Assembly: GCA_021824635.1 (NCBI GenBank)
Contig: JAKAKD010000050.1
Coordinates: 1-33,258, forward strand
Reading direction: 5' to 3'
DNA length: 33,258 nucleotides
Source: Bacteroidota bacterium
Lineage (GTDB): Bacteria > Bacteroidota > Ignavibacteria > Ignavibacteriales > Melioribacteraceae
The notes under the pieces are model-generated. The model had not been told where the DNA came from and ran no database searches. It was given only the letters and a program-made list of their open reading frames with translations. This document shows positions 1-33,258 of this stretch, one piece after another. Each line of letters starts with the position of its first letter. Position 1 is the first letter of the stretch. Both the position numbers and the translations under genes were made by a program.

Positions 1-1016
1 AAGTTATATGCGCAGAAGATGGTTATGAAGGTTATAATATTGCACTTAATAAATTACCGGATCTTATATTAAGCGATATTAGAATGCCTAAAATGGATGG
101 ATTTGATATGTTGAAAAAACTTCAGGACAACCCATTAACATCCGCTATACCATTTATTTTTCTTTCTGCCAAAGTTGAACCGCAAGATATTAGGGCTGGA
201 ATGACACTAGGCGCAGATGATTATCTACTTAAGCCTTACAGATCTACGGACCTTCTTTCTGCAATTGATTCACGGTTTAAGAAAAAAGAAAGATGTCAAT
301 CCGTTGGCGAAATTTTAAGATTCTCTTTAGTTAAAAGAGTTCAGCATGAATTACGCACTCCGCTGGTTTCTATATTAGGTCTTTCCGAAATGATTTTGAA
401 AGATATTGAATCGCTTACAAAAGAAGAATTATCGGAGATGGCTGATAAAATACTGCACTCCGGAAGCAGACTTTTAAGAAGAGTGGAAAAACTATTGGTG
501 TATGTTGATTTGCTTTTGGATGAAAATAGTCCGGAGACCCGGTTGAAAGCAAAAGAGAACGCATATCAAATTGATCATAATTTTCTTACCTCGCGGTTAT
601 CACAGAAAGCTTCCATTTTTAATAGAGCCAACGATCTTGCAGCCCATTTTGAAAATAATGTCCTAATGATAACCGACCAGCATTATGAATTTATTGTAAA
701 TGAGCTGGTAGAAAATTCAATTAAATATTCAAACGAAGGAAGCATTATCCATATCATTGGTCAATCGAGCGACAAATTTTATAAAACAATAGTAAAGGAT
801 ACGGGAACAGGGATTAAATCAATTGGCGTTGAAAAGATTAGCCCTTTTAATCAATTTGGAAAAGAGAATGAAACAAAAGAAGGATTAGGATTGGGTTTAG
901 CAATAGTAAAAAAAATAGTAGAGCTAAATAACGGTTATATAAAAATTGACAGCAAAGAAAATTCTCATACAACCTTTGAATTTGGTATACCATTAGCTTT
1001 TATATGTCATTCCTAA
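1..1016 (+). CDS. Hybrid response regulator/histidine kinase, 5' end missing
   Basis: The frame is open from base 3 at the left edge, so the first in-frame ATG (84) is internal and the gene begins outside the window. The visible part starts within a receiver domain: the phosphoacceptor Asp is codon 75-77 (context LSDIRMPKMDG), and the conserved Lys lies in LLKPY. A short linker leads to a histidine-kinase domain with H-box QHELRTPL, N-box NELVENSIKYS, and G boxes DTGTGI and GLGLGLAI. It is a soluble REC-HisKA-HATPase protein that passes phosphate between partners in the cytoplasm. No DNA-binding output domain is present. The last codons (ICHS) are read from a TGTCATTCC sequence like the start of the nearby repeats, so the natural C-terminus may have been altered. 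The signal is unknown. The chemotaxis block downstream is more than 700 bp away, so a link is only possible. Confidence 0.9.
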   Translation, partial: VICAEDGYEGYNIALNKLPDLILSDIRMPKMDGFDMLKKLQDNPLTSAIPFIFLSAKVEPQDIRAGMTLGADDYLLKPYRSTDLLSAIDSRFKKKERCQSVGEILRFSLVKRVQHELRTPLVSILGLSEMILKDIESLTKEELSEMADKILHSGSRLLRRVEKLLVYVDLLLDENSPETRLKAKENAYQIDHNFLTSRLSQKASIFNRANDLAAHFENNVLMITDQHYEFIVNELVENSIKYSNEGSIIHIIGQSSDKFYKTIVKDTGTGIKSIGVEKISPFNQFGKENETKEGLGLGLAIVKKIVELNNGYIKIDSKENSHTTFEFGIPLAFICHS

Positions 1017-1071
1017 AGGGATTTTTTTGCTGCTTTTATTCCTTTTCGGGTTCAATACCCCCGAAGCTTGC

Positions 1072-1151
1072 TTTGTCATTCCCGCATGTTTTAAGCGGGA
1101 ATCCATTAAAACTCTGATGGACTCCCGATAAAAGCATTCGGGAGTGACAAA
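1072..1151. repeat. 80-bp near-perfect palindrome (REP/MITE-like)
   Basis: Two 35-base arms flank a 10-base loop. The arms begin TTTGTCATTCCCG and end CGGGAGTGACAAA, and differ at six positions, three of them T/C or A/G differences that still allow G-U pairs. The left arm also contains its own smaller hairpin (CCCGC/GCGGG) and the right arm another (CTCCCGA/TCGGGAG), so a cruciform or cloverleaf form is possible. It carries no open frame. Elements opening with TGTCATTCC are, from general knowledge, dispersed in many Bacteroidota/Ignavibacteria genomes. Its copy number here cannot be judged from this window. Confidence 0.8.
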
Positions 1152-1277
1152 CGGGGATGCTTTATTCTTCTACCAATATTGGTAAAAAAGAAAAAAAATA
1201 GAACAAAATGCCGTAGGCATGATATAAAAAATGCTAATCTATCCGGAAAACAAAATAATTAACTGAAGTTACGCAAT

Positions 1278-1353
1278 TGTCATGTTGAACGAAGTGAAAC
1301 ATCTCAATTTTAGAATGTAAAGAGACTCTTCACTCTGTTCCAGAGTGACAGAC
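1278..1353. repeat. Second imperfect palindromic element
   Basis: The left arm TTGTCATGTTGAAC and the following GAAGTGAAACATCTC pair imperfectly with the right arm GAGACTCTTCACTC and CCAGAGTGACAG. The ends TGTCA/TGACA match those of the palindrome at 1072-1151, so both may use the same end signals. Confidence 0.6.
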
Positions 1354-1383
1354 TTAGAATAATTCAGAGTCATTTCTAATTAA

Positions 1384-1422
1384 AATTCGTGTAAGAATTC
1401 GTGAAAATTAGTGTAATTAGTG
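1384..1422. repeat. Four spaced copies of AATTCGTG/AATTAGTG
   Basis: AATTCGTG occurs at 1384 and 1396, and the variant AATTAGTG at 1406 and 1415, with a step of 9-12 bases. The function is unknown; it is non-coding. Confidence 0.6.
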
Positions 1423-1618
1423 GCAGAAATTGAATCTCTTATTTGCAAGCGGTCAACTTGAATAATTTATAAACCGCTAGACGTTATTCATAGCGCGCTA
1501 AAGCGCAAGTACAAAGTCTAAAGTTCAAAGACCAAAGGGAGAACAGCAAAGAAAATATTTTGACACAAAAAACAAAAAGTTAACTGACAATACTATATAA
1601 GCCGTTCTGAACATTACT

Positions 1619-1767
1619 ATTCGCACCATAATAATCCCGCTTGCTACAAGATCAGCCCACTCACAACATTGATTATCAACACTTTCTTTTAACAGTCGAA
1701 TATCTATAAGTAAAGGATAATTATTGAACTAATAAAGTAGATGTATCAACCTATTAAGGAGTTTAAA
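1619..1767 (+). promoter_or_regulatory. Leader of first cheW, duplicated at 6017-6164
   Basis: This stretch aligns almost end to end with 6017-6164, with scattered substitutions and one single-base gap. Well-kept blocks include AATAATCCCGCTTGCT, TCACAACATTGA and GTCGAATATCTATAAGTAAA. It ends in AAGGAG at 1756-1761. Conservation in both copies upstream of cheW suggests it carries the promoter and perhaps another control signal. I could not assign a sigma factor. Confidence 0.6.
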
Positions 1768-2253
1768 ATGGATACTTCAGTTCAAACCAAAAACGATTCT
1801 TCAGAACTTCTTCAGTTGGTCAGTTTCAAGATTGGAAGTGAGGAATTTGGGGTGGACATTCTCAATGTGCAAGAGATCAACAAGATGACTCAAATTACTA
1901 AAGTCCCTAACTCTCCCGTTTTTGTTGAGGGTGTTATCAACTTGAGAGGAAGAGTCATCCCGGTAATTGATTTTAGAACACGTTTAAATATGGAGAAAAA
2001 AGAACACGACAAAGACACAAGAATCATTGTAGTAGAAATTGAGACAAGAACTATCGGGTTTATAGTTGATTCGGTAAATGAAGTATTACGCATTCCGGTC
2101 AATATAACAGAAGCGCCGCCTTCAATAGCAACCGGTATTGATTCGGATTTCATTAAGTCTGTTGGCAAGTTGGAAGACCGTTTATTGATCCTCATAGATC
2201 TAAATAAAATTTTAACTGAGACAGAAACAGAAAAATTAAAGGCAGTGGCCTGA
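1768..2253 (+). CDS. cheW: CheW chemotaxis coupling protein (first copy)
   Basis: CheW is the cytoplasmic adaptor that joins receptors (MCPs) to the CheA kinase. The 161-residue protein has the expected single CheW domain: ELLQLVSFKIG, then EEFGVDILNVQEI, VINLRGRVIPVIDFR, IGFIVDSVNEVLRIP and the ending RLLILIDLNKIL. I chose the ATG at 1768 because AAGGAG lies at 1756-1761 with a 6-base spacer, and because the paralogue at 6165 starts at the same point; an ATG at 1741 would precede the ribosome site. The two proteins are close to identical through the core and differ mainly at the ends. No CheA, CheY, CheR or CheB gene is in the window, so the protein must work with a core encoded elsewhere. 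The shared leader suggests co-regulation with the second copy. Confidence 0.95.
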   Translation: MDTSVQTKNDSSELLQLVSFKIGSEEFGVDILNVQEINKMTQITKVPNSPVFVEGVINLRGRVIPVIDFRTRLNMEKKEHDKDTRIIVVEIETRTIGFIVDSVNEVLRIPVNITEAPPSIATGIDSDFIKSVGKLEDRLLILIDLNKILTETETEKLKAVA

Positions 2254-2284
2254 CAATAAATCAAACTAACAAAAGGAGTCATCA

Positions 2285-3361
2285 ATGAAAAAAAACCTAA
2301 TATCATTATTATTTTTTGTTTCTCTACTATCACTCCTCGGTCAAGCATCTTTCGCTCAGGATATAAAAGATCGTATTAAAGTCGGCGGTTTAATGTTTGC
2401 CGATTACTTCTTCAATATCGACAATGTCGATGGTAATGTTAAGAATGTGAACGGTTTTCAGTTCAGAAGAATTTATCTAACAACCGATATTTCAGTCGCC
2501 GAGAATTTCGATTCAAGATTCCGGTTAGAAACAGATCAGAGCACCAATTCCAACACAGCGAGCGGAAAACTCGGCGTCATGGTAAAGGATGCTTATTTGA
2601 AATGGAAAGGTATCTTCTCTGGTTCCGATTTGGTTTTTGGTATTTCTCCAACTCCCGCCTTTGACGTTTCTGAAGCAGCATGGAGTTACCGCTCGTTGGA
2701 AAAGACAATCATGGATCTTAACGGTATTGTTGGATCACGCGATTTTGGTGTTGACTTAAAAGGTAAGATCACAGATGCTGGTTCAGTTAACTACTGGGTT
2801 AAAATTGCCAATAACAGCAGCAACGGTCCTGAAACAGATAAACACAAAAGGTATTATGCGCTGGTTCAGGTAAAACCCGCTGACGGATTCCAGGCCACAC
2901 TTTATTATGATTATGCCTCTTTGGTTGATGTAACAGATAACATTGATAAAACATCAAAACCGAATAGTGTTTACGTAGTTGCTCTATTCTTAAACTATCA
3001 GCAGAAGAGTGATTTCGCTTTAGGATTTGAAGGATTTACACGCAGCTGGGCAAATAAATATCGCCCTACTTTAACTTCAGTTCTCAATGATCAGAACACA
3101 ATGGGCTTGTCGTTCTGGGCTTGGGTAAGCGTAACAGAAAATCTGAGATTAGTAGGAAGATATGACAGCTTCGATCCGAATTCTGATATTGACAACGATA
3201 AAGTGGGGCTTATAATTGCCGGTTTGGATTACAAAGTTGCTAAAAACGTAAGCATTATACCGAACGTTGAAATTACAAGCTATCAGAAACCGGTGAATGC
3301 AAACGGATCCACTTCTTCGAGCAATTTTGTAGGAAGAGTAACATTAGCGTTTACATTTTAA
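2285..3361 (+). CDS. Outer-membrane porin, OprO/OprP-like
   Basis: The 358-residue protein has a signal peptide (about residues 1-24, cleavage near ASFAQD) followed by alternating polar/apolar strands rich in Gly, Asn, Asp and aromatic residues. It ends in RVTLAFTF; a terminal Phe is the usual outer-membrane barrel assembly signal. The overall pattern (GLMFADYFFN, FQFRRIYLTT, FDSRFRLETDQ) resembles phosphate-selective porin O/P-type barrels, so it probably forms a channel for small anionic or organic solutes; the substrate is unknown. A good AAAAGGAG site precedes the ATG. It starts 31 bases after cheW and is likely in the same transcript. A porin inside a chemosensory cluster suggests that it admits the compound being sensed. 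Confidence 0.8.
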   Translation: MKKNLISLLFFVSLLSLLGQASFAQDIKDRIKVGGLMFADYFFNIDNVDGNVKNVNGFQFRRIYLTTDISVAENFDSRFRLETDQSTNSNTASGKLGVMVKDAYLKWKGIFSGSDLVFGISPTPAFDVSEAAWSYRSLEKTIMDLNGIVGSRDFGVDLKGKITDAGSVNYWVKIANNSSNGPETDKHKRYYALVQVKPADGFQATLYYDYASLVDVTDNIDKTSKPNSVYVVALFLNYQQKSDFALGFEGFTRSWANKYRPTLTSVLNDQNTMGLSFWAWVSVTENLRLVGRYDSFDPNSDIDNDKVGLIIAGLDYKVAKNVSIIPNVEITSYQKPVNANGSTSSSNFVGRVTLAFTF

Positions 3362-3456
3362 TTATTAATTATAGAATTCTAGACACATATGTATTTGAAA
3401 TAACTAACATCATTAAATAAGAATTAATTACACAACAAAACAAAAGGAGAAACACC

Positions 3457-3915
3457 ATGAAAACATCAGTTACAATCTTATTTGCTGCTCTTATTTTTGG
3501 AGGAATAGTTTCAGCACAAGTGAAAATAGGAAAACCTGCCGATGCAGAGGCCTATGTGAAAAAAGCAATTGAATACATCAAAGCAAATGGTACGGACAAA
3601 GCGTTCGCAGAATTCAGCAACCCGAAAGGAAAATTTATTGAAGGTGATTTATATATCTCTGTATACGATATGAAAGGTTTCTGTGTCTCTCATCCAGATC
3701 CAAAAAAGAATAAAGTTGATTTGTCAGAAGAAAAAGATCCAACTGGAAAATTAGTACTCCAAGAAAGGTTAGCTCTTGCAAAACAAAATGGAAAAGGGTG
3801 GGCAAATTATAAAGGAAAGAGACTGGGCAGTAATGAGTTAGTTGATAAAACTGTATATGTTGAAAGGTACGACAAATATATTGTCTGCTGTGCAGTATAT
3901 GGTTTTATGAAATAG
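3457..3915 (+). CDS. Secreted single-Cache-domain sensor protein
   Basis: A 152-residue protein with a signal peptide (about 1-20, MKTSVTILFAAL then VSAQ) and one small alpha/beta domain. The motifs AYVKKAIEYIKANG, GDLYISVYDMKG, FCVSHPDPKKNK and a final VYVERYDKYIVCCAVYGF match the single-Cache family, which binds small ligands in the periplasm and is usually fused to receptors or kinases. Here it is a free protein with no transmembrane anchor or output domain. It lies between the porin and the first MCP, preceded by AAAAGGAG and followed by a hairpin. A plausible role is as a soluble binding protein that presents ligand to the adjacent MCP. This is inferred from family and position only. Confidence 0.75.
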   Translation: MKTSVTILFAALIFGGIVSAQVKIGKPADAEAYVKKAIEYIKANGTDKAFAEFSNPKGKFIEGDLYISVYDMKGFCVSHPDPKKNKVDLSEEKDPTGKLVLQERLALAKQNGKGWANYKGKRLGSNELVDKTVYVERYDKYIVCCAVYGFMK

Positions 3916-3932
3916 AATTTGCCGGTTGAGAC

Positions 3933-3954
3933 GGGTGTGAATTATTTCACACCC
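3933..3954 (+). terminator. Hairpin after Cache protein gene
   Basis: A perfect 9-bp stem (GGGTGTGAA / TTCACACCC) with a TTAT loop, followed by ATTTTA. The T-run is short, so it may only partly stop transcription before the MCP gene. Confidence 0.6.
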
Positions 3955-4030
3955 ATTTTAGCATCAGAATGTGATAACTATTTTTTCCCTTTGCCGAAAA
4001 AAATTTTGAGAAATAATTTATGAGGTTAAA

Positions 4031-5905
4031 ATGTTACAGCAATTTCGTCACCTGAGTGTGAAAAAAAAATTTGTCGGAACAACCATTGGGATTGTTCTCC
4101 TGATAGCGCTCTTCATCTTTTTATTTTTTCCAGCGACACTTCACACCAAAATGGAAGAATATCTAAAAGGTAAGGCGGAAGGAATGGCTATGGTGGCAGC
4201 AAACAGCGCCGTCAATGGGATGACCTTTAGTGATACTGAAGGCTTAAAACGAGTTCTTGAATCGATGAAAGATGTGAATGATATTGTTTTTTCTGCTGTC
4301 CTCTCGCCGGATGGTAAAACCTTCGTAGGACTCAACAATGAAAAAGGAAAAACACAAATTGCAGAGGCATCCAAATATCTTTCAATCGACAAAACAACAT
4401 TAATGGAAATAAGCAATATGTGGGTGGCAATTTCCCCTATAAAATCTGGATCGGACAGGCTCGGAACACTAATTCTTGGAGTTGATGAAACAAAATTTTT
4501 TCAGGATGTTGCATCGAGCAGGTATGTTTCTTTAATCGTTGGACTTATCATAATTTTGATTGGAACGGTAGTAGGAACATTCATAGCAAATTTAGTAACA
4601 AAACCAATAAAATCGCTTTCAGAAGCCGCAACAAAAATATCATCAGGTGATCTTTCCGTTCAGCTTGAAAATTCTTCAAAGGATGAAGTTGGCGAGCTTT
4701 CAAGACTTTTTAATATCATGGTCAAAAATCTACAGGTGCTAAACAACCAGTTGCAGGAAGAAAAGCTGAGTATCCAAAAGAAAGTTGAAGATGCAGTTGA
4801 AGAATCTGAAAATCAAAAAAGATATTTAACAGCAAGTGTAAACACTATCCTTGAAAAAATGAACAAGTTTGCTGACGGTGATTTAACCGTTTCTCTTGCT
4901 ATTGAAAAAAATGATGAGATCGGTAAATTATCCGAAGGTTTCAATAAAGCAGTTAGTAACGTTGGCTCTTTACTTTCACAAGTGAATGAGGCAGTTCAAG
5001 CCACAGCAAGTGCAAGCAACGAAATTTCATCGAGCACAGAACAAATGGCAGCCGGTGCGCAAGAGCAAAGTGCTCAAACAACAGAAGTAGCAGGCGCTGT
5101 TGAGGAGATGACAAAGACAATTTTCGAAACCACAAAGAACTCAGGCTTAGCATCCGATGCGGCTAAAAATGCAGGTTTGATAGCTAAAGAAGGCGGTAAA
5201 GTTGTTGGGGAGACTATTGAAGGTATGAACAGAGTAGCAGAAGTAGTTAAGAGATCAGCAGACACAGTCCAAGTATTAGGTAAGAGCAGTGATGAGATTG
5301 GCGAGATCGTTCAAGTCATTGATGATATAGCAGATCAAACAAACTTACTTGCATTGAATGCTGCAATCGAAGCCGCACGTGCCGGTGAACAAGGAAGAGG
5401 ATTTGCAGTAGTAGCGGATGAAGTTAGAAAATTAGCCGAACGCACAACCAAAGCAACAAAAGAAATTGCTACAATGATCCGCCAAATTCAGAAAGACACA
5501 GAAGGTGCAGTTGTATCTATGAAACAAGGAACAGAAGAAGTAGAAAAAGGAAAAGCATTAGCAGAAAAAGCGGGACAATCACTTAAAGAAATTATCACCG
5601 GTGCTCAAGATGTAGTAGATATGTCAACACAGGTAGCAGCGGCAAGTGAAGAACAATCAAGCGCAGCTGAACAAATCAGTAAAAACATTGAATCAATCAG
5701 CAGTGTAACACAAGAAAGTGCAGCCGGAGTACAACAGATTGCACGCGCCGCAGAAGATTTGAACCGGCTTACTGTCAACTTGCAAGAATTAGTTTCAAGA
5801 TTCAAGATTGATGAGAGTACAAATGGTAATGGGAAAAGCTCACACAAGACAGAGACGAGAAGTCAATTAGCAGTACGCTCTAACGGCAAGTTAGTTCATC
5901 ATTAA
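4031..5905 (+). CDS. Methyl-accepting chemotaxis protein with periplasmic sensor
   Basis: A 624-residue transmembrane receptor. TM1 is about residues 14-36 and TM2 about 165-188. Between them lies a ~125-residue periplasmic domain of Cache-like character ([36 protein letters not shown]). HAMP covers about 189-240. A second HAMP-like segment (about 272-310, [20 protein letters not shown]) leads into a long signalling coiled coil (about 320-595), whose hairpin tip [20 protein letters not shown] is where CheA and CheW bind. The tail ([19 protein letters not shown] then KLVHH) is nearly the same as in the MCP at 6720. GAGG precedes the ATG at a usable distance. The gene sits between the Cache protein and the second cheW, and a strong terminator follows. 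The ligand is not known. Confidence 0.95.
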
Positions 5906-5913
5906 AAAGATAG

Positions 5914-5948
5914 AGAGGAGAGACAAAGATGGCTCTCCTCTTTTTTTA
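5914..5948 (+). terminator. Rho-independent terminator after first MCP
   Basis: A perfect 9-bp stem AGAGGAGAG (5914-5922) / CTCTCCTCT (5933-5941) with a 10-base loop, followed directly by TTTTTTATTTT. It separates the first chemosensory unit from the second. Confidence 0.9.
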
Positions 5949-6016
5949 TTTTAAACAGGTACTGGCTATAAAATCATTATTCCTTCCGGGTAGTTCTTCA
6001 ACAACACAGGAGTAAT

Positions 6017-6164
6017 ATTCGCGCCAAAATAATCCCGCTTGCTTCAAAATCAGCCCTTTCACAACATTGAATATTAACATTTTCTTATACCAGTCGAATA
6101 TCTATAAGTAAACGATAATTATTGGACTATAAAGTAGACGTATTAACCGATTAAGGAGTTTATT
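6017..6164 (+). promoter_or_regulatory. Leader of second cheW, copy of 1619-1767
   Basis: It matches the first cheW leader through its whole length up to the start codon, including AATAATCCCGCTTGCT, TCACAACATTGA and CGAATATCTATAAGTAAA. It ends with AAGGAG at 6153-6158. It lies just after a strong terminator, so it must contain the promoter for the second cheW-MCP unit. Confidence 0.65.
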
Positions 6165-6659
6165 ATGGGTGATTCTGTTCAAATCAAAAACGATTCAACT
6201 GAACTTCTTCAGTTAGTCAGTTTCAAGATTGGTAATGAAGAGTTTGGAGTGGATATCCTGAACGTTCAGGAGATAAACAAAATGACGACCTTAACAAAAG
6301 TGCCCAACGCTCCCGATTTTGTTGAAGGCGTAATCAATCTGAGAGGAAGAGTTATACCGGTAATTGATTTAAGAATTAGACTTCATCTTCCTAAAAAAGA
6401 ACACGATAAGGATACGAGAATTATTGTAGTTGAAATTGAGAATAAAACTATCGGATTTATTGTTGACTCTGTGAACGAAGTTTTAAGAATCCCTGTAAAC
6501 ATCACAGAAGCTCCGCCGGAAATTGTAACCGGCGTTGATTCAGATTTCATTAAGTCGGTTGGAAAACTTGAAGACCGGCTTTTAATTCTGATTGATTTGA
6601 AAAAAATTCTTACAACAACTTATGAAAAAGAACTAAGCACAATGCTTGAAGAGGAATGA
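6165..6659 (+). CDS. cheW: CheW chemotaxis coupling protein (second copy)
   Basis: A 164-residue CheW adaptor linking MCPs to CheA. It keeps the same core motifs as the first copy: ELLQLVSFKIGNEEFGVDIL, VINLRGRVIPVIDLR, IGFIVDSVNEVLRIP, DFIKSVGKLEDRLLILIDL. Differences cluster near the middle (RIRLHLPKKEHD) and at the C-terminus (TTYEKELSTMLEEE). The ATG has AAGGAG at 6153-6158. The next gene, an MCP, starts about 60 bases downstream and is probably co-transcribed. Two such similar CheW proteins may be interchangeable, or may tune the array for different receptors; the sequence does not decide between these. Confidence 0.95.
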   Translation: MGDSVQIKNDSTELLQLVSFKIGNEEFGVDILNVQEINKMTTLTKVPNAPDFVEGVINLRGRVIPVIDLRIRLHLPKKEHDKDTRIIVVEIENKTIGFIVDSVNEVLRIPVNITEAPPEIVTGVDSDFIKSVGKLEDRLLILIDLKKILTTTYEKELSTMLEEE

Positions 6660-6719
6660 GTTTAGAAATTGAAGAACTATTTTTTGATCAGCCGAAAGAC
6701 AAAAGAAAGGGAGAATAAA

Positions 6720-8600
6720 ATGAATTGGTTTTATAATCTAAAAGTAAAAACAAAAATCGTTATTAGTAGTGTTTCAGTAGTGATAATTACAATTATCATA
6801 GGCACGGTCAGTTACTTCAGTCTTTCTAAGTTGGACCAAAATGCCTTAGAAATGTGCAACCGGTTAACTAAAAATGTGGAAGCATCTCAAGCAAATGAAG
6901 CAAAATTAATAATGGCGGAAAATCGTGAATTTGCTAACAGAATAGAAAATATTGTAATCATTTTAACAGTCATAATGAGCATTTCAGCAATTGGACTCGG
7001 GTTGATAATTGCCAAAAGACTATCCCATTCTATCGAACAGTTAAGTGATGCTGCTAAAAGAGTAGCTAACGGAGAATTAAATGTCCTTACCGAAATAATT
7101 TCCAAAGATGATATTGGTGAGTTAACAGAATCTTTTAATAAGATGTCTCTTAACATCTCTCAGCTTGTGGAAGATCTTGATAGTATGCCTACACCGGTAA
7201 TGATGGTTGACACAGAATTCAGTATAACTTATATGAATAAAATGGCAGCCGCAGTTGTAGGTAAAGATCAAAAATCATTACTCGGTCAAAAATGTTATAA
7301 TCAATTCAAGACAGATCATTGCCAAACTGAAAATTGTGCTCTTCATAAAGCTATGCAGTTACGTTCACAACAGATGGCAGAGACAATTGCCAGACCAAAC
7401 GGACAAGATATTCCAATAATGTACGTTGCAAAACCAAGAATAGATAAAAGCGGCAAGGTTGTTGGCGCTTCGGAATTTGTAACAGATATAACAAAAGTTA
7501 AAGAACACGAAAAATATCTTGATCTGCATGCCCGTAAATTATTGATCGAAATGGAAAAATTTGCCGATGGCGATTTAACAGTCGAAGTTGTCTCTGAAAA
7601 CAAAGAAGATATAATTGGTAAACTATTCAATGGATTTAACAAAGTTGTGGACAACATAAAACAGATTATGATAAGCGTAACCGAAGCAGTACAGGCAACG
7701 GCAAGCGCAAGCAATGAGATTTCATCTAGCAGCGAAGAGATGGCAGCCGGAGCTCAAGAACAAAGTTCTCAAACAACCGAAGTAGCAAGCGCAGTTGAAC
7801 AGATGACAAAAACAATCTTCGAAACAACAAAGAACTCCGGTAACGCGGCTGAAGCAGCTAAGAACTCTGGCGCTATTGCTATTGAAGGAGGAAAAGTTGT
7901 GGAGGAAACCATTATTGGAATGAACCGTGTGGCTGAAGTAGTAAAACAATCGGCAGAAACAGTTCAAACACTTGGGAAGAGCAGCGATCAGATTGGAGAG
8001 ATAGTTCAAGTAATAGATGATATAGCAGATCAAACAAACCTATTGGCATTAAACGCCGCAATTGAGGCCGCAAGAGCCGGAGAACAAGGAAGAGGATTTG
8101 CGGTTGTAGCAGACGAAGTAAGAAAACTGGCAGAGAGAACAACCAAAGCCACAAAAGAGATTGCAACAATGATTAAACAGATACAGAAAGATACAGAAGG
8201 TGCAGTCCAGTCAATGAGCAGAGGAACAGAAGAAGTAGAAAAAGGAAAAGTATTGGCAGATAAAGCAGGACAATCATTGAAACAAATTATAAGCGGTGCA
8301 CAGGATGTAGTAGATATGTCTACACAAGTAGCAGCAGCAAGCGAAGAACAATCCTCTGCAGCAGAACAGATAAGTAAAAATATTGAAGCAATCAGTAATG
8401 TAACCCAGGAGAGTGCCGCCGGAGTACAGCAGATTGCACGCGCCGCAGAAGATTTAAATAGACTAACTGTAAATCTCCAAGAGCTGGTATTAAGATTTAA
8501 AATTGATGGTGGTTCAAAGGCTAACGAAAAAGGTTCACACAAGGCAGATACAAGAAGCCAAATAGCGGTTCGTTCTAACGGCAAATTAGTTCATCATTAA
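6720..8600 (+). CDS. Methyl-accepting chemotaxis protein with cytoplasmic PAS domain
   Basis: The ATG at 6720 has AAGGGAG at 6707-6713 with a 6-base spacer, so I prefer it to the ATG at 6669; this gives 626 residues. TM1 ([21 protein letters not shown]) and TM2 ([21 protein letters not shown]) enclose only ~45 periplasmic residues, so outside sensing is unlikely to be the main input. HAMP follows, then a PAS domain (from [19 protein letters not shown] to [11 protein letters not shown]) with a three-cysteine patch C-x8-C-x4-C (KCYNQF, DHC, ENCAL), a second HAMP-like piece ([11 protein letters not shown]), and the MCP signalling coiled coil with tip [20 protein letters not shown]. The signalling part and tail closely match the first MCP, while the input part is different. 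It probably senses an internal, redox-type or cofactor signal through PAS; this is inference. Confidence 0.93.
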
Positions 8601-8605
8601 AAAAA

Positions 8606-8638
8606 ACGTGGAGAGTCGCATTTTCTCTCCTCGTTTTA
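8606..8638 (+). terminator. Rho-independent terminator after second MCP
   Basis: Stem ACGTGGAGAG (8606-8615) / CTCTCCTCGT (8625-8634) with one T-T mismatch and a 9-base loop, then TTTATA. It resembles the terminator after the first MCP in its GAGAG/CTCTC core. Confidence 0.8.
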
Positions 8639-8768
8639 TACAAGTTTGGCAAAAGGCTAGGTGTAGGAAATAATTAACTTGTTGTTTTAGTTAAGTGGCT
8701 GAATCAAGATGATCTCAGATAGAAATACAGCAACCATTATTTGTATAAAATCAGATTGGGGGTAAAAA

Positions 8769-9077
8769 ATGTGTTTATTGAGTGATACTAAGAGCAGCTC
8801 TTTTAGTAAGAAAATTGAACCCAATCATGATGATAGTGATCTGTCATCAATCATCAAGAATGAATTAGAGAATTTATTAGAAGAATTAGGACCCGATGAA
8901 AAAGTGGCGGTTCTTAAAGAAAAAATTACGGCAGCGCTTGCCAATTTGAGCGGCACCGTAGATGGGATAAAAAATTATAGAGAAACATTGGATTCTTTTG
9001 CCAGCAATTTGGAGAAAATAATAAAGGACTGGGATTCGACAGAAGATGATGTAACGCTCGAGCAAATTGAAAATTGA
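8769..9077 (+). CDS. Small acidic helical protein, unknown function
   Basis: A 102-residue protein I do not recognise. It has no signal peptide or membrane segment. The first ~28 residues are Ser/Lys/Asp-rich and probably disordered. The rest is predicted mostly helical by eye (IIKNELENLLEELG, VAVLKEKITAALANLSGTV, FASNLEKIIKDWD) and ends in an acidic tail. A purine-rich GGGGG site lies ~7 bases before the ATG. It follows the second MCP after a terminator and has its own ~130-base leader, so it is probably a separate transcript. A helical, acidic partner for a signalling protein is conceivable but not supported beyond position. Confidence 0.7.
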   Translation: MCLLSDTKSSSFSKKIEPNHDDSDLSSIIKNELENLLEELGPDEKVAVLKEKITAALANLSGTVDGIKNYRETLDSFASNLEKIIKDWDSTEDDVTLEQIEN

Positions 9078-9103
9078 ATTAAATAGTTTTTAACTCTTCA
9101 TTC

Positions 9104-9219
9104 GGGGGAAGATCTTCTAATTGAACGATCTACCTGGGGGGAGAAGATTTTTTAAGTTATGAACGGCCACAAATTTATTTATGCAGATGAGAATTTATAA
9201 TTCGAAGAAGGATTTTATT
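9104..9219. repeat. Tandem repeat copy 1 (116 bp, period 134)
   Basis: It starts GGGGGAAGATCTTC and has the middle block CGATCTACCTGGGGGGAGAAG followed by six T. It ends ATTCGAAGAAGGATTTTATT. The same order and spacing recur at 9238-9353. The right end still contains the last codons of the neighbouring channel gene in reverse (IKSFFEL then stop). The T-run after AGAAGAT could form a weak plus-strand terminator with GATCTTCT upstream. Confidence 0.8.
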
Positions 9220-9237
9220 GGGGTTTAATCTTCAAAT

Positions 9238-9353
9238 GGGGGAAGATCTTTTTAATTAAAGATCTACCTGGGGGGAGAAGATTTTTTCCAATTCATTTAG
9301 GATAATAAATTCCTTTGAGCAAATGTGGTTTACAATTCGAAGAAGGATTTTAT
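9238..9353. repeat. Tandem repeat copy 2, overlapping the channel gene end
   Basis: Same length as copy 1 (116 bp) and offset by 134 bp. It holds GGGGGAAGATC, the perfect inverted pair AGATCTTT/AAAGATCT, then CTACCTGGGGGGAGAAG and six T. Its right end (9330-9353) is the real 3' end of the minus-strand channel gene. The left part has diverged little from copy 1; the middle ~60 bases differ more. Confidence 0.8.
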
Positions 9354-10736
9354 TTTTGCAATCATTTTCTTAATAAATGAATCATCTTTGATCTTGTGAA
9401 ACTCCAGCTTTTGAATATTTCCGCTCTGCCGTTCAGCAATAATTTTAGCGAACTCATCAACTAATTGCGGTCGGTTTTCCAAAATTTTCTTTATAGAAAC
9501 TTTTGTAATTTCAAGAACAATAGAGTCTGTCTCAGTTATTACTGTAGCAGATCTTTCATCACCGGTAAATAAAGACATTTCGCCAAAAAATTGCCCGGGA
9601 GTAATTATCCCCACTTCGATTTCTTCATTTGAATTTCCATTGGTTCTTATAAATACTTTCAGCAATCCTTCTACAAGGATATACATAGAATCCCCCTTCT
9701 CTCCTTGCCGGATTACTGGCGTTCGTTCGGTATAAAATTCTTTTTTTGATTCCGAAAAAAGTTTTTCTAATTCTTCTTTACTTAGTGAATTAAAGAGTGC
9801 GACATTCTCAATAATATTGAAATCATGTTTATCGCCGGAGATGCCAAATCCAATACCGGCAATTTTTAGATTATTAATTATACGTGTCAGCACAAAATCT
9901 TTGGCCGTCTCCGGTGAGTTGGACTTCCACGGCGCTATCCAGAAATTAATCTTATATTCGATTGTATCTTTAGATATTTTGGAAACATTTATTTGAGGTT
10001 GAACACTTTTATTCTCCAATTCTAATAGCGCCTGCTTGGTACTTGCATACAATATTCTTTTTATTCTCTCTATTGAGAGATCTGCATTTAATTTTATAAA
10101 AAGACTAAACCGATTTTCTTTTTTGATTCCGCTGAAATTTTCTATTAGAAATTCATCCAGGAGATTATTGGGGAATAAAAGAAGTGTATCTTTTTCACTC
10201 CTGAGTTGTATAGCCATTCTGTCAAATTGGATTACCTCACCAACAATTAATTCATTCCCGTTTTTGTTTATTAGTTTTATCCAATCTCCTACTTTAAACG
10301 GTCTAGTTGTATTGATAAATTCTTTGCTAAAATATTTGAGAGCTTTTGGTCTAAGAAATGTCAATGCTATAAGAAGAATTAGAAATGTTAGTGCCAATAA
10401 TGAGGTCGTTGACTGTTCAAAAACCGCTGTAACAATTATCCATACTGCCGTTAGATAGATAAAAGTAACCGTTAGATCTTCTATCAGTCCAAGAGTCTTA
10501 GAACTAGCTGACGTTTTAATAATTTTTCCCCAAATGATTTTGCGTATAAAAGTATTAAGCAAATAAGAGCCCGACAGCCAAAAGACAATATTGATAGAAT
10601 AATAAAATAGACTATCCATGTTCATGCCCGGCTCTGTAGCGTGAGTCGTCTTGAAAAATCCATTGACGACTGAAAACAATGTAATAAGAAAGAGAACTAA
10701 CGATACAGCAAGAAACTTATTTTTTGGAATAATCAT
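9330..10736 (-). CDS. MscS-type channel with C-terminal cyclic-nucleotide-binding domain
   Basis: A 468-residue inner-membrane protein. About four membrane helices lie in residues 7-130 (FLAVSLVLFLITLFS, FWLSGSYLL, FIYLTAVWIIVTAVF, LLALTFLILLIALTF). The MscS beta and alpha/beta domains follow (TRPFKVGDWIKLI, QLRSEKDTLLLFPNNLL, to ~305). A cNMP-binding domain covers about 312-435, with a phosphate-binding cassette FFGEMSLFTGDERSATV; Glu386 and Arg396 are the usual ligand contacts and are both present. This arrangement is that of bacterial cyclic-nucleotide-gated (bCNG) members of the MscS superfamily, which are typically weakly or not tension-gated. AGGAGG at 10745-10750 supports the start. 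The gene stands alone, with the tandem repeat at its 3' end. Whether cAMP or cGMP is the ligand cannot be read here. Confidence 0.9.
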   Translation of the reverse strand: MIIPKNKFLAVSLVLFLITLFSVVNGFFKTTHATEPGMNMDSLFYYSINIVFWLSGSYLLNTFIRKIIWGKIIKTSASSKTLGLIEDLTVTFIYLTAVWIIVTAVFEQSTTSLLALTFLILLIALTFLRPKALKYFSKEFINTTRPFKVGDWIKLINKNGNELIVGEVIQFDRMAIQLRSEKDTLLLFPNNLLDEFLIENFSGIKKENRFSLFIKLNADLSIERIKRILYASTKQALLELENKSVQPQINVSKISKDTIEYKINFWIAPWKSNSPETAKDFVLTRIINNLKIAGIGFGISGDKHDFNIIENVALFNSLSKEELEKLFSESKKEFYTERTPVIRQGEKGDSMYILVEGLLKVFIRTNGNSNEEIEVGIITPGQFFGEMSLFTGDERSATVITETDSIVLEITKVSIKKILENRPQLVDEFAKIIAERQSGNIQKLEFHKIKDDSFIKKMIAKIKSFFEL

Positions 10737-10951
10737 TTTCGTTTCCTCCTAATAGAAAGTTATATTTTTAACTTTCATTTACATTCAACTATCTTCCTTA
10801 GCAACATTAAAATAATATTTAAATGAATATTATTACAACTGAGAAGCGCAATACCGCATGCCTTTATCAAGATGAATAAAGCTGATGTTATAAATTATTT
10901 TTTTGCTATACTTCTCTAAATTCTTACCGATAATAAAAGAAAATTCTTTTT

Positions 10952-11704
10952 ATGAATGTAAAAATTGATTCCGGAAAAATTAAAGCGGTTCAGCAATCTT
11001 TGCTTGAATTACAAAAGATTAGAAGTGCGGAGATAAAAAAAGAGTTGCCGGAAATACGTTCCGATGGGAAGAAAATCTCTAAGGACTCACTTAATCTGAA
11101 AGATATTGATTCCGAGAATTCCGCGATCTCGCTTTCGCAGGACCAAATTAATTTCAATCTCGTTTTCAATGCTTTCAACCAGATACAACTGAACGCGAAC
11201 GGCTTTGTTAGAAAAGATGAAAAAAGTATAGAAGTCTATTTTCATTATTCATTTCAGCGGGAAGTTGTTGAAGATGGGAAAAGCAGCATAAAGAATTTTG
11301 TACTCGACCTTAAAATGAAAGCTTCTTTTGAAGAAACCATTTCCGTTGAGAAGAAATTTGAAAAAGAAGATATATTAAAATTTATTCAAAGAATTGTAAC
11401 CGAAATTTTCGAGACTTTTAATGACAAATCTAAATCACTGCGTACTGTATTAATTAACAAAGACAACCTCAAAAAAATAACAAGAGCCGGGAAAGGTGAT
11501 TTGACAAGACTATTACAATCGCTGCTTGGCACAGTGTTTTCTTTTATGAAATACAAAGAATTATCTGACAAGAACAATCCCAAAATTGGAGTTATTATTA
11601 ACGCCGCGTCGAAGAAACACCAAGCAAAAGAATATACAATTACTAGACTTGAGTCGTTCTCTATTGAGATTCATCAGCTAGAGAACAGCAAAATTGATAA
11701 TTAA
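10952..11704 (+). CDS. Conserved-looking protein of unknown function
   Basis: A 250-residue soluble protein that I do not recognise. No signal peptide or membrane helix is visible. The first ~65 residues are Lys/Glu/Ser-rich and look like a linker. The middle has alternating strands (AFNQIQLNANGFVR, IEVYFHYSFQREVV, NFVLDLKMKASFEET), followed by helices (DILKFIQRIVTEIFETFND, DLTRLLQSLLGTVFSFMKY) and a final strand region (YTITRLESFSIEIHQLE). No clear ribosome site precedes the ATG. It is divergent from the channel gene, with 215 bases between them holding both promoters, and convergent with the reductase gene. No function is proposed. Confidence 0.75.
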   Translation: MNVKIDSGKIKAVQQSLLELQKIRSAEIKKELPEIRSDGKKISKDSLNLKDIDSENSAISLSQDQINFNLVFNAFNQIQLNANGFVRKDEKSIEVYFHYSFQREVVEDGKSSIKNFVLDLKMKASFEETISVEKKFEKEDILKFIQRIVTEIFETFNDKSKSLRTVLINKDNLKKITRAGKGDLTRLLQSLLGTVFSFMKYKELSDKNNPKIGVIINAASKKHQAKEYTITRLESFSIEIHQLENSKIDN

Positions 11705-11757
11705 TTGTTCTTTGGAATCCACTTTTTACACATGAGCATTTTTTAGAGATCGTATAA

Positions 11758-12753
11758 TTATCCTCGCCAATCGTATTCAAGCTTAGGTTTTGTCTGAATT
11801 ATCTCTTCAATTTTTTTCATGACATCATCTGTTAGTTTTGGAACGGCGTCGAGCGCTTTCATATTTTGCTTTACCTGTTCCGGTTTTGATGCGCCGGTTA
11901 TAACGGTGCTCACATTCTGATTCTTTAAGCACCAAGCCAGACCCATTTCCGGAAGTGTTGTTCCAATTTCCTTTGCCAGCGGTTCCAGTTTTTTCACCTT
12001 TTCAATTTTTCTCAAACCTTCTTCGCTAAGAATATTATTCTTAAGCCATTCGTAACTTTGAAGCGATAGCCTTGTAGCATCCGGCATTCCGTTATTATAC
12101 TTTCCGGTTAGTACACCGCTAGCAAGCGGACTCCAAATTGTTGTGCCAAGTTTAAATTTCTCGTAGAGAGGAAGAAATTCTTTTTCAATTTTTTCTCGGC
12201 GGAACATATTGTATTCCGGTTGTTCCATCAGCGGCGGAATTAATTTTTCTCTTCTGGCAATATCATATGCTTCAAGAATTCTTTCAGCCGGCCATTCACT
12301 TGTGCCCCAGTAAAGAGCTTTGCCTTGATTAATAACATGATTCATTGCTCTAACTGTTTCTTCAACCGGCGTATGAAAATCCGCACGGTGACAGAAGATC
12401 AGATCAACATAATTAAGCTGCAATCTTTTCAATGCGGCATCTGTTCCCTCAAGAATATGTTTTCTTGAAAGTCCTGTATCGTTCGGTCCGCCGCCACCCC
12501 AGAATAATTTAGTTGAAATAATTAAATCAGATCTTTTCCAACCGGTCCTTTTTAAGATGTTTCCCATCATTATTTCAGCCTCACCATTCGCATAAACCTC
12601 GGCATTATCAAAAAAGTTAACCCCGGCATCGTAAGCTTCTTTCATACATTTGTACGCTACATCTTCACCAATCTGATCGCTGAACGTAACCCACGCTCCG
12701 AATGAGAGAGCGGATACTTTCAAACCGGAATTGCCAAGATATCTGTATTCCAT
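11758..12753 (-). CDS. Aldo/keto reductase, Kv-beta-like group
   Basis: A 331-residue NAD(P)H-dependent oxidoreductase of the TIM-barrel AKR family. The tetrad is complete: Asp49 (FFDNAEVY), Tyr54, Lys82 (ISTKLFWGG) and His122 (IFCHRAD). The N-terminus MEYRYLGNSGLKVSALSFG and the cofactor segment STVITGASKPEQVKQN are typical. The closest pattern is the bacterial homologues of voltage-gated potassium-channel beta subunits (YDIARREKLIPPLMEQPEYN, WSPLASGVLTGKY). The substrate is probably a small aldehyde or ketone. AAAGGAG precedes the ATG. It is a single gene, convergent with the unknown gene at 10952 and divergent from the SulP gene. A nearby channel gene exists but is MscS-type, so a channel-beta role is not implied. 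Confidence 0.93.
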   Translation of the reverse strand: MEYRYLGNSGLKVSALSFGAWVTFSDQIGEDVAYKCMKEAYDAGVNFFDNAEVYANGEAEIMMGNILKRTGWKRSDLIISTKLFWGGGGPNDTGLSRKHILEGTDAALKRLQLNYVDLIFCHRADFHTPVEETVRAMNHVINQGKALYWGTSEWPAERILEAYDIARREKLIPPLMEQPEYNMFRREKIEKEFLPLYEKFKLGTTIWSPLASGVLTGKYNNGMPDATRLSLQSYEWLKNNILSEEGLRKIEKVKKLEPLAKEIGTTLPEMGLAWCLKNQNVSTVITGASKPEQVKQNMKALDAVPKLTDDVMKKIEEIIQTKPKLEYDWRG

Positions 12754-13014
12754 TTCTGTTCTCCTTTTTTTGATCTTAAAAATTATTTTATTTTTTTAAT
12801 TTCCACTTTCCGCACCAGAGTAAATATGTTGGTGCCCACAGAATAGTCATCGCTAATTTTTTACTTAATTAAAAATACAAATAAAAAGTTTTTCTTAATC
12901 AAACAATGATTAATCCGATAATTTTGGAAATTCCAGATCATCGAAGCATTTATTTAATGATATGAGTAAATTTACACTCGTTTTTTAGAAACATATTTTT
13001 TATAGAGGAAAGAA

Positions 13015-14730
13015 ATGCCGTTATTAAAGCCAAAATTATTCACGACACTAAAAGATTATAACAAAAAACAATTCATTGCAGATGCAACCGCAGGAGTTAT
13101 AGTTGGAATTGTTGCGCTTCCATTAGCAATTGCGTTTGCAATTGCAAGCGGTGTTACTCCGGAAAAAGGAATCATTACTGCTATTATAGCCGGGTTTATA
13201 GTCTCGGTGTTTGGCGGAAGCCGTGTGCAAATTGGCGGACCCACCGGAGCTTTCATAATTATTGTTTATGGAATAATCCAGAATTATGGTGTAACCGGAT
13301 TAACTATAGCAACTGTAATGGCCGGCATTATTTTAGTCATAATGGGATTAGTCCGATTCGGATCATTAATAAAATTTATTCCTTATCCCGTTATTGTGGG
13401 CTTTACAAGCGGAATAGCGCTATTAATTTTTTCGACTCAGATAAAAGATTTTTTTGGTTTGCAGATAAAAGAAATACCATCAGAGTTTCATGAAAAGTGG
13501 ATAGCGTATTTTACGGCAATGCCAACCATAAATTTTTACGTACTGGGAATTGCTCTGTTATCATTATTAATAATGATTTTCTGGCCAAAAGTTACACATA
13601 AAATTCCAGGTTCATTAGTTGCGATAATTGTAGCTACTGTTTTAGTTATGGTGTTTCATTTACCCGTTGATACAATTGGAAGTAAATACGGCGAAATTCC
13701 TTCAAACTTACCGGCGCCTCATCTCATTACAATAAATTTAACTCTCATTAAAAATCTAATCGCCCCGGCTACGGTTATTGCATTGCTTGCTGCAATTGAA
13801 TCATTATTATCTGCTGTTGTTGCCGATGGTATGATTGGCGGGAAACACCGCAGTAATATGGAATTGATTGCGCAGGGATTAGCTAATATAGTTACTCCCC
13901 TATTTGGAGGAATTCCGGCTACTGGAGCAATCGCCAGAACTGCAACAAATATAAAGAATGGAGGAAGAACGCCGGTAGCTGGAATCATTCACGCAATTAC
14001 ACTATTACTAATTATGCTTTTCTTTGGAAGCTACGCCAAGTTAATTCCGATGGCAACATTAGCGGCAATTCTTGTAATTGTTTCATATAATATGAGCGAA
14101 TGGCATGCTTTTAAAACTCTTTTGAAAAGTCCAAAGAGCGATATTATTGTTTTGCTTACAACATTCTTTCTAACTGTAATTTTTGATTTAACTATTGCAA
14201 TCGAGATTGGAATGGTGCTGGCAGTATTACTCTTTATGAAACGGATGGCGGAAGTTTCCAATGTAAGCGTCATTACAAGAGAATTGGAAGATGAAGACGA
14301 GCAACCTGACGCAAATGCAGTAGATAAAAAATTAATTCCGGTAGGTGTTGAAGTCTTCGAAATAAATGGTCCTTTCTTCTTTGGCGCCGCTTCTAAATTC
14401 AAAGAAGAAATGCGTGTAATTGAAGAACCGCCGAAAGTTAGAATTATTCGCATGCGAAATGTTCCGGCTGTTGATGCAACAGGTTTGCAAACCATAAAAG
14501 ATTTTTATCATGATGCTAAAAAGCAGGGAACGCATATAATCCTTTCGGGAGTTCATACTCAACCATTGTATGCAATGACTCAAGCCGGTATCTTTGATTT
14601 GGTAGGAGAAGAAAATATTTACGGCAATATTGATGATGCTTTAGATCGTGCACGTGAAATTCTTGGACTATCAAAATTAGGAAGACCAAAAGATTTTGTG
14701 CCGACCGTTAAAAGAGAGATGAAAAATTAA
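13015..14730 (+). CDS. SulP family anion transporter with STAS domain
   Basis: A 571-residue inner-membrane transporter. The N-terminal region has the family's repeated membrane fold ([75 protein letters not shown]). A STAS domain covers about 440-555 ([30 protein letters not shown]). SulP proteins move sulfate, bicarbonate, or other anions, commonly with Na+ or H+; the substrate cannot be read from the sequence. AGAGGAAAG precedes the ATG. The gene is 45 bases upstream of the HTH-EIIA gene and heads the Ehr-type cluster on the same strand, so it is likely part of that operon. If so, the transported anion may be tied to the complex, for example bicarbonate or sulfate; this is a hypothesis. 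Confidence 0.93.
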
Positions 14731-14775
14731 TTGAAATAATTCTAAATAATAACAAACATTAAATGAGATTAAAGA

Positions 14776-15450
14776 TTGGACCTTACGATAAAAGATATTT
14801 CTCATCTGCTGATTCTATCGGAGAAAGAAATTCAACTGTTAGTTAAGAAGAAAGAAATTCCTTTCCAAATACTTCATGAAAAAGTATTCTTTAATAAACA
14901 TCAGATTATTGAATGGGCGCTTGGGCGTAATCTTCCGATCAATGTTTCCGGTCACATGAAACTAAGCGAGTATCATATAAAGACTTTAAATACATTGCTT
15001 GACAAAGAATCTTTTCATTATGGCTGCGCTTTATCGGAATCATCTTATATAGAACAAATGATTTCTAAAATTGATTTTGAAAAAAATGTAGATAGAGAGA
15101 TTATAATTCAACTCCTAAAGAATAGAGAAACATTGATGAGTACTGCTATTGGAAACGGAATAAGTTTGCCTCATCCGAGGGTTCCATTGATGGTTGGTAA
15201 AAATAAGCCGCTTATTAATTTTTTCTTTCCAAAGAAACACCTCGATCTGAAATCAACTGACGGCAAACCGGTACACACACTTATACTTTTAATTTCGCAA
15301 ACGATTAAACAGCACTTAAGTTTGATTGCACATCTGAGTTTTTTATTGTCGAAAGAAACTTTCCGCTTCGCTCTGGAAAATCGCCTTAATTATCAAGAGA
15401 TTCTAGATATAATAAGTAAAATTGAAGAAACGAGAGACAAAGAAAAATAA
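14776..15450 (+). CDS. Helix-turn-helix / PTS EIIA (PtsN-like) fusion protein
   Basis: A 224-residue protein. Residues 1-50 look like an excisionase/MerR-type winged helix (LTIKDISHLLILSEKEIQ, then VFFNKHQIIEWALG). Residues ~65-220 match the PTS EIIA type-2/nitrogen family, with phosphorylatable His133 in TAIGNGISLPHPR. The start is TTG: an in-frame TAA lies at 14770-14772, leaving only AGA before TTG at 14776, and the next in-frame ATG is at residue 61, which would delete the HTH. GAG lies ~8 bases upstream. It ends 6 bases before the hyfB-like gene, so the two are surely co-transcribed. EIIA proteins of this kind relay phosphate state to regulate targets. Here it may sense phosphorylation and control transcription of the cluster, or bind SulP or the complex; this is inference. 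Confidence 0.85.
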   Translation: MDLTIKDISHLLILSEKEIQLLVKKKEIPFQILHEKVFFNKHQIIEWALGRNLPINVSGHMKLSEYHIKTLNTLLDKESFHYGCALSESSYIEQMISKIDFEKNVDREIIIQLLKNRETLMSTAIGNGISLPHPRVPLMVGKNKPLINFFFPKKHLDLKSTDGKPVHTLILLISQTIKQHLSLIAHLSFLLSKETFRFALENRLNYQEILDIISKIEETRDKEK

Positions 15451-15456
15451 TGATCA

Positions 15457-17448
15457 ATGAATAACTCATTAATACCTGGGAATTATTTATTTATTTCGGC
15501 ATTTGTCATTCAATTTTTGGCGATTGTTCCTCTAACTATATTAAAAAATGAAAAGAAAGCATTCGTAATTTCCAATTTTATTTTGCTTATCGGTTTAGTG
15601 TTGGGACTCATATCCACGTTATCATCTAAACTTTTTTCATTTGCTTCGTTTTCAAGCAATGACACTTTGCTTTTTAGTAATTGGATCCGGCTGGACGGAT
15701 TAGGGCTTTATTTTTTATTTATCATTCAGCTTGTTGCAATACCAACCGTTATTTACAACTTCTCCTACCTTCAGCACTACATTGATCAAAAGCGGTCTAT
15801 AAAAAGTTTTGTTACGTTTTATATTATTCTACTTATCTCAACACAGTTTGTTGTAATGGCTAATCAAGCTATCCTCTTTCTGGTTAGCTGGGAAGTCATG
15901 AGTATGTCAGCTTATCTTGGAATGTTGCTGGAGAAAGAGAAAGAAGAAGTTCAGAAAGGAAGTTTTTACTATTTTGTTGCCTCTCACCTTTTAGTATTTA
16001 TTCTTTACATTTTTTTCTTTTTGCTTCACCATCAAACCAACAGCTGGCTTTTAAGCGATTATCACTTAACGGCAGCAACTATCAGCCTTATTCCTATTCT
16101 TTTCATTTTATCATTTGTTGGTTTTGGAATAAAAGCGGGATTCATGCCGTTTCATTTCTGGTTGCCTCAAGCTCATCCTATTGCTCCAACTGTATTGAGC
16201 GCTTTTCTTTCCGGTGTTATTATCAAAACCGGCATCTATGGAATACTTAGAACATTTCAATTTCTAAAACCAATTCCGGAATGGTGTGGCTGGCTGATTC
16301 TTGTTGTAAGTATTTTCAGTGCAATCTTTGGGGTGTGGTACGCATTAGCCCAGCACGATATTAAACGTCTTCTCGCTTATCACTCGATCGAGAATATTGG
16401 AATTATTGGAATTGGTATCGGTATCGGTTTTATCGGCTCTGCAAATAATTTGCCGGTTATAGAAGTGCTCGGTTTTGGCGGCGCTCTTCTGCACACATTA
16501 AATCACGCAATCTTCAAGAGTCTTCTGTTTCTTGGAAGCGGTGTAATTTATCAGAACTTAGGAACAAGAAATATTGAATTGATGGGCGGACTTGTTCATC
16601 GGGCAAAATATTTAGCAATACTTTTCCTAATAGGTTCGATTGCAATTAGCGGTATTCCACCGTTCAACGGATTTATTTCAGAGTTCATTATATATACCGG
16701 ATTTTTCCAAACCGCGAAAGAATTGAAAAATTATTATCCGCTTTTAATGTTACTGTTTGTTGTAGGACTTGCCTTCGTCGGCGGATTAGCTGTTGCCTGT
16801 TTTACAAAAATTAATTCCATAATGTTTTTGGGAACCGAGAGAAAAGAAGTAAAACATTTTCACATCTCGGTTTTTGATTACATCTCTCTTGGAATTTTAG
16901 CTTTACTCTGCATTGTAATTGGATTTTATCCCCAGCCATTTATAGGAATAGTAAATAAAGTAATAAGTAATGGTTTTGTTGCTGCAAATTCCCCTTCCGC
17001 ACTATTAAATATGAATTGGTTATCTATTACAATTATTTTTTCTTCAATCTTATTCGGTGTAATAGTTTTGTATTTCGCAAAGATGCAAATTCATAAAAGA
17101 TATGGAAGAAGAACCTCGGCAGCCTGGAGTTGCGGATATGAAAATCAAAGTCCAAGAATGCAATACACAGCCTCATCCTTTGCTGATGAACTGAACACCA
17201 TTCCAAAAACAATTTTACTATACAATAAAAAAGTTGATTCATCCAAACGAGTAATTCCCAAGCCGTCAAGTTTTGAAAGTCACTCCTCCGATTTTGTTGA
17301 CAATAAAATTGTTCTGCCGGGTTATAGTTTATTAGGAAAAATAATTTCTAAGATAGAATTTTTAAGTCGGACCGATATTAGGTATTACATTGCTTTCATT
17401 TTAGTTATGATAATAATTTATAGTTTTATAGCATTCTTATGGATATAG
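15457..17448 (+). CDS. hyfB: HyfB-like proton-pumping membrane subunit of Ehr-type complex
   Basis: A 663-residue, multi-helix membrane protein of the NuoL/NuoM/Mrp antiporter-like family, hydrogenase-4 component B/HycC branch. The key proton-path residues are present: Glu146 in LVSWEVMSMSAYLG, Lys226 and His233 in GFGIKAGFMPFHFWLPQAHP, His346/His350 in ALLHTLNHAIFKSLLFLG with Lys354, and KRLLAYHSIENIG. The C-terminal soluble part (RRTSAAWSCGYENQSPRMQ) is typical of HyfB. It overlaps the next gene by 10 bases. In this cluster it should couple electron flow to H+ or Na+ transport. No truncation is seen. Confidence 0.93.
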   Translation: MNNSLIPGNYLFISAFVIQFLAIVPLTILKNEKKAFVISNFILLIGLVLGLISTLSSKLFSFASFSSNDTLLFSNWIRLDGLGLYFLFIIQLVAIPTVIYNFSYLQHYIDQKRSIKSFVTFYIILLISTQFVVMANQAILFLVSWEVMSMSAYLGMLLEKEKEEVQKGSFYYFVASHLLVFILYIFFFLLHHQTNSWLLSDYHLTAATISLIPILFILSFVGFGIKAGFMPFHFWLPQAHPIAPTVLSAFLSGVIIKTGIYGILRTFQFLKPIPEWCGWLILVVSIFSAIFGVWYALAQHDIKRLLAYHSIENIGIIGIGIGIGFIGSANNLPVIEVLGFGGALLHTLNHAIFKSLLFLGSGVIYQNLGTRNIELMGGLVHRAKYLAILFLIGSIAISGIPPFNGFISEFIIYTGFFQTAKELKNYYPLLMLLFVVGLAFVGGLAVACFTKINSIMFLGTERKEVKHFHISVFDYISLGILALLCIVIGFYPQPFIGIVNKVISNGFVAANSPSALLNMNWLSITIIFSSILFGVIVLYFAKMQIHKRYGRRTSAAWSCGYENQSPRMQYTASSFADELNTIPKTILLYNKKVDSSKRVIPKPSSFESHSSDFVDNKIVLPGYSLLGKIISKIEFLSRTDIRYYIAFILVMIIIYSFIAFLWI

Positions 17449-18362
17449 AAATTTTACAAGGACCTATCGCAATTTTTGTGATCATTGGGATTGCTCCTTT
17501 GTTCGCCGGATTTATCAACAAACAAAAAGCAATTTTGACCGGAAGAATCGGTGCGCCGGTTTTGCAGCCGTATTATGATCTGCTTCGGCTTTTCAGAAAA
17601 GAAACAATCAATGCAAAGAGTTCCTCTTTTATAAGTCAAATTTCACCACTCATAAATTTTATTGTGATTATTGTTGCAGCCGCAATGCTTCCAATCGGTT
17701 ATTGGAAACCGTTAATTAGTTTTAACGGCGATATAATTTTATTTGCATATACATTAGGACTTGCAAGATTCTTCCAGATATTAGCGGCAATGGATATTGG
17801 AAGTTCATTTGAAGGAATGGGCGCTTCACGTGAAGCAACATTTGCTTTGTTTGCAGAGCCAATTTTCTTTTTCACTCTTGGAAGTGTAGCATTTATAAGC
17901 GGACTAACTTCCATTTATGATATCTATCATTCGATTAGATTGGATAATATTTCATACATCGTTTTTATAATAATCTGTTCGATCTCAGCATTCATACTTG
18001 CAATAACGGAATGTTCACGAATGCCGGTAGATGATCCCAATACACATCTTGAACTTACAATGATTCATGAAGTAATGATTCTTGATAATTCCGGTTTCGA
18101 CTTGTTTCTTTATCTATACTCTAGTTATATAAAATTATTTATTTATGCTATTCTAGAAATATCATTTTTCTACCCGTTCAGCGCTAAAAGTTATCTGCTC
18201 GGAATAGTAATTTTTATTGTCGGCAGCATTATTCTCTCTCTCACTTTGGCAATCGTTGAAACAATAACGTCACGGTTTAAGATGAAGAATATTCCGCAAT
18301 ATCTTTTATTTGCAACAGCAATAGGAATACTGAATTTGTTGATCTATACTTTTACCAAATGA
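17439..18362 (+). CDS. hyfC: HyfC/HycD-like (NuoH-like) membrane anchor subunit
   Basis: A 307-residue membrane protein of the NuoH/complex I subunit 1 family, HyfC/HycD branch. Typical segments are GRIGAPVLQPYYDLLRLFRK, SSFEGMGASREATFALFAEP, and TECSRMPVDDPNTHLELTMI followed by HEVMILDNSG. The acidic residues of these loops, which in complex I and group 4 hydrogenases carry the proton signal from the peripheral arm to the membrane arm, are retained. The ATG overlaps the hyfB stop by 10 bases, indicating translational coupling. It forms the docking site for the large and small subunits encoded downstream. Confidence 0.94.
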   Translation: MDIEILQGPIAIFVIIGIAPLFAGFINKQKAILTGRIGAPVLQPYYDLLRLFRKETINAKSSSFISQISPLINFIVIIVAAAMLPIGYWKPLISFNGDIILFAYTLGLARFFQILAAMDIGSSFEGMGASREATFALFAEPIFFFTLGSVAFISGLTSIYDIYHSIRLDNISYIVFIIICSISAFILAITECSRMPVDDPNTHLELTMIHEVMILDNSGFDLFLYLYSSYIKLFIYAILEISFFYPFSAKSYLLGIVIFIVGSIILSLTLAIVETITSRFKMKNIPQYLLFATAIGILNLLIYTFTK

Positions 18363-18369
18363 GTTAATT

Positions 18370-19002
18370 ATGGGAAATGTGTTAAGCATTCTTTTTTGTT
18401 TATCGTTGTTCTATGTCTCTATTACTTCACGAGTAAAAGGATACGTAACTGTTTTGCAAATACAAGGCGTACTGCTATCCTTAATAATTGTAATTCCGTT
18501 TATTTACCCGTTCTCCATTTACGGAATAATCCTTCCCGCTACACTCTTACTGGTTAAAGTGTTTCTTATTCCTAGATATATAAATAAAATTATTCTTGAT
18601 CTCGATATTAGAAGAGTGATAGATCCCACCATACAGCAATTTTCTTTTTTACTTCTTGTCATTGCGACAATGGTTGTAATATTTGTAGTCTCAAACATCC
18701 TTTCCCAAAGCACCGAATTGAATGTGATTCCTTTTGCAAGCGGATTCTCTGCAATCGTAATTGGTATTTATATAATAATGTTTCGTAGAAAACTTATCGT
18801 TCATGTTGCCGGTTTTCTGATTTTGGAAAACGGGATCTTCCTTTTCGGTACTGCCGTTGCCTCAGAACTCCCGATGATGATTGAATTGGGGACATTACTT
18901 GATGTGTTTGTTGTTGTCTTTCTAATGGGAATCGCGATAAATAAAATCAGTACAACCCTAGATGGGTTTGATGTTACCGCGCTTGGGAGGTTAAAAGACT
19001 GA
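18370..19002 (+). CDS. hyfE: HyfE-like small membrane subunit
   Basis: A 210-residue, all-membrane protein with about six helices. The HyfE signature is in the last third: RRKLIVHVAGFLILENGIFL followed by FGTA, then ELGTLLDVFVVVFLMGI. Part of it is related to NuoK of complex I; the Glu of LENGIF corresponds to the conserved membrane Glu. It starts 7 bases after hyfC and its TGA overlaps the next ATG (TGATG), so the operon is continuous. Known relatives are found in hydrogenase-4, formate hydrogenlyase-like and Ehr complexes, but not in complex I itself as this longer form. Confidence 0.9.
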   Translation: MGNVLSILFCLSLFYVSITSRVKGYVTVLQIQGVLLSLIIVIPFIYPFSIYGIILPATLLLVKVFLIPRYINKIILDLDIRRVIDPTIQQFSFLLLVIATMVVIFVVSNILSQSTELNVIPFASGFSAIVIGIYIIMFRRKLIVHVAGFLILENGIFLFGTAVASELPMMIELGTLLDVFVVVFLMGIAINKISTTLDGFDVTALGRLKD

Positions 19003-20456
19003 TGTTCGAGTTTTTCATTTTCATATTGCTTCCGCTAATAACATCGTTATTCTGTTCTGTTGTAAAGAACCTTCGCATTCAGTATTCTGTTTCGTTGAGT
19101 GTAAGTGTTCTTCATTTAATTCTGGCACTAAGTGTTTTTCTTGGATACTATCATACAAATTTACCGTTCTTCTTCAGCGTTGATTCGTTGAGCAAATTTT
19201 TCCTTCTGATTCTTTCAAATGTTTACTTCTGGGTTGTGCTTGTTTCTTTCTCATATTTGAAAAGACCGGTTACACATGCAGCCGAGAAGAGCAAAGGATT
19301 TTACTTTTTACTTCTTAATTTTTATTTGGCGGCAAATTCCGCGGCAATGTTAAGCAACCATTTCGGAATGTATTGGGTTGCTGCAGAAGCAACTACATTA
19401 AGTGTTGCCCCTCTAATCTATTTCTACCGCAACGAAGAAGCCCTCGAAGCAATGTGGAAATATCTTTTCTTAGTATCAATCGGAATTGCATTTGCTTTTA
19501 TAGGCATCCTATTCTTAACACTCTCAGCCAAAGGTTCAATTCTCGAAGGGAAACAATTATTCTTTTGGGAATTTATTAGGAACGCTAAACAATTAAATCC
19601 AATCTGGTTAAAAGCGAGTTTCATATTCATCTTTGTTGGATTAAGCACAAAAATAGGAATAGCGCCGATGCATTCCGGCGATGTTGATGCTACGAGTAAT
19701 GCGCCGAGTCCAATTGCCGCATTGATGTCCGGCTCTCTTCGTTTAACTGCGCTGATGGGTGTTCTCCGCATCTTTGAAATAATTCGACCTACATCTTCGT
19801 ATGAATTTGCAAAAACAATTCTCATAATCGGCGGATTGCTTTCACTTTTTGTAGCGTTCGTTTTTATGTTCAAAGTAACCAATTATAAACGAATGCTCGC
19901 CTACTCGAGTGTTGAACATTTGGGATTAATAACTTTAGGAATAGGAATCGGAGGTCTAGCTTTTGTAGGCGCTATGTATCATGCAATTTATAATTCAATA
20001 ATGAAAGTAATTTTATTTCTTACTGCCGGAAATATTCACAGCAAATACAAATCAAGAGAAGTTTCAAAAGTAACATCAGTTTTAAATAGAATGCCGAAAA
20101 CCGGCTGGTTATTTCTTTTGGCATTCTTAGGAATTTCCGGTATTCCACCATTCGGAATATTTTTCAGTGAAATAAAAATTTTTGAAGGAATGCTTTTTTC
20201 AAACAAACCGGCCCTTCTTGTATTAACAATGTTCTTCCTTCTTTTTATCTTTATTAATATGGGCAAGATTATTTTCTTTATGCTTTATAAGAAAAACGAT
20301 AACGACAATTCTGAAATAGGAAATGAACATTTTGATTTCATCCATTTGACTGTAATTCTTCTTTTAATTCTATTAACAACAATATCCGTTCTTTCGCCGG
20401 ATGTTATTTATCAGAACATTATTAACATCACAAAAGATTTTGGTATGAATTTATGA
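19002..20456 (+). CDS. hyfF: HyfF-like second antiporter-type membrane subunit
   Basis: A 484-residue NuoL/M/N-type membrane protein, HyfF branch. The proton-path residues are kept: Glu129 in YWVAAEATTL, Lys217 in GLSTKIGIAPMH, Lys296 in KRMLAYSSVEHLG, His327 in MYHAIYNS and Lys335. One difference is clear: the segment usually read as WLPDAH after APMH is here SGDVDATS (224-231), so a loop of the half-closed helix region is altered. It overlaps hyfE by one base and the next gene by four (ATGA). With HyfB it gives the complex two antiporter-like modules, as in hydrogenase-4. Confidence 0.92.
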   Translation: MFEFFIFILLPLITSLFCSVVKNLRIQYSVSLSVSVLHLILALSVFLGYYHTNLPFFFSVDSLSKFFLLILSNVYFWVVLVSFSYLKRPVTHAAEKSKGFYFLLLNFYLAANSAAMLSNHFGMYWVAAEATTLSVAPLIYFYRNEEALEAMWKYLFLVSIGIAFAFIGILFLTLSAKGSILEGKQLFFWEFIRNAKQLNPIWLKASFIFIFVGLSTKIGIAPMHSGDVDATSNAPSPIAALMSGSLRLTALMGVLRIFEIIRPTSSYEFAKTILIIGGLLSLFVAFVFMFKVTNYKRMLAYSSVEHLGLITLGIGIGGLAFVGAMYHAIYNSIMKVILFLTAGNIHSKYKSREVSKVTSVLNRMPKTGWLFLLAFLGISGIPPFGIFFSEIKIFEGMLFSNKPALLVLTMFFLLFIFINMGKIIFFMLYKKNDNDNSEIGNEHFDFIHLTVILLLILLTTISVLSPDVIYQNIINITKDFGMNL

Positions 20457-21931
20457 TGCCGCTCGAAGTTCAAAACAACCAGTCATTCGATCTTGCCGCA
20501 ATTCCTTTTGAGGATAGAAAAAATTTTAGAGATGCAGTCTTAGAGGAATTATCTAACGGTAACAGAATGATCGGACTCTATCCAATTGAAAAAACTCATT
20601 CGGAAAAATTAATAGCTCTTTTTGCTGAACCGGATTCTTCAATGATTCATATTATCGGTGGAATATTTGACGAGCATAATCTACAATTTGAAAGCTGGGC
20701 AAATGAATTTCCACAGACAAATTACTACGAATGCGAACTTTCAGAAAATTATGGATATCTACCGTTAAATCATCCATGGCTTAGACCGGTTAGAAAACAG
20801 AATTTTATTTTGGGTGACAAGCCGTATCATTTTTACAGAATGGATGGGGAAGAAATTCACGAAGTTGCTGTCGGTCCAATTCACGCCGGTGTTATTGAGC
20901 CGGGACATTTCCGCTTTCAATGCCATGGAGAATTGGTTTATAATCTTGAAATTAATTTGGGTTATCAGCACAGAGGAATTGAGAAATTATTACTCAACTC
21001 AAATCCGCTACAAAGAATTATTCTCTCGGAATCAATTGCCGGAGATACTGTTATAGGACATTCTCACGCACACTGTAATGCAATAGAAAATTTATCCAAT
21101 ACCCAGGTAAGTTTTCGCGCGCAAGTTGTTCGTTCTATCGCAGAAGAGATTGAAAGAATTGCAATGCATCTATCGGGATTAGGAGGTGTTGCCAACGATA
21201 TCGGATTTGCGTTGGTTTCTTCTTCATACGGCCGACTTCGCACACTCGCAATAAATAGTCTTGCTTTATTATGCGGTTCAAGATTCGGACGCGGCTTATT
21301 TATCTATGGGGGAGTTCGTTTTGATTATACAGATGAAATCATTGAAGAAACAATTGCAAATCTTCAGATCATAAAAAATGATGTTGCTGTAATCAACGAA
21401 TATTTATTTTCTTCTACAGGTGTATTAACCAGATTTGAGAATACCGGAATCATATCAAAAGAATCCGCACAACAGATTGGAATGGTAGGTCTAGCCGCGC
21501 GTTCGAGCGGACTTGAGAATGACGCACGAGTTCAATTCCCATACGGCGCTTACCGCTACAATCCAGTGTCTCTAATAACTTTGTCAAGCGGAGATGTTTT
21601 TGCACGGGCTCGCTTACGCGCATTAGAAATAGATGAATCGCTAAAATTCATTAATGACCAATTAGAAAACCTTCCGCAAGGTGAGATAAAAACCAATGTT
21701 GAAAATATAATTGCGAAAAAAGGAGTAATATCAATTACAGAAGGTTGGAGGGGAGAAATAATCCATACGGTTTTCACAGACGAAAAAGGAAATTTAGCAC
21801 TGTATAAAATCAAAGATCCTTCATTTAATAATTGGTATGGATTAAGTCTGGCGTTACGCAGGACTGCAATTTCAGATTTTCCGTTATGCAATAAAAGTTT
21901 TGATCTGTCTTATGCCGGACACGATTTATAA
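20453..21931 (+). CDS. hyfG: HyfG/NuoCD-like large subunit lacking the Ni-Fe ligands
   Basis: A 492-residue peripheral subunit with a NuoC-like N-terminal domain (about 1-105) fused to a NuoD/hydrogenase large-subunit domain (VGPIHAGVIEPGHFRFQ, INLGYQHRGIEKL, RSIAEEIERIAMHLSGLGG). True [NiFe] hydrogenases hold the metal with CxxC pairs near each end. Here the first pair is AGDT (Ala196, Thr199 in ESIAGDTVIGHS) and the second is SYAG (Ser486, Gly489 in FDLSYAGHDL), so all four cysteines are missing although the flanking residues align. It also ends at that point without the C-terminal extension that maturation proteases cut. The protein is thus not a hydrogenase. The empty cavity may bind a quinone or another small carrier, as in complex I. 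Two ATGs in tandem (20453, 20456) are both possible starts. Confidence 0.92.
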   Translation: MMPLEVQNNQSFDLAAIPFEDRKNFRDAVLEELSNGNRMIGLYPIEKTHSEKLIALFAEPDSSMIHIIGGIFDEHNLQFESWANEFPQTNYYECELSENYGYLPLNHPWLRPVRKQNFILGDKPYHFYRMDGEEIHEVAVGPIHAGVIEPGHFRFQCHGELVYNLEINLGYQHRGIEKLLLNSNPLQRIILSESIAGDTVIGHSHAHCNAIENLSNTQVSFRAQVVRSIAEEIERIAMHLSGLGGVANDIGFALVSSSYGRLRTLAINSLALLCGSRFGRGLFIYGGVRFDYTDEIIEETIANLQIIKNDVAVINEYLFSSTGVLTRFENTGIISKESAQQIGMVGLAARSSGLENDARVQFPYGAYRYNPVSLITLSSGDVFARARLRALEIDESLKFINDQLENLPQGEIKTNVENIIAKKGVISITEGWRGEIIHTVFTDEKGNLALYKIKDPSFNNWYGLSLALRRTAISDFPLCNKSFDLSYAGHDL

Positions 21932-21960
21932 AATTTCATTAAGGTCATCAAAATATTTTT

Positions 21961-22713
21961 ATGAAAGAAGTAATAAAAGTTAGAATACTTCAGGGCGATC
22001 CGATTGTTCATGATGTTCGACATGCCCAATTTCCGCCTTTATACAGAGGCTTACCTTCTATTGCAGATAAACCTTGTTTTGATAATTGCAGAAAATGCGT
22101 TGACGTTTGTCCAACGAGTGCAATCGAATTGAATCCGGTTAGAATTAATTTGGGGTTGTGTGTGTTCTGTCCGCTGTGCGAAGAAACATGTCCCGAAAGA
22201 ATAATTCATTTTACGAACGATTATCATTTATCGGCAAGTTTTGAAGAACAACTTATAGTTACAAAAGAAACAAATAAAATCACTCCCGAAAAGGCATCGG
22301 AGAAAATCAAAAAGTATTTTGGTAAATCGCTTAAGCTCCGACAAATTTCTGCCGGCGGCTGCAACGGATGTGAACTTGAACTTAATGCTCTTAGCAATGT
22401 TAACTTTGATATGGGCCGCTATGGAATTGAGTTTGTTGCCTCACCACGTCATGCAGACGGCGTTGTTCTAACCGGACCAATCACAAAAAATATGACAAAG
22501 GCAACAGATATTTGTTTTGAAGCAGTTCCTCATCCAAAAATAATTATTCTTTTCGGCGCTTGTGCAATTTCCGGCGGTATCTTTCAAAATTCAGATCAGA
22601 TTGAAAGAGAATTTTTAATGAAAAATAAAATTGATCTCTTCATTCCGGGCTGTCCTCCTCATCCTCTAACATTCATAAATGGATTACTTGATTGGCTGGA
22701 TAAAAAAGGATAA
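21961..22713 (+). CDS. Fusion of 2[4Fe-4S] ferredoxin and NuoB-like small subunit
   Basis: A 250-residue protein that joins two subunits which are separate in hydrogenase-4 (HyfH and HyfI). The N-terminal ferredoxin has two cluster motifs, Cys39/43/46/50 (the first spacing is C-x3-C, one longer than usual) and Cys67/70/73/77. The NuoB-like domain (from ~120) has Cys134 and Cys137 in GGCNGCELE, Cys201 in FGACAISGG and Cys231 in PGCPPHP. This is the hydrogenase-type C-x2-C pattern rather than the adjacent Cys pair of complex I. So three [4Fe-4S] clusters could lead electrons to the large subunit's cavity. The gene starts 29 bases after the large subunit with a weak ribosome site and ends the cluster. 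The fusion order (ferredoxin first) is clear in the sequence. Confidence 0.9.
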   Translation: MKEVIKVRILQGDPIVHDVRHAQFPPLYRGLPSIADKPCFDNCRKCVDVCPTSAIELNPVRINLGLCVFCPLCEETCPERIIHFTNDYHLSASFEEQLIVTKETNKITPEKASEKIKKYFGKSLKLRQISAGGCNGCELELNALSNVNFDMGRYGIEFVASPRHADGVVLTGPITKNMTKATDICFEAVPHPKIIILFGACAISGGIFQNSDQIEREFLMKNKIDLFIPGCPPHPLTFINGLLDWLDKKG

Positions 22714-23321
22714 CCGCCTTTCTTCTTATTTTGTAAATCAAGAACTGTAGTAATGTAAATAGTTTCGTTGAAATTCTCACGAAAGATTTTTGCGCCGTGT
22801 ATCTTATGTTATGTTTTTACTACATGATTTTTTATTTTTTAACAAGCATTCGTTTTTAGTTTAATTACTCTGCGATTGGAATAAAATTTAACAGAAGGAA
22901 ACATTCTTAATAAATAATTGTTAAAACGAAATTGATATTGTAAAAGGAAACACAATGCATTTTACAAAAAAATCTTATTTATTTATTGGAATAGCGGTTC
23001 TGATACTTGCGTTGATAATTATTATTAAAATTGCAGCGGGTGATTCATCAAAACGACCTATTCTCAAACCGGTTGTTGTATTAGATTTTTCAGTTTGATC
23101 AAAATCTACCTGCTAGCTCAGCATAAATGATTAGAAGGAATAATTGCTCGAGTCCGCCTCATAAATTAGTATAGATTTTCTACTATTTCGCCTTACTAAA
23201 ATACCTTTGCAGATTTTTCAAAGAATATTTTTCTATTACAGTAATTGTTTAAACCTTTTGCTGTTATGAAACATCTAATAAACCAATGAATAATTCCATT
23301 ATTAAATAATAAGCAGCTAAG
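22714..23321. other. Gap after the Ehr-type cluster, with one small gene
   Basis: It begins with a weak hairpin overlapping the stop codon (AAAGG/CCTTT, 22705-22721) followed by a T-rich run, possibly a leaky terminator. The only coding feature I support is the 47-residue peptide gene at 22955-23098. 23099-23321 is AT-rich and I see nothing in it except the presumed promoter of the glycosyltransferase gene. Confidence 0.6.
22955..23098 (+). CDS. 47-residue single-span membrane peptide
   Basis: ATG with AAAAGGAAA a few bases upstream, opening a 47-codon frame that ends in TGA. The peptide has a short basic N-terminus (MHFTKKS), one membrane helix (YLFIGIAVLILALIIIIKI) and a short soluble tail (DSSKRPILKPVVV). 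Good ribosome site, clear membrane segment and basic-inside arrangement favour a real gene. It lies 240 bases after the Ehr-type cluster. It could be an accessory peptide of that complex, or be unrelated; I cannot tell. Confidence 0.5.
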   Translation: MHFTKKSYLFIGIAVLILALIIIIKIAAGDSSKRPILKPVVVLDFSV

Positions 23322-24446
23322 TTGAGAATATTAATAACATGTCTTTCGCAAAGTTGGGGTGGAATGGAAATGTATTCGCTTCAAACGGCAGAACTATTAA
23401 TTAAATCTGGGTTTGAAGTTGACCTTTTGTGCTTCCCGAATTCTCATCTTCACATAGAAGCTGAAAAAAGAGGAATTTCCACTTACCAGCTAGAATTTTC
23501 AAAATACTTTAGTCCAATTCAGATAGTAAAGCTTCGTTCTATTCTAAACATTCGAAGATACGATCTAATCCATGCTGAAGCCACTCGAGATTTATGGTTG
23601 GTTGTACCCGCACTAAAATTGGCTTCACTAAAAACTCCGTTGCTACTTACAAAGCATGTGGGTTCGTATATCATTAAAAAAGATTTCATGCACAAATGGA
23701 TTTATAAAAGAGTAAATATTGCTCTTGCAATAAGTGGAGTCATCAAGAAAAACCTTATTGATACAACACCGCTTCCGGAGGAAAAGATAATTTTACTCCA
23801 CAATTCAATTGATGTGGATAGATTTAATCCGGAGAAAACAAACAATCTGATCATAAGAAATGGATTTAACCTTGCCGATGATGAAATTTTAATTGGTATG
23901 AATGCGCGGTTTAGCCCCGGCAAAGGTCACGAAGAATTTTTGTATGCGGCTAATGAATTAAACAAACGGTTCAAGAATATAAAATATCTTGTAGTGGGAG
24001 GTCCAAGCAAAGGAGAAGATAGTTATGAAACCAAAATTAAAGAGATGGCTTCGAGTTTAGATCTGGATGGTAAAGTAATTTTCACGGGGTTCAGAAATGA
24101 TATACCGGAGATACTGGCATCTCTCGATATTTTTGTTTTCCCATCTCATGCAGAAGCATTTGGATTAGCCCTTGTTGAAGCAATGAGTATGAAATTACCT
24201 TCGGTATGTTCAAACTCAGATGGTGTTCTTGATATAGCCGTTGACAGGGAAACTTCATTCCTATTCCAAAATGAAAACTATCACGATCTTTCAAAAAAAC
24301 TTTCTGAATTGATAACTCACCCGGAGAATAGGTTTAAGTTAGGAAATGCTGCGCGGCAAAGAGTAGTCAAATACTTTAGCACAGATTTCATTACATCTCA
24401 ACTAATTAACATCTACAACGACCAAATTAATCAAAAAGTAGTTTGA
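23322..24446 (+). CDS. GT-B glycosyltransferase, family 4
   Basis: A 374-residue retaining glycosyltransferase with two Rossmann-like domains. The N-terminal acceptor domain opens with RILITCLSQSWGGMEMYSLQ (the Gly-Gly loop). The donor domain has NARFSPGKGHEEFL (Arg196, Lys201), VVGGPSKGED and the E-x7-E motif HAEAFGLALVEAMS (Glu278, Glu286), which bind the sugar nucleotide. It probably adds a hexose to a lipid-linked or surface glycan. The start is TTG at 23322: an in-frame TAA at 23310-23312 leaves only three codons before it, and the next ATG would cut the GG loop. It is a lone gene, convergent with the ROK kinase gene. Acceptor and donor are unknown. Confidence 0.92.
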   Translation: MRILITCLSQSWGGMEMYSLQTAELLIKSGFEVDLLCFPNSHLHIEAEKRGISTYQLEFSKYFSPIQIVKLRSILNIRRYDLIHAEATRDLWLVVPALKLASLKTPLLLTKHVGSYIIKKDFMHKWIYKRVNIALAISGVIKKNLIDTTPLPEEKIILLHNSIDVDRFNPEKTNNLIIRNGFNLADDEILIGMNARFSPGKGHEEFLYAANELNKRFKNIKYLVVGGPSKGEDSYETKIKEMASSLDLDGKVIFTGFRNDIPEILASLDIFVFPSHAEAFGLALVEAMSMKLPSVCSNSDGVLDIAVDRETSFLFQNENYHDLSKKLSELITHPENRFKLGNAARQRVVKYFSTDFITSQLINIYNDQINQKVV

Positions 24447-24470
24447 TTTTGCTACCGAGTCTGTTGTTTA

Positions 24471-25436
24471 TCAATTAAGCTTGTTCAATTCATTCCATAT
24501 TAATGCGCTCGCACCTAAAACTGCGGCATGTGCGCCGGGTAATGCCGATGGAATAAGCTTTACTTTATTTTTGAAAATGTTGAGCATGAATTCTTCCATG
24601 TATTGTTTCGTCGGAAGAAATATCAAGTCGCCTGCATTTGCAAGTCCCCCGAAAAGAATTATGGCTTCCGGACTTAAATGTGCAACAGCATCCGCAAGTT
24701 TTAATCCCAGCACTTTAGCTGTGTAATCAAATGCTTTTAATGCAAGTTGATCTCCGCGAGTTGCAGCATCGGCAATATCTTTTGCACTCAACTGACCGAA
24801 ACTGATTTCACGTAGTCCGCTGGGGATATTAGTAGTTCCGATTAATTCAAAAACAGTCCTTCGTATTCCGCTTGCCGATGCATAAGTTTCAAGACAACCT
24901 CTTCTTCCGCACCCGCACTCGCGTCCGTTCATATCAACAATTGTGTGACCGATCTCCCCGGCAAATCCATCCGCACCATAAACAAGTTCACCGTTTACTA
25001 CTATTCCGCTGCCAAGCCCGGTGCCGAGTGTTATTACAATAAAATCTTTCATCCCTTTTGCAGCACCGAATATCATTTCGCCGATCGCGGCTGCATTTGC
25101 ATCGTTTGTTATGGCGGCAGGGAGAGAAGAATATTTTTTTACCAGATCAATAACATTTACCATTCCCCAGTTTAGATTTGGAGGAAGTTCAACCGTTCCT
25201 TTATAATAATTTGCATTGGGAGCGCCAATACCGATTCCGGCTAATTTATAATCATTAGAAAATTTTTTGAAATCATTATTGATGTTCAAAAACAACCTTT
25301 CGAATAATTGATCTGCATTTTGTTCAGAATGAGTAGGGATAGATGATTCATAAATGCAGTTACCTTCCTTATCTACAAAACCAAAAACTGTGTTCGTACC
25401 GCCGACATCAATTCCTATTGCAATTTTTGTATTCAT
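24471..25436 (-). CDS. ROK family sugar kinase (glucokinase-like)
   Basis: A 321-residue cytoplasmic kinase. The phosphate loop is GIDVGGTNTVFGF (9-20), the catalytic base Asp112 lies in ITNDANAAAIGE, and sugar contacts Glu161 and His164 lie in FAGEIGHT. The zinc site is His164 with Cys174, Cys176 and Cys181 (CGCGRRGCLE). These are all expected for glucokinase/fructokinase-type ROK enzymes; no DNA-binding domain is fused. It begins 2 bases after the stop of the MFS sugar transporter gene, so uptake and phosphorylation are encoded together. The hexose (glucose, fructose, mannose or an amino sugar) is not decided by sequence. Confidence 0.93.
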   Translation of the reverse strand: MNTKIAIGIDVGGTNTVFGFVDKEGNCIYESSIPTHSEQNADQLFERLFLNINNDFKKFSNDYKLAGIGIGAPNANYYKGTVELPPNLNWGMVNVIDLVKKYSSLPAAITNDANAAAIGEMIFGAAKGMKDFIVITLGTGLGSGIVVNGELVYGADGFAGEIGHTIVDMNGRECGCGRRGCLETYASASGIRRTVFELIGTTNIPSGLREISFGQLSAKDIADAATRGDQLALKAFDYTAKVLGLKLADAVAHLSPEAIILFGGLANAGDLIFLPTKQYMEEFMLNIFKNKVKLIPSALPGAHAAVLGASALIWNELNKLN

Positions 25437-25438
25437 TG

Positions 25439-26941
25439 TTATGCCTTTACTGTAATGTATGATGGTTTATGTCCCTTAAATCCGTAATAAGCAATGTAGA
25501 TGTAACAAAGAACCGGAATAAAAAATGCGTGATGAATTCCGATATTATCGGCAAAGAATCCTTGAACAACTGGAAGTATAGCGCCGCCAACTATTGCCGT
25601 ACATAAAATTCCGGATGCTTGACCGGTATGTTTTCCAAGACCGTCAATTGCAAGAGTAAAAATTGTTGGAAACATTATTGAATTGAACATTCCAACGGCA
25701 AGAATTGTCCACATTGCAACAGCGCCAAAAGTTAACATCGATGCAACAACCAAGCAAGCAGCACAAATTGCTAGTATGGTCAAAGTTCTAGCCGGTTTTC
25801 GCAGTCCAAAATTGAATGCCGCAAAATTTACAACCACAAAAAGCAAAAACGTTAACGTTCTGCTGAAATTAATTATCGAAATGTCTGATAGATTTTTATA
25901 TTCATCAGTAACAACAGCAGAAAGAATAATTGCAAGAATAAATACTAATGCGGAGAAAATATTTTTCTTTTTTGTGTTGGTAATTCCGGATAGGAGTATC
26001 GAACCGAAAAATCTTCCAATCATTGCCCCGCCCCAATATAATGAAACATATTTGCCAGCATCTGATTCTTTTAATCCAGCTATGAACGGCTGTCCAATAT
26101 AATTAACAAGAAAACTCCCTATTGAGACTTCACCGCCTACATAAAGAAAAATTGCAATCGCACCGAAAACAAGATGTTTGTATCCCCACGCGCTTTTATG
26201 CATATCGTGGTAATTAACACCCTCATCACCGCTTGCTTTAACCTCCGACGCTTCAATCCTAGGTAACTTAATAACTGCAAAGACAGCGGCAATGACAAAC
26301 AACGCCGCGGCTAGACCTAAATATGGCACTTGAACCGCGCTTGATTCTGCTAACTTATAAACAGAAATTTGTTCAGGGCTCATCGATTTAAAATCTACAG
26401 CAGTCTTTACTGCAAGAGAAAGAATGATAAGCGAGCCAAGGTAAGGGGCAATTGTAGTTCCAACAGAGTTGAATGCCTGTGTAAGATTTAATCTGCTCGA
26501 TGCTGTTTCCGGTTTGCCTAGAATTGCCACATAGGGATTAGCAGCAACCTGTAAAATTGTAATTCCAGAAGCAAGAACAAACAGAGAACCAAGAAAAATA
26601 TAATATGATTGAATACCGGCGGCTGGATAAAACAATAAACAACCAATACCCGCGGTAATCAATCCGATCACAATTCCATTTTTATAACCAATCTTTTCAA
26701 CCATCATTCCAGCCGGTATTGATATAATAGCATACGCTGTGAAAAAGCTAAATTGTATCAACATAACTTGAGTGTAATTCAAAGTGAAAATTGCTTTGAG
26801 ATGCGGGATGAGAATATCATTCAAGCAGGTTATGAATCCCCACATAAAAAATAACGATGTAAGAACTGTTAGAGCGAAATTATAATTCTGTCCGCTTTCT
26901 GTTGTTCTATTGTTGTTTGATGTCGTTGCAATAGAAGCCAT
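25439..26941 (-). CDS. FucP-type MFS sugar:proton symporter
   Basis: A 500-residue membrane transporter with 12 predicted helices. It has the fucose/galactose/glucose symporter family pattern: [19 protein letters not shown] near the start, [37 protein letters not shown], and [20 protein letters not shown] followed by [11 protein letters not shown]. The Asn and Asp/Glu of the first helix, used in proton coupling, are visible. GAGGAG lies just before the ATG. It is the first gene of a two-gene unit with the ROK kinase. The substrate is probably glucose or galactose rather than fucose, because the partner is a ROK kinase and no fucose genes are seen; this is inferred. Confidence 0.92.
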
Positions 26942-27251
26942 TCATTACTCCTCATTATTTGAATTTTTCCATTAATTTATAAATAGAAAATAAGCAGATA
27001 AAAAATATAATTCCGATTATTTGCCCATAGAATTCATTTTTTTGCCTTTGATTAATCTACAGTTAGAAACCGGAGAATTGTATACTTCGAAGCCGTAGGA
27101 AGACGTAATCCAGAATATGGTGGTTTCAACCGTTTGTGATCTTGCAATGGTGGGTTAGAGTTGTAGGCAGAGGAGACAAAAAATTTTTATTGAATGTGAA
27201 TTACCTAAAAATATATAGAGGTTATCATTGTTACGGATTAGAATATATCGC
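26942..27251. other. Intergenic, no gene recognised
   Basis: It should contain the promoter of the minus-strand transporter-kinase unit. A minus-strand stretch (about 27058-27180) is open for ~40 codons without a start codon or ribosome site, and its base composition is less AT-rich than its surroundings. I do not call it a gene. No repeat or hairpin with a T-run was found. Confidence 0.5.
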
Positions 27252-28310
27252 TTAGGCAGAAGAAGAAATAATTAACAAAGTAACATCATCGTCCCAAAGA
27301 CCTGCTGAGAATTCAGCTACAGATTCAATTATATCTTGAGACATTTTGTTCGCATCAGAAGAGAAATATTTAAGACATGAATTTATAAACCGCTCTTCTC
27401 CGTACAATTCTCCTTTAATATTTTTTGCTTCTATTAAACCGTCTGTGTAAAAAATAATTGTATCGTCTTCGGATAAATTCACCGTATCATTATAATATTC
27501 ATAATTAGGAACAACACCCAGCATTGTTCCCCCGCATTCTAACTTTTTCACTTCACCATTACAATTAATGATTAATACCGGAGGATGCCCTGCATTTGTA
27601 TATTCTAGCGTATTTGTATTTAGGTCTATTATACCATAGAAGAATGTTATAAACTTTTCAGGCATTTCATTTTCTAAGAGAGAGTTGTTTAACTGATAAC
27701 ATATTTTATTTGTAGATTCATTTCGATGCGAAATTTGGCGGACAATCGCTTGTAAGTTGGACATTAATAACGCTGCAGCCACTCCATGACCGGCAACATC
27801 ACCTATACAAATTCCAATTTTATCATCACTGATATTAATGAAGTCGTAATAGTCTCCGCTCACAAAAGATTTTGGCAACCAGATTACGGAAACTTCACGA
27901 TTCTTTAACGTGGGTAATTGCTTTGGAAGAAGTCCTTGCTGAATTCTAATTGCAAGATTGCTTTCAAGATCAATCGAACTTCTTAGAGTCGAAAGAGTTA
28001 ACGAGATTGTTACAAAAAATCCTAATTCTATAAGAGCATTCCAGTATATAATTAAAGGATGTGAATAGCCGCTATTAGTTATTTTATCAGCATAGAAAAA
28101 GATAGTCGCGCTTAAAATAGAAAGACTTATTGCGCTCCATCTGTCAACGAACCAAGCGCAAATTGAAATTGGAATTAAATAGAAAAGAGAAACTGATAGT
28201 TCAGCACCCGTCACTTTATCTAAAAACCCAACTAGCAGTGTAAGAATAACTGCAGCACCAATTATTATGTTTTTGGGAAGCTTCGAAATATGTTGAAATA
28301 TAAATGCCAT
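27252..28310 (-). CDS. Membrane-anchored PP2C-type (RsbU/SpoIIE) phosphatase
   Basis: A 352-residue protein. Residues ~10-108 hold four membrane helices (IIIGAAVILTLLVGFL, VSLFYLIPISICAWFV, ISLSILSATIFFYA, ALIELGFFVTISLTL). A short helix (IRIQQGLLPKQLP) leads to the PP2C-like catalytic domain. The metal-binding acids are in place: Asp153 (VSGDYYDF), Asp171 (IGDVAGHGVAAALLM), Asp290 (IIFYTDGLIEA) and Asp341/342 (LWDDDVTLLII). Such enzymes dephosphorylate anti-sigma-factor antagonists in partner-switching stress and surface pathways. No kinase (RsbW) or antagonist (RsbV) gene is beside it, so the target is encoded elsewhere. The membrane part may be the sensor. No ribosome site is evident. Confidence 0.92.
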   Translation of the reverse strand: MAFIFQHISKLPKNIIIGAAVILTLLVGFLDKVTGAELSVSLFYLIPISICAWFVDRWSAISLSILSATIFFYADKITNSGYSHPLIIYWNALIELGFFVTISLTLSTLRSSIDLESNLAIRIQQGLLPKQLPTLKNREVSVIWLPKSFVSGDYYDFINISDDKIGICIGDVAGHGVAAALLMSNLQAIVRQISHRNESTNKICYQLNNSLLENEMPEKFITFFYGIIDLNTNTLEYTNAGHPPVLIINCNGEVKKLECGGTMLGVVPNYEYYNDTVNLSEDDTIIFYTDGLIEAKNIKGELYGEERFINSCLKYFSSDANKMSQDIIESVAEFSAGLWDDDVTLLIISSSA

Positions 28311-28734
28311 ATCTGTGTATAAGACAGTTCTAAAAGGAGTGCGGTTTAATTTTATTTTTCAGAAAAAATTTTTTAATAAGACTAAAAACTCAAGAAAAAG
28401 TTATGATTTATTGAGGTCGGAAATTCCATGATATTTTAAAAAGTGTTTAAGATTTTGCTATATGCTCATTATTCTGAAAAGTTACGCCCATTTTGTGACC
28501 GACCAAATTATTTAGTATTTTTACAATAGAGTTATGAATGAGAACTCTCTTAAACGAAAAATTTCTTGTTTCTACTCTCATCATTTTTCAAAATTAACCT
28601 GACTTAACCAATCTTATTCTTCTTTGCACTTAATTATTAATGCAAAAAGTTGCTATGGTCATCAAGTCAAAAAAAAATTACGCAACTGATTAGCAATATC
28701 ACACTATTTCCGACACAAAAACAGAATAGAAAAA
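28311..28734. other. Divergent intergenic region, no gene recognised
   Basis: It lies between the minus-strand phosphatase and the plus-strand ABC-F gene and should hold both promoters. It is very AT-rich. I see no open frame with a ribosome site, no strong hairpin, and no copy of the repeats found at 1017-1740. Confidence 0.5.
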
Positions 28735-30366
28735 ATGATAAGCACAAACAATCTATCACTCAGATTTGGTAAACGGACGTTATTCGAAGAAGTAAATTTA
28801 AAATTCACTCCGGGAAATTGTTATGGTATTATTGGCGCCAACGGTTCGGGTAAATCAACTTTTATTAAAATTCTTTCGGGCGAAATTGAGCAAAGTTCAG
28901 GAGACGTTATAATAACTCCCGGCGAAAGACTTGCAACTTTGAAACAAAATCAATTTGAGTATGATGAATACACAGTTTTAAAAACTGTGATGATGGGACA
29001 TCAAAAACTTTTTTCTGTAATGGAAGAACGTGATGCTTTATACGCAAAAGCCGATTTTAGCGATGCGGACGGAATAAGAGCATCGGAACTCGAAGGAGAA
29101 TTTGCAGAGATGTACGGCTGGGAAGCAGAATCTGAAGCGGCTGAACTTCTGAGCGGCTTGGGGATCAGCGACGAAAATCATACAAAATTAATGAAGGATT
29201 TGACCGGTAACGAAAAAGTAAAAGTTCTTTTGGCTCAAGCTCTATTTGGAAACCCAGATATATTATTATTGGATGAACCAACAAATCATCTTGATATTAT
29301 TTCAATTGGTTGGCTGGAAGATTTTCTAGAGAAATTTAAAAATACCGTAATTGTAATTTCGCACGATAGACATTTTCTTAATCAAGTATGTACGCATATA
29401 GCAGATATTGACTTTGGGAAAATCCAGATGTACACCGGCAATTATGATTTCTGGCTGGAGAGCAGTCAACTTGCGGCAAAACAAGCAAAGGATTCCAATA
29501 AAAAGATAGAAGCCAAAAGAGCGGAGTTGCAGGAGTTTATTTCCCGTTTCAGCGCTAACGCCTCTAAATCAAAACAAGCGACATCAAGAAAAAAGCAACT
29601 TGAAAACTTAACGCTTGAAGATATAAAACCCTCTTCACGTAAAATGCCTTACATTGCTTTTAAGCCGGAACGTGAAGCCGGTAATAATCTACTTGAAATT
29701 AACAACCTAGCAAAGAATTACGGCGAAGAAATTCTTTTGAACAATCTTACATTCAAAGTTGAAACCGGAGATAAAATTGCGTTTGTGGGTCCTAACGATT
29801 TATTAAAAACCACTCTGTTTAATGTTCTCACAAGTAAAGAAAAAGCCGATAAAGGAAATTTTATATGGGGAGCTACAACTAAAGTAGCCTATTTCCCAAA
29901 GGATAATGCCGAATTTCTCGACGTTGATTTGAATCTTATTGATTGGCTTCGTCAATATTCAAAAGAGAAAGAAGAAACATATATCCGCGGATTTCTTGGA
30001 AGAATGCTCTTTAGCGGAGAGGAAACTTTAAAGAAAGCCAGTGTTCTTTCCGGCGGTGAACGTGTACGTTGTTTGTTTGCAAAAATGATGTTAACAGGCG
30101 CGAATGTTCTTATTCTTGACGGACCGACTAATCATCTCGATTTGGAAGCTATCTCTGCGCTGAATAACAGCTTAATTGATTTTCCCGGTACTGTACTTTT
30201 TAGTTCACATGATCATCAGTTCGTTCATACAATCGCAACGAGAATAATAGAAATTATACCTTCTGGAATAATTGATAAACGAATGACATTTGATGAATAC
30301 TTAAATGACGCAGAAATAAAAAAGATGCATCTTGAGTTGTATCATGCTTCTGCTATAGATCTCTAA
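28735..30366 (+). CDS. ABC-F ATPase with one degenerate ATP site (YbiT-like)
   Basis: A 543-residue soluble protein with two ABC domains and the linker found in ABC-F proteins, which act on ribosomes (translation factors or resistance proteins). Domain 1 has intact Walker A GANGSGKS (34-41) and Walker B LLLDEPTNHLD, but its signature is LTGNE (156-160) rather than LSGGQ. Domain 2 has an intact signature LSGGER (438-443), but Walker A is GPNDLLKT (352-359, no Gly before Lys) and Walker B is ILDGPTNHLD (Glu replaced by Gly463). All the lost residues belong to the same ATP site, while the other site is complete. The linker RFSANASKSKQATSR is like YbiT's. It is a single gene with no antibiotic-resistance context. 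Confidence 0.9.
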   Translation: MISTNNLSLRFGKRTLFEEVNLKFTPGNCYGIIGANGSGKSTFIKILSGEIEQSSGDVIITPGERLATLKQNQFEYDEYTVLKTVMMGHQKLFSVMEERDALYAKADFSDADGIRASELEGEFAEMYGWEAESEAAELLSGLGISDENHTKLMKDLTGNEKVKVLLAQALFGNPDILLLDEPTNHLDIISIGWLEDFLEKFKNTVIVISHDRHFLNQVCTHIADIDFGKIQMYTGNYDFWLESSQLAAKQAKDSNKKIEAKRAELQEFISRFSANASKSKQATSRKKQLENLTLEDIKPSSRKMPYIAFKPEREAGNNLLEINNLAKNYGEEILLNNLTFKVETGDKIAFVGPNDLLKTTLFNVLTSKEKADKGNFIWGATTKVAYFPKDNAEFLDVDLNLIDWLRQYSKEKEETYIRGFLGRMLFSGEETLKKASVLSGGERVRCLFAKMMLTGANVLILDGPTNHLDLEAISALNNSLIDFPGTVLFSSHDHQFVHTIATRIIEIIPSGIIDKRMTFDEYLNDAEIKKMHLELYHASAIDL

Positions 30367-30402
30367 TTTTAGTTAATACAATTGACATGAGTGACTTTCC
30401 TA

Positions 30403-30597
30403 CTAATTCAATATCTTTTTCACACGTCCAATTTCTCCGGTCTCAAGACGGACTTTAATTCCATGAGGATGTTTGGAAGAATTTGTAAGAATATCTTTTA
30501 CAAACCCCTCCGTTAGCTTTTGACTGCGTTGGTCTTCCTTCAATACTATTGCCACATGCAATCCTTGCTTAATATTTCGGCGGTCTTGAGATTCCAA
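30403..30597 (-). CDS. ywbE: YwbE family small protein
   Basis: A 64-residue protein matching the YwbE family: RRNIKQGLHVAIVLKEDQRS, GFVKDILTNSSKHPHGIKVR, ETGEIGRVKKIL. It is full length for the family, which is a small basic beta-rich protein of unknown role. The start lies 3 bases after the stop of the DEAD-box helicase gene, so it should be the second gene of that operon; co-occurrence with a helicase suggests an RNA-related task. Confidence 0.88.
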   Translation of the reverse strand: MESQDRRNIKQGLHVAIVLKEDQRSQKLTEGFVKDILTNSSKHPHGIKVRLETGEIGRVKKILN

Positions 30598-30600
30598 ATA

Positions 30601-31890
30601 TTAGCCTCTTCCTCTGTTGGTCCAAACTTTTCTTTCTCCTTCCCTCCTACTGCGTTTTGGTTTTGAAAATGCAGAGCCGAAAATCTTTTTAGTCTTTGTT
30701 TTAGCTGAATCTTCTTTGTTAACCAACTGTTTTGGATTTTCCCAAACCCATTCAGTAAGAACGTAAGGATGATTTTCGATAACCGGAATTGGTTTTGAAA
30801 TAAGTTTGTTTATTTCTTTCAGATACGCTCTTTCCTCTGAATCGCAAAGCGAAAGAGCAACTCCGCCTAATCCTGCTCTACCGGTTCGTCCGATTCGATG
30901 AATATAAGTTTCCGGAATATTTGGAATCTCAAAATTTATTACATGCGAAAGTTCGTCTATATCAATTCCACGCGCGGCAATATCTGTTGCTACCAATACT
31001 CTTGTCTGTTTTGTTTTAAAATTAGTCAACGCACGCTGACGCGCATTCTGAGCTTTATCACCGTGAATAGCTTCTGCTTTTATATTTGCCTTATTTAGAA
31101 CTTTAGCCACATTATCTGCCCCATGTTTGGTGCGAGTGAACACAAGCGCAGATACAATGGCTGGGTCTTTCAACAAATGAATCAGGAGAGCTTTTTTATC
31201 TGACTTTGCCACATAATAGATTCTCTGCTGGATTGCTTCGACGGTTGGTGATTCCGGAGTTACTTCTACCTTAACAGGATTGTGTAAAATAGTGTTTGCT
31301 AATTTTATTATTTCCGACGGCATTGTCGCAGAGAAAAATAACGACTGTCTTTTAGACGGCAATTTTGAAATTATTTTTTTTACATCATTTATGAATCCCA
31401 TATCGAGCATTCGGTCCGCCTCATCAAGCACAAATAATTTAATGTGTTGAAGACTGATATGATTTTGATTCATCAGATCAAGCAGTCTGCCCGGCGTAGC
31501 AATTAGAATATCAACTCCGGCTTTTAATTTATCCGTTTGTGCTTTTTGCGGAACGCCACCAAAGACTACCACATTTTTAAGTCCGGTATGTTTGCCATAA
31601 GCGGAAAAACTTTCTCCGATTTGTATAGCAAGTTCTCTTGTTGGAGTAACTATTAAAGCGTGGATAATTCTTTTTTTATCACCTTCAATTTTTTCGTTAT
31701 AAAGAATTTGCAGAATCGGGACAGCAAATGCTGCTGTTTTACCTGTTCCCGTCTGCGCACAACCAAGCAGATCTTTCCTTTCAAGTATAATAGGAATTGC
31801 CTGTTTCTGAATAGGCGTGGGAATTGTATATCCTTCTTCTGCTAAAGCTTTTTGAATTGGTTTAATAAGATTGATTTTTTCGAATGACAT
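30601..31890 (-). CDS. rhlE: DEAD-box RNA helicase, RhlE-like
   Basis: A 429-residue ATP-dependent RNA helicase. The motifs are in order: [10 protein letters not shown] (Q motif), AQTGTGKT (I), PTRELA (Ia), TPGRLLD (Ib), DEADRM (II), SAT (III), [14 protein letters not shown] (IV), DIAARGIDI (V) and [10 protein letters not shown] (VI). The C-terminal tail is basic ([19 protein letters not shown]) and short, as in RhlE rather than DeaD. It probably acts in ribosome assembly or RNA turnover, often important in the cold. GAAGGAAAA lies ~12 bases before the ATG. The ywbE gene follows at 3 bases. Nothing appears broken. Confidence 0.94.
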
Positions 31891-32192
31891 TAATTCATTT
31901 TCCTTCTAAAACGTATTGTTAAAAATCTATTATGTTTTGGATCAGCAGTAAGATGAATGAATCTTATAAAGGATTACAAACAAAGGTATGTTACTGAAGC
32001 ATTACAAATAATTACAGTGTAAAATTAGCTTAATTAATCACCATCTCAAAAGATAAACGCTATTAATATTACTTATCTTAACTGCAGTTCAATAAATCGG
32101 CTTTATAAATCATCATTAAACCCAAAACCTCGAAGATAGATTTCTACAGTTAGAATCGAGGTTTTCTTTAATTTCTAGATTATTTACATCTC
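31891..32192. other. Intergenic with terminator hairpin, no gene
   Basis: It contains the presumed promoter of the helicase gene near 31900-32000 and the hairpin at 32124-32165. I see no other structure and no coding frame. Confidence 0.6.
32124..32165 (-). terminator. Terminator hairpin downstream of TolC-family gene
   Basis: A perfect 10-bp inverted repeat, AAAACCTCGA (32124-32133) and TCGAGGTTTT (32156-32165), with a 22-base loop that has its own short pairing (TTCTA/TAGAA). A/T tracts at both ends allow it to act in either direction. It lies just downstream of the minus-strand efflux gene. Confidence 0.75.
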
Positions 32193-33258
32193 TTATAAAA
32201 TTCTCAAATCGCCAATTGCTCTGCGAAGCGAGTAGTAACTGATTATACTTTTATATTTTGCCTGAATATTTAGAAGCCGAGCTTGTGTTAATGCTGTTTC
32301 GGAATCCAGCACTTCCAGGTTTGTTGCGGTGCCTCTTTCGTATTGAAGTTTTGCACGTTCAAGAGATCCGCGCGCATAATCAATTTGTTCTTGTGTAGAA
32401 TTCATTCTTTCGACATTCGATTTCAAATCGCTCTCTGATTGATAAACATCGGTTGAAATTGACTCTTTAACCTGTTTGATTTTTTGATCTGCCGCATCTA
32501 TGGCTGCGCTAGCTTCATTAATTTTATTCTCGGTTAGATTACCATTAAAGATTGGAACATCAAGAGAAACACCTGCAAACCAATTTCCTCTCATTACTTC
32601 GATATTCGGCTCATAACCGTTTTTAAATCCGTAACCCAAGTCTGCTCTCACAGAGGGCTTGTCTATTTGGCTTACAATTGCTTTTTGAAGATTTGCAGTG
32701 TTACGCGCATCTGTAACAAGTTTCAATTCCGGTCTCTGATTGTATGCAGCACTTAGTAAAGAATCACTATTCAAATTGTACATAGGGAGATCAAAATGAC
32801 CGGTAATGTTGATTCCTTTCCTCCGATCAAAACCGATCAATTCTTTAAGATAGAGTTCCTGTTTATTCATCTCGTTCTGTAATTCAATTTTTTCATTTTT
32901 GATTTCAACCATACGGGTCTTTGTGCTTAATACATCATAATCTGTAGCGGTTCCGTTTTTTATTTTAAGTTCGGTAATTTTTAAATGCTCTTGTAACGTC
33001 GCATATTGTGTGTCTTTGACGGCAATACTTTTTTTCAAAAATAATATTCCGTAAAAAATTCTAACAGCTTGATCGGAAAGATCATTCTTTATTAATTCTT
33101 CATTATCTTTAACTGAAGTTAGAAATGAGGAGGCGTAATCTACTTGTGAATCACGCTTGCCGAAATCGTAAAGAGTTTGGTGAACAAATACACCGACATT
33201 ATAATTGTTTGCCGGAGCTAATTCTAAATTTTCTCCGCCAAATGCAAATGCCGGTATA
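32193..33258 (-). CDS. TolC-family outer-membrane efflux protein, 5' end missing
   Basis: The minus-strand frame is open from 32193 to the right edge, so the protein is cut at its N-terminus; the TTG at 33038 is internal. The visible ~354 residues show the TolC pattern of two halves: FVHQTLYDFGKRDSQVDYAS then long helices (NDLSDQAVRIFYGILFLKKS), a strand pair (NWFAGVSLDVPIFNGNLTEN), and a second set of helices ending LERAKLQYERGTATNLEVLD and SIISYYSLRRAIGDL. These build the outer-membrane barrel and periplasmic tunnel used by RND or ABC efflux and type I secretion. The pump partners would lie outside the window, probably downstream of the hairpin-bounded end or upstream in the operon; none are seen here. 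Confidence 0.92.
   Translation of the reverse strand, partial: IPAFAFGGENLELAPANNYNVGVFVHQTLYDFGKRDSQVDYASSFLTSVKDNEELIKNDLSDQAVRIFYGILFLKKSIAVKDTQYATLQEHLKITELKIKNGTATDYDVLSTKTRMVEIKNEKIELQNEMNKQELYLKELIGFDRRKGINITGHFDLPMYNLNSDSLLSAAYNQRPELKLVTDARNTANLQKAIVSQIDKPSVRADLGYGFKNGYEPNIEVMRGNWFAGVSLDVPIFNGNLTENKINEASAAIDAADQKIKQVKESISTDVYQSESDLKSNVERMNSTQEQIDYARGSLERAKLQYERGTATNLEVLDSETALTQARLLNIQAKYKSIISYYSLRRAIGDLRIL

Follow-up and report, generated by a model that had tools for sequence, protein, structure and literature searches.

An Ehr-class complex with a replaced NiFe site and its recurrent HTH-EIIA partner gene in a Melioribacteraceae genome

The window, a stretch of 33,258 nucleotides (contig JAKAKD010000050.1 of assembly GCA_021824635.1), carries an operon which, judged from its sequence, is a member of the known class of energy-converting-hydrogenase-related (Ehr) complexes, with a complete set of EhrA-D, EhrL and EhrS including the antiporter-like subunits. 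The first-pass annotation of this DNA had made the same assignment and had added that the reaction of the class is not established; motifs, subunit set and the published accounts, in the parts that concern the class (PMC6349859, PMC10284858, PMC7304191, PMC10432482), agree with it. The class itself is already known; the evidence on the replaced site and the linkage to a gene for an HTH-EIIA protein are new. In our opinion, with a probability of about 0.6, Ehr is a redox-driven ion pump that evolved from a [NiFe] group 4 hydrogenase and uses an acceptor other than protons. Redox-coupled charge translocation by Ehr has been presumed in print (PMC6349859). The complex deserves attention, given that it is found in many phyla, stands between hydrogenases and complex I, and has in one of its forms, that of Geobacter, recently been called nonfunctional (PMC13194489). 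The conserved replacement residues, a co-inherited PTS-type regulator and a Cys-intact comparison enzyme with the same gene order now offer handles on its reaction.

The replaced metal site and the subunits of the complex

EhrL (20453..21931; this and all other features described are on the + strand) is encoded by an intact ORF of 492 amino acids and consists of a NuoD/HycE-like part preceded by a probably NuoC-like one. All four NiFe cysteines are missing. With E. coli HycE as the reference, HycE CGIC aligns with A196-G-D-T199 (21038..21049) and HycE CYSC with S486-Y-A-G489 (21908..21919), just as the first-pass annotation had read them. It had also named a sequencing error as a possible source of these motifs. 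Such an assembly error can be dismissed, because 16 of 16 further relatives in alignment A1, which come from other assemblies and are 45-90% identical, carry the equivalent [ATSC]-G-D-[TS] and S-Y-[ASC]-G. Across 95 Ehr large-subunit rows (the window plus 94 loci, three duplicates having been dropped from 97 fetched), G197, D198, S486, Y487 and G489 are each present 95 times, while the position between Y487 and G489, Ala in the window, is Cys (SYCG) in 71 rows.

Two further residues have HycE counterparts, Glu for E149 and Arg for R350, and E149 also corresponds to the proton-relay Glu of MBH. Conservation at positions 144-151, I148 and E149 included, was built into the search pattern for the 77 named loci, so that only the window and its 16 relatives give an unbiased view of it. 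A structure model of EhrL matched the folds of HycE and NuoCD over nearly the full length, with HycE of the formate hydrogenlyase (7z0s_E) as the top Foldseek match. Its pLDDT falls below 50 at 111-119, 124-158, 160-172, 322-363, 366-380 and 458-492; its quality around the former active site is thus low, and the model served for the fold only.

EhrS (21961..22713; 250 amino acids, ORF intact; Pfam Oxidored_q6 and Fer4) is a NuoB/HycG-like small subunit fused to a ferredoxin-like domain with eight Cys in two [4Fe-4S] motifs. The earlier claim that it keeps hydrogenase-type Fe-S ligands is borne out, as C134, C137, C201 and C231 are all present at hydrogenase spacing. The membrane arm comprises EhrA, a HyfB-like antiporter subunit (15457..17448; Pfam Proton_antipo_M; conserved E146, K226, K257 and E409), EhrB, a HyfC/NuoH-like anchor (17439..18362; Pfam NADHdh; conserved acidic set E140, E191, D198, E205, E211 and E274), the HyfE-like EhrC (18370..19002) and EhrD, a HyfF-like antiporter subunit (19002..20456; Pfam Proton_antipo_M; conserved E129 and K217). 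The best NCBIfam matches of EhrA and EhrD are hydrogenase 4 subunits B and F, and EhrC matches the hydrogenase 4 membrane subunit (NF008556, 3e-13), in all three cases below cut-off. Judged by these conserved residues, both the Fe-S input and the membrane arm look functional, as had been suggested.

It had also been stated that the window lacks maturation genes, and a Pfam scan of 26 window proteins turned up no Hyp protein. The genome, 94% complete, gave no match for HypD, the one Hyp protein searched genome-wide, and has no PF00374 hydrogenase large subunit. HypD is missing from 13 of 18 Ehr genomes, the window's included. The other five have it, and four of the 18 have a PF00374 protein, hence Ehr and hydrogenases can coexist.

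Descent, selection and the HTH-EIIA partner

In a 39-row tree rooted on NuoD, 17 of 17 Ehr rows form a single clade with support 100/100, which lies within the Cys-bearing enzymes of group 4, and a single clade of all Cys-bearing rows is rejected (p-AU 2.3e-10). The first-pass annotation had taken a position inside catalytic group 4 as speaking against its view, and formally Ehr does lie there; since every Ehr row lacks the ligands, the nesting points to descent from a hydrogenase and not to hydrogenase activity. Geomonas, Pelobacter, Gastranaerophilales and Planctomycetota rows fall in one clade with the window Ehr, a test that covered two of the lineages named in print, Geobacter kin and Melainabacteria, with G. 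sulfurreducens not among the rows. Ehr is under purifying selection: by a simple Nei-Gojobori script, dN/dS is 0.03-0.13 in every pair of the window's clade with unsaturated dS, many dS values being above 1.

Directly upstream of ehrA, in the same run and with a gap of 6 nt, lies a gene for an HTH-PTS EIIA2 protein (14776..15450; Pfam PTS_EIIA_2 1.5e-19; the HTH_17 match is weak and below its cut-off). Neither this gene nor the SulP gene described below was mentioned in the first-pass annotation. Among 57 related genomes, full-length homologues of HTH-EIIA occur in all 18 with Ehr and in none of the 39 without it. Of 70 testable loci spread over many phyla, 51 have the gene no more than 12 kb from Ehr, and the gene and Ehr diverge together (r=0.75, n 51). 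The active-site His133 of the EIIA domain is retained in 63 of 65 rows, and the N-domain of enzyme I was found in 18 of 18 Ehr genomes. Still, HTH-EIIA is not a universal partner, as a full-length copy is missing from four of the 25 named Ehr genomes. It probably couples the expression or activity of Ehr to the phosphorylation state of the PTS. Among the papers listed by a literature search, judged by titles and the beginnings of abstracts and with subscription papers mostly outside it, none was recognisable as describing an HTH-EIIA partner or a same-run SulP of Ehr, and the terms PTS, EIIA and SulP are absent from the main text of PMC6349859.

Of ten stretches fetched for paralogues of HTH-EIIA, seven show an HTH-EIIA ORF, and in three of the seven an ion transporter belongs to the same run, namely Na+/H+ exchangers (L205, L209) and a CitMHS/ArsB-type permease (L208). 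One neighbour was scanned among the other four, a dienelactone-hydrolase-type protein (L206). This suggests an ion-transport theme among the paralogues.

Possible working of Ehr and the alternatives

Ehr probably performs another reaction, because its NiFe site is lost and yet the complex is strictly preserved. We propose that low-potential electrons, from ferredoxin or a similar carrier, would be taken up by the ferredoxin domain fused to EhrS and travel over the proximal cluster of that subunit to the pocket in EhrL that once held NiFe, where they would reduce a non-proton acceptor; the energy released would drive the passage of H+ or Na+ by way of the HyfB/HyfF-like subunits. Candidates for the acceptor are a carrier and a non-canonically bound quinone, and E149 is a possible proton donor. 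It is tempting to go further and to see in Ehr a PTS-controlled pump with HTH-EIIA as a working part, a new Asp/Ser/Tyr site and a gradient that drives SulP in this clade; we offer this extended version only tentatively.

One may instead suppose that Ehr reduces menaquinone, as a pared-down complex I that takes its electrons from ferredoxin and holds the quinone by residues other than His and Tyr. Ehr and complex I do have the superfamily and core architecture in common, and a UbiA-family prenyltransferase is encoded in 37 of 39 Ehr genomes, with three copies in the window genome. Not every UbiA-family enzyme serves quinone synthesis, haem O synthase being one that does not, so the presence of the family proves little on quinones. 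However, Ile148 and Gly197 stand in EhrL at the places of the quinone-binding His38 and Tyr87, whereas the two separate NuoD proteins of the same genome (C77, C105) keep both; the quinone acceptor considered by the first-pass annotation thus finds no support in the residues. Moreover, two of the 39 Ehr genomes (their completeness is not given) have no UbiA-family match, and Ehr-bearing Riflemargulisbacteria are described as being without a full quinone pathway (PMC6349859). We regard this explanation as rather unlikely.

A formate-driven complex of formate dehydrogenase (FDH) and Ehr, as proposed for Margulisbacteria and Saganbacteria, appears improbable to us. It draws on fdhA and NuoE/F-like genes reported in Ehr-bearing genomes (PMC6349859), on Geobacter Ehr subunits that were more abundant on formate than under hydrogen-containing conditions (PMC7894505), and on Fdh-alpha matches that come close to the cut-off in two relatives with Ehr (G016, 607 bits; G021, 589 bits). 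But none of the 57 relatives exceeds the TIGR01591 cut-off (666 bits), the window genome reaching 193 bits at best, and neither FdhA nor NuoE/F-like proteins, nor any other recognised electron-donor module, are among the 26 window proteins scanned, which sets the window apart from the proposed FDH-Ehr complexes. Neither FDH, NuoE/F nor another recurrent redox partner is found among the 12 neighbour clusters present in at least three of 94 Ehr loci, as annotated by Pfam on one member each (the ORFs clustered were those of at least 90 aa with no overlap with the ORFs of Ehr, EIIA or SulP). These clusters are a sensor kinase, an ABC transporter, a Wzi-like protein (below cut-off), MFS, a chemotaxis receptor, HlyD, a bile-acid symporter, a small phosphatase, radical SAM, GGDEF, GAPDH and one without a Pfam match.

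The run is headed by a gene for a SulP-family anion transporter with a STAS domain (13015..14730; Pfam Sulfate_transp 1e-88 and STAS; TIGR00815 over its cut-off, the DauA and BicA models below theirs), which ends 45 nt before the HTH-EIIA gene. Could Ehr then energise this neighbour, as a unit for uptake of bicarbonate or another anion? Of the 18 Ehr genomes, five, including the window's, have SulP, in one copy each and always as a neighbour of Ehr. The SulP-EIIA-Ehr order recurs in a Verrucomicrobia locus (L122), and the arrangement is divergent in L057 and, truncated at a contig end, in L074. On the other side, SulP was not found at E 1e-20 in the remaining 13 genomes, among them that of a close relative (G007) with an otherwise equal operon, and within the stretches fetched it was seen in just 10 of 94 loci, lying some 8 kb downstream in two of the ten. 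Energising SulP cannot be the general role of Ehr, and as an explanation of the complex it is quite improbable.

It is very unlikely that Ehr is the nonfunctional remnant of a hydrogenase in decay, which is how PMC13194489 describes the Ehr of Geobacter. The Ni-Fe site is indeed missing, and missense mutations in two ehr genes are reported from a long-term culture (PMC13194489). On the contrary, the replacement residues are invariant in all 95 rows, the gene set is spread over loci of many phyla, dN/dS is at most 0.13 in every measurable pair of the window's clade (Geobacter being outside this measurement), and Geobacter Ehr proteins have been detected by proteomics (PMC7894505). Given the invariant residues, the purifying selection and a genome with neither HypD nor PF00374, the window Ehr can be taken neither for a sequencing error nor for a hydrogenase in decay. 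That Ehr is still a hydrogenase with its metal held by other ligands is just as hard to credit: E149, R350 and the SYCG Cys of 71 rows (not the window's) would favour it, but the window EhrL has no Cys at any of its four ligand positions and 13 of 18 Ehr genomes lack HypD.

Comparison with known systems

Known Ehr complexes (ehrABCDLS; Geobacter, Methylacidiphilum, comammox Nitrospira, CPR) have the subunit set, the antiporter-like subunits, the loss of the NiFe cysteines and the placement beside group 4 hydrogenases in common with the window complex. The window has a single ehrA gene, in agreement with the list for Methylacidiphilum, whereas Geobacter has ehrA-1 and ehrA-2.

Formate hydrogenlyase and hydrogenase 4 (HycE, HyfG) have the same fold, small-subunit ligands and HyfB/C/E/F-like arm. 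In contrast to them, the window EhrL has AGDT and SYAG for the two CxxC pairs that mark a [NiFe] group 4 hydrogenase, its genome is without HypD, and the ferredoxin domain is fused to the small subunit, with no HyfD-like gene in the run. Complex I (NuoB/C/D/H/L/M/N) has a homologous core and antiporter residues that recur in the window Ehr, but its quinone His and Tyr (Nqo4 His38 and Tyr87) are absent from EhrL, and an NADH module is not recognised in the window. The sulfane reductase MBS of Pyrococcus is likewise a group 4 relative without H38/Y87 equivalents. MBS, however, is without the Glu21 relay and one proximal-cluster Cys ligand (PMC7684303), whereas the window complex keeps Glu149 and all four Cys, so EhrS does not have the non-Cys proximal ligand that marks MBS.

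A Cys-intact sister (G076:C355, L201) is present in the Lentisphaerae genome of L121, with the same HyfB-C-E-F-G-small-subunit gene order as Ehr. Its small subunit has a fused ferredoxin-like part, as in Ehr, and the sister also has the NKSF motif in common with Ehr, but it keeps CGVC and CYSC.

Gene run and the lost nickel-iron ligands

The + strand carries, between 13015 and 22713, a run of eight genes which encode, in this order, a SulP anion transporter (13015-14730), the PTS-type HTH-EIIA2 protein (14776-15450, here HTH-EIIA), HyfB-, HyfC-, HyfE- and HyfF-like membrane subunits, the Ehr large subunit EhrL (20453-21931, 492 aa) and its ferredoxin-fused small subunit EhrS (21961-22713, 250 aa). 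The spacing (successive gaps of 45, 6, -10, 7, -1, -4 and 29 nt) suggests a single operon; our subject is its last two genes. Elsewhere in the window, 1741-8600 holds two CheW-like genes and two for methyl-accepting chemotaxis receptors, one Cache-domain and one porin-like protein lying between them, and 9330-10736 a cyclic-nucleotide-binding domain fused to a mechanosensitive-channel-like protein.

The first-pass annotation described a hydrogenase-type large subunit lacking all four nickel-iron cysteines. Indeed, A196-G-D-T199 and S486-Y-A-G489 stand in place of the ligand pairs, in a hydrogenase domain that can be aligned to E. coli HycE and archaeal MbhL (the large subunit of hydrogenase MBH). 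A sequencing error is excluded as the explanation, because 16 relatives at 45-90% identity carry the same kind of replacement; in an eighteenth Ehr genome, G021, the gene is cut (motifs AGDS/SYCG) and was omitted from the alignment of these proteins. Across the window and 94 loci, G197, D198, S486, Y487 and G489 occur in 95/95 rows, position 196 is alanine in 79/95 and position 199 is threonine or serine in 94/95. A pattern scan gave at least 572 confirmed stretches; the best 80 of these make up the named loci, of which 77 were used. All 77 carry the scan pattern HAG[VI]IEPG, so that positions 144-151 are invariant in them by virtue of the scan itself; conservation of I148 and E149 is unbiased only in the window and the 16 relatives, which came from a whole-protein search.

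The ferredoxin part of EhrS has all eight cysteines in 64 of 93 rows. Among the remaining 29, 23 retain C50, C67, C70 and C73 and miss at least one of the others, a pattern that fits either misalignment or the disappearance of one cluster from some lineages. In the membrane arm, where rows under a length limit were omitted from the counts, the HyfB-like protein has E146 in 76/76 rows and K226, K257 and E409 in 77/77, and the NuoH-type acidic set is conserved in 85-86 of 86.

Descent of the class

We ran the tree check proposed in the first-pass annotation. In a careful 39-row tree rooted on NuoD, the 17 Ehr rows form one clade (100/100) within the group 4 side, among rows that bear the CxxC ligands. 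Constraining the 12 Cys-bearing rows to one clade, a grouping chosen after sight of an earlier tree, is rejected (p-AU 2.3e-10). The 39 rows were drawn from a 60-row quick tree by dropping 10 Ehr, 5 Nuo, 1 Cys-bearing and 5 odd rows. The closest Cys-bearing row to Ehr is L186 (motifs CGVC/CYSC; genome G076, that of Lentisphaerae locus L121), which has the same gene order as Ehr and a small subunit fused to a ferredoxin-like part. Two odd rows of the 60-row tree, L184 and the very long branch L172, likewise have no CxxC pairs and stand beside L186 and Ehr in no resolved order. Loss of the ligands thus took place on one or a few occasions around the stem of Ehr, with the reservation that an unrooted tree by itself does not distinguish loss from gain.

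Several other large subunits deserve mention. A Cys-intact one (CGVC/CYSC) lies within an Ehr-type operon at L201 (G076:C355) and is possibly part of a catalytic sister system of Ehr. A second Ehr-like one in Verrucomicrobia (L117:17166-19031; SGDS/SYSG, C-terminal NDR) stands in tandem with a normal Ehr and branches just outside the main clade. Three Spirochaete genomes (L150, L151 and L152 in G070, G067 and G057) carry a NuoD-like class, a separate clade, with CVPD/CPPE, AVPE/YPPE or CVVD/CPPD in place of CxxC. A truncated second Ehr piece, an EhrL C-terminal fragment followed by EhrS, occupies L040:18846-19900 (G006:C17); a complete Ehr operon lies about 6.4 kb upstream of it.

The HTH-EIIA partner and SulP

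A protein search of 57 related genomes returned full-length HTH-EIIA matches in 18 (E 1e-143 to 1e-25), followed by a gap and then PtsN-like partial matches (E 3e-13 or worse). These are exactly the 18 Ehr genomes (Fisher p 3e-15, uncorrected for kinship). In 16 of them, the window genome included, HTH-EIIA is the gene immediately 5' of the HyfB-like one; in G021 and G041 it and EhrL are on separate contigs, EhrL being near a contig end in both. Seventy loci offer 7.3 kb or more of upstream sequence; HTH-EIIA is within 12 kb of Ehr in 51 of them, and three of the other 19 (L082, L100, L102) carry one 11-14 kb off on the same contig. Of 25 named Ehr genomes, several of which contributed rows to the query alignment, 20 show a full-length match on the contig that carries Ehr, G079 has a piece at the end of that contig, and G066, G068, G077 and G078 gave no full-length match.

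EIIA and EhrL distances are correlated (Mantel r 0.75, 0/2000 permutations, n=51), HTH-EIIA presence mapped on a FastTree of 70 EhrL shows 11 changes, and the EIIA histidine is conserved in 63/65 rows. The enzyme I N-domain occurs in 18/18 Ehr genomes, but also in 37/39 others. As to the "HTH" label, the Pfam match is below cut-off in the window protein and above it in three paralogues. HTH-EIIA paralogues at L205, L208 and L209 share their runs with a CitMHS/ArsB-type permease or with Na+/H+ exchangers, of which one is fused to EIIA. We found no link of HTH-EIIA to Ehr in the published literature, key subscription papers being outside the reach of our search.

The SulP gene of the run is the only one found in the window genome; counting this genome, SulP is present in five of the 18 Ehr genomes, in each as a single copy adjoining Ehr. 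The order is the same at L122 (Verrucomicrobia) and divergent at L057 and L074. The SulP-Ehr link is lineage-level, not general.

Function and comparison with known systems

The assignment to Ehr stands, and the class is already known: PMC10284858 and PMC7304191 describe Ehr without the cysteines, the former calling its function unknown, and PMC6688271 lists ehrABCDLS with pH homeostasis as a possible role. Ehr is functional and not a relic. Pairwise dN/dS is 0.068-0.127 for EhrL (13/15 pairs, 2 saturated), 0.033-0.081 for HTH-EIIA (5/15, 10 saturated), 0.059-0.087 for EhrS (4/6) and 0.074-0.119 for the HyfB-like protein (6/6). Such low values argue against the statement in PMC13194489 that Ehr of Geobacter is nonfunctional, insofar as the lineages here represent Geobacter. 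According to PMC7894505, the Geobacter proteome contains Ehr subunits, more on formate than with hydrogen.

Beyond the genes, residues, selection and descent that we observe, our best reading is that Ehr would be an ion pump driven by a ferredoxin-type donor, that a non-proton acceptor would be reduced at an Asp/Ser/Tyr/Glu site, and that the system is probably subject to PTS-type control; here we infer donor, acceptor, ion and regulation alike.

Ehr is neither a hydrogenase nor an ordinary complex I. The window genome (94% complete) yielded no PF00374 protein and no HypD, by which alone the hyp set was sampled; among the 18 Ehr genomes HypD is missing in 13 and present in 5. His38 and Tyr87 of complex I correspond to I148 and G197 in EhrL, whereas H and Y are retained in both NuoD proteins encoded by this genome. 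These two NuoD genes (G000:C77 and G000:C105; 437 and 375 aa) probably represent two complex I-type systems besides Ehr. As for MBS, the Pyrococcus sulfane reductase, PMC7684303 has Glu21 of MbhL absent there, whereas EhrL retains the aligned E149. The small-subunit cluster ligands are kept, as had been proposed (four cysteines with hydrogenase spacing in 90-91 of 93 rows), an arrangement unlike the one which that paper describes for MBS.
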